This document shows positions 1 through 64,000 of a stretch of DNA of 64,000 nucleotides, piece by piece. The DNA comes from a virus. The stretch covers positions 1-64,000 of IMG/VR virus record IMGVR_UViG_3300005935_005043, one strand, 5' to 3'. Each line of letters starts with the position of its first letter. Positions within the stretch are counted from its first letter, which is position 1. Below the pieces are notes generated by a model, which was not told the DNA's origin, ran no database searches, and worked only from the letters and a program-made list of their open reading frames with translations. A program made the translations under genes and the position numbers.

Positions 1-53
1 AGGTGGGGTATCCTGATAAAGATCACGCCGTGGAAATGCGCACAATTGAATAG
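1..53 (+). CDS. C-terminal end of an unidentified gene (5' partial)
   Basis: Read from base 3, the first bases give a short open frame ending in PDKDHAVEMRTIE and a TAG at 51-53. The ribosome-binding site of the next gene follows at once, the usual junction style here. Too little is present to identify it. Confidence 0.4.
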   Translation, partial: VGYPDKDHAVEMRTIE

Positions 54-63
54 GAGGTGAGTG

Positions 64-252
64 ATGGAAGGTCCTCTCGTGTCGCTCGTGCTTTTATCGT
101 GGCTGTCCGGAGTGGCAACTATGGCCATCGTCAAATCTGTTGAAAATAAGGACGCAGTAGTCTCCGTATATTTGACGCTTGCTACTGTTGCGCTGCTTGT
201 CTTTGCTGTCCTTATTGCCGTATTCATTGAGAAAAGAGTCCTCGGATGCTGA
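64..252 (+). CDS. Small two-helix membrane protein
   Basis: This 62-residue protein has two hydrophobic stretches, roughly residues 4-22 and 31-54, separated by a short charged loop (KSVENKD). It ends in a basic tail with one cysteine. It is predicted to sit in the inner membrane as a hairpin. The AGGAGGT at 52-58 is well spaced for the ATG at 64; a GTG at 61 is also in frame but too close. No family is recognised. A holin-like or superinfection role is possible from size and topology alone, but nothing specific supports it. Confidence 0.6.
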   Translation: MEGPLVSLVLLSWLSGVATMAIVKSVENKDAVVSVYLTLATVALLVFAVLIAVFIEKRVLGC

Positions 253-321
253 CATGGATGCGTTTAGTTTGTAGCCTGGGATTAAACAGGAAATGCACAT
301 AGTTGAATAAAAGGTCTTATT

Positions 322-2973
322 ATGCCTTTTGTTTCTCTCCATAATCACACAGAGTATTCAATTTTAGACGGTATTGGGTCTCCCCTTGAATGGGCGGAAG
401 GGGCTAAGGCCAAGGGGATGCCTGCAATTGCCATTACAGATCATGGGAATATGTCTGGTGTAATGAAATTCTATTTAGCTTGTAAGGATGTTGGCGTTAA
501 GCCGATAATAGGTTGCGAAGTATATATCGTAAGGGATGTGGAGGAAAAGACGCGAACAAGGGGGCATTTAGTTCTTTTAGCTAAGAACTATAAGGGGTAT
601 TTAAACCTATTAAAGCTAGTTAGCGAAAGTTCTCTTCGTGGTTTTTACTATAAGCCACGAGTTGATTTTTCTATGTTATTAAAATACAGCAAGGGACTTA
701 TTGGTTTATCTGCCTGCGTCCAGGGGCAAATCCCATTAGCTATTGCGGCTGGGAGGTCGTCTCTTGCGGTTAAGTTAGCAAAAACATTTAAGCGCATATT
801 CAATGGGGATTTCTACTTAGAGTTAATGCCCCATAATCTTAGTGGGTTGGAGCGCATTAATTTTGGTTTAGTGAATATATCTAAAGAATTAGATATCCCC
901 GTGGTTGTTACAAATGATTGCCACTATATAAATCCTGAAGACGTAGAAATCCAAGATGTCCTTCTGGCTATAGGCTTACATAAACCAATAGAGGAGTCGA
1001 GGTTTGACGTAAGGGATTGCCATTTGCGCGGTGCAGACGCAATGATTAAGGCGTTTTGTGACCATCAACCAAAATTCTATAGTATGCACCCCTCTTTAAT
1101 ACTCAGGGGTTGCGCAAATACGTTGGAAATAGCGGATAAGTGCGATGTTGAAATTCCACATGGTAGTTTTGACTTTCCTATTGTGGATAAAGATAATCCT
1201 GAGCGGTTAATTAAGGAACTTTGCGCTAAGGGTTGGGTTAGAAAGTTCCCCGAAGAATATGAAAGGATTAGAGAAGGAAATTATAATACCGCATATTATA
1301 AGCGATATAGAGTTGAGATTGATACTATCGTTGAGATGGGTTACGCTAATTATTTCTTAATGATAGTTGACCTTGTGTCCTGGGCAAAAAAACAAGGGAT
1401 ATGGGTTGGGCCAGCGAGAGGAAGCGTAGCAGGATCACTTGTGGCCTATTTGTTGGGCATTACAGAGGTTGATCCGCTTAGGTGGGGGCTCATGTTTGAG
1501 AGGTTCCTAAGTCGATCAAGAAAAACAAAGATTCCAGATATTGACTTAGATTTCCAGGCTGATAGGCGCGGGGAAGCTATTGAATATCTTCAAAAAAAGT
1601 GGGGGGAAGATCGTGTAGCGGCTATCTGTACATACGGGCATATGGGGGCTAAGGGGGCTATCAAGGACGTTAGTAAGGCTTTTGATGTCCCTTTTCCCGT
1701 TGTAAACAGTATAACAACGCAAATGGGTTTTAATGTTAGCCTTTCTGATACTAAAACATTAAGGAAGGTTCCTGGTTTTGTGGAGTTTTGTCGTAGAAAT
1801 CCAACAGTATTCAAGATAGCAAGAAGACTTGAGGGAAAGATTAAATATAAGGGAACGCACGCTGCGGGGGTTGTGATAGCCCCGGAGCCCATTGATACCT
1901 ATTTGCCCCTTAGAAGGGCTACAGGGCAGTCTAAGGGGGTTCTACCGGTAACACAGTGGGATATGGATGATGCCGCTGAAAGGGGACTTGTGAAGGTTGA
2001 CATCCTTGGGCTAACAAATCTCCAGGTTATGCAGGAGGCTTCCGATTTAATAAGAGAGGAGAATTCTGGGTTTGATATACATAAATATGATTTTAACAAT
2101 AAACAGGTCTGGAAGGCGTTCTCAACGGGTCTTGCGATGGGGATATTTCAGGCAGAGAGAGGACACTTCAGATATTTACTGAAAGAAATAAAGCCTCAAA
2201 ACATAAATGAACTTGCGGTTGTAACCGCGTTAGTTCGTCCTGGAGCCAAAGAGGTTGGACAGGATGAATTGTATATAATGAATAAGAGAAATCCTAGGAA
2301 AATTGTATATGACCACCCCTTATTTGAAGGTATCCTTAAAAATACATATGGTGTGTTGTGTTTCCAAGAACAAGTGATGGCTATCTGTAATAAGGTTGGC
2401 GGGATTAGTCTTGACGATACAGACCTTATCAGAGACGTTCTTGCAAAGAAGAAGCCTAAAGAAACAAGGGAGTGGAGAGAAACCTTTTTGAAAGGGGCAG
2501 AGAAGAGGATAGGGCCTGAGTTAGCGAATAAATGGTGGAAAATGATTGAGGCACATGCAGGTTATTCATTTAATCTAAGTCATGCAGTTGCTTACTCAAT
2601 TATTTCTTATCAGAATATGGTAATGAAGATTTTTTATCCATTACAGTATATGACCGCTTTGTTGCGCAATAACCTTAATAGCGACAATCTTGGTTTGTAC
2701 ATCGAAGAAGCCAATAAAATGAAGATACGAGTTAAAGAGCCCAATGTAGGATTAAGCGATATTAATTTTAAGATGATTCTTGATAGGCCGGAGCATCCCA
2801 TAAGGGCGAAACGTGGATATGTATTGGCAGGTTTTTTGTTTATTAAAGGAATTGGAGTGAAAAGCGCAAGTCGGCTTGTGAGGCTAAGGGATGAGCATGG
2901 TGTGGGTAAGTTCCTGAATTATGTGTCTAAGGGTATTCTTAAGAAGTTGGAAATCGCTGAGTTTAGAGTTTAA
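322..2973 (+). CDS. dnaE: DNA polymerase III alpha subunit (DnaE-type replicative polymerase)
   Basis: This 883-residue C-family polymerase probably copies the phage genome. The N-terminal PHP domain (about residues 1-210) shows H7-N-H9, D40-H41, E66, C132 and ND(C)H near 199-201, a full metal-binding pattern that the E. coli protein has lost. The polymerase aspartates are visible in PDIDLDF (D408 and D410 by alignment to E. coli D401 and D403) and VKVDILGL (D560). A helix-hairpin-helix lies near the C-terminus (FIKGIGVKSASRL). The protein is shorter than the roughly 1160 residues of E. coli DnaE and stops after this element, so the OB-fold and tau-binding regions appear absent. An AAAGG ribosome-binding site precedes the ATG. 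Confidence 0.97.
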   Translation: MPFVSLHNHTEYSILDGIGSPLEWAEGAKAKGMPAIAITDHGNMSGVMKFYLACKDVGVKPIIGCEVYIVRDVEEKTRTRGHLVLLAKNYKGYLNLLKLVSESSLRGFYYKPRVDFSMLLKYSKGLIGLSACVQGQIPLAIAAGRSSLAVKLAKTFKRIFNGDFYLELMPHNLSGLERINFGLVNISKELDIPVVVTNDCHYINPEDVEIQDVLLAIGLHKPIEESRFDVRDCHLRGADAMIKAFCDHQPKFYSMHPSLILRGCANTLEIADKCDVEIPHGSFDFPIVDKDNPERLIKELCAKGWVRKFPEEYERIREGNYNTAYYKRYRVEIDTIVEMGYANYFLMIVDLVSWAKKQGIWVGPARGSVAGSLVAYLLGITEVDPLRWGLMFERFLSRSRKTKIPDIDLDFQADRRGEAIEYLQKKWGEDRVAAICTYGHMGAKGAIKDVSKAFDVPFPVVNSITTQMGFNVSLSDTKTLRKVPGFVEFCRRNPTVFKIARRLEGKIKYKGTHAAGVVIAPEPIDTYLPLRRATGQSKGVLPVTQWDMDDAAERGLVKVDILGLTNLQVMQEASDLIREENSGFDIHKYDFNNKQVWKAFSTGLAMGIFQAERGHFRYLLKEIKPQNINELAVVTALVRPGAKEVGQDELYIMNKRNPRKIVYDHPLFEGILKNTYGVLCFQEQVMAICNKVGGISLDDTDLIRDVLAKKKPKETREWRETFLKGAEKRIGPELANKWWKMIEAHAGYSFNLSHAVAYSIISYQNMVMKIFYPLQYMTALLRNNLNSDNLGLYIEEANKMKIRVKEPNVGLSDINFKMILDRPEHPIRAKRGYVLAGFLFIKGIGVKSASRLVRLRDEHGVGKFLNYVSKGILKKLEIAEFRV

Positions 2974-2983
2974 GGGAGAAGAG

Positions 2984-3184
2984 ATGAAGAAGCTAATAGG
3001 TACTAGATTTGTAGTGCAGAGGATGGATGGTTCCTATAAGTGGACAATAATTATCTATGGGAGATTGAATTGTCCTGATTTTAGTGTTAATGGCGAATAT
3101 AAGCATAAATCTGCGGATGGTGCGAGGAGAGGAAGTGGGCGATGGTTGAAGAAGTTTGGCATTGAACTACGCTGGAAGGACTAA
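2984..3184 (+). CDS. Small W-x-W paralog 1 (possible DUF1508/YegP-like)
   Basis: This 66-residue protein is the first of five tandem related genes. It has the shared plan of a YKWTI beta-strand, a variable hairpin, and a basic helix with serine/alanine spacing followed by GIEL near the end. The arrangement resembles the DUF1508 (YegP-like) fold of unknown function, but that comparison was made by eye. The ATG at 2984 follows GGGAGAAGAG; longer upstream readings run back into the polymerase gene. The basic helix could contact nucleic acid (inference). Confidence 0.75.
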   Translation: MKKLIGTRFVVQRMDGSYKWTIIIYGRLNCPDFSVNGEYKHKSADGARRGSGRWLKKFGIELRWKD

Positions 3185-3193
3185 GGGAAAGAA

Positions 3194-3394
3194 ATGAAGG
3201 GCTACAAAGCGGAAATAAAAGCTTGGGAGTTTTGTGGGGGAAGGTGGAATTGGACGATTGGATTTATGCTTAGGGGGCAAGCATATGGGGATGATGCTAG
3301 GCTTACTTCTGGTTGGTACAAAGGTTATAAAAGTGCCTCATTAGCTCGCAGGGCAGCGAAACGTTGGGCTAAGAAGTTAGGGATTGAACTGTAA
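3194..3394 (+). CDS. Small W-x-W paralog 2
   Basis: This 66-residue protein shares the WNWTI strand and the C-terminal basic helix ARRAAKRWAKKLGIEL with the next two genes. The coding DNA for that helix is nearly identical among genes 2, 3 and 4, so the duplication is probably recent. The start follows GGGAAAGAA. It contains an extra cysteine (EFCGGR) that the paralogs lack. Function unknown; possibly DUF1508-like. Confidence 0.75.
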   Translation: MKGYKAEIKAWEFCGGRWNWTIGFMLRGQAYGDDARLTSGWYKGYKSASLARRAAKRWAKKLGIEL

Positions 3395-3407
3395 GAAGGG
3401 AGAAGAG

Positions 3408-3608
3408 ATGAAGGGGTATGTAACGATCCGGGCTAACCCCCCTATTGATGGTGGGTGGAAGTGGACTATATTTGCGTATTATCCCAATAGTCCTATATTG
3501 CTTCGTATTGAGGCCGAATTTGCCTATAGTTCTGTTGATAGTGCGGATAGGGCGGCTAAACGTTGGGCGAAGAAGTTAGGTATTGATTTAGGAAAGGGAG
3601 AGAAATGA
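3408..3608 (+). CDS. Small W-x-W paralog 3
   Basis: This 66-residue protein begins MKGYV and carries WKWTIFAY followed by a predicted beta-hairpin and the helix ADRAAKRWAKKLGIDL. It is the closest relative of the next gene. The ATG at 3408 sits after GGGAGAAGAG; in-frame codons upstream would start inside the previous gene. Its stop overlaps the next start as ATGA, which suggests coupled translation. Function unknown. Confidence 0.75.
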   Translation: MKGYVTIRANPPIDGGWKWTIFAYYPNSPILLRIEAEFAYSSVDSADRAAKRWAKKLGIDLGKGEK

Positions 3609-3781
3609 AGGGGTATGTAAGGAGGTACACTGTTGATGGTGAATGGAGGTGGACTATATTTGCGCGTCATCCCAATAGTTCTATTCGGCTTCGTGTCGAG
3701 GGCGGATTTGACTATAGTTCTATTGATAGCGCAGATAGGGCGGCTAAACGGTGGGCGAAGAAGTTAGGTATTGAATTGTAA
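3605..3781 (+). CDS. Small W-x-W paralog 4
   Basis: This 58-residue protein starts at the ATG overlapping the stop of paralog 3. It reads MKGYVRRYTVDGEWRWTIFA and ends in ADRAAKRWAKKLGIEL. It is a slightly shortened copy of paralog 3, with near-identical DNA over the C-terminal helix. It is easily missed by length filters. Function unknown. Confidence 0.75.
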   Translation: MKGYVRRYTVDGEWRWTIFARHPNSSIRLRVEGGFDYSSIDSADRAAKRWAKKLGIEL

Positions 3782-3795
3782 AAATGGAGAAAGAA

Positions 3796-3984
3796 ATGGA
3801 AGGGACCTATTCGGTTTATCCAGACAGTTATAATTCTTGGATTTGGAGTATTTATGTGGTAAGGAATGCTGGCGTTGGTTATGAGATAAAGCCTATTTAT
3901 CATTATACTTCTCGTAAAAGTGCTATGAATGGAATGAGAAGGGCCGCTAAGAGATTTGGGATTACAGCACTTAGGAGGGAATAG
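3796..3984 (+). CDS. Small W-x-W paralog 5 (divergent)
   Basis: This 62-residue member is the most divergent of the array. It keeps a WIWSIYVV strand and a basic helix (MRRAAKRFGI). The ATG at 3796 is preferred because GGAGAAAG lies just upstream, as in the sister genes; an in-frame ATG at 3784 is possible. It ends three bases before the start of the next gene. Function unknown. Confidence 0.7.
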   Translation: MEGTYSVYPDSYNSWIWSIYVVRNAGVGYEIKPIYHYTSRKSAMNGMRRAAKRFGITALRRE

Positions 3985-3987
3985 TCA

Positions 3988-4488
3988 ATGTCTTTAGCTT
4001 TTTTTAATAGACCAGATACTTATACTAATAAATTAGGTTCCAAGGAAATATGTGGTGTTGCATTAAAGACGTTTAACTCTGAATTACTTGAAGTCCCCCT
4101 TGAGAAGCCCGATCTTCAAGAACATGTTCAAATGCAGGGCTCAGGGCTTTTGTATTTTAATATGTTGTTACAACGAGCTAAAAATACGGCAGATAAGGTA
4201 AATGCAGAATATGATGAATTGTTGGCATCAACAAAGTCGCAGGCCGTTACTGAGTTGAGAGAAGAGTCTGGGGCTAAAAGGCCCACTAATGATGAAATTA
4301 ATGAGAGGTCAAAGACTATATTTGAGGATAAAAGGAGTGGTGCTAACGCATACTATGTTGGTTTAGAGAAGAAAAGAGATAGAGCAAATAAAATCCTCAG
4401 TATGCTTGAGATATGGGTTAGGTGTTGGACAGCAAAGAGTTTTGATATAGGTAGCCAGGCTAAACTTTTAGGTGGAGGAGACATGTAA
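3988..4488 (+). CDS. Conserved-looking protein upstream of ssDNA-binding protein, function unknown
   Basis: This 166-residue protein is mostly helical and charged, with a predicted coiled region from about residue 60 to 140. It ends in a more distinctive segment (IWVRCWTAKSFDIGSQAKLL). A strong AGGAGG at 3973 precedes the ATG. The stop overlaps the start of the SSB gene (TAATG), so the two are probably translated together. That pairing suggests an SSB partner or recombination or helicase loader, but no family is recognised. Confidence 0.7.
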   Translation: MSLAFFNRPDTYTNKLGSKEICGVALKTFNSELLEVPLEKPDLQEHVQMQGSGLLYFNMLLQRAKNTADKVNAEYDELLASTKSQAVTELREESGAKRPTNDEINERSKTIFEDKRSGANAYYVGLEKKRDRANKILSMLEIWVRCWTAKSFDIGSQAKLLGGGDM

Positions 4489-5255
4489 TGGCTTATGATG
4501 CTTCTGAAATTGAAAAACGGATAAAGGACAGGCTTAAAGGTCGTGGGATGGGCGGTGGAAAGCTGTGGGTTGATTATGATAGGAAAGTGACAAAGGTGCG
4601 ATTGTATGGTGATTTTGTTGTGGTTCCTAAGCACTGGATTCCTGTGGGAGGGAATAAGCGGATTCCTGCTGTTTGCCCTGGGAAGGGGTGTAGAATTCAT
4701 AAGCTTGTCGAGAAGTTGGGAGGATATAAAGACTATGAACAGACCGCGAAGAGCATGTGGGCAAGCGACAATTTTGTTTTTAATTGCTGGTGGTTGGATG
4801 AACCAAAAGATAAAAATGGGGATTTGATTTGGAAGGTTTGTGAACTGTCATGGTCTGCGATGTCTCAGGTGGTTGATAAAGCGGCCGAAAAAGGAATTGA
4901 TTATCTTGATCCCAAGAAAGGGCATATTCTCGGGATAGAAAAAATTAGTGTTAGAACAAAAGGAGGGAGGACTCGAAACCAGTATGCAATTCGTTTTTCT
5001 AAAGGGCCTAAGCCTATTCCGCGTGAGTTGCTTGATCTTGAGTTGAACGATATAGCGCCTCTATATCCTCCTTTTGGAGATGAAATTTGGCAGCAAGTAA
5101 GAAGCATATATCGTCCTAAATTGCTGAAACTTGAAGGAGATGTATCGACCAAAGAAGAGGGGGATAATTATGATGAAGATGAATATGGTGAAGATGAAGA
5201 TGATACCGATGATGCCGGGGATGCTGTTATAGAGGATGATGATATTCCATTCTAA
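4488..5255 (+). CDS. ssb: Single-stranded DNA-binding protein with zinc site and SSB-type acidic tip
   Basis: This 255-residue protein probably coats ssDNA during replication and recombination. The core (residues 1-215) has a gp32-like look: a basic N-terminus, a cysteine/histidine cluster (CPGKGCRIHK, with another Cys in FNCWW) that could bind zinc, and aromatic-rich strands. The last 35 or so residues are almost entirely acidic and end exactly in DDDIPF. That hexapeptide is the E. coli SSB tip that recruits host repair and replication proteins. The gene lies between its overlapping partner and the glycosylase/RecA genes. The role is well supported; a true gp32 fold is inferred. Confidence 0.85.
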   Translation: MAYDASEIEKRIKDRLKGRGMGGGKLWVDYDRKVTKVRLYGDFVVVPKHWIPVGGNKRIPAVCPGKGCRIHKLVEKLGGYKDYEQTAKSMWASDNFVFNCWWLDEPKDKNGDLIWKVCELSWSAMSQVVDKAAEKGIDYLDPKKGHILGIEKISVRTKGGRTRNQYAIRFSKGPKPIPRELLDLELNDIAPLYPPFGDEIWQQVRSIYRPKLLKLEGDVSTKEEGDNYDEDEYGEDEDDTDDAGDAVIEDDDIPF

Positions 5256-5270
5256 ATAAAGGATAATGTA

Positions 5271-5525
5271 ATGGGGATTAAAATTGAATCGGTACAAGAT
5301 GAGTTTGACATTACAGTTTTAAAGCCCAAGGATACATTTGAATATGAGGGAAGGTATTATATGGTTGTGAATGTTGCCGCCATTATTAGTGGGGGAGAGG
5401 TTAAGGGGGATTTTTTCTGTGTTGATTTTGGCTCTGGGTTTGTTAATGTATTTTCTTCTAATCCAAAGAAATTAAGTCGTCCGTTTCGTAAGGTTGATTT
5501 TATTGCGCACGAAGAGAAAGTTTAA
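5271..5525 (+). CDS. Hypothetical 84-residue protein
   Basis: This small, strand-rich protein (FEYEGRYYMVVNV, then a glycine-rich middle) could be a compact beta-barrel. It starts at an ATG after AAAGGA and sits between SSB and the uracil-DNA glycosylase, ending five bases before the latter. No family is recognised. Confidence 0.65.
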   Translation: MGIKIESVQDEFDITVLKPKDTFEYEGRYYMVVNVAAIISGGEVKGDFFCVDFGSGFVNVFSSNPKKLSRPFRKVDFIAHEEKV

Positions 5526-5529
5526 CGAG

Positions 5530-6111
5530 ATGTCTTGGAAAGGAGTAAAAGATAAAGACGGTCTTTATAATTTTTGCACTCGCTGTTCTTTATGTGAGAC
5601 AAGGCGGCAAATGGTCTTAGGGTACGGAGGGAATAAGGCTATCTTTGTGGGGGAGGCCCCAGGAGAGGAGGAGGACTGGAAGGGGAGACCTTTTGTGGGG
5701 AAATCAGGGAGGCTTGCACGCAGGGGGCTAAACAATCTTGGTTTTTCCCATAAAAGTGGGTTTTTTATGAATACGGTTTTATGTCGTCCCCCTCGAAATA
5801 GGAACCCTACAGCAGATGAAATAAAAGCCTGTCGGTTTAGAGACCGTCTTTATCTTGCAGTTAAACTTAATGACTGTAATACCGTAATATGTTTAGGGAA
5901 AGTTGCCTTTAGTGCCGTTGTTAATGATCGTGATATGTTTGAGACATTATGGAGGATGGAAAAATGTAAATATAGGATGAAACTCAGGGATATTACAGTT
6001 TTTGTTGGGAAAACTAAACATCCTGCTTATTATCTAAGGCAACCCGATTCGCAGAAAAGTTTTGAGAGTGATATGTATAAAACCTTAAATTTTCTTGGCC
6101 TTTTACAGTAA
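5530..6111 (+). CDS. udg: Uracil-DNA glycosylase, iron-sulfur family 4/5 type
   Basis: This 193-residue enzyme is predicted to excise uracil from DNA. The family hallmarks are visible: GEAPGEEED followed by GRPFVG (residues 41-57), the RPPRNRNP motif after NTVLC, and KHPAYYLR near the C-terminus. Four cysteines typical of the 4Fe-4S cluster are present (C16, C19, C101 and C116, with an extra C22). The ATG at 5530 is chosen because the conserved N-terminal cysteines follow it directly; an in-frame start at 5494 would overlap the previous gene. With the dCMP deaminase at 30.2 kb it implies that this phage keeps thymine, not uracil, in its DNA (inference). Confidence 0.93.
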   Translation: MSWKGVKDKDGLYNFCTRCSLCETRRQMVLGYGGNKAIFVGEAPGEEEDWKGRPFVGKSGRLARRGLNNLGFSHKSGFFMNTVLCRPPRNRNPTADEIKACRFRDRLYLAVKLNDCNTVICLGKVAFSAVVNDRDMFETLWRMEKCKYRMKLRDITVFVGKTKHPAYYLRQPDSQKSFESDMYKTLNFLGLLQ

Positions 6112-6123
6112 AGGAAAATAATT

Positions 6124-6360
6124 TTGCATAAGTGTATTGAAAATTGGGCAAATGTAGTTGCTGGAAACGTAAGGAATTATATTGCTAAGGTGAGAGAGGC
6201 CAGGGAGAATGATTTGGAGATAGAAGCGGCATTTAATGAAGGGACCGTTAATGGGCTGAGGATAGCTGTCGCTAAAATGCTAATGTCTATGGCCATGGAA
6301 ATGGAAGATACTAGCAATTCCTTACAGACTATAATTGACGAGTGTAAGAGGATAAATTAA
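6124..6360 (+). CDS. Small helical protein upstream of recA
   Basis: This 78-residue, all-helical protein starts at TTG after AAGGAAAA. It ends immediately before the recA start codon with no spacer. It contains a methionine-rich helix (KMLMSMAMEME). The tight linkage suggests coupled expression with recA and perhaps a recombination accessory role, but no family is recognised. Confidence 0.6.
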   Translation: MHKCIENWANVVAGNVRNYIAKVREARENDLEIEAAFNEGTVNGLRIAVAKMLMSMAMEMEDTSNSLQTIIDECKRIN

Positions 6361-7377
6361 TTGAAAGGAAGAAGCTTTACAACGCTAAAGAATAAATTAG
6401 CTAAGGAATTTCCTGGCTTGATATTTACTCCTGACGAGATTAAGCCCTCCTTAATTATGTCGTCCGGTTGCATAGGGATTGACTGGATTACAAGGATCGG
6501 GGGGTATGAGGCAGGGAGAATATATGAAATATCTGGGCCTGAGCATTCGGGGAAGACAACACTTGCATTACTATTCATTAAGCAATGTCAGAAAAAAAAT
6601 ATCCCATGTGTGTACATTGACGCAGAACATTCAATGGATAAAGATTATGCCAGGTTCCTTGGGGTTAATGTTGATGAACTTATCTACGCTCTTCCTGATA
6701 CGATGGAAGAAGCTTTTGAAATAGTTGAGAAAATAGCAGAGCAATCTTCCATTGATAATTCTAAATGTGTTGTAATTGATTCATTTGCTGCTTTAGCCCC
6801 AAAAAGAGAGATTGACGGGGGTGTTTCTAAAGACACAATAGGGATACAAGCTTCGGTTATGAGTCGCTCATTGCGCTTGTTGAAAAATAAATTGCGTAGA
6901 GGAGGGTGTTTTCTTTTAGGGACAAACCAGGTGAGGCAAAAGGTGGGAGGGTATTTGTCTGGCATAGAGATTACCCCATGTGGGCAGGCCCTTAAGCATT
7001 ACGCTTCTGTGCGAATAAAGCTATCTAATTATTCTTGGGTTAGGAAAGGTGGAGTTAAAACCGGAAAGGCTGTAGCACATAGGATACGTGCCAAGGTTAT
7101 CAAAAATAGGATGGGATGTCCTTTTTATTCAACCGAGTTTAATTTAAGGTTTGAAGGAAAAATTGGGCTAGATCAAACGCTTAGCATTATTGATACGGCT
7201 ATAGCGGCTAAGGTCTTAAGGAAGGTCCAAAGGAACAAGAAGAAGGTTTTGGTCTTAGGAGATATGGAGTGGAAAAGTATGAAAGAATTTGGCGGTAGTG
7301 TCAATAAAGATGTTCTTAGAAAGATGGTTGTATTGATTAGGGAAAGAATTCAGGAAGATAGGAAAAGTTTGTCTTAA
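6361..7377 (+). CDS. recA: RecA-family recombinase
   Basis: This 338-residue strand-exchange protein has a Walker A motif, GPEHSGKT (residues 59-66), and a Walker B strand, CVVIDSF, with D140. The L1/L2 region contains NQVRQKVGGY and CGQALKHYASVRI, which match the RecA NQIR and G-G-x-A-L-K-x-Y-A-S patterns. It starts at TTG directly after the previous stop, with AGAGGA upstream. It groups with SbcCD, exonuclease and resolvase as a phage recombination set (T4 UvsX is the functional analogue). The length is close to bacterial RecA. Confidence 0.95.
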   Translation: MKGRSFTTLKNKLAKEFPGLIFTPDEIKPSLIMSSGCIGIDWITRIGGYEAGRIYEISGPEHSGKTTLALLFIKQCQKKNIPCVYIDAEHSMDKDYARFLGVNVDELIYALPDTMEEAFEIVEKIAEQSSIDNSKCVVIDSFAALAPKREIDGGVSKDTIGIQASVMSRSLRLLKNKLRRGGCFLLGTNQVRQKVGGYLSGIEITPCGQALKHYASVRIKLSNYSWVRKGGVKTGKAVAHRIRAKVIKNRMGCPFYSTEFNLRFEGKIGLDQTLSIIDTAIAAKVLRKVQRNKKKVLVLGDMEWKSMKEFGGSVNKDVLRKMVVLIRERIQEDRKSLS

Positions 7378-7421
7378 GGGGGTATGGTCTTAATTGAGAT
7401 ACTAATTATGCGGAGGTTGGA

Positions 7422-8540
7422 GTGAAGGTTTATCATATTGCCGATTTACACATAAGAAATGGTTTTACCTGTGGGGTAATGAGAAACGGGTTTGATTCTC
7501 GATTGTTTGACCTGAGAAAGCTTTTGATGTCCGTTGCTTTTGATGCGGCTAAATATAAAAAGAAGAGTAAGGGCGAACAGGTAGTCCTTATAGTTTCGGG
7601 CGATGTATTTAATAGCCCAGACCCAGATACAATATCTCGCTGTGTCTTTGATGAATTTTTATTTTTTTGCCTTGAAAATTTTATTTATATAGTGATGATA
7701 CCAGGTAATCACGAGGTAGAAGGGGCGTATACGTCTCTTGATAATTATGCAAGTATGAACCTTAATCCTTTAATGGTTAGCACCTGTAAGAGTAAATGTT
7801 TTGATGTATGGGAGAAGGGAAGGATTGGGGTTGTCCCTTGGCAGGAAGATATTGGAAAGATGATTGACGGGATTAAGAAGGTTAAGAGGGGAGGGGCTGC
7901 AATCCTAGTTACTCATGGGATAGTTGAAGGGTTTGCTCCGAATAATTGGGAAGAGAGAAATGAGTTAGACGGTAGAATACCGGTTAAGCTACTTAGGGAC
8001 TTTGAATATTGTGCATTAGGTCATTTACATTGCAATCATTTCTCTAAGAATATTGGATACCCTGGAGGAATTATAAGGGAGGGTTTTCACGAAGGAAATG
8101 TTGAAAAAGGAGTTATTGAACTCACATTTAAAGGGGGGAAGCTTACACATAAGGTTTGTAAGATTTTTACTGATAAGCTTTTTGCTATTTATACTTTTAG
8201 CAAATCGGGATGGAAAAAATATAATGCTGACTTAAGCAGTGGATGTATTAATTTTGTTAGATTTAATATCCCATCTTCTTTAATCCGTTATAAGCAAAAG
8301 TTGATTGACAAAGTTCGTAGAGATGGGATAGACTATGTAGAGGCGTGTCGCTTAAATGGGCCTATCAGCCAAGGAGGGGAAGGAAGGAAAATTGAGAAGG
8401 CTAATGTTGTAAAAGGAAAGGGATTAAAAGAGTTTATGGAAGAATGTATTGTAAGTGAAATAAGCCGTAAAGGATTTAAAATGGCCGATGAGATAAAATC
8501 TGTTTGTTGCAAGGCTTTAGATAAAGTATCTATAGAATAG
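7422..8540 (+). CDS. sbcD: SbcD/Mre11-like nuclease subunit
   Basis: This 372-residue calcineurin-type phosphoesterase is the nuclease partner of the SbcC-like protein downstream (T4 gp47/gp46 analogues). Metal-binding motifs are intact: ADLH (D8, H10), SGD (D61), GNHE (95-98), VTHG (H165) and GHLH (200-203). It probably trims DNA ends so that RecA can load. It starts at GTG after CGGAGG. A 72-residue gene separates it from sbcC. Confidence 0.93.
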   Translation: MKVYHIADLHIRNGFTCGVMRNGFDSRLFDLRKLLMSVAFDAAKYKKKSKGEQVVLIVSGDVFNSPDPDTISRCVFDEFLFFCLENFIYIVMIPGNHEVEGAYTSLDNYASMNLNPLMVSTCKSKCFDVWEKGRIGVVPWQEDIGKMIDGIKKVKRGGAAILVTHGIVEGFAPNNWEERNELDGRIPVKLLRDFEYCALGHLHCNHFSKNIGYPGGIIREGFHEGNVEKGVIELTFKGGKLTHKVCKIFTDKLFAIYTFSKSGWKKYNADLSSGCINFVRFNIPSSLIRYKQKLIDKVRRDGIDYVEACRLNGPISQGGEGRKIEKANVVKGKGLKEFMEECIVSEISRKGFKMADEIKSVCCKALDKVSIE

Positions 8541-8550
8541 GAGAGAAAAG

Positions 8551-8769
8551 ATGGGTCTTTACTTAACAAGAGATGTAGAAGGGTATGGACTTTGGAATGG
8601 GATGCCACTTTATAGTAAAAGGGAAGGGGCGTTTGTTGTCAAGAACAACTTTATACTAAATTATTGGGGAAATAAGCGGCCTTGGATGGTAAAACTTAAA
8701 GTGGGGGAGATTATGAAAATAGACTATATAGACGGCAATATACGGCAAAGAAAAGTAAAAAAAACATAA
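8551..8769 (+). CDS. Hypothetical 72-residue protein between sbcD and sbcC
   Basis: This small basic protein is rich in aromatic residues and strands (NNFILNYWGNKRPW) and ends in a lysine-rich tail. A clear AGGAGAG precedes the ATG. It lies in the sbcD-sbcC operon with short spacers on both sides. No family is recognised. Confidence 0.65.
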   Translation: MGLYLTRDVEGYGLWNGMPLYSKREGAFVVKNNFILNYWGNKRPWMVKLKVGEIMKIDYIDGNIRQRKVKKT

Positions 8770-8784
8770 AAGGTATACAGTGTT

Positions 8785-10500
8785 ATGCAATTGTTAAGCC
8801 TTAAATTACATAATATATTTTGTTACAAAGATGTAGAACTATCTTTTAATGATATGTCTTCAGGGACTGTGTTGGTGTGTGGGCAAAAAGACGGGGATAT
8901 GAAAGCCTCTAATTATTCAGGGAAAACATCTTTATTCGAGGCTATTACGTGGGCGTTGTATGGACAGGTCTATAAGGCGAAAGGAGAGATAAGAAGCGGT
9001 ACTACAAGGGCTCTTAAGGTGCTGAGGTCGGGGAGTAAGCAGGGTTGGGCCGTATTGTCGTTTATGATCGATAATCATAAAGTGGTTGTTAAGCGTTCAT
9101 GTTCCGGAACTGTTAAAATATCTGAAGGGGATAAAGAACATAGTTTCTCAAGGGTAACGAAAGCTAATGAATATATCGAAAAAAATATTATTAGGATGAG
9201 CTTCGATGCTTGGATTAATAGTATTATGTTTAGTGGTGAGAGATTTGCTAATTTTCTTTCCCTTAGTTCATCTCAGAGGAAACAGGTATTGGAGGAGGCA
9301 ATCCGTGTTGAAATACTAAGGAAGGCGGGAGATATTGTCGGGAAGAAATTGAAGTCAGAGGCTATTAAATTAGATGATATTGACAAACGAAAGCAAAATA
9401 TAAGCGGGAGAATAACAACCTATAAAAAGCTTATTGGTGAATATGGTGTAAAGGATTTTCAAGGAGAAAGAGAACGTATAATTAATGAAATTGCTAAATT
9501 AGAGTGCGACAGTAGGAAGAATAAGAAGGAATACAGGAGGGTCGAGAAGAAACTATACTCCCTTGACAATGAAAAGGCTTTGTTGGGGGCACATAGAAAA
9601 GGGGGGTATGCTGAGAAGAAAGTGAAAGAGGGTTTTGCAAGTCTTGTGTCTAAAAATCCAGCCATGTGTCCTATTTGTGGGCATGATGCCGGAAGAAAAC
9701 TTCCTGATATGATATTGTCTTTTATGGATAGACTTTGCGCTTTATGCTTTGGTCCTAGCGATGTTGGTAAAATTGAGATTTTAAATAAGAAGCAGGAGGC
9801 TGTTGAGCGTGTTTTTACAAAATTAGAAGAGAATGAAAGAGCTTTTACTGATAAGATTTATTCCCTACATGAACGCTTAAAAGATTTTGATAAACTGTTA
9901 TCTCTAATTAAGGCGAAGGATGACTACAAGAAAAACTTGAGGAGCCTTTCTATAGGTTATCGAAAACAAGCCATACTCTGCGATGAGGTGCTTCGTCCGT
10001 CTGTGCGGGTGCTTGGAGTGGATGGGGCTGTCAATGTGGCCTTAGAGGCGATCTGTGGTAGTATTCTCAATACCCGTCCCAATGAATACCTTGCCCAGAT
10101 TGATTGTCCTTTCCGTGTAAAGTTTGTGCTAGATAATAAACTTCACATATTTGTTGTCCGAGGGAAGGAAGAGGCTGACATAAGGAGTCTATCGACGAGC
10201 GAGAAAGTAATCTTGTCGATAGCAATTTCCCTGGCCCTTGGTGATATTTTTATTACCTATAGTAGGCCAGTGAATTTTATTGTTTATGATGAGCCGTTTA
10301 TATGCGTAGACATTAAAAATAGTGAAAAGATAATGGATTTGTTCAAGGGAATAGCTAGAGAGTGGGGGATACTCGTATTTATCATTTCTAATAGATTTGA
10401 CATCATTAGTATACATAAAAATTCTCCTTGTGTTTTTGTGGACAATAACAACGGCATATCTGATGTTAGTTATTTAAATAGGGTCCCTGTAAATAATTAA
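8785..10500 (+). CDS. sbcC: SbcC/Rad50-like ATPase subunit
   Basis: This 571-residue SMC-like ATPase partners the upstream SbcD. The N-terminal lobe has a P-loop ending SNYSGKTSL (residues 42-50), followed by AITWALYG as in phage gp46 proteins. Coiled-coil arms flank a zinc hook, CPICG (C295, C298). The C-terminal lobe has a signature SLSTSEK (about 468) and Walker B VYDEP (D502, E503). It is much shorter than E. coli SbcC (1048), so the coiled-coil arms are short, as in phage homologues. Its role is DNA-end processing for recombination. Confidence 0.93.
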   Translation: MQLLSLKLHNIFCYKDVELSFNDMSSGTVLVCGQKDGDMKASNYSGKTSLFEAITWALYGQVYKAKGEIRSGTTRALKVLRSGSKQGWAVLSFMIDNHKVVVKRSCSGTVKISEGDKEHSFSRVTKANEYIEKNIIRMSFDAWINSIMFSGERFANFLSLSSSQRKQVLEEAIRVEILRKAGDIVGKKLKSEAIKLDDIDKRKQNISGRITTYKKLIGEYGVKDFQGERERIINEIAKLECDSRKNKKEYRRVEKKLYSLDNEKALLGAHRKGGYAEKKVKEGFASLVSKNPAMCPICGHDAGRKLPDMILSFMDRLCALCFGPSDVGKIEILNKKQEAVERVFTKLEENERAFTDKIYSLHERLKDFDKLLSLIKAKDDYKKNLRSLSIGYRKQAILCDEVLRPSVRVLGVDGAVNVALEAICGSILNTRPNEYLAQIDCPFRVKFVLDNKLHIFVVRGKEEADIRSLSTSEKVILSIAISLALGDIFITYSRPVNFIVYDEPFICVDIKNSEKIMDLFKGIAREWGILVFIISNRFDIISIHKNSPCVFVDNNNGISDVSYLNRVPVNN

Positions 10501-10514
10501 TAAGGGAGAGGAAT

Positions 10515-10733
10515 GTGAGGAGGCACGTAGATGAAGATGACGAACTATCTTTTGGTGAATTGTTGGATGAGGATGAAGAACTGGTATGTGGGGAATATGA
10601 CATTGAAGAGAGGTATAAAAGAAATGTTGATTTGGAGGGGAGTATTTTTGTTTGCGGTGTAGCTCTTGTGGGGCTTATTGTTCTTGCTGTAATAGCTTTG
10701 GTTGTTAGAAAAAATAATAATGAAAAAGAATAA
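10515..10733 (+). CDS. Small single-pass membrane protein with acidic N-terminus
   Basis: This 72-residue protein starts at GTG after GGGAGAGGAA. Residues 1-45 are strongly acidic (DEDDELSFGELLDEDEEL). Residues 46-64 form one transmembrane helix (VCGVALVGLIVLAVIALVV), followed by a short basic tail. The acidic part would be outside the cytoplasm by the positive-inside rule. The 3' end overlaps the next gene by 14 bases. Function unknown. Confidence 0.65.
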   Translation: MRRHVDEDDELSFGELLDEDEELVCGEYDIEERYKRNVDLEGSIFVCGVALVGLIVLAVIALVVRKNNNEKE

Positions 10734-11697
10734 TAGATATCTATTTGTTGATGGCAACTACCTGATGCACAGGTCTTTTCATTCCATCAGTGGCCTTGAG
10801 TCGTCAGATGGGATTGCCACCAATGCAATATATGGGTTTTTGAAGACATTTATGATGGTTTTAAGGAGGTTTTCTCCTGGGCGTATTCTTGTTGCATGGG
10901 ATTGCATGAGAGAGGAAAATGCAAGAGTAATGTGGACCAAGAAATTGCTTAAGGAGGGGAAGATAAAGAAGTCTTATAAGTCTTCTCGTGGTAAGGCGAA
11001 TAAAGGAGATGACTTATATACTCAGTTTGATTACACGAAGAAGATATTAGGTTTGCTTGGTGTTAGCCAGCTTATGATAAATCATTTTGAGGCAGATGAT
11101 ATAATCGCTGGGGCTGTGAGTGCCGTTAGTCTTACAAAATTAAAGGCACATGAGATTATTATTTTAACAGGAGATAAAGATTACGTTCAATTACTGTCAT
11201 TCCCAAATGTTAGGCTGTGTTTTTATGATGTTTCTAAAAAAGAATGGGTAGTTTATGAAAGTGGGGATATTATTGATGGGGTCAAACCTGAAGATTGGGT
11301 TTATTATGGTAGCTTAATGGGGGATGCGTCAGATGATATCCCTGGTGTCCCTGGTATAGGTCCTGCTAAGGCTAAAGTGCTCATGGAGCATGTTGCTTAT
11401 GAGGATATTCTTAGGTATAATTCTTTAAGTGTTTTAGACAGGGCCTGTTTTAGGACAGGGCATTCTGAGAATGTGTTAAAGATTTTTGATGCGGTAATGA
11501 AGAATTATGAATTATTTATTACAAGTAGGGCATTAAAAGAGATGAAGGGGGATGTTTTACGTAAAAGTGAAAAATTAATAGGCTGTAATTTTAGGCTAAA
11601 AAAACCCTCTGTTAAAGCTCTTGGAGAAATTTTCAATGAATTAGATATGAATGAAATTACTCCGCTTCACCTTATTAGATGTACTGGGAGGCTGTAA
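10720..11697 (+). CDS. 5'-3' exonuclease (FEN / Pol I N-terminal type)
   Basis: This 325-residue flap nuclease resembles the 5' nuclease domain of DNA polymerase I and phage T5/T7 exonucleases. Metal-binding acidic clusters appear in order: LFVDGNYLMHR (D11), FEADD, LTGDKDY and GDASDDIPG. The last is followed by the helix-hairpin-helix VPGIGPAKA. It would remove RNA primers or 5' flaps. The ATG at 10720 gives the usual family N-terminus but lies inside the previous gene without a clear ribosome-binding site, suggesting translational coupling. A longer in-frame TTG start at 10702 is less likely. Confidence 0.93.
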   Translation: MKKNNRYLFVDGNYLMHRSFHSISGLESSDGIATNAIYGFLKTFMMVLRRFSPGRILVAWDCMREENARVMWTKKLLKEGKIKKSYKSSRGKANKGDDLYTQFDYTKKILGLLGVSQLMINHFEADDIIAGAVSAVSLTKLKAHEIIILTGDKDYVQLLSFPNVRLCFYDVSKKEWVVYESGDIIDGVKPEDWVYYGSLMGDASDDIPGVPGIGPAKAKVLMEHVAYEDILRYNSLSVLDRACFRTGHSENVLKIFDAVMKNYELFITSRALKEMKGDVLRKSEKLIGCNFRLKKPSVKALGEIFNELDMNEITPLHLIRCTGRL

Positions 11698-11699
11698 AA

Positions 11700-12245
11700 A
11701 TGAAGAAGTATCTAGGATTTGTTGGGTTTGATCCAGGGACAAAAGGGGGCGCTATTGCGTTGTTGGTTTCCCCAAGGAGAGAAAAGGAAAAGGTAAGTTT
11801 TGTTAAGTCTTTGGATTTTCACCTTGTTCCTACGTTGGGCGGAAGAAAAGATTGTGTGGATGTATATTGGTTGAATGATGTTCTTCAGAAATGGAATGAG
11901 CACAAGAATATATCCATAGAAATGGTTGCTATTGAGGATGTTCACGCTTTCCCTAAGCAGGGGGTGGCGAGTGCTTTTTGGTTTGGGGATAGTTTTGGGG
12001 CGATCAAGAGTGCTGTAGCGGCCATTAGAGCCCCCTGTAAGCTTGTTACTCCTGCGAGATGGCAGAAGGCCACCATTGGTAAAAGGGCTGGAGGAAACCA
12101 TGAGTTAATACGTTCTGAGGCGATAAGGATGTTTCCCGATGTTGACTTGAGTAATAAAGGGGACCACAATAGAGCGTGTGCGCTAATGCTTGCGAAGTAT
12201 GCTAAAATGGGTTATTATGGAGAAATTATAGATGGTAAAAAATAG
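11700..12245 (+). CDS. ruvC: RuvC-like Holliday junction resolvase
   Basis: This 181-residue RNase H-fold nuclease has the RuvC layout: FDPGTKGG (D11), AIEDVH (E79) and GDHNRACALMLA (D155, H156). It would cut branched DNA before packaging. Length and motif spacing fit phage and bacterial RuvC proteins. The ATG at 11700 is two bases after the exonuclease stop; an in-frame upstream TTG lies inside the exonuclease gene. Confidence 0.88.
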   Translation: MKKYLGFVGFDPGTKGGAIALLVSPRREKEKVSFVKSLDFHLVPTLGGRKDCVDVYWLNDVLQKWNEHKNISIEMVAIEDVHAFPKQGVASAFWFGDSFGAIKSAVAAIRAPCKLVTPARWQKATIGKRAGGNHELIRSEAIRMFPDVDLSNKGDHNRACALMLAKYAKMGYYGEIIDGKK

Positions 12246-12280
12246 AGTTAAAGCCGATAATCTATTTAAGGGGTGTTTGA

Positions 12281-12481
12281 ATGAACTCCTATGTAAGTAT
12301 TGAAATTGCTAAGGGAGGATATTGTTGGTGTATTGATTTTGTATCAGAGGGTGTGTGTATTGACATGGATTGCGATGAAATTTATACTACTAAAAAAGGA
12401 GCTATCAGGGGTTGTAAAAAATGGTTGAAGAAAATTGATCTGAAGGCGGTATGGGAACATAATGGTGAGGCTTTTAATTAA
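12281..12481 (+). CDS. Small W-x-W paralog 6 (distant copy)
   Basis: This 66-residue protein has the plan of the 3.0-4.0 kb array: a YCWCIDF strand, a cysteine-rich middle and a basic helix (RGCKKWLKKI). It is well diverged and carries four cysteines that the array members lack. It starts at an ATG after AAGGGG and stands alone downstream of ruvC. Function unknown. Confidence 0.65.
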   Translation: MNSYVSIEIAKGGYCWCIDFVSEGVCIDMDCDEIYTTKKGAIRGCKKWLKKIDLKAVWEHNGEAFN

Positions 12482-12493
12482 AAGGAGTTAGAG

Positions 12494-12763
12494 ATGGCGG
12501 ATGGAAATAGGAACCAGTTTGTTATCTTTTTTAAGTCGGGATCATTTGTAAGGGTTATGTCCAGTATTGATCTTGTGCAAAAGTTTAGTGTAGCTAAAGC
12601 GGCTAAAGAGGACCAGTTCCTTGTAGCAACGACTAGCGGGGATGTTGTTGGCATGATTTCAACGGACATAGATGCGATTGTAAATTCTAATGTTACTACA
12701 TTTAATTATTCTAGGGCTGGTGGACACCCAATGCAGAGGCCGTATAACAGTGAGAGAACCTAA
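12494..12763 (+). CDS. Hypothetical 89-residue protein
   Basis: This small mixed alpha/beta protein starts after AAGGAG. It looks like a compact domain (FVIFFKSGSFVRV, then VATTSGDVVGMI) with a disordered C-terminal tail. It precedes the HIRAN gene with a short spacer. No family is recognised. Confidence 0.6.
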   Translation: MADGNRNQFVIFFKSGSFVRVMSSIDLVQKFSVAKAAKEDQFLVATTSGDVVGMISTDIDAIVNSNVTTFNYSRAGGHPMQRPYNSERT

Positions 12764-12777
12764 GAGGGAACAGTAAA

Positions 12778-13104
12778 ATGGGTATTATTGACATTAGCGT
12801 AGTTGGTGTAACATTTGGTGATCGTCCCAATAAGATTAAAAGAATTTCTGAGGCCGTTGATAAAGGAAAAACAATTGATGTATCCTTGAAACCAGTAAAA
12901 AATGAATATGACCCCATGGCTGTTGCTGTGTGCTACATGGAAAATGGGAAGAGTGTTCAGGTTGGATTTGTCCCGAAAGAGATAGCGGGCCTTATAAGGA
13001 TGGCTTTACACGATAATATGGTTAAGAAAGTTGTATTGGATGATGTTGGATATGATGAGCAGAAGAAGATTCCTTGGATGCGTATAAAAGTAGGAATGGG
13101 ATAA
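12778..13104 (+). CDS. HIRAN-domain protein
   Basis: The whole 108-residue protein matches the HIRAN pattern: an opening strand VVGVTFGD, then the central EYDPMAVAV and QVGFVPKEIAGL, which correspond to the N-x-Y-D-x-x-A-V and G-Y-V-P-x-x-x-A signatures. HIRAN domains bind 3' ends of ssDNA or stalled-fork structures in helicases such as HLTF and also occur alone in phages and bacteria. A role in recognising damaged or replicating DNA fits the location next to the recombination genes. The stop overlaps the next start (TAATG). Confidence 0.8.
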   Translation: MGIIDISVVGVTFGDRPNKIKRISEAVDKGKTIDVSLKPVKNEYDPMAVAVCYMENGKSVQVGFVPKEIAGLIRMALHDNMVKKVVLDDVGYDEQKKIPWMRIKVGMG

Positions 13105-13316
13105 TGGAAATATATGTGGGAGATGGAGCTGTTAAGAAATTGAATGAGATGACACAAGACTGCGAAGAACGGCATGAAGCTGGATGGCCTATTAAGTGTG
13201 CTAATTGTGGAGCATATTATTCTCCTGATGAGGATTGGCAAGATCACACAGTTTGTTCGCTTGAATGTAGTGCGGATTATGCTGCTTATTTAAATGGGGT
13301 TATCGCAGGATTTTAG
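13104..13316 (+). CDS. Small zinc-finger protein
   Basis: This 70-residue protein has a likely zinc site, CANCG with VCSLEC 19 residues later. It starts at the ATG overlapping the HIRAN stop, so it is probably translated with it. The rest is acidic and helical. Function unknown; the pairing with HIRAN suggests a DNA-linked role (inference). Confidence 0.6.
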   Translation: MEIYVGDGAVKKLNEMTQDCEERHEAGWPIKCANCGAYYSPDEDWQDHTVCSLECSADYAAYLNGVIAGF

Positions 13317-13349
13317 TTGTATAATTAGTTTTTAGAATAGGATAATACG

Positions 13350-13634
13350 ATGAAAAACTGTCCGAAATGTGGGGCGTTAGCAGTTCTTTTCGCTGATTAC
13401 GAAAAGAATGATCTCTCGGCTCTTGGGTTACGATGTTTAGATAGGTGTGGGTGGATGCGCACTATGGCGGATGTTGAAGCCGAGAATGTTAAGCTTAAAT
13501 CTGAGATAAAAGATGTCTTTAAAGGATTAAAAGAAATTTTATCGCCCATGAGCCTTTGTTTAACAGGAGGCGTAGAATGGAATAGTTTAAAAATACAACT
13601 AAATAATGTCTTGTGTAGAATCAATACCGAATAA
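13350..13634 (+). CDS. Zinc-ribbon plus coiled-coil small protein
   Basis: This 94-residue protein opens with CPKCGA and LRCLDRCGW, an incomplete to complete zinc ribbon. A predicted coiled coil follows (VEAENVKLKSEIKDV). A GGAT-type ribosome-binding site lies upstream. Phage proteins of this build often act as small regulators or adaptors, but no precise function can be assigned. Confidence 0.6.
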   Translation: MKNCPKCGALAVLFADYEKNDLSALGLRCLDRCGWMRTMADVEAENVKLKSEIKDVFKGLKEILSPMSLCLTGGVEWNSLKIQLNNVLCRINTE

Positions 13635-13672
13635 ATAGGCGTAGGGTGCATTTAAAGGTGGAGATAGGATAG

Positions 13673-13801
13673 ATGCCTAAGATTATTTATGTAGAAAAAG
13701 CTTTTCGACCTGATAGTCTTTTAATGATTGACAAAGCTAAGGAAGGGGATGATCGTAAAAAATTAAAAGAAGTGTCTAAATTAGTTTTTAGGAGAGAATG
13801 A
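13673..13801 (+). CDS. 42-residue basic peptide
   Basis: This short frame starts at an ATG after GGTGGAGATAGG and ends at TGA. It encodes MPKIIYVEKAFRPDSLLMID followed by a charged helix ending VFRRE. The good ribosome-binding site and tight packing support it as real. No function is recognised. Confidence 0.5.
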   Translation: MPKIIYVEKAFRPDSLLMIDKAKEGDDRKKLKEVSKLVFRRE

Positions 13802-13835
13802 AAGGCTATAGGATGAAAGGACGGAGGTTACAGAA

Positions 13836-13976
13836 ATGAACATGGGCGCGGGTGGCGCAATGCGCCGGATCGCAGATGAGTCTTATGCTGACGACGGGAT
13901 GGTCATATGCACCCGCCCGCTGGAGCCGGTTGGGGAAAGCCGGTGCCCGCGCCTTGTTTTTTTAAAGGAGACGTAG
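13836..13976 (+). CDS. GC-rich 46-residue small ORF, possibly overlapping an RNA element
   Basis: A clean frame starts at ATG 13836, well spaced from GGAGG at 13823, and ends at TAG two bases before the next ATG. The product (MNMGAGGAMRRIADESYADD and onward) has no recognised family. Its DNA is far richer in G+C than the neighbours, like the inserts at 15.6 and 17.2 kb, suggesting transfer. The same bases can form a long inverted repeat with a T-run (listed separately), so the ORF could be incidental to an RNA structure. Confidence 0.45.
   Translation: MNMGAGGAMRRIADESYADDGMVICTRPLEPVGESRCPRLVFLKET
13845..13963 (+). other. GC-rich inverted repeat ending in a T-run (candidate structured RNA or terminator)
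   Basis: GGCGCGGG at 13845-13852 pairs perfectly with CCCGCGCC at 13946-13953, followed by TTG and seven Ts (13957-13963). Inside lie a GGCGC-AAT-GCGCC hairpin (13854-13866) and a GCGGGTG/CACCCGC pair. The layout resembles a multi-stem RNA closed by a terminator-like stem. It matches no riboswitch that I recognise. Confidence 0.4.
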
Positions 13977-13977
13977 A

Positions 13978-14232
13978 ATGAGCGTATTATCTAATGTTAT
14001 GGAACTTGTGCAACAGCGAGCAGATACTGGCAAGCAGCAAATTAATGCGGCAGACGTGAGTCGTGTTTTGCGGTGTTTTTGGGATGTAGTGTTTAGCGAT
14101 CAGATTACAGATGAAGAGTATGACCAGGTACAGGCAGATGCGCTTAGACTTTGGAAGAAACGACAAGCAAGGATGTTGTGGGAAGATGACTGTGAAGTGA
14201 CACTCATTAAAATGGGGAAGCCCAAAACTTAA
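13978..14232 (+). CDS. Hypothetical 84-residue helical protein
   Basis: This helical protein (SNVMELVQQRADTG, then WDVVFSDQITDEEYDQVQ) starts two bases after the GC-rich ORF, with AAAGGAGA upstream. Its base composition is intermediate. It looks like a small phage regulator or adaptor, but no family is recognised. Confidence 0.6.
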   Translation: MSVLSNVMELVQQRADTGKQQINAADVSRVLRCFWDVVFSDQITDEEYDQVQADALRLWKKRQARMLWEDDCEVTLIKMGKPKT

Positions 14233-14259
14233 TAAATAAGCAGATAGAGGAGAATAGGG

Positions 14260-14691
14260 GTGGATGTCGTTCCTGAGGTTAAAAGACAGACTAAGACTTG
14301 TATAGTTTGCCGACAAACTAAACCTATTTCTGATTTTTATGCAAAATCACGTAAGTGTGGCGGCTTTTTTACCGAGTGCAAGGAGTGTTTCAAGGAACGA
14401 GTTAGAATAAATTATGCACATATACATAATTTTGGTTATACCCGTGGGACAGTTATAACTCAAGAGGTTATTGGGAAAAAACTAGGAATAACTCCGCAAG
14501 GAGTGTCTGTAATAGAACGGCGTGCTCTTAAAAAGTTGGCTAAAGCTTTTAGGATTTTAGAGGATGGGAGTGTTGATGAACGGGAGAGCATGGTAATGAG
14601 GGTGGCATTAAGTATGGGGGAGAACTGGGAACGGCAACATAAGGACCGACTTATAATTAGCAAGGAGAATAAAATTGCCCAACAAACCTAA
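14260..14691 (+). CDS. Zinc-ribbon protein with sigma-70 region 4-like helix-turn-helix
   Basis: The N-terminal part of this 143-residue protein has a four-cysteine ribbon: CIVC, then 19 residues on CKEC, with the intervening KPISDFYAKS typical of small phage zinc modules. Residues 65-105 (QEVIGKKLGITPQGVSVIER then RALKKLAK) match the region 4 or XRE-type helix-turn-helix of sigma factors, including the R-A-L-x-K-L ending. It probably binds promoter DNA or RNA polymerase as a transcription regulator. It starts at GTG after AGAGGAGAA; the 3' end overlaps the next gene by 17 bases. Confidence 0.7.
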   Translation: MDVVPEVKRQTKTCIVCRQTKPISDFYAKSRKCGGFFTECKECFKERVRINYAHIHNFGYTRGTVITQEVIGKKLGITPQGVSVIERRALKKLAKAFRILEDGSVDERESMVMRVALSMGENWERQHKDRLIISKENKIAQQT

Positions 14692-15610
14692 AGAATTGGA
14701 TTATGTAGAATTACGAGATAAACTAGATAAAGATAGGTTTGTTCTTGTTAGACTTCAAAAAACTCCTGATCCAAAGGAAGGACAGATTGTTTTAGAAATT
14801 AAGAACAGGTCTCAGAAAGTATCTGAATCTTTAAAAACTATAAAGGATAAAGAAAAAGAGGAAGATAAAGACAATAGAGAACTAGATGAAATATTTGAAT
14901 ATGTGAAAGAGAACCTATCGAGGGCGGCTACGGTCTTGGTCCTTATGAAGGCCGACGCAAAGCGTTCCGGGCCTAGTTCGAGGGGGCAGGAGACCTATGT
15001 GGGGAGCGTAGTGCATCAACCTAGCGAGTCTATTACGGGAGAAGGCTCTAAGCCTAAACAAACAAAAGAGGAAAATATAGCGGCTGTATTGATAGAGGAT
15101 GCAAAAAGAAAGGCTGCTATTTATAGAAATAAGCTTGATGCTTATGTAAAGACAATTCCAACATTAAGGGCCGATGAAGTAGTTCAGGTGGTAGGATACT
15201 TTAAAAATACAATTTTAGCTTTAAGTGAGATAAAAAAGCAACTCATTAAATATAAAGACGAGAAGGGGGCACAGGGAGCTATTGATGTTATTGATGAATT
15301 AATTAAGGACTGCAATAAGGGGATTGGGGGAACGGAAAGAAAAGGAGAACATGTAGTAAGCAAAACAATGAGGAAAGCATTAGATTGTACAGAGAAGTTA
15401 ATTAGTTCCGTAGAGAATGACTATATGGGGCTTAATAGGGCGAACCTTGAATCACGAATAAGAGATTTTCGTCAAATTATTGTAGTTTTTAGTAAGTTTA
15501 GGAGTCTTTCTCAAATGGGAGAAGAAAATAGAAAAAGGAGTGTGAATCTTGGAAGTCGCGTTGGAGTTCTTTTGAAGAGAATGCAAAGGCGTTTTGCAAA
15601 GTTAGGATAA
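14675..15610 (+). CDS. Hypothetical helical protein, 311 residues
   Basis: This protein starts at TTG seven bases after AAGGAG. It is charged and predicted almost entirely helical. A probable linker at about residues 100-130 (SSRGQETY, then PSESITGEGSKPK) separates an N-terminal coiled part from a C-terminal helical bundle. No enzyme motif is visible. It sits between the sigma-4-like gene and the GC-rich insert; function unknown. Confidence 0.65.
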   Translation: MPNKPKELDYVELRDKLDKDRFVLVRLQKTPDPKEGQIVLEIKNRSQKVSESLKTIKDKEKEEDKDNRELDEIFEYVKENLSRAATVLVLMKADAKRSGPSSRGQETYVGSVVHQPSESITGEGSKPKQTKEENIAAVLIEDAKRKAAIYRNKLDAYVKTIPTLRADEVVQVVGYFKNTILALSEIKKQLIKYKDEKGAQGAIDVIDELIKDCNKGIGGTERKGEHVVSKTMRKALDCTEKLISSVENDYMGLNRANLESRIRDFRQIIVVFSKFRSLSQMGEENRKRSVNLGSRVGVLLKRMQRRFAKLG

Positions 15611-15628
15611 AGTAATGGGACACAAGTA

Positions 15629-15910
15629 ATGAGTGAGCCGAACCCCTGGGAACTACCGGGCGAGGAACTGGACGAGGCGGTGGCGAAAGCGAAAGGGTGG
15701 GTGGAAGACCCCAGCTGGTATTGGGAGCTCGGCCGCCCCTGGCTGCTGTGGAGAGAGATCAGGGTACACATGTTGATTCTCTACGCACAAGGAGCCCACA
15801 GAATAGCTCCATACCGGCACCCAACTCTAGATTTTGGACCGCTCTCCCCCGAGGCCGTCACCCGCGCCTGGCTGTGGTGGTGGTATCACCAGGAGGACAA
15901 AGAGAAATAA
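15629..15910 (+). CDS. GC-rich small protein resembling the Phage ABA sandwich family
   Basis: This 93-residue protein opens with the L-x-G-x-x-L-D-x-A-V-A-x-A-x-G-W pattern (LPGEELDEAVAKAKGW) seen in the Phage ABA sandwich / DUF2591-like family of unknown function, and ends in a tryptophan-rich helix. Codon use and G+C differ strongly from its neighbours. Its last 32 coding bases recur at 16753-16784. The family link is from memory of the motif. It is likely a recently acquired accessory gene. Confidence 0.65.
   Translation: MSEPNPWELPGEELDEAVAKAKGWVEDPSWYWELGRPWLLWREIRVHMLILYAQGAHRIAPYRHPTLDFGPLSPEAVTRAWLWWWYHQEDKEK
15869..15900 (+). repeat. 32-bp direct repeat, copy A
   Basis: These 32 bases, coding WLWWWYHQED at the end of the GC-rich gene, are identical to 16753-16784. 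They mark a recombination scar. Confidence 0.85.
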
Positions 15911-16674
15911 ATAAAAATTGTAGAATAATTTGTGGTGATTGTGAGAAGGTTATTTGCTGGTTTCCCAATGAAGTAATAGACCTTGTTGTTACTTCCCCGC
16001 CATACAATGTAGGGCTTGGGGAAAATAAATATAATAAACGGGGGTATGATCTTTATAATGATAAAAAAGGGTTTAAGGATTATATTGAATGGCTAAAAAG
16101 CGTATTTTCTTTGCTGAAACCTAAAATGAGAAAAGGAGGGCGTATTTGCATCAATGTTGGAGATGGGAAGAATGGAAAGGTCCCAACGCATGTATTCATT
16201 TCTTCTTTTATGATGAGTATTGGATATTTGCCTATTTCTATAATTGTTTGGGATAAGAAAGAAACGAGCAATAGAGCTAGTTGGGGAAGTTGGTTGTCGC
16301 CTTCGTGCCCTAGTTTTCCCCGGCCATTTGAATATATTTTAATATTTGCCAATGAAACAAGAAAGCTTTGTGTAAACGGGGAAACAGACCTTATTAAAGA
16401 AGAGTTTATAAAGTATTCTTATGGTTTATGGGAGTTTAGTGGAGAGAAAAAGGGAAGGGTTGGGCATCCCGCTCCTTTTCCAGAAGAGTTGCCATACAGG
16501 CTTATAAAGATGTTGTCATGGAAGAGGTCTGTTGTTTTTGATCCATTTTGTGGGAGTGGAACAACCTGTGTGGTGGCTAATAAACTGGGAAGGAAAACCG
16601 TTGGCATAGATATATCAGAAGAATATTGCAAGATAGCTAGGGATAGGATTGAGCAGTCTGAAAAGGAGAAATAA
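15907..16674 (+). CDS. DNA methyltransferase (TSPPY, beta-class order), non-canonical start
   Basis: This roughly 255-residue N4-cytosine or N6-adenine methyltransferase has catalytic TSPPYNVG near the N-terminus and the SAM-binding FDPFCGSGTT near the C-terminus, the beta-class order. No restriction endonuclease is adjacent, so it may protect phage DNA from host enzymes. The family N-terminus (NKNCRIICGDCEKV) has no ATG, GTG or TTG at the right place. The codon there is ATA (15907), overlapping the TAA of the GC-rich gene exactly where an ATGA junction would be expected. In-frame GTGs at 15874-15882 precede the AGGAGG at 15891. Translation may start at AUA, or the start was lost by recombination. 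Confidence 0.85.
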   Translation: MNKNCRIICGDCEKVICWFPNEVIDLVVTSPPYNVGLGENKYNKRGYDLYNDKKGFKDYIEWLKSVFSLLKPKMRKGGRICINVGDGKNGKVPTHVFISSFMMSIGYLPISIIVWDKKETSNRASWGSWLSPSCPSFPRPFEYILIFANETRKLCVNGETDLIKEEFIKYSYGLWEFSGEKKGRVGHPAPFPEELPYRLIKMLSWKRSVVFDPFCGSGTTCVVANKLGRKTVGIDISEEYCKIARDRIEQSEKEK

Positions 16675-16728
16675 AATTCCTATTACAAGGTTGTGGCAAT
16701 TGGCAGGAGTATTAGTGGGGAGGGAAAA

Positions 16729-16791
16729 ATGAGCACAGTAGAGAAACTGAATTGGCTGTGGTGGTGGTATCACCAGGAGGACAAGCCGTGA
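16729..16791 (+). pseudogene. Remnant of the GC-rich ABA-sandwich-like gene
   Basis: A 20-residue frame (MSTVEKLNWLWWWYHQEDKP) keeps only the C-terminal tryptophan helix of the protein encoded at 15629-15910. It looks like a deletion remnant. A second short frame begins at the overlapping GTG (16788) and runs to 16856. Neither is likely to be a functional gene. Confidence 0.55.
16753..16784 (+). repeat. 32-bp direct repeat, copy B
   Basis: This is identical to 15869-15900. Here it lies in a short gene remnant, about 0.88 kb from copy A. Confidence 0.85.
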
Positions 16792-16833
16792 AGCCGAAAA
16801 CCGACATGGTCTACAAAATAGTACGACGCAAGG

Positions 16834-16897
16834 GCGGTGAGGAGTGTGTGAAATAGCCTGGAATAGAATTGAGCAAGCAGAAAAGGAGGTAGAAAAT
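16834..16897 (+). repeat. Direct repeat derived from the methyltransferase 3' end, copy 2
   Basis: This 64-base stretch is nearly identical to 17545-17608. Its second half also resembles the true methyltransferase end (about 16630-16678), coding I-A-x-x-R-I-E-Q-x-E-K. It ends with a strong AAGGAGG and an ATT. Confidence 0.8.
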
Positions 16898-16913
16898 TCT
16901 TATTACTAAGGTT

Positions 16914-17168
16914 GTGAATGTAAGGGCAGGGGGATGCGACGTATATATCGGGCGTCCTTCGATATGGGGGAATCCATTTATTGTTGGCAAACATGGAACA
17001 CGGGAAGAGGTTATAAAGAAGCATGAGGCGTATTTACGGAAGAATCTTTACTTGATTGCTAATTTATATAAGCTTGCTGGGAAGCGGATAGGGTGCTATT
17101 GTGCCCCTAAGCCTTGTCATGGTGATAATTATATAAAGCTTATACATGAATTTGGATTGGATTTATAG
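16914..17168 (+). CDS. DUF4326 family protein
   Basis: This 84-residue protein shows the DUF4326 signature: NVRAGGCDVYIGRPS, then WGNPF, a TREEVIKKHEAYL helix, and IGCYCAPKPCHGD with conserved cysteines and histidine. The family is common in phages and of uncertain function. The GTG at 16914 is the first ordinary start, but the strong AAGGAGG (16883-16889) lies 24 bases away. It is six bases from an in-frame ATT at 16896 that would add MLITKV, a normal family opening. The true start may therefore be AUU. Confidence 0.85.
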   Translation: MNVRAGGCDVYIGRPSIWGNPFIVGKHGTREEVIKKHEAYLRKNLYLIANLYKLAGKRIGCYCAPKPCHGDNYIKLIHEFGLDL

Positions 17169-17169
17169 T

Positions 17170-17562
17170 ATGGTTATAGAGAAACTGGACCTATCAACCG
17201 TGAAAGGCCCGTCGCCCGAACTAGCAGCGGCGGTGGCAATTGCACTGGGGTGGCGCAAAAAGGGTTGCGTCTGGCTGGAACCGAATGGCGACTCGCGATG
17301 TCTGATTTGGACGTCCGCTGATGGAGATGATCGCCACCGTTTCGTATGGCGTCCTGATCTGGACGACTCGCCCGCTATCCAGCTACGGGAGACGGAGGTG
17401 GCGCTGACAGAGCCACAATGGGGCCGATATACAGAGGCGCTGGAAAAGCATGTATGCCATAAACATGGAACTTACGATTACTGGATAATCCTACGGTTTC
17501 TACGTCAAGCCCCCGCTTGGCTCTGCTGTCGTGAACTGGTGCGAGCGGTGAGGAGTGCGTGA
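17170..17562 (+). CDS. GC-rich accessory protein, possible Phage ABA sandwich relative
   Basis: This 130-residue protein is GC-rich with codon use unlike its neighbours. Its opening (PELAAAVAIALGWRKKGCVW) resembles the A-V-A-x-A-L-G-W start of the Phage ABA sandwich family, with a later charged strand-rich part and a cysteine-containing C-terminal helix. The ATG at 17170 directly follows the DUF4326 stop without a clear ribosome-binding site; an in-frame ATG at 17146 also exists. It is followed at once by the 64-bp repeat, consistent with insertion as a cassette. Confidence 0.6.
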   Translation: MVIEKLDLSTVKGPSPELAAAVAIALGWRKKGCVWLEPNGDSRCLIWTSADGDDRHRFVWRPDLDDSPAIQLRETEVALTEPQWGRYTEALEKHVCHKHGTYDYWIILRFLRQAPAWLCCRELVRAVRSA

Positions 17563-17608
17563 AATAGCCTGGAATAGAATTGAGTAAGCAGAAAAGGAGG
17601 AATAAAAT
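17545..17608 (+). repeat. Direct repeat derived from the methyltransferase 3' end, copy 3
   Basis: This is a near-identical copy of 16834-16897, ending in AAAAGGAGG and an ATC codon in frame with the next gene. The two copies bracket the DUF4326 gene plus the GC-rich gene. Confidence 0.8.
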
Positions 17609-18287
17609 CGGAAGCCTTAAAAAACATCGTGAAAATGTAATTGAATTTAAGAAGAAGGTTTGCAATAAATATCCCGAATATAAACTTGGTATGTGTCTCG
17701 CTAAATTGAAAAATCCCTCAGGAGATGGGCATAGTTTTTGCAAAAGGTTGGCCATCAAAGGGACATTGCGTTGCAGGCGTCATGGAGGGCTTAGGGCTGG
17801 TCGTCCTGTGACTACGGGCCGCTACAGCAAGGATTTCACAGGAACGCTTGGAGAGCGGTATGAGGAGTTTCGTAATGATCCTAAATTATTGGATTTAACG
17901 GATGAGTTGGCTTCTTTTCGTGCTCTTTTTTCCGAGTTTAAAGGGCGTGGAGACGAGCTAATGGATATTGGCGTAGATGAAGATGGTAAACTTGTTATAA
18001 AAACTGTGATTATAAAAAATCTACAAGAATTATTGAAGAATATTAGCGTAACGGTAGAGAGAATACATAAAATACAGTCTGGATATTTTTCACCAGAAAC
18101 ATTGCCCATTATTATTAATCAAATTGTTAGTATCTCGGGAGGACTGTTGACTAGGTGCCCCCATTGTGGTAAAAGTCTTGCTGAAGTGGGGACTAGATTG
18201 TTTAATGCCTTACAAAAGATAAGAGTCCCTGGCGCAGAAAGTCTTAAGCTTCCTACGATGCCTTCTCAAAAAATATTAAAAGGATAG
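17580..18287 (+). CDS. HGG-motif protein, candidate small terminase subunit
   Basis: This protein of up to 235 residues has a cysteine/histidine cluster (CLAKLKN, then FCKRLAIKGTLRCRRHGG) and GRYSKDFTG. A helical region (LTDELASFRALF) and a C-terminal CPHCGKS follow. This layout is common in phage proteins encoded before the large terminase, so a DNA-recognition small-terminase role is plausible but not proven. TTG 17580 is the only ordinary start and has no ribosome-binding site. The strong GGAGG at 17596 is ideally spaced for an in-frame ATC at 17607, giving (M)GSLKKHREN. Confidence 0.65.
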   Translation: MSKQKRRNKIGSLKKHRENVIEFKKKVCNKYPEYKLGMCLAKLKNPSGDGHSFCKRLAIKGTLRCRRHGGLRAGRPVTTGRYSKDFTGTLGERYEEFRNDPKLLDLTDELASFRALFSEFKGRGDELMDIGVDEDGKLVIKTVIIKNLQELLKNISVTVERIHKIQSGYFSPETLPIIINQIVSISGGLLTRCPHCGKSLAEVGTRLFNALQKIRVPGAESLKLPTMPSQKILKG

Positions 18288-18381
18288 AAAGCTTACAGTC
18301 TTTTTACGTTTTACATTTTTATATTTATTTATGCAACATAAATAGGCTGTGCATCTCTCCTTTATAGATAAGGATTATTAT

Positions 18382-19140
18382 ATGGGTAAGAGTGTAAAAG
18401 GGAAAGGAACGATTACTAGTGAAATTAGTGGGATATATGATAAATATAGCGGGGGTGAGATAAGCAAGGATGAGTTGGGCGAAAGGATTTTTCCTTATCT
18501 TGAGAATTTAGCGGCTTATTATTTTCAAAAAGCAATTAAAGATGGTTTTGGTGAAAATGATGGCGTTTTTTCTACCATTATTACAAAAGAAGAGATTCTT
18601 TCTGATTTAGCTTACAATTTTGTGCGCTCTATAGATAGGTTTGATCCCTCTAAGAATGTTACATTTGGAACATTTTTTTTCAAGAGAGCTATATTTTCTA
18701 TATTTAATGTGTATAGGGCCATATTAGGCAGAAGTAAAAATTGTCATGTTTTTAACGCAACGGACGAAAGAGAGGGGTGCCCTCGATCTTTTTCATTAGA
18801 TAACCCTAAACCCCATATAACTTTTTTATTTGACAATATTGTTTCAAGAGATAGGACTACTTCATATGGGGCCTTTAAATTGGGAAAGGCTGTAGACGCA
18901 AGCATGGGGACTACGGTTGTTATTGCTACTGGAAATGTGTTAAGGCGGCTTAAGGATGGACATAAATTATGGGGGGGGTGGTTTATATTGCATTATTGTG
19001 GAGATGTTACATTGGCTGATATTGCGAGAAAGAATGGTGTAACATTAGCATATATACATCAGAAAGTTAAAAGCATAAAAGAAAAAATAAAGATTGAATG
19101 TAAGAGATTGGATAGAGAGGGGTCTTTTATAAATGTTTAA
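18382..19140 (+). CDS. Phage sigma-70-like transcription factor
   Basis: This 252-residue protein has a region 2-like helix set (LAYNFVRSIDRFDPSKNVTF, then GTFFFKRAIFSIFNVYRA). Near the end is a region 4-like helix-turn-helix (VTLADIARKNGVTLAYIHQK then VKSIKEKIKIE). This is the shape of small phage sigma factors for late genes. The ATG at 18382 follows AAGGA; an in-frame GTG at 18349 has no ribosome-binding site. The 94-base AT-rich spacer upstream is the only real gap near terminase and may hold a promoter. The 3' end overlaps the terminase start by eight bases. Confidence 0.75.
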   Translation: MGKSVKGKGTITSEISGIYDKYSGGEISKDELGERIFPYLENLAAYYFQKAIKDGFGENDGVFSTIITKEEILSDLAYNFVRSIDRFDPSKNVTFGTFFFKRAIFSIFNVYRAILGRSKNCHVFNATDEREGCPRSFSLDNPKPHITFLFDNIVSRDRTTSYGAFKLGKAVDASMGTTVVIATGNVLRRLKDGHKLWGGWFILHYCGDVTLADIARKNGVTLAYIHQKVKSIKEKIKIECKRLDREGSFINV

Positions 19141-22072
19141 TCCCGGTATGAATGCGTTTGAAATGGCTAAAAAATGTTTGTGCGAAATAGGCAGACAGGG
19201 GGAAGAGTATTTTAGAAGGAAAATAAGCGATCCTCCTTCTCGTTCTTGTTTTAAAGAATATCCCGTTTCCACAAGAGAGTTTTTTAATAAATGGCTTGGA
19301 GAACCTTGTTATCCCTTACAGCAGAAAGGAATAGATAATCTTCTTGGAAGAAATCCCCTTAAGTGGAATATAAGATATAACGAGGGGATACTTTTTTGGG
19401 GAAAGGGAGGGGGAAAAGATAGAACGATTGCAAAACTTCTTGCTTATGTTATTTATTGGTGTATGTGTTTAAAAAATCCACAGAAGTTTTTTGAGAAACA
19501 AGGAAAAGATAGTCAAATTGCTTTTGGTAATGTTTCTATCAATAGGGATCAGGCAGCACAAGTATTTTTTAGAGAATTTAAAGCTATTCTTCGTAATATT
19601 GTTGACCCAAGAACAAAAAATAATTGGTTTGAAGATCATGGGGTGAATTTAAGTGAATCAAGGGGACACATTCATAAACGCGACATTGAATTTCCAGGAA
19701 ATCTTGTTGCCTATTCTCTTGATTCTCGGGAATACACAGGAGAGGGGTATAATCTATTAGTTGTTATTTTTGACGAGATGGGGGGCTTTAGGCCCGAGGA
19801 TGCCTTCCCTTTGTATGGTGCGTTAAAAGACACACAAACTTCTCGATTTCCATTAACACATAAGAGGGCTTTATTATCATTTCAGCGGAGTCCTACTGAT
19901 CCGATGAGTATTCGCTACGAGGAAGCTAAAACAGAGCCCAGGACATACAGAATGAGGGCTTCTACGTGGGAAGTCAATGCGGCTAGAAAAAAAGAAGATT
20001 TTTCTGAAGAGTTCCTTAAAAATCCTGAGCAGGCAGAACGTGTTTTTATGTGTAAGGCAAGGGTAGGAGAAAGAGGATTTTTTAGATACCCACAAGTTAT
20101 TGCTGGGGGAATAAATAGGCAAAGGCCCAACCCTATTATAGCGGGGTCTTCTCGTATTTTTGATTTAATGAAATTGAAAATAGACGGGCTTAGACCCGAT
20201 TTTATTGGTAATCCTAATCTTCAGTATTTTGGGCATTGTGATTTGGGCACTGGTTCTATAAAGAAAAAAAGAGGAGGGAAAGAGTCTTTTTCTCCTTCAA
20301 ACGAAAGAGATTGTGCTGGATTTTGTTTAGGTCATATTGTAAAGACGAAGGTTAGGGCGTTTAGAAGCGTAGGGGGAGAAAGCAAGTCAATTATTGAAGG
20401 AGTTGACCTTTCTAGGTTTAATGGGAAAGAGATGTATGGTGTCTATATTGATATATTTTTTCAATTGACCGTAAAAGAAGGGGAAATATTTTTTCCATCT
20501 ATTATTGATTTTATTGACTATCTACAGAGAATTCGTGGGTTTTATATTAAGAAATTCACGTACGATGGATGGCAATGCGTTTTTTCAGATACATATATCC
20601 CCCTATTAAGTGGGAGGAAGATTAAAATAAAGGATTTGGTGGGAAACTATGAAGGAAAATATGTTTATTCTTATGATATAAAAACGGGGAAGGTTGTTCC
20701 GGGAAGGGTAATTGGTGCAAAAAAAACAGGCAGAAAGAGAATTTTAAAGATAACATTAGATAATGGTAAATTTATTAAGTGTTCTTGTGGGCATCCTTTT
20801 TTAATGAGGAATGGTAGATATAAAAGGGCAAGAGATTTAAAGGTTGGAGATTCTTTAATGCCTTTATGTCGGCGTTTTTGGAAAGGTAAAATTAAAGGAT
20901 ACACGGAAGTATATCACCCTGAGAGTCGATATTATGAGATGGTTCATAGCATTGTTGCGAGAGAAGTTTTACAAGGAAGAAAGAAGAATGAAGTAGTCCA
21001 TCATAAAAACTTTGTTAAGTGTAATAATAATCCTGATAACTTATGTGTGATGGATAGGAAAAGCCACATAGGGTTACACGGTAAAAATGTTAGGAAGTTA
21101 TGGAAGATTCCGTATTATAGAAGATTGTTTATGGACGGGATTAGGAAGGTCTCAAAATGGAGGAGCAATAATAGAGAATATAAGGATAAGGTAAGGGAGA
21201 TAATTAAGAGGGTTTGGCAAGGAAGAAGTATAGAAGAAAGGAAGAAACTTTCTCAAAGAATTGCTAAGAGTGTAAAGAAATTGTGGGATGATCCCAATTA
21301 TAGGGAAAAACAGCGAAAAGCCCATTTAGGGAATCCGGGTTTTTGGAAAGGTAAAAATAGATCGCCTGAAACTTGTGCAAAAATAAGTAAAACGAAAATG
21401 GGAGTTAAGCACGGGAAATATAAAAATCATAAAATTGTTTCTATTGAAATGGAGGGGATGGAAGATGTTTATGACATTAAGGTAGAGAAATATAATAATT
21501 TTGCTTTATCTGCTGGTGTTTTTGTTCATAATTCAAAAAGTGATATTCAGCGTCTTAAGGCTATGGGGATTAATTCTGAGGTGTTGTCCGTAGATAGAGA
21601 TGCCGTTGCGTATGATACAATGAAAGGACTAATGTACTTAGGCCTGTTGGATTATTATAATAATCTTATTTTTATACGTGAATGTGAGGAATTGGAAAAA
21701 ATAGAGAGGGGGAACAAATATATTGTTGACCATCCTGCGCGTAGTGTAACCAGGCGAGTTCAAGAGGGGCGTATATCGGGGTCTAAGGATTTAACCGATT
21801 CTTGCGCAGCCACATGTTTTCACTGCATGGAAAGTGCTGGGGTTGAGTTTAGTTTTGGGATTCTTAATATGCAACCGTCTGAAACCGATAACCTTTTAAG
21901 GGATAGGGACCATAGAGGGGCTGAAAAGTATTATGAAATAGTAAGAGGAAGAGAAGTTCAAAAAGGGGTTGATACATTGAAACAATTAAGACAAGTCCCA
22001 TTGGTCCGGTATGGAGAGATTCCCGCACAGGAATTTCCTGAGGTTGATGATGTTCTTAATCTAGGGAGGTAG
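19133..22072 (+). CDS. terL: Terminase large subunit, interrupted by an intein
   Basis: The 979-residue precursor would splice to a 660-residue terminase that packages DNA into the prohead. The ATPase half has Walker A FWGKGGGKDR (about 88-97) and Walker B VVIFDEM (D214, E215). The nuclease half has catalytic aspartates in GHCDLG (D370), YDGWQ (D478) and, after the intein, KDLTDSC. The intein begins at C482, directly after DGWQ, and ends at N800, with S801 as the +1 residue. The rejoined DGWQ-SKSDIQRLK and LSVDRD read as ordinary terminase sequence. It starts at an ATG inside the sigma-like gene, with AGAGAGGGG upstream. Confidence 0.96.
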   Translation: MFNPGMNAFEMAKKCLCEIGRQGEEYFRRKISDPPSRSCFKEYPVSTREFFNKWLGEPCYPLQQKGIDNLLGRNPLKWNIRYNEGILFWGKGGGKDRTIAKLLAYVIYWCMCLKNPQKFFEKQGKDSQIAFGNVSINRDQAAQVFFREFKAILRNIVDPRTKNNWFEDHGVNLSESRGHIHKRDIEFPGNLVAYSLDSREYTGEGYNLLVVIFDEMGGFRPEDAFPLYGALKDTQTSRFPLTHKRALLSFQRSPTDPMSIRYEEAKTEPRTYRMRASTWEVNAARKKEDFSEEFLKNPEQAERVFMCKARVGERGFFRYPQVIAGGINRQRPNPIIAGSSRIFDLMKLKIDGLRPDFIGNPNLQYFGHCDLGTGSIKKKRGGKESFSPSNERDCAGFCLGHIVKTKVRAFRSVGGESKSIIEGVDLSRFNGKEMYGVYIDIFFQLTVKEGEIFFPSIIDFIDYLQRIRGFYIKKFTYDGWQCVFSDTYIPLLSGRKIKIKDLVGNYEGKYVYSYDIKTGKVVPGRVIGAKKTGRKRILKITLDNGKFIKCSCGHPFLMRNGRYKRARDLKVGDSLMPLCRRFWKGKIKGYTEVYHPESRYYEMVHSIVAREVLQGRKKNEVVHHKNFVKCNNNPDNLCVMDRKSHIGLHGKNVRKLWKIPYYRRLFMDGIRKVSKWRSNNREYKDKVREIIKRVWQGRSIEERKKLSQRIAKSVKKLWDDPNYREKQRKAHLGNPGFWKGKNRSPETCAKISKTKMGVKHGKYKNHKIVSIEMEGMEDVYDIKVEKYNNFALSAGVFVHNSKSDIQRLKAMGINSEVLSVDRDAVAYDTMKGLMYLGLLDYYNNLIFIRECEELEKIERGNKYIVDHPARSVTRRVQEGRISGSKDLTDSCAATCFHCMESAGVEFSFGILNMQPSETDNLLRDRDHRGAEKYYEIVRGREVQKGVDTLKQLRQVPLVRYGEIPAQEFPEVDDVLNLGR
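20576..21532 (+). mobile_element. Intein with HNH homing endonuclease in terL
   Basis: This 319-residue element (precursor 482-800) begins with Cys in a typical block A (CVFSDTYIPLLSGRKIKIKD), carries a block B-like SCGHPFLM, and ends with VYDIKV, NNFALSAGVFVHN and a +1 serine. In the middle, VVHHKNFVKCNNNPDNL with a later H-I-G-L-H matches HNH homing nucleases. A following segment (GFWKGKNRSPETCAKISK) resembles a NUMOD3 DNA-binding repeat. All splicing residues are present, so it is probably active and mobile. Confidence 0.94.
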
Positions 22073-22076
22073 ATTA

Positions 22077-22286
22077 TTGGATATTGTAAATCTTGTAGAT
22101 AACAATAAAAAGCCAGCTCATTTGAAAAAGCGGATTACTTTAACCATATTTGATGATGATCTTGCAAAACTTATTTGTGATATATCTGAAGCGGTTGAAA
22201 TAGTAGGAAATAATAACAACGAAGTAGGGATGTCATTGGAGGAATGGAGGGTATGGTTTTCAGATCATTTAACAAAGGGAGAATAA
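22077..22286 (+). CDS. Hypothetical 69-residue acidic protein
   Basis: This small protein starts at TTG, seven bases after GGAGG at the terminase end. It shows a strand (KRITLTIFDDD), then helices, with a WRVWFSDH motif. It may be a small adaptor, but no family is recognised. Confidence 0.6.
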   Translation: MDIVNLVDNNKKPAHLKKRITLTIFDDDLAKLICDISEAVEIVGNNNNEVGMSLEEWRVWFSDHLTKGE

Positions 22287-22287
22287 A

Positions 22288-22464
22288 TTGGGCATTTTAA
22301 CAGGATTATTTATTACATTTAAAATGTCTTGTTTAATTTATGGTGTATTCGCGTTGGCTAATATGTTTTATAGGATATATTGGGGGGAAGTATCTACGAG
22401 AGGCACCTACAATCTATTAGAGTTAATTATTTATTCAATACTCATAGGAATTGGGATAACATAA
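22288..22464 (+). CDS. 58-residue two-helix membrane protein
   Basis: This short frame starts at TTG directly after the previous stop, with AAAGGGAG upstream, and ends at TAA. It has two hydrophobic helices (LTGLFITFKMSCLIYGVFAL and LLELIIYSILIGIGI) with a polar loop between them. It would insert in the inner membrane; function unknown, and holin-like only by shape. Confidence 0.55.
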   Translation: MGILTGLFITFKMSCLIYGVFALANMFYRIYWGEVSTRGTYNLLELIIYSILIGIGIT

Positions 22465-22481
22465 GAAGCAGAGGAGGTTAG

Positions 22482-22883
22482 ATGGATAATAATGAAATAA
22501 AAAAAATAAGGAACGCGATAGGTGAGGTGGATGAGCTTAACAAGGCCCTGGGGGTTGCGATTGGGGCCTTGGCAGTCAAGTATGGTCCTAAGCTGCTTGC
22601 GGGGGCTAAGAAGGCATGGAAGGGGGTTAAGTGGGCTGCTGGGAAGAAGGGGAAACGGGCGCTAAGAAGGAAGTTGGTACAGAATCCTGTAACGGGTAAA
22701 TTAATAGCACGTAAGAGACGTTTTAAAAGGAGACATCCTCGTGCATATAGGATTGGAAGCGGCATTGTTGATTATGCGGCTCTTCATGCTGGGTTTAATG
22801 TCGCTGGGAAGGTGGGAAGGAAGATTAAAGGTAGGCGTGAACGAGAACAGGTATATAGACAATTAGGCCGAAGAAACAGATAG
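22482..22883 (+). CDS. Highly basic glycine/alanine-helix protein (virion-internal candidate)
   Basis: This 133-residue protein follows a strong AGAGGAGG. It has two mildly hydrophobic Gly/Ala helices (about 23-45 and 90-108), each followed by clusters of Lys and Arg (AGKKGKRALRRK; KVGRKIKGRRERE). This hydrophobic-then-basic plan recurs in the next genes and in the large proteins at 32.5 and 34.8 kb. A role as a DNA-associated or ejected internal head protein is inferred only from composition and location. Confidence 0.6.
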   Translation: MDNNEIKKIRNAIGEVDELNKALGVAIGALAVKYGPKLLAGAKKAWKGVKWAAGKKGKRALRRKLVQNPVTGKLIARKRRFKRRHPRAYRIGSGIVDYAALHAGFNVAGKVGRKIKGRREREQVYRQLGRRNR

Positions 22884-22902
22884 TTAGAATAAGGAGAAAG
22901 AA

Positions 22903-23604
22903 ATGAGTGAGGTGAGGAATATTCTTGGTGAGATTAGAAGTGCCGTTAAGACCATGAATGGGGAGATTCAAAAAGTATCTCCTCGTGTTTTAGGGTTGAT
23001 GGCAAGGGGAACTAAGCGCAGAAAGCAGATTACAGGGGTTTTAAGGGGGGTGGGCTCTGCTGCGTTGAATGTTAAAAGAAATGAGGCTGCTGCAAAGACC
23101 TATAGAGGCATGGCAAGTGCCGCCAAGACTTCTTCTAAAAGAAGGAAATTTTTAGCTTTAGCTCGTAAAGCCGAAAAGACGGTGCGAACCGGTAGGAAGG
23201 CTAGGATTGGTTCGGCTGCTGCCGGAGTTGGTGCTGTTGCTTATGGTGCTGGTAGGCGCAGGGGAAGACGGCAGGGAGACGAGTATGAAGGAGAGGAAGA
23301 GTATGCTCGTGGAGAAGGGCGGGGGGTTGGTGGTCCTCGTCAGGGCTTAGGTCCTGTTGCGTACTGTACTTGCCCTAAGTGTGATTATAAAGTGAAGCAT
23401 ACCCCTAATAAACCTTGTCTTGATATGACTTGTCCTAAATGTGGGGCAAAGCTGGTTGGTACAGAGAAGAAACCTAAAGAGGCGGCTAAAGAAGAGTTTA
23501 GCAACCATATTTCTGAGCCTTTAAGAAATGCCAAGTTTGCCGCTGAAGTATTTCAAGATAGAGCAAAAAGGGTAGAGAAAATACTTAAGACGATTGAGTC
23601 GTAG
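22903..23604 (+). CDS. Modular basic protein with glycine-rich helix, acidic EYE patch and zinc ribbon
   Basis: The modules in this 233-residue protein are, in order: a basic helical N-terminus; a Gly/Ala hydrophobic stretch (IGSAAAGVGAVAYGAG, about 106-121); RRRGRR; an acidic patch (DEYEGEEEYARGE); and a zinc ribbon (CPKCDYKVKH, then CPKCGAKL). A helical tail follows. The hydrophobic-basic-acidic series repeats in neighbouring virion-region proteins. No enzyme motif is visible. It is probably a structural or internal virion protein (inference). Confidence 0.6.
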   Translation: MSEVRNILGEIRSAVKTMNGEIQKVSPRVLGLMARGTKRRKQITGVLRGVGSAALNVKRNEAAAKTYRGMASAAKTSSKRRKFLALARKAEKTVRTGRKARIGSAAAGVGAVAYGAGRRRGRRQGDEYEGEEEYARGEGRGVGGPRQGLGPVAYCTCPKCDYKVKHTPNKPCLDMTCPKCGAKLVGTEKKPKEAAKEEFSNHISEPLRNAKFAAEVFQDRAKRVEKILKTIES

Positions 23605-23607
23605 CAC

Positions 23608-23907
23608 ATGGATACTATACAAAAAATTCAAGTTCAGAATTTAAAGAAGGTTGTAGGTCGCCTTGCAAGACGGGCTACTCTTTTGTCTATAGTTCGTCGT
23701 ATAGGCCCAAAGGTATATTATACTTCCGGCGGTCTCCTTATTGGGGCTAAGGTAGCCAGTAATAGGAGAAGGAAAAGGAAGAAGAGGAAATGGGGGGGTG
23801 CTCCTTGGCGACATTTTAGTAAGGCTGCACTAATCTCGAAGCGTACGAGTGACTTGGTATTCAGTAAGATGATCGGGGAGTATGAAGATGGAACAAGTAG
23901 AGTTTGA
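23608..23907 (+). CDS. Small basic protein with the same hydrophobic-basic-acidic plan
   Basis: This 99-residue protein has a basic N-terminal helix and a short hydrophobic glycine segment (TSGGLLIGAKVAS). Ten or so consecutive basic residues follow (NRRRKRKKRKW), then a C-terminal GEYEDG. It looks like a single module of the type repeated in the 747-residue protein at 32.5 kb. The 3' end overlaps the next gene. Confidence 0.6.
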   Translation: MDTIQKIQVQNLKKVVGRLARRATLLSIVRRIGPKVYYTSGGLLIGAKVASNRRRKRKKRKWGGAPWRHFSKAALISKRTSDLVFSKMIGEYEDGTSRV

Positions 23908-24145
23908 TTTTAAAAAGATTGTTAATGCGGGAGAAGTGAAAGAAGGGGATATATTTGCTATAAAGACGGAATATCGTTTGCATCCTGAGCAGTGTGTTAA
24001 TTTTCGTAAATGTTTTGAGGAATGGTTTTCTGGGATGAAGACTTTGATTATTTTTTTTAAAGTGGGAGAAAGCATAGAACATATCTCTGAAGAAGAAATG
24101 AATAAAATGGGGTGGTATAGGAGGGATGATAGGGCAGGTAGCTGA
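23888..24145 (+). CDS. Hypothetical 85-residue protein
   Basis: The ATG at 23888 is seven bases after GGGAG; the in-frame ATG at 23882 is too close. The protein is mixed alpha/beta (VKEGDIFAIKTEYRL, then FRKCFEEWF) with two cysteines. It overlaps genes on both sides, implying coupled translation. Function unknown. Confidence 0.6.
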   Translation: MEQVEFDFKKIVNAGEVKEGDIFAIKTEYRLHPEQCVNFRKCFEEWFSGMKTLIIFFKVGESIEHISEEEMNKMGWYRRDDRAGS

Positions 24146-24335
24146 AATACCCAAGGTTCTTCATAAAACCATTTATTGCTGTGGAGAATGCCCTTTTTAC
24201 GGATATGTGCATTTACCTGGATTTCATAGTATAGGTAGTTTTATTGGATGTAGGGAGCGAAATATGTTTGTAACTGATAGCCAAGCTCCTCCTAAAAAAT
24301 GTAGGCTACCTAATTTAGAAGATAATAGTGGATAA
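24126..24335 (+). CDS. Small cysteine-rich protein
   Basis: This 69-residue protein has CCGECPFY and two later cysteines (IGCRER, KKCRL), a likely metal site. It overlaps the previous gene by 20 bases and the next by eight. The purine-rich ATAGGAGGG is very close to its ATG. Function unknown. Confidence 0.55.
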   Translation: MIGQVAEIPKVLHKTIYCCGECPFYGYVHLPGFHSIGSFIGCRERNMFVTDSQAPPKKCRLPNLEDNSG

Positions 24336-26628
24336 AGCTCATAATCCTAGACTAATAGCGACACAGCGATCTAAAAAGCCCTATAAGAAGATACCTACAC
24401 AGAGAGTATCTTTAATTAAGTCTGTGATGCAGGCTGCACAAGACAATAGAAGCATCGTTATAAGCTACACGCGGGTTAGTGATGGGAAGCGAGTTAAGCG
24501 TAATTTAGATTATTATTCATTACGTTTGAGAAAAGCCGGGGGAAGGGTGCAACCGGTATTATTTGGGTATCATCCCGCACACAATAGTATTGAAATGTAT
24601 GTCGTAAAGAACATTCACTGGGTCAAGCCCGGACGTAGGAAATATGAACCTATATGGCCCGTTGAGATTGGAGAGAAAGGGATAAAGAAGGGAAGGAGAC
24701 AAATATCAGAGATTCTTGAATGGGTTCCTGCCGTTAAATATAAAAGGAGAATATATGTTGGGGGTGTAATGTGGGATCGTAGTTTTAAAGATAGACCTTA
24801 TTTTAGAAGGGCCATGCACCATCCTGATATTATTAGGACATATTTACAGGATGAGATAGACAGGCTTGGATATGATGAATTTATTAAAGGAGTAACAAGG
24901 GGGTGGGTTGACCTTAATGGAAGATTTCATTCTGTGCAAGAAGTTAGGATAGGTAACGAAAAACTTGCTGCAAGAAAGCAAAGATTACAAAAGAAAATGG
25001 AAGCTGGCTATAGAAATAAGATGAGGAAAGGTGGAAATAGGCTTCAGCGTTTTATATGGAGAGATAAGCCAAGCAATAATTATGCCTTTAGAGGGGTATC
25101 ATTTGTTGAACTAAAGAATATTTATAAAACTAAACAAATTAAGTCTCATGGTAAAATGAATATTTTTGATAAGGAACCAGGAAAAACGTATTTTTCTGAT
25201 ACGGCTGTAGTTGCTTCGAGTAGGGCGGCTGACTATAAAGGATACCTTTTAATACTTAAGAAAGATAAAAGATATTTAAATAGAGGGATAAGACATTGGG
25301 AGGACATGCTTTATTACACCCCCACCAAACCTGTCCCATCGTCTATTGTGAAGAGGGTTATAAAGTTTATTCCTCTTAGTGCTCCCGGTAAATGGCCCGA
25401 AGAGTGGTTTAGTTATGCTGATGTAACAAAGAGATTTAGGGATGGGTCTTTATTCAGTCGAAAGAAGAGAATAAGGAAAGTTTCTAATAAAACAAAAAAG
25501 ATAAGGCAATTAGATAACTTTTTTGCTTCTCTTACAAGGGCGGTGAAGTATGGGCGTAGTGAAATATATCCAGCAAAAGACCCTTACGAAACTCACGAAG
25601 AGATTTTTGATAGGGTATATAGAATTGCAAGGGGCTCTAATGGAAAGGAGGGCTATGTTACCCCCACTGGTCGTTTTATTTCTTATTATCAAGCGTCTGT
25701 ATATGAAAGAGAGTATGTTGAATTAGCTCAAGATTCTTCAATGGAATGGCCCATAGATACGGGGAAATATAAGGGGGTAAAAAACCTGTGGGAGCGTCCT
25801 AGGTCTTATAAGCGAAAGAAGAGAATAAAGAAGTCCCTTAGTGTTCCCGATGGTCCTAATATTTCTCCTGAAGGGAAAGCTTATACAATTATATGGGCAA
25901 ATGGGAAGGGGCTAACTACATGGAAAACACGCAAGCAAGCCCTTCAATTTATTCGCATAAAAGGGGATGACGTAAACAGTTTTACTTATGGAGATAAAAA
26001 AGGTCCAAAATATATGGATGTTTCTCTTATTGGTAAGGCAATAATGAAGTTCCGTAGAATGCCGTGGCATTATATTGGAATGTTACAGAGGGCATTTGGG
26101 GGTGTATCCCATCATGTATTGGCAGTGGCGGCAAGGAAAGGTAAGCTGACTATAGAAAGGTTAGCCGAAGCAGGAATCCCTAGAGGTAAAGCCTCTTCAA
26201 TTGTTGAATATCTAAAGAGAACAAGAATTCCCGGGAGAGTTAAAAAGCCTTGGGTTGCTTCATATTATCCCAAGGGAAGAGAAATTCACATGTCTCCTAA
26301 TATTTTAGGGGGGAGAAAATGGGCGGCATATATACATGAAAATGCGCACGATATTTGGTTTAAGGTATTAAAGCCTAGAGAAAGAAAAATATTTACTAGA
26401 ATAGTGCGTAGACATTATCCTGATTATTATAATGCAATTAAGGAAGGGTTAAAAGATAGCGGGTATAATGTGACACAAGTCCCTGGTGAATTTTTTGTTA
26501 GAGTAGTTGAAGCACGTAGCCGTTTTCCATCTAAATATAAAAAGCTTATTGGAGATGACCGGTTTTTCCCTAAGGTAATGAATTATTTCTTTACAAAATA
26601 TCCCGCTTTATTAAATCCCCATAAATAA
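24328..26628 (+). CDS. Large multidomain protein with WYL-like, ART-like, H/GRF-repeat and zincin regions
   Basis: This 766-residue protein starts at GTG within the previous gene's end. Residues 35-110 resemble a WYL-like beta domain (IVISYTRVSDGKR, then MYVVKNI). Two H/GRF modules follow this plan: about 132-205 (WVPAVKYKRRIYVGG) and about 402-470 (GYVTPTGRFISY). Residues 254-352 (AFRGVSF, KTYFSD, WEDMLYY) loosely match an ADP-ribosyltransferase pattern. The C-terminus is a zincin: HENAH (H670, E671, H674) with a likely third ligand in GEFFVRV (E721). It is probably a virion-linked effector or processing protein. The HExxH motif is clear; the other assignments are tentative. Confidence 0.7.
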   Translation: MDKAHNPRLIATQRSKKPYKKIPTQRVSLIKSVMQAAQDNRSIVISYTRVSDGKRVKRNLDYYSLRLRKAGGRVQPVLFGYHPAHNSIEMYVVKNIHWVKPGRRKYEPIWPVEIGEKGIKKGRRQISEILEWVPAVKYKRRIYVGGVMWDRSFKDRPYFRRAMHHPDIIRTYLQDEIDRLGYDEFIKGVTRGWVDLNGRFHSVQEVRIGNEKLAARKQRLQKKMEAGYRNKMRKGGNRLQRFIWRDKPSNNYAFRGVSFVELKNIYKTKQIKSHGKMNIFDKEPGKTYFSDTAVVASSRAADYKGYLLILKKDKRYLNRGIRHWEDMLYYTPTKPVPSSIVKRVIKFIPLSAPGKWPEEWFSYADVTKRFRDGSLFSRKKRIRKVSNKTKKIRQLDNFFASLTRAVKYGRSEIYPAKDPYETHEEIFDRVYRIARGSNGKEGYVTPTGRFISYYQASVYEREYVELAQDSSMEWPIDTGKYKGVKNLWERPRSYKRKKRIKKSLSVPDGPNISPEGKAYTIIWANGKGLTTWKTRKQALQFIRIKGDDVNSFTYGDKKGPKYMDVSLIGKAIMKFRRMPWHYIGMLQRAFGGVSHHVLAVAARKGKLTIERLAEAGIPRGKASSIVEYLKRTRIPGRVKKPWVASYYPKGREIHMSPNILGGRKWAAYIHENAHDIWFKVLKPRERKIFTRIVRRHYPDYYNAIKEGLKDSGYNVTQVPGEFFVRVVEARSRFPSKYKKLIGDDRFFPKVMNYFFTKYPALLNPHK

Positions 26629-26744
26629 GAGGATGGCAATAGATTAATTAAATAAGGAGCAAGGTTATTATTAAAGAATGGGGGTTCTTTGAGAAGGTTG
26701 GTATATTGGACACTATTTTAGGGGAAACTAATAAGGAGCGAAAA

Positions 26745-26927
26745 ATGGTTAATTTGGACGATAGAAAGTTTTTACAAGAATTGAGATACAAAGCTATTGC
26801 AAGAGCACACAATACCCCTAATTTAAGTTAGGTATGGGAGGAGGCTTATGAGGATTTAGCACAGGCGGCAGATAAGTTGGATGCAATGTTGGCAAGGAAA
26901 GTTATTATTGAGGAGAAAGAAGGATGA
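26745..26927 (+). pseudogene. Small gene interrupted by an in-frame TAG
   Basis: After GGAGCGAAAA, ATG 26745 opens a 28-residue frame closed by TAG at 26829-26831. The same frame then continues for 31 residues (VWEEAYEDLAQAADKLDAML and onward) to a TGA at 26925 that overlaps the next ATG, the normal junction here. The two halves read as one small helical protein. TAG ends many other genes in the window, so recoding is unlikely. This is probably a nonsense mutation, or a suppressible amber. Confidence 0.6.
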
Positions 26928-27232
26928 AGAGGATTTGTGTTGCGTTGTTGATAGTCATTGGTTTATTGGGTATGTCTGGCTGTGTTACACTTCAGGCACA
27001 GTTCGACGAGAAAGTTGATGTCTACGCAGATAGTATTGTTGAGGCTATCGGCCCTGAGCTAACTGATGCTATCATAACGGCGGCAGACAATGAGACCGCG
27101 AAAGCAATGGTCTTAGATTGGATTGAGGACAAGTGGCTCAAGGGAGACGATCACCCCGTTATTAAAGCGTTGCTATCTGAGGCCGCTGATATTGTTGTCA
27201 GAGAATTAAGACAGGCCGTTGAGAGACCGTAA
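26924..27232 (+). CDS. Small lipoprotein
   Basis: This 102-residue protein has a basic start (MKR), a hydrophobic core and a lipobox ending MSGC (Cys20), so it should be lipidated and anchored in a membrane. The mature part is helical and acidic. It starts at the ATG overlapping the preceding TGA. Phage lipoproteins can be spanins or superinfection-exclusion factors, but no diagnostic motif is present. Confidence 0.75.
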   Translation: MKRICVALLIVIGLLGMSGCVTLQAQFDEKVDVYADSIVEAIGPELTDAIITAADNETAKAMVLDWIEDKWLKGDDHPVIKALLSEAADIVVRELRQAVERP

Positions 27233-27234
27233 AG

Positions 27235-27351
27235 ATGTTTAAGAAGAAATGGGATAAAGGTCTTGTGGTCTTCGGGATACTATTCATTGTAATAGTTATA
27301 ATCTGTGCCATTATTGGCATTTTTGACATTATAAAGCTTACTGGGGGATAA
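27235..27351 (+). CDS. 38-residue single-pass membrane peptide
   Basis: This frame starts at ATG two bases after the lipoprotein stop. It has a basic N-terminus (MFKKKWDKG) followed by one hydrophobic helix (LVVFGILFIVIVIICAIIG). It lies between two lipoprotein genes three bases from the next start. It is probably a membrane helper of the same cassette. Confidence 0.5.
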   Translation: MFKKKWDKGLVVFGILFIVIVIICAIIGIFDIIKLTGG

Positions 27352-27354
27352 ACC

Positions 27355-27792
27355 GTGAAAGATATATGCGCGTCATATTTATTGACCGCTGGGATGGTGG
27401 TTTTAACCTGCTTTCTTTTTCTAGGTTGTCAATCCAGCGGCCCTACCCTTGGGGACTCCCCACAAGCCCAGGATAGTAATTCAGACGTAGGATGGTATCA
27501 GGGGGTCACGACTAAGTTGAAGCTGGCCATACAAAACCCTAAAGTGCAACTAGGGACTGGGGCAACCGGTATATTTGCTATCCTTTTTTTAATATTAAGA
27601 TGGTCGTTGAAGTTTATAAACCTTTTTGGTAAATTGACAGGGAGTATTGCAACTGCTGATAAGATTGGGATGGATCGTAAAGAGTTAGGGACACTTCTTA
27701 AGATATTTAAGCAGGGATTAAAGCCTAGTGAGCTTACATTCCTTGATAAATATTTGGTTAAGAACAAAAATAAGGTAAGTATAAAGGAGTAA
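27355..27792 (+). CDS. Lipoprotein with an additional membrane segment
   Basis: This 145-residue protein starts at GTG. Its signal sequence ends in the lipobox LFLGC (Cys25), followed by a Ser/Gly-rich linker. A second hydrophobic helix at about 69-85 (GIFAILFLILRWSLKF) and a charged helical C-terminus follow. It would be anchored both by lipid and by a helix. Its neighbours are the other lipoprotein and the membrane peptide, suggesting one envelope-directed cassette. Confidence 0.7.
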   Translation: MKDICASYLLTAGMVVLTCFLFLGCQSSGPTLGDSPQAQDSNSDVGWYQGVTTKLKLAIQNPKVQLGTGATGIFAILFLILRWSLKFINLFGKLTGSIATADKIGMDRKELGTLLKIFKQGLKPSELTFLDKYLVKNKNKVSIKE

Positions 27793-27796
27793 GGTG

Positions 27797-28120
27797 ATGG
27801 CGGTAGACCCAAGAGCGGAAGAGAATGTTGAGCCTGGGACAAGTCCCTCTCATTATGTTGAGCGTTTGACGAAGAAGTATTTAGAGAAGGTGCTTGGTAA
27901 TAAAGACGTAAAGGGGGTTGTCGTTATCGCTGAGTTTCAAGATAGCGATGAGCCAGTTGTGAGGATATGGCCCTCTGCTTCAAGGTTATTTAATGTAGGG
28001 GCATCTATGGAACTTAATGCGTTTATCGGTGAGGATGATTTTAGGTTAGAGGGCGAAGATGAGGATTTTGAGGGAAGGTTGACAGATTTGGAGTTGCAAG
28101 GAGAAGAGGAAGGAGAATAA
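27797..28120 (+). CDS. Hypothetical acidic protein, 107 residues
   Basis: The ATG at 27797 follows AAAGGAG. The central part is strand-rich (VKGVVVIAEFQDSDEPVVRI) and the last 35 residues are strongly acidic (EDDFRLEGEDEDFEG). The acidic tail recalls DNA-mimic or scaffold-like proteins, but nothing specific is recognised. Confidence 0.6.
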   Translation: MAVDPRAEENVEPGTSPSHYVERLTKKYLEKVLGNKDVKGVVVIAEFQDSDEPVVRIWPSASRLFNVGASMELNAFIGEDDFRLEGEDEDFEGRLTDLELQGEEEGE

Positions 28121-28126
28121 TTAAGC

Positions 28127-28951
28127 ATGAATGAGAGCCCCATATCTATAAAAGATGGCCTGTTAAACGCAAGAGATAGTAGGAGGAATATAGATTGCGG
28201 CGACATAAGATATGGGGCTTCTTTTTTATCTAAAGGAAGTTTGCGTAGAAAGAGAGATTTACAGATAAGGCGTCTTGAGTTATTCTTATTATCTCTTAGA
28301 AAAGCTCTTAATGTTGATGGACAGGTTATTGTGGGGAGCGAACATGAGAATCATTTACAAATAGCTGATAGAGTGGCTGTAAAGTTAGGGTATAAAGGGA
28401 GTGAAAGAGTTATTGATTTTGTGAATGGGTCAAGACGCGATGTGAATTTTGGCTTTGTAAATATAAGGACGGGGAAATGGATTGATGAAGATGCTGCCGT
28501 TGGGTTTGAAGGGAAGTATGCACGATTGATGGGAGTGGTTGGATTGCCGAATAGAAAGATTATAAGAAAGGCTAATAATAAGCTCCAGAAAGGTCTTTTA
28601 CATTCAGGAGAGAAAGAGATTATCTTAAGCATCTGGAAGTGGCTTGAGAGGAATGGAGAATTTCAGCGTAGGATGGCTGAGATCATCACGAGGTATGGTT
28701 ATGGGGGCATAGGGGGTAAGTTTGGCTCTACGGTCAAGCTATCTATGGGGAAAGCGATCAGGTTGGCTAGGGAGGCAGACCAACAACGGCTGATTGGCCT
28801 CAAGGTGTTGGCTCCTAGGGTAAGCTTCCTTGATAATGTTAGCAGAGATATGAAAAGGAGATATAAGGGGAATATAGAAACGATAGTAACTCTTCTTGGG
28901 AAGAGGAGAGACCAGTTAGTCAGTATTGCCGTTAGAAAGAAATATTCATAG
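28127..28951 (+). CDS. Protein with one H/GRF-type module and helical C-terminus
   Basis: In this 274-residue protein, residues 60-125 follow the plan of the repeat in the zincin proteins: VIVGSEHENHLQIAD, then NFGFVNIRTGKWIDEDAA. In stand-alone phage proteins of this type the pattern is G-x-x-H-x-x-I ... G-F-V-x-x-x-G-x-F-x-x-x-x-x-A. The C-terminal 150 residues are basic and helical. Function unknown. The shared module links it to the 24.3 and 39.7 kb proteins. Confidence 0.6.
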   Translation: MNESPISIKDGLLNARDSRRNIDCGDIRYGASFLSKGSLRRKRDLQIRRLELFLLSLRKALNVDGQVIVGSEHENHLQIADRVAVKLGYKGSERVIDFVNGSRRDVNFGFVNIRTGKWIDEDAAVGFEGKYARLMGVVGLPNRKIIRKANNKLQKGLLHSGEKEIILSIWKWLERNGEFQRRMAEIITRYGYGGIGGKFGSTVKLSMGKAIRLAREADQQRLIGLKVLAPRVSFLDNVSRDMKRRYKGNIETIVTLLGKRRDQLVSIAVRKKYS

Positions 28952-28982
28952 GGTGACAAGATAATCTTAATGGAGCAAAACA

Positions 28983-29396
28983 ATGGAAAAGGTAGAGACG
29001 GAAAATAAAAGATGCTATGAATTAAAAATAGGACAATTGCGTAAAAAGGTAAAGGGGTTAGTAAATGAGAGTGGACCCGAGGATGGCACCAGTGCATTAA
29101 GAGGGTTTGCCTTAGGTCTTGTTAATGAGATAGAGAGGTTAAGAGAAGAAATAAGGAGTAAAATTCCAATAAGATATTTAGCGGATGTAGACCTGGAAAG
29201 GATGGGGCATAAGGAGTTAAGAGATGCTATAATAAAGAGGGAGGTTGAGAGAAGTAAGGATAAAGCCAGAGGTAAGCCAGTTAGCGAAGAGGAGGGATTG
29301 AAGAACTTTCTTGCATGGTTTAAAGGAGAAACTAATTCACGTACAATACAGCTAATAATAGAAGATTTTATAGAGGCTCGTGACAGGATTTCATAG
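28983..29396 (+). CDS. Hypothetical coiled-coil protein, 137 residues
   Basis: This charged helical protein has a likely coiled coil near residues 35-60 (LVNEIERLREEIRSK). The leader TGGAGCAAAACA before the ATG is repeated before the next gene, so these two genes share a ribosome-binding context. Function unknown. Confidence 0.6.
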   Translation: MEKVETENKRCYELKIGQLRKKVKGLVNESGPEDGTSALRGFALGLVNEIERLREEIRSKIPIRYLADVDLERMGHKELRDAIIKREVERSKDKARGKPVSEEEGLKNFLAWFKGETNSRTIQLIIEDFIEARDRIS

Positions 29397-29425
29397 AATA
29401 TATATACGGACAGTGGAGCAAAACA

Positions 29426-30034
29426 ATGGACATGCAGGAAAGAGGGCACTTTTATAGGAAGGCATTCCCAAATTATCCACCCTTAGCGTATAATAATGGA
29501 TGGTTATACGGGGTGTGGATGATAGGGAATAACTATAAAGGAACAGGATATTACGGGAGTTATCCTCCAGGCTATGTAAAGAGGGTGATGAGTTTATTTC
29601 CAGATATGAATAATGTTCTACATTTATTCTCAGGATCATTAAAGAAAGAAGACGTAGGGGAGAAGGATGTAAGGGTAGATTTACATGACGTGAAGAATGA
29701 GAGGACAGGAGAGGTTATACAGCCAGACGTGTGTTGTGACGTCCATAAGTTGAACAAGAGTATAGGGACAGAGGTATCCGATCTCATATTAGCCGATCCT
29801 CCTTACTCTGAAGAGGATGCTGCCCATTATGGTGTATGCTTAATTAATAGAAGAAAAGTATTTAAACAATGTTATAAGGTATTAAAATATAATGGTTATA
29901 TGGTATGGTTAGATCAAGTATTTCCTATGTATAGAAAAGAATATTGGAAATTAGAAGGAACAATAGGGATTATAAGGAGCACGAATCATAGGGTGAGAGT
30001 ATGTTTTATATTTAAGAAGTTAAAGGGAGAATAG
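29426..30034 (+). CDS. DPPY-type DNA methyltransferase-like protein
   Basis: This 202-residue protein has VLHLFSGSL as a SAM-binding motif I candidate and LILADPPYSEED as the catalytic DPPY motif. C-terminal strands (YMVWLDQVF, VCFIFKK) fit the Rossmann methyltransferase fold. The small size suggests an N6-adenine type without a large target-recognition domain. No nuclease is nearby. It may modify phage DNA against host restriction. Its ATG follows the repeated TGGAGCAAAACA leader. Confidence 0.8.
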   Translation: MDMQERGHFYRKAFPNYPPLAYNNGWLYGVWMIGNNYKGTGYYGSYPPGYVKRVMSLFPDMNNVLHLFSGSLKKEDVGEKDVRVDLHDVKNERTGEVIQPDVCCDVHKLNKSIGTEVSDLILADPPYSEEDAAHYGVCLINRRKVFKQCYKVLKYNGYMVWLDQVFPMYRKEYWKLEGTIGIIRSTNHRVRVCFIFKKLKGE

Positions 30035-30036
30035 TA

Positions 30037-30192
30037 ATGTATGAGGAACTTGAAATAGGGATAATTGCTTTAATGGTAATAAGTTTCTTAGTAGGTATTT
30101 ATATAGGTAGAAGGAGTAGAGATAAAGAGGTAGATAAGGTTAGGGGAGAGCTAAATAGGCATATATGGAATTCTTATATTAGACATGATTAA
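30037..30192 (+). CDS. 51-residue single-pass membrane protein
   Basis: This short frame starts at ATG two bases after the methyltransferase stop, with AAAGGGAGA upstream. One hydrophobic helix (IGIIALMVISFLVGIYIG) is followed by RRSR and a charged tail. The N-out, C-in topology is likely. Function unknown. Confidence 0.55.
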   Translation: MYEELEIGIIALMVISFLVGIYIGRRSRDKEVDKVRGELNRHIWNSYIRHD

Positions 30193-30224
30193 TTACGTAG
30201 GGACTGACAAAGGAGAAGAGAGTA

Positions 30225-30737
30225 ATGACTCGCCCAAATAAGCACATGTATTATTTAAACATTGCACATGAGGTAGCCAAGAGAGGAACGTGTTTAAGAA
30301 GGAACTATGGAGCAGTAATAGTTAATAATGACCAGATAGTTTCTACAGGATATACAGGAGCGCCAAGAGGACTTCCTAATTGCACAGACAGAGGAACATG
30401 CTTAAGGGAAGAGTTAAAAGTAAAGCCAGGAGAGAATTATGAGCTATGTAGATCAGTACATGCAGAGATGAATGCTTGTTTACAGACAGGGAGAGAGAAG
30501 TGTATTGGTGCAGCATTATACTTAGAGATGATAGAATCCCCTAAAGATAATGGGATGATAGAGGGTTCTCCCCGTATAATCCCTGAACCTTGTAGGATGT
30601 GTAAGCGAGTGATTATAAACTGTGGGATTACAACTGTGGTTACAAAAGGGATAGAAGCAAAAGCTGTTGGGAATAGAGAGTGGGTTGTTGTAACGTATGT
30701 TAAAGAATGGATAGATACAAATTTGTATGAGTTATAA
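30225..30737 (+). CDS. dcd: dCMP deaminase
   Basis: This 170-residue zinc enzyme converts dCMP to dUMP, feeding thymidylate synthesis. The catalytic motifs are visible: SVHAEMNAC (His ligand and catalytic Glu) and PEPCRMCKR (two Cys ligands). An extra cysteine-rich insertion (PNCTDRGTC) is common in phage and ComEB-type dCMP deaminases. A strong AAAGGAGAAGAG precedes the ATG. With the uracil glycosylase it points to thymine-containing DNA. The symbol dcd is used loosely for dCMP deaminase. Confidence 0.93.
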   Translation: MTRPNKHMYYLNIAHEVAKRGTCLRRNYGAVIVNNDQIVSTGYTGAPRGLPNCTDRGTCLREELKVKPGENYELCRSVHAEMNACLQTGREKCIGAALYLEMIESPKDNGMIEGSPRIIPEPCRMCKRVIINCGITTVVTKGIEAKAVGNREWVVVTYVKEWIDTNLYEL

Positions 30738-30789
30738 GAAAAGGACGGTAAGTTAATCCCTGTTCAGGGTTTTGTGTGGAAGGGTAATA

Positions 30790-31566
30790 ATGTATGATTT
30801 TGAAAAGATTGAACCTATGGTATTTTGTTTATCAACGGGAAGGACAGGGACTTTAACTCTGGAAAGGCTTTTTAGAGATAGTCCTGAAGCCCTATGTTGG
30901 CATGAACCCTTACCTCATATATCAGTATTTCCTTTAGATAAAACAAGGTCTTTATGGGACACAAGGACGCACTTATTTTGTCAATCTATAAAAGCGAATG
31001 TAGGATATGTAGAATTAGGCGCACACCTTACATTCATAGCCTATGAAATATCTAAAGAGCTTCCACAGTCTAAGTTTTTGCACTTAATCCGTGACCCAAG
31101 GTATTTTGTAAGATCAGGGGTAAGGAGAGGATGGTATAAGGCGGGTAGGATACATGCGGGTATGTGCCCTAAAGAAGGGGATATGTTTTATAAAGAATGG
31201 CCTCTCTTAGCAGAGTATGAGAGAGTTGCATGGAATTGGAGAAAGAGAAATGAGTGGATTAGAACATTTTGCGAGACATTACCGAAAGAAAGGCATCTTA
31301 CATTTTACTCTGAAGACTTATTTGCAGGGAATAGATTAGATGTCCTTTCAAACTTCTTAGGGCTATCTCTCCCTTGTGGAGAAAATACAGGGAAGATATT
31401 ATCTTGCCCCCTTAATAGTCAGAGCGAAGGAGAGTTCCCTAAAGTTAAAGATTGGAGCATAGAGACAACGAATAGGGTGTTGAGAATAGTGGAAGATGAA
31501 TTAGTAAACTATACCAGATATGCTCACTTGTTAGTTAGTCCTATAATAGAAAAAGAGGAAAAATAA
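30790..31566 (+). CDS. Sulfotransferase-like protein, copy 1
   Basis: This 258-residue protein has the two nucleotide-binding signatures of PAPS-dependent sulfotransferases: the 5'-phosphosulfate loop CLSTGRTGTLTL with a following HEP, and the 3'-phosphate motif LIRDPRYFVRSG. It would transfer sulfate to a glycan or small molecule; the substrate is unknown. ATG 30790 follows GGAAGGG. The gene overlaps a paralog that is broken. Sulfotransferases are rare in phages, so host-derived acquisition is likely. Confidence 0.8.
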   Translation: MYDFEKIEPMVFCLSTGRTGTLTLERLFRDSPEALCWHEPLPHISVFPLDKTRSLWDTRTHLFCQSIKANVGYVELGAHLTFIAYEISKELPQSKFLHLIRDPRYFVRSGVRRGWYKAGRIHAGMCPKEGDMFYKEWPLLAEYERVAWNWRKRNEWIRTFCETLPKERHLTFYSEDLFAGNRLDVLSNFLGLSLPCGENTGKILSCPLNSQSEGEFPKVKDWSIETTNRVLRIVEDELVNYTRYAHLLVSPIIEKEEK

Positions 31567-32369
31567 TGCACCTTCTTGATGCCTTTAAAATTAATCCCTG
31601 TGTAATAGGGTTGTCTACAGGGAGATGTGGGACGATGACATTAACGGACATATTTAAAGATGCCCCTGAAGCATTTGTTTACCACGAACCTGGTCCTCAA
31701 ATGGATGGTGGACTGAATACATTTTATGGTCTTGGGGATATACCCCATAATATTGATAATTGGCTAAAGTCAAGGGAAGCCTTATTGGTTAAATCTATTT
31801 TAGCTAAAAAGGGATATGTTGAACTTGGAGGCAGGAATGCGTTTAGGTGTTATGAAGCGAACGCCTGTCTTCCTCACTGTAAGTTCCTACACATAGTAAG
31901 AGACCCAAGAGCTTTTATTCGTTCTTGCATGAGAAGAAAATGGTATACCCCTTATGTTGGGGATAGGAGAGAAGGCTATAATATGTCTATGTTTCCAAAT
32001 AGAGATGACCCTGATATTGAGCTATGGCCTAAGTGAGGGCCATTCGAGAAAGTATGTTGGTATTGGAAGAATAGAAATAGGTTTATCCGTGAGTTCTGTA
32101 ATAGGGTAGGGACAGAGAGAAGTTTATTGTTTTATGCAGAACATATATTTGCGGGAGAGTGTTTATCCAGTCTAGCAACATTCTTAGGGTTAACGCTACC
32201 TAGCGGAGAGAAGATAAGGGCTGTTCTTAGTGACAATTATAATAGGCAGAAGGAAGGTGAATTTCCTAAGCCTGAAGATTGGCCTAAGGATATGGTAGAT
32301 ACCGCAAATAATATCATAGGGGATGAGTTAGATCATTACCCTCTTTATTGGGCAATTAACGATAGGTAG
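31566..32369 (+). pseudogene. Sulfotransferase-like protein, copy 2, interrupted by in-frame TGA
   Basis: The frame begins with GLSTGRCGTMTL and HIVRDPRAFIRS, paralogous to copy 1, then stops at TGA 32034-32036 after ELWPK. The same frame continues without a break (FEKVCWYWKNRNRFIREFC ... EHIFAG) to a TAG at 32369, aligning residue for residue with copy 1 (YERVAWNWRKRNEWIRTFC). A single base change, such as TTA to TGA, explains it. The upstream 156 residues lack the C-terminal half, so activity is doubtful. Confidence 0.8.
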
Positions 32370-32542
32370 AATGTTATGATGGAATATAAAGAGAGATTGG
32401 GGGGGGCGAATATGACTGTCTTTCAAGGTTTAACTATCGTATGGGGCGTAGAGAGCGGTAACGTCTTAATACAATGAAGTAGTAAGACGATAATCTTAAA
32501 GTAGCAATCTGTAAAATAGTTATATAATTAGGAGGACATATA

Positions 32543-34786
32543 ATGCCAGTTTTCGGTTCTGGGGCAGTTCGTATTCCTGAAGCAGCCAAGTGGCATCTAT
32601 TATTTTGGCTATTAAGCGATTTATACACAGGGGCAAAAGGACCCGCTATGAGGGAGAAACTGGAGCGTATTATAGATCGCGTTCAAAGGCGCTATAATAC
32701 AAGGAAAGTCTCCATTGATGGTGACTTAAAGAAAGTTTCTATCCTTGGTGAAAGCCCTATAACTGCTTTGCATGAGTTGATGGGTGTATTTAATAGACAT
32801 AAACTCTCTAAGCAGCAGATACAGTGTGTATTCAGCCAATTAAATAAGCCGGAAGAGAAGGTTAATCTTGTAAAAGACTTAATTGGCGTAGATACTGATG
32901 AAGATAGAATGATATTAAAATGTGTTGCAACCGTAGCAGGGGCTAAAGGGAAGGTAGAAGAGTATGCTAGTGGTAAAATAGGGGTTTTTGCTAGTAAACA
33001 GGGAAAGAGATTAATTGACTATATTGCTCGTAAGAGTCCTAAGAAGGCAGCGGAATTGGCGCGGACTCTAAAGGATGCGAAAACTATCGGTAGGACGACA
33101 AGAGATGTTGCAAGACGCCATAAATATACAACAGGGGCAATAGCGGGTGTTGCCGGAACATTGGCTGTTCAAGCGGGTAGACGTAAAAGACGGCGTAATG
33201 AATACGAGGAAGAGTATGCTGGAGGTAAACTGGGGGTCTTTGCTGGGGAACAAGGGAAGAGATTAATTGAGTATATTGCCCGTAAGAGTCCCAAGAAAGC
33301 AGCCGCTCTTGCACGTACGCTAAAGGACGTAAAAACTGCCGGTAAAGCAACTAAGCGCGTTATTAGACAGCATAAGTATACATCTGGGGCTGTAGGTGGG
33401 GTTGCTGGAACATTAGCGTTGCAAGCTCATGCCCGTAGAAATAAAAGGAATTATGAGTATGAAGAAGATGATGGACTTTCTGTGGTTAAAGCTTCTCTTG
33501 GCCGTATAGCAACAAGATTAGGGCGAAGAGGAAAAGCCATACGTTCATATAAATCAACCAAGTTGGCTAGAGCGGCGAAACAAGCTGAGTGGATGAGAAG
33601 GGGGAATGCCCTTGAAACCCAGAGATGGGCAGGAAGGGTTGTTGACGTAAAGAGGAAGGAAAAGGCCGCTCGTAGGCGGCTTATTGCTTCTGGAGCGGCT
33701 GCTGGTGTAGGAGCTTTAGCGTTAAGGCGTAAGAAAAAGAAACCTCGTGAAGAGTATGAATTGGCTAGTAGGTTACGCAGAATTCTTCCCTATTTACGTG
33801 GGATAAGTCGTAAAAAGAAGTTAGCTGCATTAGCTGTTAGCGGTATTGGAGGGGCAGGGATTGGTACTGCTGCCTCAAGGCGCAGGAAAGATGAGCCTTT
33901 AGACTTAGATTACTTACATTATTATTATCCTGGTATTTATGATGATGAGTTGGGAGGGATATATGAGAACGAAGAATATGCGGGTGGCAATAAAGTATTT
34001 ACAGGCACGCGAATAGGGTCCTCTGGGAAGACTGTTCATGTTGTTCGTGGGACACCCAATGCTGGTCGTGCAGGGAGAGTGGCATCCGCTAAAGCTGCTT
34101 ATGCACAAAGAAGGACGACGACCCCTCAAGCTCCTCCAAAGGCAATGAGCCCCGCAAGGATGGCAAGAAGGACAAGATTGTCTTCGAGAAAACTTAGCAC
34201 ACAAAGCGTTTCTCCTGGCTTTGGGCATACGAGGGCGCGGGGAGCTAGGGGAACGCCTGTACGGCGACGTGGGGGCTCTTCTACGGGGACTGGAGCTAGA
34301 AGTGGGGTGCGCGTTTATAAGCCTGGGTTGACTCGTCCAATGGGAAGAGGGGGATTTAGGCGTTATACAGGAGAATTAGACAACCTAAAGAAAAGGATGG
34401 ATGGCATATTAAAGAAAGTGAATAATATTGATGAAACCTCAATTAGAAAACAACAGCCCGATTCTACGTGGAGTCCTGGAGAAGGAAAGGAAGGGACGCC
34501 TATTCAAGAGGTTAGTCCTGCTAAATTAAAATGTTCTCAGTGTGGTTTTGTTGTTGACCTAGATAAGTCAAGGTTAAATGAGGTGGTTAGTTTAAGGTGT
34601 AGTCGATGTGGCGCTTTTGGGTCAATGAAATTAATTGGAATGGGAGAACAGGAAACACCGCCTACGACTGAAGGTTTACCTCCTGTAGGTGGAGAAGCTC
34701 AGAAAAATTCTGTTAATGTAGAAAATGAAGGAGGGATGGCTAAGTTGGTTGGATTTATGGGCGTAAAGAAGTTTGGGGAGGATTAA
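32543..34786 (+). CDS. Large modular protein with tandem glycine-zipper/basic/EYE repeats and zinc ribbon
   Basis: This 747-residue protein starts after TTAGGAGG. An N-terminal helical domain (1-140) is followed by two 84-residue tandem repeats (141-224 and 225-about 305). Each has GKRLI-YIARKSPKKAA, a glycine-rich hydrophobic stretch (TGAIAGVAGTLAVQAG), a run of Arg/Lys and an EYEEEYA-type acidic patch. Two more hydrophobic-basic units follow (SGAAAGVGALALRRKKKK; VSGIGGAGIGTAASRRRK). A Ser/Thr/Pro-rich linker and a C-terminal zinc ribbon (LKCSQCGF, then RCSRCGAF) complete it. No enzyme is visible. Its location before portal suggests an internal or ejected head protein (inference). Confidence 0.7.
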   Translation: MPVFGSGAVRIPEAAKWHLLFWLLSDLYTGAKGPAMREKLERIIDRVQRRYNTRKVSIDGDLKKVSILGESPITALHELMGVFNRHKLSKQQIQCVFSQLNKPEEKVNLVKDLIGVDTDEDRMILKCVATVAGAKGKVEEYASGKIGVFASKQGKRLIDYIARKSPKKAAELARTLKDAKTIGRTTRDVARRHKYTTGAIAGVAGTLAVQAGRRKRRRNEYEEEYAGGKLGVFAGEQGKRLIEYIARKSPKKAAALARTLKDVKTAGKATKRVIRQHKYTSGAVGGVAGTLALQAHARRNKRNYEYEEDDGLSVVKASLGRIATRLGRRGKAIRSYKSTKLARAAKQAEWMRRGNALETQRWAGRVVDVKRKEKAARRRLIASGAAAGVGALALRRKKKKPREEYELASRLRRILPYLRGISRKKKLAALAVSGIGGAGIGTAASRRRKDEPLDLDYLHYYYPGIYDDELGGIYENEEYAGGNKVFTGTRIGSSGKTVHVVRGTPNAGRAGRVASAKAAYAQRRTTTPQAPPKAMSPARMARRTRLSSRKLSTQSVSPGFGHTRARGARGTPVRRRGGSSTGTGARSGVRVYKPGLTRPMGRGGFRRYTGELDNLKKRMDGILKKVNNIDETSIRKQQPDSTWSPGEGKEGTPIQEVSPAKLKCSQCGFVVDLDKSRLNEVVSLRCSRCGAFGSMKLIGMGEQETPPTTEGLPPVGGEAQKNSVNVENEGGMAKLVGFMGVKKFGED
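32963..33460 (+). repeat. Tandem 84-residue protein repeats
   Basis: Two adjacent copies begin at 32963 (YASGKIGVFASKQGKRLIDY) and 33215 (YAGGKLGVFAGEQGKRLIEY). They stay aligned through the glycine-rich segment, the basic run and the acidic EYE patch. Confidence 0.85.
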
Positions 34787-34788
34787 TA

Positions 34789-37236
34789 ATGCCCTGGACA
34801 ACAGAACAGATGCGTCAAAAGGGGGCTAAAGATAATCCAGCTCAAGCTGCGAAAATAGCAAATGCAATTCTTCGTGATACAGGAGATGAAGCAAAAGCTA
34901 TTCGCATAGCCTTATGGAAGACGAATAAGAAGTCTAAGAATAAACTTAAAAAAGTATCCACTTATGGCCCTATACAGACATCGACTATGCACGAAGGGTT
35001 TAGGAGAGATGTTTTATTAGAGAAACTTCCTTCATCTTTACGTGTATTATTAGTTGGATATTTTGTAGGCAGGGTTGGATTGAAGAGGGTATTGAGCGGA
35101 ATAAGGAAGTCATGGAATATTCTTCCTATGCCGGTTAAAACGGCATTAATGGCTGCGCTTGGTGTATATTATGTAGCCAATAAATCTAAGAAGGAGTTCT
35201 CTAAAAGAGTTAATAAAGAGCGTGAATTTAAGAAAGCTGCATTGTCTTTAGGTAAATTTACTAAACTACAAAAAGAGGGTCAAAGAGGTCGTTCAGGATG
35301 GAGGTCTGATGATCCTCTTAATCCTCATACAAAGGGCTCTCAAGGAGGAAAGAAGGGGTCTCGTAAGAAAGGGGAGAAGCCCCTTCCAAGCCAGCGCAGG
35401 GAGTATGGAGAGCGCACAGGCTATGGAATACGCAGGGTTCCAAAGGGGACATTGTCTACACTTGGATATATGGCTGAGAGGGCATATTTAGCGGGGATTG
35501 AAGGCTTTGGAGGTGGAGGGGTTAAAGAAGTAAGAAGAGAGTATAAGCGAGTCCGTGAATTAAATCAGAGAAGGCGTAGAGAGGAGATAGAGCGGAAAAG
35601 CAGGACCCAGAGAGAAAAATATGTTGACGATGATTTAACGGGAACATTAGGATTCGTTGTACGGGGGGTAAAGCTTTTTGGAAATAAGCCTGTTACCCCT
35701 GAAGATAGAGAGAAATGGATTTCACAAAAGAAAGGTTTCTCAAAAGAGTTTGATCGAAGAAGGAAGCAACTTGGAAGAGACGTTAAACAGGTTGTGGCAT
35801 CCGGTCTTGAGGGGGCTGGTACAGGAGCTACCGTAGGAATTATATGGGGGGCTATGAAGGGGTTACAAGATAAGGTGCGTAGACATCCTATATTAAACCC
35901 TCTTAATATTGGAGTAGATAGAAGGATTTTAGAGAGTGAGATAAAAAACTATAGAGCAATGAGAAGGGGGAATGAATTAAGTCGTCTTGAAGATATTAAA
36001 CAAGAAAGAAAGAGTGAACAAGGAAGGGAGAAAAAGCGTAGGAGAAGGGGGCAACAGCCTCGTGATATGGAAGCAATGGAGGCTATGTGGAATTCTCAAG
36101 AAAAGAGGTTGACAAGAAACTTTATGGAGGCTGGGACTAAAGGGAAGGTAAATAAGCCTAAGTGGTATCAAAGAAGATTTGGTAAAATAAGTAAATCTTC
36201 TACATATATTGGGACTATATGCGATGTAAATGAGTTGATAAATAAGTTAGCCTCTAGCCCTGTTGGGCAAAATATTAATAAGGCTATTTCTTCTCATCCA
36301 GTAAGTGATTTAATGTTGACAAGGGAGGACTTAGGGCATAATTTAAAGCCATATAGGTATAAGCGTAAAAAGAAGCGAGTTAAAAGCGAATATGAATATA
36401 ATGACGGATATGGCAACGAAGATGATGCTGATTATAGTAATTTTAGGAGAGATACATTAAGGGTTATACGAAACCTTGCTCAAAAGAAACCATCTGACCT
36501 TGCAAGGGGGGCCTTAAAGGTCTCTGGCAACAATATAGATATGGCATTTATGTATTTATATGAAAGAATCGGTAAACTTGATTCTGCTAAGAAGTTATTT
36601 GTTCGTACTATTAAAAATAAATCTTTTGAAAACAAAAGTGAAGAAGGGCAAACAAGATATGCTATAACATTGGCCAATGAATTGCAGGGGAAGTATATAC
36701 GAGCTATGAAAATAATAAGGGCAGTTGGGGATAAAAGAAGAGAAGAGTACGAAGAAGCAGGCGATCATATTCTTACAAGGCAGCAAATGGGAGGGCGGCT
36801 ACCCAAGATGCCTTATGATAGGCGGAGAAGGCGTATATTGAGGCATCGTAAACCAGAAGTGATAGAGGAAGAAAGGCGCAACAGGACAGAGGAATATGAA
36901 TATGAAGATGACGATTTTAGTGAGATTAGGAGAAGCACCTTAAGGTCCATAAGAAGACTTGTCCAAAAGAAACCATCTGAATTTGTAAGGGCAGCCTTAC
37001 GCGAGAGTGAACACGACGAAGATGGTGCATGGATGTCTTTATATCAAAGAATGAGTCAGCTTGAGGCCATTAAAAAGGAGTTTATTGTTGACCTTAAAGC
37101 TAAATCATTTAGGGATAAAAGAGAAAAAGGGCAAATAATGTATGCTTTAGCTTCTATCAATGAATTACAGCAAAAATATCTGAAGGCTATAAAGCTACTA
37201 AGGAAGATTGGAAGAAAAAGACGTGACAATAATTAA
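34789..37236 (+). CDS. Large basic modular protein with C-terminal tandem repeats
   Basis: The N-terminal 45 residues of this 815-residue protein (AAKIANAILRDTGDEAKAIR) match a short helical module common in phage proteins. Hydrophobic glycine helices follow (KTALMAALGVYYVANKSKKE at about 110; GAGTGATVGIIWGAM at about 345), each before basic stretches. Long Arg/Lys-rich disordered parts lie between them. Two C-terminal repeats (about 534-657 and 702-815) start with EYEYNDGYG or EYEYEDDDF and continue TLR-IR-L-QKKPS. It lies between the 747-residue protein and portal and shares their plan. Function unknown; likely a virion component. Confidence 0.7.
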   Translation: MPWTTEQMRQKGAKDNPAQAAKIANAILRDTGDEAKAIRIALWKTNKKSKNKLKKVSTYGPIQTSTMHEGFRRDVLLEKLPSSLRVLLVGYFVGRVGLKRVLSGIRKSWNILPMPVKTALMAALGVYYVANKSKKEFSKRVNKEREFKKAALSLGKFTKLQKEGQRGRSGWRSDDPLNPHTKGSQGGKKGSRKKGEKPLPSQRREYGERTGYGIRRVPKGTLSTLGYMAERAYLAGIEGFGGGGVKEVRREYKRVRELNQRRRREEIERKSRTQREKYVDDDLTGTLGFVVRGVKLFGNKPVTPEDREKWISQKKGFSKEFDRRRKQLGRDVKQVVASGLEGAGTGATVGIIWGAMKGLQDKVRRHPILNPLNIGVDRRILESEIKNYRAMRRGNELSRLEDIKQERKSEQGREKKRRRRGQQPRDMEAMEAMWNSQEKRLTRNFMEAGTKGKVNKPKWYQRRFGKISKSSTYIGTICDVNELINKLASSPVGQNINKAISSHPVSDLMLTREDLGHNLKPYRYKRKKKRVKSEYEYNDGYGNEDDADYSNFRRDTLRVIRNLAQKKPSDLARGALKVSGNNIDMAFMYLYERIGKLDSAKKLFVRTIKNKSFENKSEEGQTRYAITLANELQGKYIRAMKIIRAVGDKRREEYEEAGDHILTRQQMGGRLPKMPYDRRRRRILRHRKPEVIEEERRNRTEEYEYEDDDFSEIRRSTLRSIRRLVQKKPSEFVRAALRESEHDEDGAWMSLYQRMSQLEAIKKEFIVDLKAKSFRDKREKGQIMYALASINELQQKYLKAIKLLRKIGRKRRDNN
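36388..37233 (+). repeat. Two C-terminal protein repeats of about 115-125 residues
   Basis: The copies start at about 36388 and 36892. They share an acidic EYEY lead, the LRxIRxLxQKKPSxxxRxAL helix, a Y-x-R-x-x-x-L-x-x-x-K-K segment, K-S-F-x-x-K-x-E-x-G-Q, and NELQxKYxxAxKxxR. Confidence 0.8.
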
Positions 37237-37258
37237 TAAGCTAAACGTGGAGTAATAA

Positions 37259-39658
37259 ATGGCTAACATTTTAACAAGAGTTAAGAGCGGTATCCAGAAA
37301 GCGTCTATGGTGCGCGTGGGGAGGACTGTCCCCGCCCCTAGAAAGGGGGGCGACCTTCTTTCTTCGATAATGGACTCTGTAGCTTCCGCTGGGAGGGATA
37401 TGGGGCAAGGAAAGCGCGAAAGACCTAAAATTCTTGACTTTAAAACGATTGAAACATTAGCTCATTCTGACCCTCTTGTTTTTGCGATTATGCAAAGCCG
37501 GAGAGATCAGATAAAGTTATCAGAATGGGATGTCGTTCCAGATGTAGATGAAATACTTTCTGAATTAGATGAGTGGAAAGAAGTCTCCCTTATCCAATTA
37601 AAGCCCTTTGCTTCCGACCTTATTACTCCAAGATTTTTTAGATTGTCCAAAGAAATATTTGAAATAGGACAAACCCAAATTAATAGAGTCCTTAGGGATA
37701 AGACTCCTACCGTAGATAAAAAGACGAATATTAACATATTATTCGATGTCCTTGAGAGAAGGGTTAAGGATGAGGCAGTTAATATTTCCATCCCCATACG
37801 TGATCTTTTAAAGAAACCAAGCGATGACTATACTGGACTGAAACCCCTTCTTTTAAGGGTGGTGGATGACATTTTATTATATGATGCAGGGGTTATTGTA
37901 AAGAATAACAATTCTGCCGGAAATAAGTTGGCTGAGATATATGATATTCCTGGGGAAGAATTGGTTGTTTGTAGAAATGCCGATAGGTCGATCCCTAAAC
38001 CTCCTGATACCGCTTTTGTGTGGAATAACAAGCAAGAGGATATTGCTGAGTTTACGAGAGATGAGATTGTTTATTTTGTAAACAATATGCAGCCACATTT
38101 TTACGGGTTTGCTCCGATTGAGGTTATGGCATATGTCATAACGACAAGTCTGTATGCAGATCAGTATAATATTGAGTTCTTCAAGAATTCAAACATCCCT
38201 CCCATGATTATTAATTTAGGGAAAGACGTAAGGCCCGAAAATAGAGTCGCTTTTCAGAGATTTTGGAATCAAGAGATAGGGCGCAGGGGAGCTATTCATC
38301 GAGTTATGTTTGTGAGTGGGACAGAAAAGATGGATAGCATTCCCCTTACGATGGGGACGAATAAAGATATGCAAATGTATGAATATCTTAAATGGTCTAC
38401 ATCTATTAAATGTGCTTGCTTTCAATTATCTCCTCAGGATGTTGGGTTTACTCAAGACCTTCATAGGACAACCGCAGAAGTCCAATATAAGATTACAAAA
38501 GATAGGGGATTGCGCTCTATTTTGACTTTGTTTGAAGATGGCCTAAATGATGGCATTGTAAAGCCGATGGACAAAGCCGGAATGGTAAAATTCAAATGGC
38601 TTGGGTTAGACACAGTAGACAATTCACTCCAGACAGATATTGATAATGCAGACATAAATAATGGGGTTATATCAAGAAACCAGAGACGTAGAAGGCTGGG
38701 GTTAAGGCCCATAAGGGGAGGGGATGTTATCTTGGTCCCTGGCCCTCAAGGGAATATGATCCCCATTGAAAGCCTTGAAGACTATAAAGAACAGATGGAA
38801 ATTACAGGAGATATTGAGGAAAGTCAAACGACAGAAGAACAAGCGGGGCCGGAAGAGAAGCCTGATAAGAATAATAAATCTGTTCGCTCTTCCGCTAGGG
38901 AGGTTGCTGGGACGAGTTCTCCAAAGAGGTCTGCTCCATCCTCTTCTCGCAAGCAACCTCCCTCTAATAAAAAAGAAAAAGGTAATAATAAGAAAGAAGG
39001 TAAGAAAACAAAAGTAACAAGTGAAAAGAAGATAAAGAAAGTATTAGACGATGTTAGGAGAGAAAGTGGAGGGGATAGCCTTGTAAAGATTAGTTATATC
39101 AAGAAACAAGACCCCTATTTTACTGATTATAACTATCCAGCAAGACCCATGATGGGAGGCCCTTTAAGGCCAATGAGATATCCTTATTCCCAAAGAGGAC
39201 TTGGGCCTTTAGACGAAGAAGAGAAGCCCGTACAGGCGGCTATACGCAGAAGCGTTGTAAGGGGGATTGCTGAAGGAGTTACCGAAGGGAAAGACAAGGA
39301 AGAGTTTGACCCAACAGCACAAGAACTTGAGAGAGTAATAGAAAGTGCTGGGGCAGGAGAAAGTAATTGGCTTACAAGGGCTATTATAGGTATTGTTGGG
39401 GTACTCGGGATTCCTGTCGCATCAAAATATGGCGTTAGGATGGGAAGAAAAGGGGTTGCTAGAATTGCACATCTAACCCTTAAGGCATTATTACGTAAGT
39501 ATCCATCCGTTAGAAGGGTGATTGCCGGGAAACCTGTGCGCAAGAAAAATCTGATTTCAGCAATATTAATGTCGTTAGCGGGTAAGCATCACTATCTTGG
39601 AAAATATACTACTGCCTATGAAATAAGAAAAATAGAGGAAGAGTTAGAGAATGGGTAA
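37259..39658 (+). CDS. Portal protein with long C-terminal extension
   Basis: Residues 1-530 of this 799-residue protein form the portal core. They include the early SDPLVFAIMQSRRDQI, a clip/stem part with HFYGFAPIEVMAYVI, and QLSPQDVGF, all typical of portals of large siphophages and myophages. Portal forms the DNA entry ring and docks terminase. The extra 270 residues contain a Lys/Ser-rich linker, a hydrophobic glycine helix (AIIGIVGVLGIPVASKYG) followed by basic residues, and a helical tail. The hydrophobic-basic unit matches neighbouring modular proteins. Cleavage of this extension during maturation is possible (inference). The 3' end overlaps the next gene by eight bases. Confidence 0.9.
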   Translation: MANILTRVKSGIQKASMVRVGRTVPAPRKGGDLLSSIMDSVASAGRDMGQGKRERPKILDFKTIETLAHSDPLVFAIMQSRRDQIKLSEWDVVPDVDEILSELDEWKEVSLIQLKPFASDLITPRFFRLSKEIFEIGQTQINRVLRDKTPTVDKKTNINILFDVLERRVKDEAVNISIPIRDLLKKPSDDYTGLKPLLLRVVDDILLYDAGVIVKNNNSAGNKLAEIYDIPGEELVVCRNADRSIPKPPDTAFVWNNKQEDIAEFTRDEIVYFVNNMQPHFYGFAPIEVMAYVITTSLYADQYNIEFFKNSNIPPMIINLGKDVRPENRVAFQRFWNQEIGRRGAIHRVMFVSGTEKMDSIPLTMGTNKDMQMYEYLKWSTSIKCACFQLSPQDVGFTQDLHRTTAEVQYKITKDRGLRSILTLFEDGLNDGIVKPMDKAGMVKFKWLGLDTVDNSLQTDIDNADINNGVISRNQRRRRLGLRPIRGGDVILVPGPQGNMIPIESLEDYKEQMEITGDIEESQTTEEQAGPEEKPDKNNKSVRSSAREVAGTSSPKRSAPSSSRKQPPSNKKEKGNNKKEGKKTKVTSEKKIKKVLDDVRRESGGDSLVKISYIKKQDPYFTDYNYPARPMMGGPLRPMRYPYSQRGLGPLDEEEKPVQAAIRRSVVRGIAEGVTEGKDKEEFDPTAQELERVIESAGAGESNWLTRAIIGIVGVLGIPVASKYGVRMGRKGVARIAHLTLKALLRKYPSVRRVIAGKPVRKKNLISAILMSLAGKHHYLGKYTTAYEIRKIEEELENG

Positions 39659-42600
39659 GAGAATAAAATTAGAGCTATCTCAACCCGAGAAAATATCCCC
39701 CTCTATTATGAAGTTTATAGGGGCGGATGCTATTACTACCCCCGATCTTTATCCTAATATAGTAGCAATGGAAATGCCTTTAGTTAATTTTTTACATTTG
39801 GTAAAATTGGCTAAGGGGGCTAAACCTAAAGACATTGCTTCCGGTCCTTATTTAATCGTTAATAGGGACAATATTATATTTACTGGGAATAAGTCAAAGC
39901 AGGAAGCTTATCAAGACTATATCAGAGCGGTAGATATTATATCTCAAAGGGCAGATGAAGATTTGCCTCGTGGTATGATAAAGCGAACTGCAATGATAGT
40001 CGCTAAATATAATCTTCCGGCATTTCTAATTAGTCGTTTCGGTATAAAGAGGAAATGCTATGCGCACGCTTCTTACTTAGTAGATGAGAATAAGTTCAGC
40101 GTTGTCCCTGAATACTTTATTCGCTTTGGCGTTATAAATATGTTGGGGCAGTTTGTAGGAGAGTTTGAGAAAACTGTCTTACATGAATTTGGGCATACGA
40201 TATGGTACCAGTTGCTTGACGATGAAATGAAAAGAGAGTGGGAGAGGATAGCGCCTGCGTTCCTCGATACGGACGCTGTGTTGGCGTCTGAGCGGAAGGA
40301 AGACTACTACCGGTCCACCAGTGCTAATCTGGCCGGAGAAGCTATTGAGAGCGATTTCTACACAAATAGAACGGCTCCCTTTGTTAGTGATTATGCAAGG
40401 TTTAACATACGAGATGACTTTGCAGAGAGCTTTGCATTTTATAAGATAGCGCCTGTGCAGTTTAATAAGAAGTTCCCTCGAAGATATAAGTTCTTTCAAG
40501 TGATTGAAAAAGATATAATGCCAAAGAAGGGAGATGTATTTAAGAAGTCCAATAAAGAGGTTATAAATGTTGATACTGGAGAGGAATATAAAGTAACTCC
40601 ATTTGTGGATGTCCTTTTGCAACATAATAAACATCGGAGGCAGTTAGCAAGCAAATTAGAGAGAGACATTCGTTTATTCGTGAGAGAGCAAGGGCTTGGA
40701 ATAAACTCTATAAAGACAATTGTTATATATGATGATTATTCAAAGAGTGCTAATGGGTTGCCTGAGCTTATTAAGTCAATAATATGGTTGCCTGGATTAA
40801 ATGAAAAGAAAAAAGATAGATGGAGCTACAGTTCTCATTTTACTATTTTTAGGGATAAAGAAGATTTTGAGAAAGAAGTATTCAGGGCTCTTGATTTGGG
40901 GACATTCCTTAGCCCTAAAGCACTTGTAGTTGAGAAAGCTGGAGAGTCTACGAAGTCTGAACTTTATGGGATGTTGCCCGCTGTGAAGGTAGGGAGGCAA
41001 GTATATTCCGGGGATTCTACCGATATGCACTACCACATTATAAGAGATTATGGTTTATATGGGAGGCTTTTTTATGCAAAAGGTTTACGGGCGATAGAAG
41101 GGTTTATCTTAAGGACAGGCCGTTTTATTACAAGACCTCAGGCAGAGAAAATGGATAGAGATTTTGTTTTACGGGATGATAAAGAAAGATTTAATGCGTA
41201 TTTTGATTTCCCTCCAGGTGAAGGGTTTGGGAAATTTTCTAAAGCCAAGACAAGGTTGACAAGAAAAGACCTTATGGGGATGAGACCTGCTGTTAAGATG
41301 GGAAGGAAGATATATACCGGTGGGCCGCTTGACCTTCATCACGATATTGCAGTAAGATATGGCTTGAGAGACCCTTCATGGCGGGGGTTTGTATTGCCTA
41401 CGGGAAGATTTATTACTTACCGTGAGGCTAAAAAGGCTGATGCGGATTACCTAATGGAAGATGAGGTTAAGCGCGTTGTCGCTTGGAGTGAAAAACACAA
41501 ATTTTCTAAGTCAAGAAAGAAGATTACAGAAAAAGACCTAATAGGTATGAGGCCAGCTATTAAAGTTGGAAGGAAGATATACCTTGGAGGCCAATATGAT
41601 TTTCATATAGATATTTGCATAAAATATGGACTATTAAGGGGGGTTAAGAAGGAATATGGGTATGTATTACTTACGGGAAGATTTGTTTCAGCAAAAGATG
41701 CCAGAGGGATTGATGAAGAATATGTTGATGAGGACGAATTAAGAAGGGTAAGAATTTCTAGGAGATGGGGTAAATTATCCAAGCGTAAGAAACCTGAAAA
41801 AGATATTAAGTTTAAGAAACCTAAAGAAGTAGCTTATGTTTCAGGGAAATATCGTTTTGGTATGGATCAGTATCATTCATTCCGTATAAAGTTTGGAAAA
41901 CAGTGGTATGACATTGTGACCAAAGAAGGATTTCCGAATAAGGGGGCAACGAAGGCATTATTTGTAAAATCGAATCCTCCTAAATCTGGGAAGGTGAATG
42001 TGGGGGGAAGAAAAGGGCAGTATACGAGGACGAAATTAGGGCTTGCAGAAGTAGAACGATGGGGATGGAGAAAAATATTTAGGGTATTAGGAGGGGCCTA
42101 CAAGGGAAGGTATATTGCTGCCGGGAAACAATTGAGGCGCATAGAAGAGCCCGCTTTTACCGCTAAATATCTTCCGATAAGACCTAAGGGCATTCCTACG
42201 AAGAGGATGATTGCGGATAAACGCTATGAAATGATCCCTGAATCGGGAGGGCAACATGTTTATATTTATACGACGCCTACTCAAAATCGTATTATCTCTT
42301 ATAAAAAGAATAAGAAAACAGGGAAGTACATAGATAAGACTAATTATCTTAGTGCCGTAAGAGATTATTCATTACCCGTTGGGAATGTTATTGAAGCTCA
42401 GGTTTTCTCAAGAGATGCTAATACAACGAGAAAGGTGTTTGGAACCAACCTTGTTAGAAGCAGGGTAGCCCAGAGAGAGTTAGGGATGCCAAAGGTAATG
42501 GCTACTGACATCATTCAGTATGCCGGGAGAGATGTTCGCTCTCTTCCCTATCAGACCAGAAAAGCTTTATTGAAGAAAGTAGTCCCGGATTATAAGTATT

Positions 42601-42746
42601 TATTTAAAGCTCCAAGTTGGAGAGCGGATAAGGTTAGAAAATTAAAAGAACTTAAGAAAATTGGTTGGAATAGAGTTGTTTTTAAAGATCGCTTAAGGCC
42701 GTTATCCAGAAGAGATGTTTCGTATTGGGACTTTAGCGAAAAGTGA
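39651..42746 (+). CDS. Zincin with three H/GRF repeats and a ligase-like C-terminal region
   Basis: This 1031-residue protein has a zincin motif LHEFGH (H178, E179, H182) with a likely third ligand in DDFAESFAF (E259). Three tandem modules begin near residues 441, 544 and 633 (for example PAVKMGRKIYTGG, LHHDIAVRYG, GFVLPTGRFIT). Residues 850-990 resemble the adenylation domain of ATP-dependent DNA ligases (HVYIYT, NVIEAQVFSRD, TDIIQYAGRDVRSLPY then TRKALLKK), but the catalytic K-x-D-G is not seen, so it would be inactive. It overlaps the portal stop. The zincin is well supported; the ligase-like reading is tentative. It may process virion or host proteins. Confidence 0.75.
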   Translation: MGKRIKLELSQPEKISPSIMKFIGADAITTPDLYPNIVAMEMPLVNFLHLVKLAKGAKPKDIASGPYLIVNRDNIIFTGNKSKQEAYQDYIRAVDIISQRADEDLPRGMIKRTAMIVAKYNLPAFLISRFGIKRKCYAHASYLVDENKFSVVPEYFIRFGVINMLGQFVGEFEKTVLHEFGHTIWYQLLDDEMKREWERIAPAFLDTDAVLASERKEDYYRSTSANLAGEAIESDFYTNRTAPFVSDYARFNIRDDFAESFAFYKIAPVQFNKKFPRRYKFFQVIEKDIMPKKGDVFKKSNKEVINVDTGEEYKVTPFVDVLLQHNKHRRQLASKLERDIRLFVREQGLGINSIKTIVIYDDYSKSANGLPELIKSIIWLPGLNEKKKDRWSYSSHFTIFRDKEDFEKEVFRALDLGTFLSPKALVVEKAGESTKSELYGMLPAVKVGRQVYSGDSTDMHYHIIRDYGLYGRLFYAKGLRAIEGFILRTGRFITRPQAEKMDRDFVLRDDKERFNAYFDFPPGEGFGKFSKAKTRLTRKDLMGMRPAVKMGRKIYTGGPLDLHHDIAVRYGLRDPSWRGFVLPTGRFITYREAKKADADYLMEDEVKRVVAWSEKHKFSKSRKKITEKDLIGMRPAIKVGRKIYLGGQYDFHIDICIKYGLLRGVKKEYGYVLLTGRFVSAKDARGIDEEYVDEDELRRVRISRRWGKLSKRKKPEKDIKFKKPKEVAYVSGKYRFGMDQYHSFRIKFGKQWYDIVTKEGFPNKGATKALFVKSNPPKSGKVNVGGRKGQYTRTKLGLAEVERWGWRKIFRVLGGAYKGRYIAAGKQLRRIEEPAFTAKYLPIRPKGIPTKRMIADKRYEMIPESGGQHVYIYTTPTQNRIISYKKNKKTGKYIDKTNYLSAVRDYSLPVGNVIEAQVFSRDANTTRKVFGTNLVRSRVAQRELGMPKVMATDIIQYAGRDVRSLPYQTRKALLKKVVPDYKYLFKAPSWRADKVRKLKELKKIGWNRVVFKDRLRPLSRRDVSYWDFSEK

Positions 42747-42799
42747 ATGGCTAAACAGTTTCTCCCATCAGGTCGATAATATAAACGTGGAGGTATGAT

Positions 42800-43069
42800 A
42801 TGGGCGCTCCAAGAGATGCAGACATTAAACAAAAAGATACTGATCCTATTAGGGTTGAGCAAACGGGAGAGCATGATGCCGTTTGTGAACATGAAGATGG
42901 GTCTGAATTTGAATTTACGTTCCCAGGAAAGTTTCCTTCTGAAATAAAAAACAGTAAAGGGAACCCCGGAAAATCTAAACTATTTAGTGGCATTGGAGAA
43001 GGGGACTTAGGAGGCTTTGCGGGGAAGAAAACTTTTGTATTAAGAGGGGGAGAATTGGTTGAAGCGTAA
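42800..43069 (+). CDS. Hypothetical 89-residue protein
   Basis: This small acidic protein starts after GTGGAGG and has a glycine-rich C-terminal half. The middle is strand-like (SEFEFTFPGKFPSEIK). It lies between the large zincin and the prohead protease; a minor head component is possible. No family is recognised. Confidence 0.6.
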   Translation: MGAPRDADIKQKDTDPIRVEQTGEHDAVCEHEDGSEFEFTFPGKFPSEIKNSKGNPGKSKLFSGIGEGDLGGFAGKKTFVLRGGELVEA

Positions 43070-43101
43070 CTATCGGGATATTTTGCACAGGAAGGGAATA
43101 T

Positions 43102-44832
43102 ATGGAAGTTATTAAGAGCTATAGAGCCCCAGCAGGCGCAGGACAAGAATTCAAACAATTTGTTCCAATTACAAAAGTAGATGATGAAAAGCATATGGTT
43201 TTCGGGGTAGCCACTGCTGATGGTCTTGATGAACAAGATGAGGTTGTTGAATGGGAAGCGACTAAGGAAGCGGTTCCTGAGTTTAAGAAGTGGCGCAACC
43301 TTAGAGAAATGCACCAGAATAAAGCTGTTGGCACAATCCCAGAACTTCAAATTAATGATACTGAGAGGTCATTAGAAATTGGAGCCCACGTTGTTGATGG
43401 TGAAGCATGGAATAAGGTTAAAGAGGGGGTTTATAAAGGATTTAGTATTGGAGGGAAGGCCCTCGATAAAGTGAAGGAATATAGCAATAAGTTTAATAAG
43501 ACAATTAGTCGTGTAACTAAATATCTTTTAAATGAAATTTCTCTTGTAGATCGTCCTGCACATCCGAAATGTGTTTTTACAATGATGAAGCGTGGTAATG
43601 ATGATCTTATTACGCAAGATATTTTACAGCATGAGATTGTGCAGAAATCTAAAGTTCTTACTAGTCTATTGGCGAAAGTAATGTCTGATGAGGCTATTGC
43701 AGAGCTACCTAATAACAAATTTGCACTTGTTAAGAGGTATAAGAGGGATGACGGAATACACGAGGAGTGTATTTTACCTATTCCAGATAAAGTTCATGCA
43801 ATGAGCGCGCTACAGTTCTTAGGGAAAATGGGTCTTACCGAGTCTGAACAGAAAAAAGCTCATGGGCGAATTATAAAAGTCCTGGGTGCTAGTCACGATC
43901 CGTTGAATTGTTCGTATTGTGTTAAACAAAGAGTTAGAAGTACTGGCTTAAGTAAGGAGGAGTTGATGAAACGTAATGATGTAGCTCGGGCAAAGAAGAT
44001 TTTACAGCAAATTGCTTCAAGCGAAGAGAGTGAAGCTTCTGTGCCCAATGAAGATTATGTGATTGAAGACGAGCCTCTGGCTGAGGCGACTGAACATGAG
44101 CCTGACACAACTGAAGAGGATACTCGATTTGTTCAGGAAAGCGAGGAAGGGGATAGTGACGAAGGGCTCTTCGATGATGTTGATGATCTAACGGGTGAAG
44201 CTGATGACAGTCTGCTTGACCGTTATGATGTTGACGATGCGAGAAGCGACGAAGAGTATGAAGATGATGGGGTGAACAGGCTTTTAGATGCCCTTGAGGA
44301 GGAACTGGAGGGCGAGGAGTCCTCAACTGTTGGGAAATCTTGTGCTTATTGTGGAACTACCTTGAAACTTCTTCATTCTGGGCAGTTTCAGAAAAATGAG
44401 GCAACCTGTCCTGGATGTGGTCAGTTGTACAAGCTGAAGACAGGGCAGTATAGCGAAGTAAGTTCTCCGGCGTCGCTGAGGAAAAAAGGTAATGCTAATT
44501 CTATGATGATTAGAAAGTTTGGCGATATTCTTGAGGTCCAAACTGGTTTAGCTGATGCTGTTGCCGCTTTGTCGGAGAAAATTGATGCTATTGAAGGGGC
44601 TCCTGGTCCTCGTAAGGGGGCTGAGGATACAAGGCAGAAAAGACCTATGAATAAGAGTAGCATTGATGGGTCTGAGGACGATGTTAATAAGTCTCAAACT
44701 CCCTCTCCGGCAGAGATTCAAAAGGCAGTTGGTATTAGGCAAAAGATTAATGCAGGAGAAGCCGTTCCTGTTGCGGACAGAACATTTGCAGAAGATGTCT
44801 TAGACAGGAAAATTAAGGCTAAGGTTACGTAA
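43102..44832 (+). CDS. Prohead protease (XkdF-like) fused to an acidic scaffold-like region and zinc ribbon
   Basis: Residues 1-170 of this 576-residue protein match phage prohead serine proteases of the XkdF/S78 type: LREMHQNKAVG with catalytic H71, YKGFSIGGK with S115, and LLNEISLVDRPAHP. Residues 300-410 are highly acidic and disordered, with an EEYEDDG patch. A zinc ribbon follows (CAYCGTTL from C414, later CPGCGQLY), then a helical C-terminus. Protease and scaffold in one chain would let the scaffold be delivered and removed during capsid maturation. It sits directly before the major capsid gene. Confidence 0.85.
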   Translation: MEVIKSYRAPAGAGQEFKQFVPITKVDDEKHMVFGVATADGLDEQDEVVEWEATKEAVPEFKKWRNLREMHQNKAVGTIPELQINDTERSLEIGAHVVDGEAWNKVKEGVYKGFSIGGKALDKVKEYSNKFNKTISRVTKYLLNEISLVDRPAHPKCVFTMMKRGNDDLITQDILQHEIVQKSKVLTSLLAKVMSDEAIAELPNNKFALVKRYKRDDGIHEECILPIPDKVHAMSALQFLGKMGLTESEQKKAHGRIIKVLGASHDPLNCSYCVKQRVRSTGLSKEELMKRNDVARAKKILQQIASSEESEASVPNEDYVIEDEPLAEATEHEPDTTEEDTRFVQESEEGDSDEGLFDDVDDLTGEADDSLLDRYDVDDARSDEEYEDDGVNRLLDALEEELEGEESSTVGKSCAYCGTTLKLLHSGQFQKNEATCPGCGQLYKLKTGQYSEVSSPASLRKKGNANSMMIRKFGDILEVQTGLADAVAALSEKIDAIEGAPGPRKGAEDTRQKRPMNKSSIDGSEDDVNKSQTPSPAEIQKAVGIRQKINAGEAVPVADRTFAEDVLDRKIKAKVT

Positions 44833-44965
44833 TATATTGATCTGAGAAAGATTAATATTACATTGCGAATATAATGCGGAATATCGGGATTCGGTTATAT
44901 TCTTCCAGGGGCGTAGAAACCCCGTGCGTTCTTTGACAACTTTATTGACAGTAAGGAGGTATGTT
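44833..44965 (+). promoter_or_regulatory. 133-base leader of the major capsid gene
   Basis: This is one of the few real gaps. It holds a TATAAT at 44870-44875 with no good -35 box, a small GGGG/CCCC hairpin near 44918-44932, and two TTGACA copies (44933, 44945). A strong AAGGAGG at 44953 precedes the ATG. A capsid promoter or stabilising leader is likely, but its exact elements cannot be fixed by eye. Confidence 0.35.
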
Positions 44966-45991
44966 ATGAATACTGGTAGTCCTCTTTCAGTTGGGATGAC
45001 TGATCCCCTGGAAGTGCAGAAGGTCGTTAGTGATTTGCAGAAGGCGATATCGTCCACTGCTGTTACCGGCCTAATGTTGGTAAGAGAAGACCTTCAGGAC
45101 GAAATGGCTCTTGCACTGCCTACCGATACTCCGATTAGAAATCGTTTACGTCGATTTCCGGGTAACGGTGATGCGCACGCTTGGTATCAGCTAACCGCCA
45201 CGGTTCACGCCGAAGGTAGGTTTGCTGGGACTGGGCCTCATGCAGGCTTTTTCGCGGCTGGAGGCTTACCTACGGCTGTCCAGGCTAGTTACAGGTATAT
45301 GAGTGCTCCCTACGTTTCACTCGGTGATATTGCGCAAGTTACGTTTTTCGCTCAGATGGCGGGTAAGAGTTATGCAGATAATAAGGCTCGCCAGGTGAAG
45401 ATGAAAATGCTCAATGTTGGCCTAATGGAGGAGTGGGCGATCATCAATGGGAATAGCACTTATGATACTGGCTTGGAGTTTGATGGTTTTAATCGTCTTA
45501 TTACTACTAATACGACGGACATGGCAAACGCACCGATTACCTTAAGTGCTGTGTCAACGACGGCTCGGTTAGTTGCGAATCTTGGTGGGAAACCGCAGTT
45601 TCTTGCGTTTTCTTTTCGTGATAAGCAAAACTTTTCTGAGTTAGTGTTGACGGGCTATTATAGGCTCTTTCAACAGCAAGGGGGTGGGTTGGCTGATGTT
45701 CCGTCTGGTATTTCTGTGAACCGCTGGATTTGCGATTTTGGGATCATTGATATTATTGGAAGCAGGTTTATATATCCGGCAACCGGGTATACTTCTAATA
45801 ATGCGTATCTTATTGACGATGCAACGATTACGGATGACGGTAATGCCGTAGCGATGGTTGATTTGATGCCGGTGTCTTCAATTGATCTTGCAATCGTTAA
45901 TACCAGCTATCGGACTCTGGTTGCAGAGTTCTCAGTTTTAATGATGACCGTTGAAGTCTTTCAGGCTAAGATCATCAATATTGGAGCGTAA
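44966..45991 (+). CDS. Major capsid protein
   Basis: This 341-residue protein shows features of HK97-fold capsid proteins of large phages. The N-terminal arm (LMLVREDLQDEMALALPTD) is followed by TPIRNRLRRFPG, then AHAWYQLTA, a glycine-rich E-loop-like segment (RFAGTGPHAGFFAAGG) and NVGLMEEWAIINGN. It forms the head shell. The ATG at 44966 has the best ribosome-binding site in the region (GTAAGGAGGT); an upstream in-frame start would run through that site. Position after protease and before a terminator supports high expression. Confidence 0.9.
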   Translation: MNTGSPLSVGMTDPLEVQKVVSDLQKAISSTAVTGLMLVREDLQDEMALALPTDTPIRNRLRRFPGNGDAHAWYQLTATVHAEGRFAGTGPHAGFFAAGGLPTAVQASYRYMSAPYVSLGDIAQVTFFAQMAGKSYADNKARQVKMKMLNVGLMEEWAIINGNSTYDTGLEFDGFNRLITTNTTDMANAPITLSAVSTTARLVANLGGKPQFLAFSFRDKQNFSELVLTGYYRLFQQQGGGLADVPSGISVNRWICDFGIIDIIGSRFIYPATGYTSNNAYLIDDATITDDGNAVAMVDLMPVSSIDLAIVNTSYRTLVAEFSVLMMTVEVFQAKIINIGA

Positions 45992-46029
45992 TAGAGCGAC
46001 CCAATAAGGCTTGAAAGAAGATTGTTTAT

Positions 46030-46064
46030 AAAGAAGGTTTTTCGGGACACCTTTTTTATTTTTT
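46030..46064 (+). terminator. Intrinsic terminator after the major capsid gene
   Basis: AAAGAAGGT (46030-46038) pairs with ACCTTTTTT (46049-46057) around the loop TTTTCGGGAC, allowing one G-T pair. A T-rich tail continues to 46064. The position 40 bases after the capsid stop is as expected. Confidence 0.75.
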
Positions 46065-46089
46065 ACATTGATTTATTCGGAGTATTTTA

Positions 46090-47106
46090 ATGAAAATATA
46101 TTCACTCTGGGAAAATGGGGTTACGATTATTCGTGGTAAGAGTTTTGAGTTTACCAATCATATATGCTATGTACCAGACGAATATATTTTTGATTTCTTG
46201 GTTGGTGGCCAGTATACATTCCTATTAAAAAATCCAAAACCATTAATAGAAGCTAAAAGAGGTCTTTTTATACGAGATATAGGACTTGGAGATATTCTTC
46301 TTTGCACCCCTCTTCTTAGAGAAGTAAAGAAAATAAATCCTGCCATTAAATTAGATTTTATGGTTCGTGATAGGTATAAAGAGTTATTTAATGGAAATCC
46401 TCTTGTCAATAAAGTAATTGCGATGAAAGACATTTCTACCGATTTATTAAATGAATATCAGTGGTTTATTAAATTAAATCAAATAGAGTTTGTTGTCGGG
46501 AAACATGAAAGCGAACATCGAGTAGATATTTTTGCAAGTTGTATCCCTGAAATAAAGTTGCCGATTAAAGATAAGTCTCTTATATACAACGTAGCAGAAG
46601 AAGAAAAGGAGTGGGTAAGAGGATACATTAAGACCCGTAGAAGTGTTGTTGGCGTGGTGTTGAGAACAACTTGTGACAACAGAAACTTAAAATATTCTGT
46701 TATTAGCGACATTGTTAAGGCTCTTTGTAAAAAAGGTATATTATGTTTGTTGATAGATCATCAACAACAGCAATCTATGTCTCCTGTAGATGGTTGCCTG
46801 GACTTAACTGGAAAATTAACAGTGCGTCAGTTGGGCGCTGTGATAGATAGGTGCGACGTATTATTTACTCCTGATACCGGGACTTTTCATTTAGCGTCCG
46901 CAATTCCTGGAGTAAAAATAGTTAGTTATTTTGGGGCTATCGATTCTTTATTAAGAATTACTGCCCCTGAGAGGACTAAAGTTATTTATAAAGAAATTGA
47001 ATGTTACCCGTGTAATTCTTATTCATGTAAAAACCCAAGATGTATATGGGAGATTCCAGCAGAGACATACGTTAATTCAATCTTAGGTAGCTTAAAGGAG
47101 AAATAA
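46090..47106 (+). CDS. Glycosyltransferase family 9 (heptosyltransferase-like)
   Basis: This 338-residue protein has the GT9 layout: an N-terminal IRDIGLGDILLCTPLLREV loop and a C-terminal nucleotide-sugar site, LFTPDTGTFHLASAIPGVK then FGAIDSL. A cysteine-containing CYPCNSYSC follows, as in many heptosyltransferases. GT9 enzymes add heptose or related sugars to LPS or proteins. It starts the glycan block after the capsid terminator. The target may be the host surface or virion proteins; sequence does not decide. Confidence 0.85.
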   Translation: MKIYSLWENGVTIIRGKSFEFTNHICYVPDEYIFDFLVGGQYTFLLKNPKPLIEAKRGLFIRDIGLGDILLCTPLLREVKKINPAIKLDFMVRDRYKELFNGNPLVNKVIAMKDISTDLLNEYQWFIKLNQIEFVVGKHESEHRVDIFASCIPEIKLPIKDKSLIYNVAEEEKEWVRGYIKTRRSVVGVVLRTTCDNRNLKYSVISDIVKALCKKGILCLLIDHQQQQSMSPVDGCLDLTGKLTVRQLGAVIDRCDVLFTPDTGTFHLASAIPGVKIVSYFGAIDSLLRITAPERTKVIYKEIECYPCNSYSCKNPRCIWEIPAETYVNSILGSLKEK

Positions 47107-47468
47107 TGCCCCCTGTGAAATCTGGACTTTGTGAGTCTCACAGTGAATTAGCGAGAGAAGTAACGGCAGTTTCTACATCACTGACATTTGTTCTTGGGAG
47201 GATACAAGAGGTAACAGAACGATTTTCAAATGATGTTGGCAGCATAGCTGATAAGATGGGCGTTATCGAAAGAAATTTTGCTAGAGAGATGGAGAAGAGA
47301 GACGAGGCGCATGTAGCAACTATGGAGAGGCTATCTACCCTTGAGGTAAATAATTCCGTTAGTAGGGTAAAGCTTGCATTTATTGGGGCAATTGGAGGAT
47401 TGACTGCAAGCGGAATTGTTACCATTGTTGTTTTTATTTTTATTAAATCAATACTTAATGGGGCATAG
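47106..47468 (+). CDS. Coiled-coil protein with C-terminal membrane helix (XhlA/holin-like)
   Basis: In this 120-residue protein, residues 15-85 form a charged coiled coil (FSNDVGSIADKMGVIERNF, then REMEKRDEAHVATMERLSTL). A single C-terminal membrane helix follows (LAFIGAIGGLTASGIVTIVV). This is the plan of XhlA-type holin-associated proteins. It overlaps the GT9 stop (TAATG). No endolysin is visible nearby, so a lysis role is inferred only from architecture. Confidence 0.6.
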   Translation: MPPVKSGLCESHSELAREVTAVSTSLTFVLGRIQEVTERFSNDVGSIADKMGVIERNFAREMEKRDEAHVATMERLSTLEVNNSVSRVKLAFIGAIGGLTASGIVTIVVFIFIKSILNGA

Positions 47469-47470
47469 AA

Positions 47471-49063
47471 GTGAGAATTCGGGCACGCTCGGGACAGCGG
47501 AGCATTTTCCTTAACGGTAAATTTTATTCTATGGATGATCGCACTTTTATCACAGTAGATGATGAGGTGGGGGCTAAACTTCTATCTATTAATCCAGACA
47601 TATGTTTACATCGAGATAATTTACCAAAGGGAGTAGTGGCTCCTATATTGACGACAAAAGATTCTCCTATCTTTGTGGTTATTCCCACAAGAGGGAGAGC
47701 AGATCATTTAAGAAAAACCCTTAAAGAGGTTATAAGTCAAAATCCTGATGGAATTATTGTTATCAATGATGGAGCGCAAGATAATACGGATAGCGTTGTG
47801 GCCCTTCATGGGGATAAGGTTAGACTTATTAAGAACCCTGGCAGGCTTGGGATAAATGCCTCTCGTGGAGCGGGGAATGGATGTGTCCCAGACAATGGGA
47901 TTGTTGTTGAGCTTGATGACCATGATTTACTTTTACCAAATGCTTTAAATGCTATAAGAGAAGCGTTTTTTGATCCTTTTATTAACCTTGTATATGGGGA
48001 TTGTGAATTTTATGGAAAAGAAACTGGTAATTTTATTAAACCAGATTATATAAGTTGGCAATTGAGGGATGATACGTGTTATGCTACCGGAGTAAGGGCG
48101 TATAGAAAATTTGTATATAATGTTGCTGGAGGGTATCGAGTTGGAAGGATTGAGGAGCCCGCCGGAGATTATAATTTATTCCTTCGGATTGAGGCTTTAT
48201 CCGGGGGTGTTGGGATTAAGAGAATTCCTAAGAAACTTTCCATAGTAATGAAATCTGGTGATGGTGTGAATGTTGGATTACAAGACATTAACGCTGAGAA
48301 ATTTAGGGGATTAGCTAGAAGCGGAAAACTATTGGGCGTTTCTGAATTGCATGGTAAAAAATCTCCTATAAGTCTTACTATCGTGGTTGTTACCCATAAT
48401 TATGGGATGTATTTACCGAGAGCCCTTTCCAGTATTTTTTCACAGACGATGCTTCCTTCAAGAGTTATTGTTGTTGATGATTCTTCAGACAAAAAGGACA
48501 GCGCAAGAAATGTTGCAGCGATGTATCCTACTGAGTATATAAAGACTAACTTTAGGAATGGCAACAAAGCAAGAAATGTTGGGGCAAGGCGTTGTACCGA
48601 AGATGCCATATTATTCTTAGACGCTGATGATTGGTTGTTGCCCACATTCATAGAGACCTTTATGGATAGTATGAAAAAGACAGGTGTTGACGTAGTTTAT
48701 TCAAAATGGCATTCATTTAAGGACTCTAACGGTTCTTTTAAACTTATAGAAAACCATTATGATGGTGCCCACCCAAACCATCCTCGTGATGGCCAGCTTC
48801 TAAGGCACATGAATTATATTGCAATGCCAAGTTTGATTAGAATGTCTAAATTCCCTGGATTTGATAATGATATTTTAGTTGGGCAAGACTGGGATTTGTG
48901 GTGGGCAATGATGAGAAATGGGTGCAGTTTTGAGTTTATTCCAGAAGAAATGTTCTGTGTGTTTATTCACGAGAATTCTGTTTCACAGCAATCCGATCAT
49001 CTTAAAAAATTAGAAATAGTCAGGCAGAAAAACATTGCTTTAGATTTGAAAGGAAAAAAGTAA
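47471..49063 (+). CDS. Tandem-domain family 2 glycosyltransferase
   Basis: This 530-residue protein has two GT-A domains. Domain 1 (about 60-290) shows FVVIPTRGRADHL, IVINDGAQD and VELDDHD. Domain 2 (about 298-520) shows LTIVVVTHNYGMYL, VIVVDDSS and ILFLDADDWLL. Both DxD-type motifs are present, so both may be active. Residues 1-55 form a small extra N-terminal domain. It starts at GTG shortly after the holin-like gene and ends overlapping the next GT2 start. It likely builds or decorates a glycan. Confidence 0.85.
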   Translation: MRIRARSGQRSIFLNGKFYSMDDRTFITVDDEVGAKLLSINPDICLHRDNLPKGVVAPILTTKDSPIFVVIPTRGRADHLRKTLKEVISQNPDGIIVINDGAQDNTDSVVALHGDKVRLIKNPGRLGINASRGAGNGCVPDNGIVVELDDHDLLLPNALNAIREAFFDPFINLVYGDCEFYGKETGNFIKPDYISWQLRDDTCYATGVRAYRKFVYNVAGGYRVGRIEEPAGDYNLFLRIEALSGGVGIKRIPKKLSIVMKSGDGVNVGLQDINAEKFRGLARSGKLLGVSELHGKKSPISLTIVVVTHNYGMYLPRALSSIFSQTMLPSRVIVVDDSSDKKDSARNVAAMYPTEYIKTNFRNGNKARNVGARRCTEDAILFLDADDWLLPTFIETFMDSMKKTGVDVVYSKWHSFKDSNGSFKLIENHYDGAHPNHPRDGQLLRHMNYIAMPSLIRMSKFPGFDNDILVGQDWDLWWAMMRNGCSFEFIPEEMFCVFIHENSVSQQSDHLKKLEIVRQKNIALDLKGKK

Positions 49064-49917
49064 TGTCGATTAATCTTTCTATTATTGTCCCAATATATTT
49101 GGGTCAGAAGCATGTCGGAGGGATGTTAAAGTCTTTATTGGAGAATACAAGCCAAAGATTTGAGTTTATCCCCGTGTTTGATGGAGGGGGAAAGATCGAG
49201 GAATGGATAATAGAGAGACTGGTGCTGGGGTCAAATAAATGTGAGCTTTTTCCCATTCGCACCATAAGTAGATTAGGGTTTCCAAGGGCCGTTAATTGCG
49301 GGTATCATGCCATTGGGAATGATACTAAATATGTGGCTATTTTAAATCAAGACATTCTTGTCCCGAAAGATTGGGATAAATATTTAATGGATATTCTTAA
49401 TAGGTATAAAAATCTTGCCTGTGTTGACCCTATGACGGGAGGACATGGGATTCCGATGCACCCAAAACAGTTCATACCAGCCCTTGCCAGTTGTGATGTA
49501 TCTAAGCCTGAGACGATGAATGATATAAATAGGGTAGCACTAAAAGAGGTATCTAATGGTGTTGGATATGTAGTTAGTCGTTTTAGTCCTTTTTTCTGTA
49601 CAATGTTTAATAGGAAGATATTTGATCTTGTTGGGCCAATAGATGATAGGCTTTCAAATAAGAAGACCGCTTGGGGACTTGGAGAAGATGATGATTGGTG
49701 CCATAGGGCAAGAAAAAAAGGGTTTTTGATTGGTATATGTAAAAAGGTCTATGTTTATCATTATTGGGGGTCTTGTTTTGGCGAAAAGTTGAGGAGTGAA
49801 ACAACCAAATCAAGACTTGAATATCTTGCTAAAAAGCATGGAACATGGCCGAATAAGTTTAAGCATTTTCCGTTCACAGATGAAGAAAATAGATTAATGC
49901 GGGAAGGATGTAAGTAA
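49063..49917 (+). CDS. Family 2 glycosyltransferase
   Basis: This 284-residue GT-A enzyme has LSIIVPIYLGQKHVGGML at the start, GFPRAVNCGYHAIG in the middle, a modified metal-site strand YVAILNQDILVP, and WGLGEDDDWCHRARKKG near the acceptor region. It lacks clear membrane helices, so it is probably cytoplasmic. The start overlaps the previous stop. It acts with the neighbouring transferases in one pathway (inference). Confidence 0.85.
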   Translation: MSINLSIIVPIYLGQKHVGGMLKSLLENTSQRFEFIPVFDGGGKIEEWIIERLVLGSNKCELFPIRTISRLGFPRAVNCGYHAIGNDTKYVAILNQDILVPKDWDKYLMDILNRYKNLACVDPMTGGHGIPMHPKQFIPALASCDVSKPETMNDINRVALKEVSNGVGYVVSRFSPFFCTMFNRKIFDLVGPIDDRLSNKKTAWGLGEDDDWCHRARKKGFLIGICKKVYVYHYWGSCFGEKLRSETTKSRLEYLAKKHGTWPNKFKHFPFTDEENRLMREGCK

Positions 49918-49918
49918 A

Positions 49919-51166
49919 ATGGCGAGAGTTGTCTTGGTTAATCCGGCTGTTATTCTTAATAAGTGGGGGAGTTATGGCGGGGCAAACCGTCAAGAATCTT
50001 CTCTTAATCATGGACTTCTTTCTATAGCCACATTCCTTAATAAAAATGGGCATAAGTGTAGCATTTTAGATTTACGCGCATGTAGCGACATGGGGGATGC
50101 AATTGCCAAGCTTATGGGAATGGCCCCTGAAGTCGTTGGGGCAGGGGCGATGAGTGTTGACTTCGGGATGGCTCTTGAAGTGCTTCAGAGGGCAAAGGAA
50201 GAGCTTCCTTGGCATCCTGTGACCATAGTTGGAGGGGTCCATGCCTCTATTTCTCCTGAAGAAGGAGATAAGCCTTATGTAGACTATGTGATTGAGGGTG
50301 AAGGAGAGTTAATCCTTTTAGACATGCTTGACACCAACTTTGAGAAATATAAGGACAAGAAAATTTTCAGGGGAGAGAGACCCAATCTTAATGAACTTCC
50401 ATTTATAGATAGGTCATTAGTTGATTATAAAGAGTTAAATACCCCTTATTGGAAAGGAAGGTCCCCTTATGTTACGATGATGGCGGGAAGGGGATGCCCA
50501 TTCAAGTGTGCTTTCTGTCAACCCGTTCCAAAGTTGGTTTTTGGGAGGACAAGGCAAAGGGACGTTTCTAACATAATACAGGAAATGAGAGAGTGCAAAG
50601 ATAAATATAACGCTGCTTATTTTGACTTTATAGATGATACGTTTACAATTAATATAAATTGGGTACATGAATTTTGTGAACAATATAAGGCTTCCAAAAT
50701 TGGAGTTCCCTTTGTTACCGCTATTAGAGCAGACATTATAGTTAAAAATGAGCAAATGATTAGGGAATTGAGGCGAGCCGGATGTGATACGGTTAGTGTC
50801 GGATTTGAAAGTGGGAGCAATAGAATATTAAGGTTGCTCAATAAGGGAACGACGAGAGAGATGAATCTTGAGGCAGCGTATATTCTTAGAAAGCATACAT
50901 TTAAAATTGTAGCCAATATTATGTATGGAGCGCCTACAGAAACGCCACAGGAGGCAAGAGAGACAACCTCAATGGTGAAAGCTATTAATCCCGACGTTTA
51001 TAGTCCTGCATGGTTTACTCCGTATCCTGGCTGTGCCTTGTATGATACATATGGGCATTTATTGTTTTCTAAAGACTATAAAGACCTTCACAGGTATCGT
51101 ACGAAACCAAAGATCAGGGGCGTAGATTACGAGGCTATCTCAAAAGAAATGTACGTTGAAGGATAA
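49919..51166 (+). CDS. B12-binding-type radical SAM enzyme
   Basis: The N-terminal half of this 415-residue protein is a cobalamin-binding-like Rossmann domain (VVLVNPA, then IVGGVHASISPEE and DYVIEGEGE). The radical SAM core has the cluster motif GCPFKCAFC (CxxxCxxC), later GFESGSNRILRLLNKG. Such enzymes methylate or rearrange unactivated carbons. In a glycosyltransferase block it probably modifies a sugar or lipid, but the substrate is unknown. It is rare in phages. It starts at the ATG one base after the previous stop. Confidence 0.88.
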   Translation: MARVVLVNPAVILNKWGSYGGANRQESSLNHGLLSIATFLNKNGHKCSILDLRACSDMGDAIAKLMGMAPEVVGAGAMSVDFGMALEVLQRAKEELPWHPVTIVGGVHASISPEEGDKPYVDYVIEGEGELILLDMLDTNFEKYKDKKIFRGERPNLNELPFIDRSLVDYKELNTPYWKGRSPYVTMMAGRGCPFKCAFCQPVPKLVFGRTRQRDVSNIIQEMRECKDKYNAAYFDFIDDTFTININWVHEFCEQYKASKIGVPFVTAIRADIIVKNEQMIRELRRAGCDTVSVGFESGSNRILRLLNKGTTREMNLEAAYILRKHTFKIVANIMYGAPTETPQEARETTSMVKAINPDVYSPAWFTPYPGCALYDTYGHLLFSKDYKDLHRYRTKPKIRGVDYEAISKEMYVEG

Positions 51167-51172
51167 TGGATT

Positions 51173-51841
51173 ATGATAAATCTTAGCACTGAAGATTTCT
51201 ATTTTAAATACCTTAGAGAGTGTTGTGGTTTGAATCCAGATTGGAATGTTTTAGATGTTGGATGTGGAGAGGGGAGAATGGTTGGTCCTTTTATTGATTT
51301 TTTAAAAGGACGTTATTGTGGATTTGATGTTATTCCTTCTAAGATAAATGAATGTAAAGATAAGGTTAAGAATAATCCTAATTTTGATTTTAAGCATGTT
51401 GATGTAAAGAGCGACAGGTATAACTTAGGTGGAAAACTATCCTCTAATACTTTTGTTTTTCCATATGAAGATAACACATTTGATCTTGTTTTTCTTATGT
51501 CTGTTTTTACTCACATGGAAAGGGATGGGATACTAAACTATCTTTTTCAGATAAATAGAGTATTGAAAAACAATGGGATTTGTTTAGCTACATTCTTTAT
51601 AATAGACAGAGTTTCTTTGGGCTTTATGAATATGGGGTTTTCTTTTTATGTATTTAAAGGAGGAGATCAAGGGATTTACTATTTAGACGGCAAGAAGGCT
51701 ATTGCTTATGGCGAAGGGGTAATAAGAGAAGCCTATTATCGGAAAGGATTTATTGTTAAAGAGCCCTTTATTCAGGGGGGGTGGAGGATTGGGTCTCAGG
51801 GAGTTTGTTTTCAAGATTGTATTGTTGCCAGTAAAGATTAA
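51173..51841 (+). CDS. SAM-dependent class I methyltransferase
   Basis: This 222-residue protein has motif I VLDVGCGEGR, motif II FDVIPSKI, and post-motif strands FDLVFLMSVFTHM and LKNNGICLATFF. It is of the small-molecule or glycan type, not the DNA type. It is the last gene of the glycan block, six bases after the radical SAM gene. Methylation of a sugar is the natural reading from context. Confidence 0.85.
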   Translation: MINLSTEDFYFKYLRECCGLNPDWNVLDVGCGEGRMVGPFIDFLKGRYCGFDVIPSKINECKDKVKNNPNFDFKHVDVKSDRYNLGGKLSSNTFVFPYEDNTFDLVFLMSVFTHMERDGILNYLFQINRVLKNNGICLATFFIIDRVSLGFMNMGFSFYVFKGGDQGIYYLDGKKAIAYGEGVIREAYYRKGFIVKEPFIQGGWRIGSQGVCFQDCIVASKD

Positions 51842-51928
51842 GGGGCATACATGAAATAGCAAAAATCTTTATTGAATTTTGTGTAACGTAGAAGTGAAAC
51901 TAGAAACAGAGTATGAAAGGGAAGAATG

Positions 51929-52663
51929 ATGAGTGGTGGAGTTTTAATCCAAAGTTCGGGCGTAAGCTTAACAACATTGAAAGACGGGAAAATGATCGAA
52001 TTTGATAGTGCGAGTGTGGCAAGGGTAACTCCCGAACAGGCCGATGAATTACTTAATAGAGAGGCGATAGGAGGTGAAAAACTTTATTTCCTTGCAGGAG
52101 GAAAAACTGCCAGCGGAGTTACCGATAAGACGCCTGGGAGTTTTAATCGTTTAGTGGAAGAAATTCGTAAGCTGACCCGTGATGGTCGTATTACCGAGCT
52201 TACAAGGTTTTTAAGGGATGCACTGAGTAAGTCTGAAAGTTTATTGCAAGATTTTCAGCAAAAAAATATTGATACGAGCACTCTTCAGGAAACGGCGAAA
52301 GCTCTTGGGAAGAGGGTTGTAGATGATGAAAAGATGTCTGAGTCTAGCCAGAGGTTATTAGATAGTGTTAATGAGAATATTGTTAAAGGAACACAATCTG
52401 AAGGCCTTGCCAGAAAGGATGCCGCAAGGGATGGTACCTTAGAAGAAATAAGTGGAAAATTTGAGATAAAAGATAAGAATACGGGGCAATCTCGCGTCAT
52501 TGATTTAAGCGAGGCTAACGACGATAATCTAACGGTAGATGGAGTCAAGAAAGGGGTTGATTCTTTAGCCCTTGAACGTGAGAAGATAAGAGATAAGGTG
52601 CGTCAAAAGAGGATTAAGAAAGTTTCTTTAAAGAAAAAAGTTATGGGACTAGATAGGGGTTAG
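51929..52663 (+). CDS. Hypothetical virion-region protein, 244 residues
   Basis: The ATG at 51929 is better spaced than the ATG at 51926 from AAAGGGAAG. The N-terminus is strand-rich (VLIQSSGVSLTTLKDG) and the rest helical with charged repeats, ending in a basic tail (VRQKRIKKVSLKKK). The terminator follows it. A minor structural or head-completion role is possible; no family is recognised. Confidence 0.6.
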   Translation: MSGGVLIQSSGVSLTTLKDGKMIEFDSASVARVTPEQADELLNREAIGGEKLYFLAGGKTASGVTDKTPGSFNRLVEEIRKLTRDGRITELTRFLRDALSKSESLLQDFQQKNIDTSTLQETAKALGKRVVDDEKMSESSQRLLDSVNENIVKGTQSEGLARKDAARDGTLEEISGKFEIKDKNTGQSRVIDLSEANDDNLTVDGVKKGVDSLALEREKIRDKVRQKRIKKVSLKKKVMGLDRG

Positions 52664-52676
52664 AATTTTTAAAAAT

Positions 52677-52744
52677 GGGGCAAGGCCTTATAGAAAGGTT
52701 GAGATACTGCGGTCCCGACAGTATCTCTCCCTTGCCCCTTTCTT
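52677..52744 (+). terminator. Two-tier hairpin terminator
   Basis: GGGGCAAGG (52677-52685) pairs with CCTTGCCCC (52730-52738). Inside it, GAGATACTG (52701-52709) pairs with CAGTATCTC (52719-52727). TTTCTT follows. The long stem with a weak T-tail is consistent with an intrinsic terminator or RNA-stabilising structure between two genes. Confidence 0.7.
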
Positions 52745-52756
52745 AGGAGGTATGAT

Positions 52757-52945
52757 ATGGCAGGAAAAAGAGAAGGAAAGCACGATGTTATGGCCGTCCC
52801 AAGGGATGTCAATAAAGTCCCCCATGCAGTTCTTGTGTTAGCTAAGGTTGATGCAAGCGGGAACGTTACAGGGTATTATTATCCCGAGCTTACAAACGAG
52901 GATGAGACAACGGGGACTGCAAGAATTAGGGTAGATACTGCGTAA
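52757..52945 (+). CDS. Hypothetical 62-residue protein
   Basis: This small strand-rich protein (HAVLVLAKVDASGNVTGYYY) starts after AGGAGG. It lies between the terminator hairpin and the connector gene. Its size and position recall small head decoration or stabilising proteins, but no match is recognised. Confidence 0.6.
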   Translation: MAGKREGKHDVMAVPRDVNKVPHAVLVLAKVDASGNVTGYYYPELTNEDETTGTARIRVDTA

Positions 52946-52960
52946 CACAGGGGAATATAG

Positions 52961-53989
52961 ATGTTAAGATTCCAAAGAGGTAGAACAGCAAAACTGTATT
53001 CGACCTGGAAAGTAAACGATATAATGGTTGACCCTACCAGCCCACAGGTCGCCATTTATCATGGGGATGATGTAGTGATTGTTGCCACTACTCCTACTAA
53101 AATATCTGATGGATATTTCTTTTATGAGTTTAGTATTCCCTCTTCTTGGACTCTTGACTTATATAACGCCTTGTGGACAGGGACTCTTGATGGAATCTCT
53201 ACGGCAGAAGAGGAAACATTTGAGGTTATTAAAGAGGATACTCTTACTGGATCAGATTTACCAAGTGATACCTATTGCACATTAGGGGATGTCCAAGGTA
53301 TTATGAAACAGGTAGATTTAACTGGCCTTGTAGATGTTGATACCTATATGACTGATTATATCTATCAAGCTGAAGAGGATGTAGATGAAGCAATAGAGAG
53401 AACATTAAAGCAGGTAACAGAGACTATTTATCTGGATGGAACTGGGCAAGATTATATTATGTTACCGAGATGTCCCATAATTGGTGTTGCTGATTGCGTT
53501 ATAAGGGTTGATAATTCTCAGAATTGGCTTACATTTAATAATATTGTATATATTAATTGTACAGATGTTGATGGGGTGGTTATAAGGGCTGCTTCTACGG
53601 ATACTGAGGTAAAGGCTTCTGATTTATATGTGGATTGTAGCATTAGTTTATTAAGGATTCCTCAGAGTGATTTAGTGGTTGCAACTGGCGCATGGCCTAT
53701 GATGCAATATAGTTTTATTGAGGGAAGGAATAATATAAAGATAACCTATACCTCCGGGTATACATCTGGTAATTTTCCAAGGAGGATTAGAAGGCTTGCT
53801 TCTTTATTTGTTGTAAAAGAGTTCTTATTAAGGAAGGGAGACAGGGATAGCGGGGGACAAGTGAGTATGGGAGTGGATGGGATGTCAAGAAATTATGGAG
53901 CTTTACCATATGAAGGCCGATTAGCCTTCGTGGACGCAGAGATTCAGAAAATAGCGAGGTTTTATAGACGAATTGGAGTTTCAACATAA
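52961..53989 (+). CDS. Head-tail connector / adaptor protein (gp6-like)
   Basis: Residues 105-342 of this 342-residue protein have the connector plan: CTLGDVQGIM, a helix of acidic residues (YQAEEDVDEAIERTL), then VADCVIRV, KITYTSGYTSGNFPRRIRRL and a final helix pair. Such proteins form the ring below portal. Residues 1-100 form an additional Ig- or transthyretin-like beta domain (AKLYSTWKVNDIMVD). The stop overlaps the next, GC-rich gene. Confidence 0.75.
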   Translation: MLRFQRGRTAKLYSTWKVNDIMVDPTSPQVAIYHGDDVVIVATTPTKISDGYFFYEFSIPSSWTLDLYNALWTGTLDGISTAEEETFEVIKEDTLTGSDLPSDTYCTLGDVQGIMKQVDLTGLVDVDTYMTDYIYQAEEDVDEAIERTLKQVTETIYLDGTGQDYIMLPRCPIIGVADCVIRVDNSQNWLTFNNIVYINCTDVDGVVIRAASTDTEVKASDLYVDCSISLLRIPQSDLVVATGAWPMMQYSFIEGRNNIKITYTSGYTSGNFPRRIRRLASLFVVKEFLLRKGDRDSGGQVSMGVDGMSRNYGALPYEGRLAFVDAEIQKIARFYRRIGVST

Positions 53990-54336
53990 TGGCGATAATA
54001 CTGCGCACGCACATACCCGACTCCAGCGGCCTCGACGCCTGGTATGAGGACCCAGACACGGGGAAGCTCTGCGACACGCCCGTGCATTTTCACGATGGCG
54101 TGTTTGACGAGGCGGGTGTTGATGCCGTGATTGCACAACGGGCGGCGACCAAGGCCCTTGAGGCCAAGTTGACCAAGGTGCGCGCTGCTGGGGATATGGT
54201 GCTCGGCAAGATCAGCGGTCTCATCGACGACGCGCTGGTCTATGTCCAGGCATATCCTGACGTGACAGGCGATCAACTCAAGACGGCATTTGTCAATCAG
54301 CTTAAGACGTGGGCTGCAAACTGGAATGGAGACTAA
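53989..54336 (+). CDS. Hypothetical GC-rich protein, 115 residues
   Basis: This protein starts at the ATG overlapping the connector stop. Base composition changes here to GC-rich and stays so until 56078. The protein has a strand-rich start (DAWYEDPDTGKLCDTPVHF) and a helical C-terminus (AATKALEAKLTKVRAAGDMV). It may be a fibre accessory protein or chaperone, but no family is recognised. Confidence 0.6.
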   Translation: MAIILRTHIPDSSGLDAWYEDPDTGKLCDTPVHFHDGVFDEAGVDAVIAQRAATKALEAKLTKVRAAGDMVLGKISGLIDDALVYVQAYPDVTGDQLKTAFVNQLKTWAANWNGD

Positions 54337-54519
54337 ATGATGAAGACTTTGTGGTTTGTGATGGACACAGATGAGGTTAATTGCATCCGAGAAGGAAAAC
54401 CCGTGGAGTTATGGACCCCCAGCGGCCACGAAACGATTGAATCGGCTTACATGGCGGCGAAGGATAACGACTTGGATGATTATCAAATCGTTAGGGTCGA
54501 TTTCAAGGTGTGCGATTAA
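54337..54519 (+). CDS. Small protein, paralog of next gene (A)
   Basis: This 60-residue protein has an N-terminal strand (TLWFVMDTDEVN), a T-I-E-x-A helix (HETIESAYMAAKDN) and a C-terminal strand (QIVRVDFKV). The next gene has the same plan. It belongs to the GC-rich island. Function unknown. Confidence 0.55.
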   Translation: MMKTLWFVMDTDEVNCIREGKPVELWTPSGHETIESAYMAAKDNDLDDYQIVRVDFKVCD

Positions 54520-54534
54520 CGAAAGGGGATAGAA

Positions 54535-54726
54535 ATGGCGCTCTCCTTTGAAAAGGACATCGGCTTTTTTCTGTTAACTGATACAGATTTGATGAACTGG
54601 AACTACGAGGACTTTGATGTGTTTGCGACAATCGACGGAACTTGGTTCGCTACGATTGAGGAGGCGCGTGCCAAGAAACAGTCCCAGGAGCGGATTATCA
54701 AGGTTGTAGTGGAAGAAGTACTTTAA
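54535..54726 (+). CDS. Small protein, paralog of previous gene (B)
   Basis: This 63-residue protein shares with its neighbour the TDTDLMN start, TWFATIEEARAKK helix and IIKVVVEEV end. It starts after AAAGGGG. The stop overlaps the next ATG (TAATG). Function unknown. Confidence 0.55.
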   Translation: MALSFEKDIGFFLLTDTDLMNWNYEDFDVFATIDGTWFATIEEARAKKQSQERIIKVVVEEVL

Positions 54727-56078
54727 TGGCAGTCGTAGTATTCGATAATGGCAACGCGACGGATATCTGGTCCGACGTGCTAAACTGGGTCGGGGGCGCT
54801 CTGCCTCTGGCTGCTGACACCGCCGACATCGACGCCAACTGCACGCTCGACATGAACGACATCATCGCTATTCTGGACGTGGGGGCGGGTCTAACCCTCA
54901 CGATGCAGGCGGGGAATAACATCACGGGGATGACGGGCACTTGTCTGGGGACTGGCACAGTCTACATGGGTGCTGGGTGTCAGTTTCTTTGGGATGTCAA
55001 TAGTAATACAGTAAGTCCGGGGAGTTTGACGATCACGGGGCGTGGCACGTCTGGAAGTATTTGTCTCATTGATAATGTTCACGCGACGGGCGGTGTGGAT
55101 CATAATCTATCTGGAACGAGCTATGACCTGGAGTGGACAGATTTGCATAGCGTCTACCGTCTATATCCTGTCGCCTCCATATTTCGTTTTGTAGACTGCG
55201 ACATCGAGGGGAAGAGCCAGTATTTTAGATTTCGTGGCACATTTGATGTTCTTGTCATTAAGAACACGTATATTAGCGGATTTGCTATGGCTCTTGATGG
55301 TCCTTGGTACGCGCCCGGAGCGCGCCTCCAACTCGAAAACATAACATTTGGTGTAGATCGGGATGGGAATGTTCAAGCGAATACGATGGATTTCATTCCG
55401 CGAGCACAAATGGGCCTATGTTACATGCGAAATGTGCGGTTCACGGCGGCGACGCAAATAAACACGACTGTGCTTGAGGACGAAGATCGCATTATCGTTG
55501 ATAACTACGGTTTTGCTAACGATGTGGGGACACGGGGCATTTGGTATACGGATACGCTGTATTACACTCTTACGAGGTCCACAACCAATCCCTATGCGGG
55601 TGAAGCCTACTGTGCACTAGTCACGCCCAAGGCGGGGTGCGATGCAGAAGGTAAATATCCAGAACTTCATCTGTATATCCCCATCCAGACTGGCGACAAC
55701 ATCGAGGTCACCACCCACGGGCGGCGGAATGGTCTCTCTGATGACTGTGCAATCCTTGTAATCGACGAGGAAGAGGCATGGTTCACCAGTGCCAGCCATG
55801 CCCCGACACTCACCAACAATAATACGTATTATGAGTTCACGCAGACAGCCAGCGGCGCGGCAGGGACGGCAGAGAAGGGCGCAGTGCGGATCATCCTGCG
55901 TGTGTTGGAGGCTCCTGTAGGCGCGGATACCTTTCAGTGGGGCGGGGTGACGGTAACGTGCGGGGGAGTCGATTACGTTGTCTCGATGCAACAAGGTAGC
56001 GAGGGGATGCCGATAGCGGATGAACCAGCGGCAGGTGGCGGTATGTTGCAAGCTAATAAGAGGGGGAATAAGCAATAA
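54726..56078 (+). CDS. Beta-rich fibre or spike-like protein, GC-rich
   Basis: This 450-residue protein is dominated by short glycine- and threonine-rich strands (NNITGMTGTCLGTGTVYMGA; VRFTAATQINTTV), consistent with a beta-helix or fibre. A jelly-roll-like C-terminal part follows (LHLYIPIQTGDNIEVTTHG). It ends in a disordered Gly/Lys tail. It is GC-rich with codon use unlike its neighbours, so probably acquired. Receptor-binding or decorating fibre is the best guess. Its stop overlaps the next gene. Confidence 0.6.
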   Translation: MAVVVFDNGNATDIWSDVLNWVGGALPLAADTADIDANCTLDMNDIIAILDVGAGLTLTMQAGNNITGMTGTCLGTGTVYMGAGCQFLWDVNSNTVSPGSLTITGRGTSGSICLIDNVHATGGVDHNLSGTSYDLEWTDLHSVYRLYPVASIFRFVDCDIEGKSQYFRFRGTFDVLVIKNTYISGFAMALDGPWYAPGARLQLENITFGVDRDGNVQANTMDFIPRAQMGLCYMRNVRFTAATQINTTVLEDEDRIIVDNYGFANDVGTRGIWYTDTLYYTLTRSTTNPYAGEAYCALVTPKAGCDAEGKYPELHLYIPIQTGDNIEVTTHGRRNGLSDDCAILVIDEEEAWFTSASHAPTLTNNNTYYEFTQTASGAAGTAEKGAVRIILRVLEAPVGADTFQWGGVTVTCGGVDYVVSMQQGSEGMPIADEPAAGGGMLQANKRGNKQ

Positions 56079-59071
56079 TGCAAATAAAAGCAGGTACAGT
56101 AAGTAATATCATATATTTTAAGCTGGTTAATGTAACAACTGGTCAACCTGAAACTGGTGTGACTATTACAGATTTAGATCTTAGTTATGTACGTGACCAG
56201 GCTGCTGCTGTTAAAAGTGACGCAATAGCTCATGGGGCTGTGACTGATGCTTATTCGGCTAATGAGTGTATTGAGGTAGAGAATACTAATACTCCTGGTT
56301 TATATCGTGCAGATTTTCCTGATGCTGCTTTTGTTGCTGGCGTTGAACGAGTACAATTGTGTGTTATTGATGGGGCAAGTCAGACAATTGATCCTGCTTA
56401 TATTGAGGTTGAGTTGTCTACGAATGATAATGATGATATTATTAATGCTATTTCTGGTATTGGGACGGCTGGAGGGGCGGCATTAAATACTGATGTTGCC
56501 GATGATAATTATAATGGTGGTATTCCTGGCGTCACAAGTGGAACCACTAAGGTTGGCACGGAGACAGGAACTTACACTAATACTTCTCACTTGGATGGCG
56601 CTTACCATATTATGACTCACGATACTCAGGTTGTGGATATCGTTTATCAGTTCCTTTGTGGTGGAGGTTCTAGCATTGTCGCGGTAGTTTGGACGGGTAT
56701 TTTGAATCCGAATAAGGATACGCTTACTGTTTCGTTGTGGGATCATATAGCTCCTGGATGGGAGGCGATTGCTGTTATTGATGGGCAAACTTCTACTACG
56801 AATAATGTAGTCAGGAATCTTATTCCTTATGCTAGACATATCGGGACATCGGCGGCAGAACTTGGGAAGGTTTATATGCGGTTACAAAGTGCGGCTGCAT
56901 ATAATCATATCCTCAGAACCGATCAGGTATATGTTTCATATGGTATAACATCGCGGACAGTAGGCTATGCTGATGGTGCTGTGTGGGTTGATACAGTAAA
57001 TGGCATAGCAGGGACAGAATCCTTTGTTAATGGTATAGCGGACAATCCTTCACTGACATGGGCTGACGCACTTACTATTGCAGGGAATATAGGTTTAGAA
57101 AAGTTTCATATCTCTAATGGCTCAACTATTACACTCTCTGGTAACTCTGATAATTATACCTTGGTTGGGTCAAATTGGACACTTGTTCTTAATGGTCAGT
57201 CATGTTCAGATATGTATGCTCAAGGTGCTACTGACATAACAGGAACTTGTACGGGAGCAAATCCACCAGATTTCTTTGATTGTATGTTTGGAAATGCAAC
57301 ATTACCGCCATGCTATATGACTTATTGTGGATTTAAGAATACAATTACGATGGGATCGGCTGGAGATTTTAGTTTCGATCACTGTCATTCAATGGTAGCT
57401 GGTGTTAATACACCAAGTCTTGATTTTGGGGCTGGTTTAAATGCCAGCAATGTTAATCTTAGAATGTATAGTGGTGGGATTGAAGTAGAAAATATGGGTG
57501 CCGGAGTTGGCTCTTATAATATGAGTATTGAAGGCCATGGGCAGATAATTATAAATGCTAATTGTTCAGCTACATCCCTTATAGCCGTCCGTGGTCATTT
57601 TCGGATTACCGATAATGCCGCTGGAGCAGTTAGTTTATCTGAAGACGCTAGATATGATACTACCCAGATTCAAACCGCTTCAAATGCTGCTTTGGTTGCA
57701 AACAATCTTGACCATTTATGTTTGACCGCGACAGGTGGAACGGATATGACGGCGGAATTGGCTGACAACACGATCTTTAGCCGTATTATATCACAGGGAG
57801 ATACTAGCGCCTTTATTCCTGCAACTCACGGGCTTTTACCCATTCGTGTCCAAGGTGATGCGGCGTGGATTACGGCTGTTGGATTTGCGGTAGCTGGAGA
57901 TTTGATGGGATTAGTAGATGATGCTATAACAGCCGTCAAATATGATGAGACTACGGCCTTTCCTGTTAGGTCTGATGATGCAGGGGTTACACAAATAGCT
58001 CGCGTAGGAGCGGATGGAGATACATTAGAAACATTGTCCGATCAGATTGATAATACGCCCGCGAATGTAGCCGCTGTAATATTGGCTACTCCTGCGCAGT
58101 TATTGGTTACAGACGCAAGTGGGCATGTTACAGCCGAGAATATGCGTGGGACCGATAATGCGGCATTAGCGGCTACCGCTCTGTCTACAGCACAATGGAC
58201 AAACGCTAGAGCTGGATACCTTGATAATATTTCTATTGGCGCAGTAGCCTTGGCTGTTACCGCTTTAAGTACCGCTACGTGGACAGCGGCAAAGGCCGGG
58301 TTTATTGACATTGATATTTCCTCGCGCGCACCCTTAGCTACCGCCCTTACGGATGTTACGTGGACAGATGCTAGGGCTGGCTACCTTGACAATATTTCTG
58401 CTGGGGCCGTAGCATTAGACGCTACCGCCCTTAGCAATGTTATATGGACTAATGCTAAGGCGGGATACCTTGATGTTATTATCTCTTCAAGAAGTTCTCA
58501 TAATGCTGGTGATGTAGCCGCTTTAATCCTTGATACTCCTGCAAACCTTCTTGTAACGGACGCTTCTGGTCACGTTATTTCCTCAAATATGAGGGGAACT
58601 GACAATGCTGCCTTAGCTATTACAGCATTATCTACTGCGCAATGGACTAATGCCAGGGCTGGGTATCTTGATAATATAAATATTGTTGGAACGATAGCCT
58701 CGGATACTGATGTTGCTAATGCCCATGCAGTAACCGATGGGTTAATAGATGGTTTACATGATTTTAATCCTGTAACTCAGCAAGTTATTGTTGCCACTAA
58801 TAATGATAAACTGGGATACAGTTTGGCTGCTGGTCATGGATTGGCTACCGCTGTTTCATTGGCTGCTGTAGCCGCTAATGTTATATTCATAAAGAACATT
58901 GCCGAGGCTGATGAGAAGATTGAAACGGGAGTATCTGGATATTACGAGGTTGTTACATATGTAAAAGATACTACAACAGAACTTAAGAGAAAAGGTCTTT
59001 ATAATCAAAGTGGTAGTCCGATAGGGAACGTAACTGATACCGTATTTATGAGATTAGAGAGTGCTCCATAA
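56078..59071 (+). CDS. Large fibre protein with tandem repeats
   Basis: This 997-residue protein has an N-terminal beta domain (GTVSNIIYFKLVNVTTGQPE), probably the attachment end. The long middle has beta-helix character (SNGSTITLSGNSDNYTLVG). Residues about 700-880 hold five imperfect repeats built on LSTAQWTNARAGYLDNIS, plus two copies of LLVTDASGH and MRGTDNAALA. The DNA here is AT-rich again. It is probably a trimeric fibre on the neck or tail; the location before the neck genes favours the neck or collar (inference). Confidence 0.75.
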   Translation: MQIKAGTVSNIIYFKLVNVTTGQPETGVTITDLDLSYVRDQAAAVKSDAIAHGAVTDAYSANECIEVENTNTPGLYRADFPDAAFVAGVERVQLCVIDGASQTIDPAYIEVELSTNDNDDIINAISGIGTAGGAALNTDVADDNYNGGIPGVTSGTTKVGTETGTYTNTSHLDGAYHIMTHDTQVVDIVYQFLCGGGSSIVAVVWTGILNPNKDTLTVSLWDHIAPGWEAIAVIDGQTSTTNNVVRNLIPYARHIGTSAAELGKVYMRLQSAAAYNHILRTDQVYVSYGITSRTVGYADGAVWVDTVNGIAGTESFVNGIADNPSLTWADALTIAGNIGLEKFHISNGSTITLSGNSDNYTLVGSNWTLVLNGQSCSDMYAQGATDITGTCTGANPPDFFDCMFGNATLPPCYMTYCGFKNTITMGSAGDFSFDHCHSMVAGVNTPSLDFGAGLNASNVNLRMYSGGIEVENMGAGVGSYNMSIEGHGQIIINANCSATSLIAVRGHFRITDNAAGAVSLSEDARYDTTQIQTASNAALVANNLDHLCLTATGGTDMTAELADNTIFSRIISQGDTSAFIPATHGLLPIRVQGDAAWITAVGFAVAGDLMGLVDDAITAVKYDETTAFPVRSDDAGVTQIARVGADGDTLETLSDQIDNTPANVAAVILATPAQLLVTDASGHVTAENMRGTDNAALAATALSTAQWTNARAGYLDNISIGAVALAVTALSTATWTAAKAGFIDIDISSRAPLATALTDVTWTDARAGYLDNISAGAVALDATALSNVIWTNAKAGYLDVIISSRSSHNAGDVAALILDTPANLLVTDASGHVISSNMRGTDNAALAITALSTAQWTNARAGYLDNINIVGTIASDTDVANAHAVTDGLIDGLHDFNPVTQQVIVATNNDKLGYSLAAGHGLATAVSLAAVAANVIFIKNIAEADEKIETGVSGYYEVVTYVKDTTTELKRKGLYNQSGSPIGNVTDTVFMRLESAP

Positions 59072-59604
59072 TGTATTATCATTTAGGAATGCTATTAAGT
59101 CCTATTTCTGGCTCTGAAGTTGTTACCACCGCTGTTTCTTCAGCAGAAGGTATCGGGGCAATGATTGAGGACTTTATAAAGCTTGGCTTAGGAGATAATG
59201 CTACTAAACGTCCCACGTATTGGTATCAGAAAATTAGGAGTAGCACAAAGCTTCCTCAAGATGTAAATGCCAACCTCGTTATTGATGGGACAAGCCATGA
59301 ATATTTAGGGCATCCTACGGCCAGCGTAAGAGATAATGCGAGCTTATTTGTAAACAAGGGACAGATTTATGTTGTTATTCAAAGAAGTACTCCAGAAACA
59401 TTACAGGTGCAAGGTCCTGGAGGAGTGATGGAAAGTGTAGTCGCTGCGTATAGGGGAACAGTTGTAGCAGCTTACGACGTAAGACCAGGAGATCATTTAA
59501 TAGATTACTACGGAAAAGAATTTCGTGTTTTATCGGCTGCCCCTGACTTCAGTAGAACATTTATATCTATGCACTTACTATTAATCTCTGGAAATGAATT
59601 TTAG
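59071..59604 (+). CDS. Neck / head-closure candidate
   Basis: The C-terminal half of this 177-residue protein (VRPGDHLIDYYGKEFRVLSA, then TFISMHLLLIS) matches the beta-barrel plan of head-closure or head-tail joining proteins. The gene follows the fibres and precedes a gp10-like and a tail-terminator-like gene, the usual neck order. The assignment rests on order and pattern. Confidence 0.6.
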   Translation: MYYHLGMLLSPISGSEVVTTAVSSAEGIGAMIEDFIKLGLGDNATKRPTYWYQKIRSSTKLPQDVNANLVIDGTSHEYLGHPTASVRDNASLFVNKGQIYVVIQRSTPETLQVQGPGGVMESVVAAYRGTVVAAYDVRPGDHLIDYYGKEFRVLSAAPDFSRTFISMHLLLISGNEF

Positions 59605-59928
59605 ATGCCTAAATTATTTGAAGTAAAGGTGGAAAAAAGGGGATATGATAAATTATTAAATAGATTTGATAAGATAAAAAGAATATCAGATGATTTGGTT
59701 AAATCATTACAAGGACTGCCAAAGGAAGTAGCATCAGAAGCAGAAAATAAGTTTGAAAAAGACCCGTTAGGACAAAAAGTTTTTTATTCTGATGGGTTTA
59801 GAAGTACTGTAAAAATTCCTATTATAGTCAAAAATAATAAGGAATCTTTGCAGGCAGAAGAATTAATGAAAAAAGCCGTAAAAAAGAAAGAGGAAGAAAT
59901 AAAAGTAAAAGTTGAGGAAATAAGATAG
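59605..59928 (+). CDS. Tail completion candidate (HK97 gp10-like)
   Basis: This 107-residue protein begins KLFEVKVEKRGYDKLLNRFD, similar to the x-G-x-x-x-L-x-x-x-x opening of HK97 gp10-type proteins, and ends in a charged helix. It starts directly after the previous stop. The function is inferred from position between neck and tail terminator. Confidence 0.5.
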   Translation: MPKLFEVKVEKRGYDKLLNRFDKIKRISDDLVKSLQGLPKEVASEAENKFEKDPLGQKVFYSDGFRSTVKIPIIVKNNKESLQAEELMKKAVKKKEEEIKVKVEEIR

Positions 59929-59929
59929 T

Positions 59930-60472
59930 ATGGCTCAATATGTTGGATATAGAACGATTCGTGATAACTTTTACACAATGTTAAAGGCTAATCCAAAATT
60001 AGACCCCACAAATGATGAAGCCTATGTAAGGGCTATCTATGACCGTAAGTGGATTCCTGGTGGACCGTTGCCCTGTGTCTGTGTATACATTGCCGGGAAA
60101 CCTGAAGATCAACATATAACCATAGGGTATAATCCCCATGTAGATGTCCTTGTCACGATTGATATTGTAGAGACAATACCCGCTAAGAATATGACAACTG
60201 CTATGAAGACTTTATTGGGAGAAACAAAGCTTGATAGCGTAAAAGATGTAAACGATGAGGTTTTAGAGATTACCGATGAGGTAGAATCGTGGATTAGGGG
60301 AGATGAAACAGATGCCGGTAAAAGGCGTAGAAGATTAAATTGTTCTCCTGATGAAGTAAAAATTGTTTTACTTGGACCAACTAATTTTGGAGACATGATA
60401 CAACAGGGGGCACAATCTTATATATTCGGGACTATTAATGCTGTGGTTAAGAGAAGGCTTCTTAATACGTAA
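59930..60472 (+). CDS. Tail terminator candidate (gpU-like)
   Basis: This 180-residue protein has an N-terminal helix (YRTIRDNFYTMLKANPKLD), an alpha/beta core (CVCVYIAGKPEDQHITIGYN) and a C-terminal strand (QSYIFGTINAVVKRR). This is the normal layout of proteins that cap the tail tube. Position before the tube gene supports the call. Confidence 0.6.
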   Translation: MAQYVGYRTIRDNFYTMLKANPKLDPTNDEAYVRAIYDRKWIPGGPLPCVCVYIAGKPEDQHITIGYNPHVDVLVTIDIVETIPAKNMTTAMKTLLGETKLDSVKDVNDEVLEITDEVESWIRGDETDAGKRRRRLNCSPDEVKIVLLGPTNFGDMIQQGAQSYIFGTINAVVKRRLLNT

Positions 60473-60486
60473 TAGGAGACTGTGCG

Positions 60487-60714
60487 ATGGTTGACGTAAT
60501 ATATATTGGGCCGCATAAAGAGGTTAGTAGTCGTTTTGGTATATTCCCTAAGGGAAAGAAGGTATCTGTTGATGAGGGCATTGTGCATTTTTTCAAAAAA
60601 GAAAGTGGGGCCTTTAAGGTTCTCGAAGGAAAAAAAGAAAACGGAACCCTTAATATTCCTGCGTTAGAAGAGACTGAGAAGCCCAAAGCAGATGACTGTG
60701 GATGTGGCGTTTAA
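60487..60714 (+). CDS. Hypothetical 75-residue protein with C-terminal CGCG
   Basis: This small protein starts after TAGGAGA. It has a strand-turn core (VIYIGPHKEVSSRFGIFPKG) and an acidic tail ending DDCGCGV. Small proteins of this kind often lie between tail terminator and tube genes. Function unknown. Confidence 0.6.
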   Translation: MVDVIYIGPHKEVSSRFGIFPKGKKVSVDEGIVHFFKKESGAFKVLEGKKENGTLNIPALEETEKPKADDCGCGV

Positions 60715-60736
60715 GTATAGTTAGGAGGAAAATATC

Positions 60737-61558
60737 GTGACATATAAATTAGGATCAGACCAATTTTTTCATAATAGTAACGCAGAAGGAGGGGGCAGGG
60801 CTACAACTGGGATTGTGGTTTCGGGGGGTATCTTGAACGAAAGTGAGGTTCGAGAGGTTCGCTCAATAGGTGACTGGAAGCCTGTAGTGCTCCGTGAAGG
60901 AATGTTGAGGGCTACCGGGTCCGTGAACCTCATGCTTCAGACTGAGGGCATCCTGGCGCTTGCTGAGAGAGATGGAAATGGACACCTAACATCATTCGAC
61001 ATTGAGGGTGGAATAGATGATTGGAGTCAGATTCATCATGCCTGTAAGATTGACACTTTAACCCTTAGTGCTGATGCTGGTGGAGAGTTAATGGGGACAT
61101 TGGCATGGAAGGGAAGGTATGCAGAGGATGGCGGTGGTGGAGGGGCGCATGCCCCGTCAACAAATGATGTTTTAATGTGGTATGAAGGGGCTGCGGCTGG
61201 AGGCAACTTTGCTACCCAGGAAATTATTGGTTTTACGGTTAATATTTCGCACAATTGTGACTGGGTTCCCCTTATTGACAATTCAATAGACCCAAAGAGG
61301 AGTGCTAAGTATATTCGTGAGGGACCGCAAGTCGTTAGTGCTAATTTTAGATTTCTTGAACATGAGAATTTTGATATTGCCGCTGAGTGTTTAGCGTATA
61401 TTGCGTCTGCTACGCTTACTTTTACGAATACTTGTGATGGGAGCACCATAACCATTACATTGACGAATCTTCAAAGAGGAACACAGGAAATGCCGATTAC
61501 TCCTGATTTCGTAAATATGGGAGCGACTTATTCGGTCCAGACTTTTACTGTTGCGTAA
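60737..61558 (+). CDS. Major tail tube protein
   Basis: This 273-residue protein starts at GTG after TTAGGAGG, one of the stronger ribosome-binding sites. It is strand-rich, with glycine loops (GGGGGAHAPS) and the repeating beta structure of tube proteins (FTVNISHNCDWVPLI, then TLTFTNTCDGSTITITL). Its place directly before the frameshifting chaperone and tape measure identifies it. No sheath gene is seen, so the tail could be siphovirus-like. Confidence 0.75.
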   Translation: MTYKLGSDQFFHNSNAEGGGRATTGIVVSGGILNESEVREVRSIGDWKPVVLREGMLRATGSVNLMLQTEGILALAERDGNGHLTSFDIEGGIDDWSQIHHACKIDTLTLSADAGGELMGTLAWKGRYAEDGGGGGAHAPSTNDVLMWYEGAAAGGNFATQEIIGFTVNISHNCDWVPLIDNSIDPKRSAKYIREGPQVVSANFRFLEHENFDIAAECLAYIASATLTFTNTCDGSTITITLTNLQRGTQEMPITPDFVNMGATYSVQTFTVA

Positions 61559-61584
61559 GAAATTATTTAGCGAAGGAGAATGAA

Positions 61585-61941
61585 ATGGAGCACAAAATTG
61601 GTGATGTTAAGTATGTGACAAGGAGTATATCTTTTGGTGATCGTGCGGATATTGTTGAAGAGGTAACAGGATACAGGCTTGATGAGGAAGATAATATAGT
61701 CCCCTTTGTTAATGGTGGATTAAGGTTAATAAAAACTGTTGTAACTGGATTGAAGTCTTGGACATTTAAAGGGGTAAATGAAGACGGGAATCCCGTAATT
61801 GACACAGAAAAGCCTATATTACCTATTAATGATGAGAATGTTAGGTTACTTCCCGGAAAGCACGGGGTACGCTTACATAGAATTATAGAAGATGAAAATG
61901 GCTTAAGTGAAACAGAAGAAAAAAACTTATTAAGGCAGTAA
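61585..61941 (+). CDS. Tail assembly chaperone, short form (G)
   Basis: This 118-residue protein is the zero-frame product. It begins HKIGDVKYVTRSISFGDRAD and ends EEKNLLRQ. Chaperones of this class coat the tape measure during tail assembly. Near the end the codons GAA-AAA-AAC form the slip site for the longer product. AAGGAG precedes the ATG. Confidence 0.85.
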   Translation: MEHKIGDVKYVTRSISFGDRADIVEEVTGYRLDEEDNIVPFVNGGLRLIKTVVTGLKSWTFKGVNEDGNPVIDTEKPILPINDENVRLLPGKHGVRLHRIIEDENGLSETEEKNLLRQ

Positions 61942-62195
61942 GCCAAGTTTATGGGGCTGAACATGGATTAACGCTCACTGCCTATGAAAAAAGAATAGAA
62001 CAGAGATTAAGATTTATTAAAAGAAGAGGGATTAAATCTATGATTAATCCTTCTCATAGAGTATATGTGGCCATTAAGAAGTTTGGAATGGGAATATTAG
62101 CTATGAACTGTAAATTGGTAGATAAGATGCTTTTAACGGATTCTGTAGTTGAGACATTTGAAGAGATTATTACGGAGAGAATAAGGAATAAGTAA
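61585..62195 (+). CDS. Tail assembly chaperone, -1 frameshift product (GT)
   Basis: Slipping -1 at 61920-61926 bypasses the TAA at 61939-61941. Reading continues without a stop (LIKAVSQVYGAEHGLTLTAY and onward) for 89 codons to the TAA at 62193-62195, which overlaps the tape-measure ATG. The fused protein is about 203 residues. This is the standard arrangement of G/GT chaperones in long-tailed phages. The downstream part has no ribosome-binding site and start of its own at the junction, which supports frameshifting. Confidence 0.88.
61920..61926 (+). promoter_or_regulatory. -1 ribosomal frameshift slippery site
   Basis: The heptamer A-AAA-AAC is in the correct zero-frame phase (X-XXY-YYZ) within GAA AAA AAC, four codons before the short-form stop. 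A-AAA-AAC is one of the established bacterial -1 slip sites. Confidence 0.88.
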
Positions 62196-63973
62196 TGGGT
62201 ATCATTAAAAGCACTTTAGAGTTTGGGATAAAAGCTTATAATTACTCAAGTAGTATTGTTGATGAAATTACGGGAGATTTACGCGATCAGATGGCCGTCT
62301 TAGACCAGATAGGCGGGAAGTTTGCCATGTTTTCCCGTGAAGCTAGTGCTGCCATGATTGCCGCAAGTCAAGCTACCGCCAAGTATAATGATTCTATACA
62401 AGAAATGGCTAAAACAATAGGGAGGTCCAGGGAAGAAGTTGAACTAATGGGAGGGATTATTAAAAGAACTGGCGGGGAGATGTCTGATTATGTTCAGATT
62501 ATGGCTGAGATACAGAATATACAAAGGATGTATAAAGCGGGAGAAGCCTCAGACATTGTTATGAAGCTAAAAAAGGGCCAAGTTATTAAAAAGGGGAATG
62601 AGCTTTTAGGGGATGAACTTCAGATATATCAGAAGATATCTAATGCTTATCAAAAAGCAACAGAAGCGGGAGAGGGACATCGGTGGACAGTCTCAGTGCT
62701 CGGGAGAGAATGGACAAAGTTTTCTGATGTTCTAGCTTTGACCAATAAAGAATTTGATGCTATGACTGTGCGTTCAAAGGGAGGGGGAACTTCTCTTTTC
62801 TCAGAAGAGAATATTAAACTACAAAAAGAATATCGACAAACCGTTTCTGATCTTGGTGTTGAGACAAGAAGGTTCGGCGAAATATCTCAAAGTATCGTAA
62901 CTCCTGCTATGATAAAGTTAAATAATGAAACTTTAAAGTTTACAAGATCGGCAGTTGATTTACATGGATCATTAGCCCCTATGTCGAAATTAGCTGTAGA
63001 TGTCGGTACCAAACTTAGTCTCCTTGGGATACATATAAAAAATCTTCCATTAATTTCTTTACTTACGGTTGTGAAAGGATTTCAAGGGTGGGTTGAAGTT
63101 ATGCGAGATTTAGATATCACACTTATGAAATTCGGGTCACGTCATCCTATTTTAGAAAAAGTTGCTAGAATTTTTACCGTTGGTCCTGGATTTGGTCCTC
63201 CCAAGGGGGGAACTTGGGGGGAAATGGGACTTCCAGGGGGGGAGGCAATGAGGGAATATATAGGGGGAAGAGGAGGACTTGGGAAAGGGGGGTATGAGCG
63301 GAGAGGGGGAATGGCTCCTACGCTTATTGGGGGGCTTGAGAGTGAAGGGGGAAGGAAAACAATGCTTAATAGATTTTTGTCCGGTCCTGGTTCTGCCATG
63401 ATAGCAGAAGCGTGGCAAGACCTTGCTGTAAAAATAACACAAGCCGAAGAAAAAGGTGAGATGGTGGCAGGAATAAAGATTGAGGAGTATAAGCAGTGGC
63501 AGCAAGAACTTAAACAACTTTGGTCGCTTTATTCGCAATTTGATGTTCCGATTAAACAGTTACAGGATATGCTGGACATTCTTCATATAAAATATGTAAG
63601 AGGAGCAGATGCAGCGGTAGATGCGTCAAAAAAGATACGTCAAGGACTTGAAGGGATAGAGGCTATGGGGAAGAGAGACATCTTTGGCGATCTATTAATG
63701 CAGCTTTACAATCTACCCAACCAGGTTGTCCCCCCTCTTATGGATATTGCTGCCGCTCAGTTTGAGAAGATTGTTCAGATGCGAAAAGGGCTTCAAGGAA
63801 CAATCGGGTTTAAGTCTCAAGGGTGGTCTGATATTCCTAAATATCCAGGAGTTGGACTTGGAATGGGGAACCAACCAGTTCAATTAAATATTAATTTAGG
63901 GGGTATGGGAGAAAAAGTTAATGAAAGAATTGTTACTGGCGCAGGGACATTTCTTGTTACAGTAACTCCCTAA
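62195..63973 (+). CDS. Tape measure protein
   Basis: This 592-residue protein sets tail length and lines the tube before injection. It has long amphipathic helices (REASAAMIAASQATAKYNDS), a hydrophobic central helix (IKNLPLISLLTVVKGF), and a glycine-rich middle (GLPGGEAMREYIGGRGGLGK). A helical C-terminus carries QPVQLNINLGG. It follows the frameshifted chaperone directly. At about 1.5 angstrom per residue it implies a tail near 90 nm (established rule of thumb). Confidence 0.85.
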   Translation: MGIIKSTLEFGIKAYNYSSSIVDEITGDLRDQMAVLDQIGGKFAMFSREASAAMIAASQATAKYNDSIQEMAKTIGRSREEVELMGGIIKRTGGEMSDYVQIMAEIQNIQRMYKAGEASDIVMKLKKGQVIKKGNELLGDELQIYQKISNAYQKATEAGEGHRWTVSVLGREWTKFSDVLALTNKEFDAMTVRSKGGGTSLFSEENIKLQKEYRQTVSDLGVETRRFGEISQSIVTPAMIKLNNETLKFTRSAVDLHGSLAPMSKLAVDVGTKLSLLGIHIKNLPLISLLTVVKGFQGWVEVMRDLDITLMKFGSRHPILEKVARIFTVGPGFGPPKGGTWGEMGLPGGEAMREYIGGRGGLGKGGYERRGGMAPTLIGGLESEGGRKTMLNRFLSGPGSAMIAEAWQDLAVKITQAEEKGEMVAGIKIEEYKQWQQELKQLWSLYSQFDVPIKQLQDMLDILHIKYVRGADAAVDASKKIRQGLEGIEAMGKRDIFGDLLMQLYNLPNQVVPPLMDIAAAQFEKIVQMRKGLQGTIGFKSQGWSDIPKYPGVGLGMGNQPVQLNINLGGMGEKVNERIVTGAGTFLVTVTP

Positions 63974-63974
63974 A

Positions 63975-64000
63975 ATGAGAGGACTATTATTTGGGAGCGG
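63975..64000 (+). CDS. Start of a gene after tape measure (3' partial)
   Basis: An ATG one base after the tape-measure stop opens MRGLLFGS and runs off the window. The position suits a distal tail protein, but only eight codons are visible. Confidence 0.35.

Follow-up and report, generated by a model that had tools for sequence, protein, structure and literature searches.

Tandem Arn.3-like modules joined to a zincin domain in candidate polyvalent-type proteins of a tailed phage

LPD domains are frequent, but not obligatory, components of the polyvalent proteins of phages, and MuF polymorphic toxins are products of a portal-adjacent gene with a possible effector domain. According to the main text of Iyer et al. 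2017 (PMC5512222), genes for phage polyvalent proteins lie near virion genes, and zincins, their commonest domain, probably process the polypeptide; these zincins are likened there to lethal-factor- and PPEP-type proteases. Here, we compare with these systems three proteins of one virus, P0001, P0002 and P0003, that share a repeated module. The window, i.e. the whole stretch of DNA analyzed, comprises 64,000 nt and is part of the 68.7-kb virus record IMGVR_UViG_3300005935_005043. The virus is a tailed phage with profile-matched genes for a portal, a head protease and a major head protein, and the same virus is present in three other IMG/VR contigs with an identity of at least 99.99% across the 21-23 kb compared. 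IMG/VR searches with P0001, P0002 or a single unit of the module returned only near-identical contigs of this virus, and the named-phage searches with the same queries gave nothing convincing.

P0001 (39651-42746, plus strand; 1031 aa, pI 9.9) is encoded among the late and virion genes, between the portal gene (37259-39658, plus strand; Pfam Phage_portal E 2e-30, phrog_12 E 2e-46) and the gene of a head maturation protease-like protein (43102-44832, plus strand; phrog_9427 E 6e-23), with the major head protein gene downstream (44924-45991, plus strand; phrog_752 E 1.6e-11). Because the P0001 start codon falls within the final 8 bases of the portal gene, where the two genes overlap, they are probably translated together. 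P0002 (24328-26628, plus strand; 766 aa, pI 10.3) is encoded between an intein-bearing gene and the portal gene. The former (19133-22072) specifies a 979-aa late-region protein with an intein (Pfam Intein_splicing E 4.5e-22) and an HNH match, and is probably the terminase large subunit, judging by its position and look. Elsewhere in the window, two adjacent paralogous genes (30772-31566 and 31566-32036) share 45% identity over 126 aa, and the genes that follow the major head protein (46090-49063), still among the virion genes, include glycosyltransferase matches at 47471-49063.

Several unrelated domains are combined in each of the two large chains. P0001 consists of an N-terminal zincin, a middle part without assignment, three tandem modules and a basic C-terminal region, whereas P0002 combines a weakly supported WYL-like N-terminus (Pfam WYL E 0.012, below cut-off) with two modules and a C-terminal zincin-like domain. 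A single module is found in P0003 (28127-28951, plus strand; 274 aa), which has no HExxH. As an independent test of these units, each was scored by an HMM of the others (unit 6 was never in the training set) against the remaining window ORFs and 500 of its own shuffles. The leave-one-out E-values were 3e-16, 4e-21 and 4e-22 for units 1 (40968-41168), 2 (41277-41453) and 3 (41544-41726) of P0001, 3e-5 and 6e-10 for units 4 (24721-24969) and 5 (25528-25719) of P0002, and 1e-5 for unit 6 of P0003 (28292-28519), all on the plus strand. In bit scores, the six true units reached 20-74 bits, compared to at most 11 bits for the best shuffle or other window ORF. A six-unit HMM, built from these same units, matches exactly six places in the record. 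The preliminary description had counted three units in 39651-42746, two in 24328-26628 and one at 28127-28951 and had taken them for one family; both statements hold, as all six are recovered by leave-one-out HMMs (E 4e-22 to 3e-5). Besides the zincin, no second domain of known activity was found in P0001. NCBIfam gave no informative match to the window proteins, Pfam no match to a polyvalent (LPD) domain in them, and Pfam and PHROGs no match to a MuF domain in the window.

Judged by its sequence, the module is a divergent, Arn.3-like relative of phrog_839, a phage family of stand-alone proteins with Arn.3 as its type member. We refer to the units as relatives, not as members, of phrog_839 because its profile misses them (no match to the whole record at E 10). 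This identification puts a name to the stand-alone GxxH..GF..G.F phage proteins to which the units had first been likened. The lead query was a consensus styled on such stand-alone proteins, which scores as phrog_839; it found 122 phage records, including arn.3 of Acj61 and Arn.3 of 201phi2-1, the latter annotated as similar to T4 Arn.3. A pattern scan of IMG/VR that required GF[VIL]TxxGRF..R.EA yielded 107 stretches, from which 80 ORFs were examined (49 of at most 130 aa, 17 of more than 400 aa). The corresponding scan of genome contigs gave four stretches, of which a single one is a convincing module, in a short ORF (up to 115 codons) on a Candidatus Nomurabacteria MAG contig (L155), possibly phage-derived. 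A literature search on Arn.3 found nothing relevant.

An HMM that contained no window units recovered all three units of P0001 (full E 8.7e-13; 42.8 bits) and P0002, mainly via unit 5 (E 2.4e-5; 18.9 bits), compared to 7.2 bits for the best of 1000 shuffles. At the level of single units, the outside-family domain E-values were 1.6e-5 for unit 1 and 9e-4 for unit 5, while those of unit 4, which carries a long insert ahead of the conserved H, were weak (0.65 and 4.2 with two such HMMs), and unit 6 was not found (E 1.4). Most of this signal lies in GF..TGRF, and detection by the outside-family HMM is lost once the GF..GRF motif is masked in the window proteins. Together with the missing PHROG profile match, and with the absence from all window units of the C-terminal SEDL[YW] motif of the stand-alone members, the masking result would fit a reading in which the units are not homologous to Arn.3-like proteins and the common motif reflects convergence or selection by the search pattern. 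We consider this very unlikely, given that A, I/V-Y-x-G, H, GF, GRF and A agree in order and spacing between the window units and the Arn.3-like proteins, that the upstream A and H are invariant in 37 of the 37 rows of alignment A4 (four of which are window units) although the scan pattern did not select for them, and that hhalign of the window units against thirteen members from named phages gave a probability of 93-94% (P about 1e-7). The window units thus share with the Arn.3-type stand-alone proteins the order A, x-x-G, H, GF..G.F, A, and differ from them in extra residues between G and H, in the frequent loss of R-x-E-A after GRF and in the missing SEDL[YW], which is likewise absent from modules embedded in larger proteins of other phages such as L036. 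Plain tblastn with the embedded module of another such locus, L087, retrieves stand-alone Arn.3 proteins, and the embedded and solo forms therefore belong to one family.

An AlphaFold2 model of unit 2, for which alignment A4 served as input, reached a pLDDT of 91.6 and has a beta-beta-alpha-beta-beta-alpha arrangement. In a viral structure library, it matches Arn.3-like and large phage proteins with probabilities near 1 and E-values above 0.04, a result that is not fully independent because the model was built with A4, which includes rows of the family. Among PDB structures, no solved structure resembles the fold, and the PDB sequence search was likewise without a match. Of the units whose structure prediction the preliminary description had proposed, unit 2 is the one with a confidently predicted fold.

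We next turn to the zincins. The core in P0001 spans residues 172-281 (40164-40493, plus strand), with HEFGH at 178-182 and E259 as the candidate third ligand, and the zincin-like segment of P0002 spans residues 656-700 (26293-26427, plus strand), with HENAH at 670-674. Both match an HMM of seven other phage zincins from which the window rows were left out (E 4e-11 and E 9e-7, respectively), in line with the original proposal of two zincin-like HExxH domains; E179 and E671, the residues named there for alteration, are the Glu of these two motifs. The P0001 domain also matches Pfam Peptidase_Mx1 (E 2.4e-4, below the curated cut-off). A scan for the pattern HExxHxIW identified nine further contigs, seven of whose proteins align with P0001 and P0002 and carry, in addition to HExxHxIW, a later Glu at the position of P0001 E259. 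With HExxHxIW masked, the downstream half of the P0001 domain (241-280, including E259) remains weakly significant (E 0.003), which supports E259 as the third ligand. The P0002 match is no longer significant with HExxH masked, so that its zincin support is confined to the motif; the segment has no clear second motif, and hhalign relates it to the P0001 zincin with P 1.7e-4 and a probability of 49%. The AlphaFold2 model of the P0001 zincin was poor (pLDDT 52, with only the two motif helices at about 80), and Foldseek searches with it were uninformative.

The aligned zincin family shows weak profile similarity to lethal-factor- and PPEP-type chains. P0001 resembles the ATLF/PPEP-like zincins (Peptidase_Mx type) in combining HExxH with a Glu further along the chain, within a motif resembling [ED]FAE; the window zincins differ in that their profile matches are weak and below curated cut-offs and in that P0002 lacks a clear second motif. 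Phage zincins with the HExxHxIW helix recur in unrelated environmental phages (L143-L152), some of them beside SbcC and clamp-loader genes, and in one of the nine zincin contigs (L146) the zincin chain also matches an Alt-like ADP-ribosyltransferase. An ADP-ribosyltransferase-like domain suspected by eye in the middle of P0002 was supported neither by Pfam nor by comparison with this Alt-like protein.

The preliminary description had presented tandem modules joined to HExxH domains as a combination not known from the literature. In other viral contigs, the module is embedded in 17 ORFs of more than 400 aa (400 to over 3500 aa), for example within chains of 2294 and 3583 aa (L035 and L036), and two such proteins speak against a lack of precedent: in L062 (at least 2531 aa), the module lies near residue 496 and precedes an HExxH segment at 1060 with an acidic SEEFFAH behind it, and L111 has HExxH at 388, a downstream acidic motif and the module near 1213. 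These two zincins were assigned by eye, and the zincin HMM found no zincin at the module loci, L062 and L111 included. Zincin-containing polyvalent proteins are, moreover, a class described in the main text of PMC5512222. The module proteins of L087 and L106 carry Pfam LPD22, a polyvalent-protein domain, and head or tail genes lie near the module in three of five checked loci (L068, L087 and L102; L055 and L104 had no match). Tandem modules are rare elsewhere, with a second convincing match in L073 only, and three tandem modules behind an N-terminal zincin were seen in this virus only, in searches of limited sensitivity.

These occurrences bear on what the module does for the protease. The presence of zincin and modules in one polypeptide in both P0001 and P0002, and the weak profile resemblance between the zincin family and proteases of the lethal-factor and PPEP types, would suit an injected effector that cuts a host protein and uses the modules for substrate recognition, close to the view of the preliminary description. 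This reading appears distinctly unlikely to us, since most module ORFs were found without an HExxH zincin in the same chain and P0003 has a module without HExxH. It is possible that the module recognizes a partner for the protease; protease targeting as its general job is unlikely because the module mostly occurs without a zincin.

The main rival to an injected protein is a structural role in the head. P0001 sits between portal and head protease, the usual MuF/gp7 slot, and its zincin weakly matches the C-terminus of the head morphogenesis profile phrog_241 (E 0.13), as would be expected if P0001 were a head-assembly protein, with a zincin that serves as a structural or maturation protease, with modules that fasten it to the portal, the capsid or DNA, and with no action on the host. 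A separate head maturation protease is, however, encoded at 43102, P0002 has the same parts and is not beside the portal, and the module is elsewhere mostly a small stand-alone protein, whose gene has non-structural neighbors in those named phages that were inspected (e.g., arn.3 of Acj61), leaving a purely structural role rather unlikely in our assessment. With pI values of 9.9-10.5, P0001, P0002 and P0003 are among the most basic products of the 56 phage genes, a property that suits proteins packed with DNA and is only consistent with packaging.

Other very basic proteins are encoded upstream of the portal (22903-23604, 32543-34786 and 34789-37236); they have repeated acidic EYEYEDD-type stretches and internal repeats, and may be internal proteins of the head that carry signals for processing or targeting. 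A 24-residue stretch of the last one (residues 492-515) is 58% identical (E 0.017) to residues 34-57, towards the N-terminus, of the major head protein at 44924-45991, and is possibly a capsid-targeting or cleavage segment common to both.

Starting from what was observed, namely which domains are present and in how many copies, where the genes lie, the basic charge and the precedents elsewhere, we propose that P0001 and P0002 are polyvalent-type proteins that are injected and whose zincin releases or directs Arn.3-like units, a reading that we regard as evenly balanced. Both proteins would be made with the late genes, and P0001, made beside the portal, would be packed in the head with the DNA and then injected. 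Its zincin may cut its own chain or proteins packaged with it, either ahead of injection or immediately afterwards. Such cleavage would free or expose the small Arn.3-like domain in several copies; this domain is probably non-catalytic and could bind a host target or a nucleic acid at an early stage of infection, and its repetition in tandem is, we infer, more typical of a binding part than of an enzyme. The injected, polyvalent-type reading is supported by the confirmed units and zincins, the portal and head neighbors, the basic pI, and the modules embedded elsewhere, two of them with LPD22 and two with HExxH. Against it stand the lack of a second domain of known activity in P0001 and of an LPD match in the window proteins, as well as the poor model of the P0001 zincin fold. 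A broader extension, in which the Arn.3-type domain is an early-takeover or counter-defense module delivered both solo in the cell and pre-packaged in multiple copies that a zincin separates after injection, is put forward tentatively and seems somewhat improbable. Linking the widespread Arn.3 type, which occurs in T4-like, jumbo and many environmental phages, to polyvalent proteins, for which injection is assumed, leads to the prediction that the family acts as infection begins. The module is small (about 65-80 aa), its fold is predicted with high confidence and it has no detectable relative among solved structures, so structure determination and binding-partner tests should be easy.

Compared to known systems, P0001 resembles the MuF toxins in being encoded by a portal-adjacent gene with a possible effector domain, and differs from them in having no detected MuF domain. 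With polyvalent proteins as described in the main text of PMC5512222, the window proteins share a large multidomain architecture, a location near virion genes, a zincin peptidase and domains in common with solo phage proteins. P0001 differs from polyvalent proteins in that one module follows its N-terminal zincin three times in tandem, and in the absence of an LPD domain; LPD22, a polyvalent domain, occurs beside the module in other phages and not in the window proteins, and an Arn.3-like domain is not named in that main text. The class itself is thus known; the novelty lies in an array of tandem modules that follows an N-terminal zincin, together with Arn.3-like domains as recurrent parts of polyvalent proteins.
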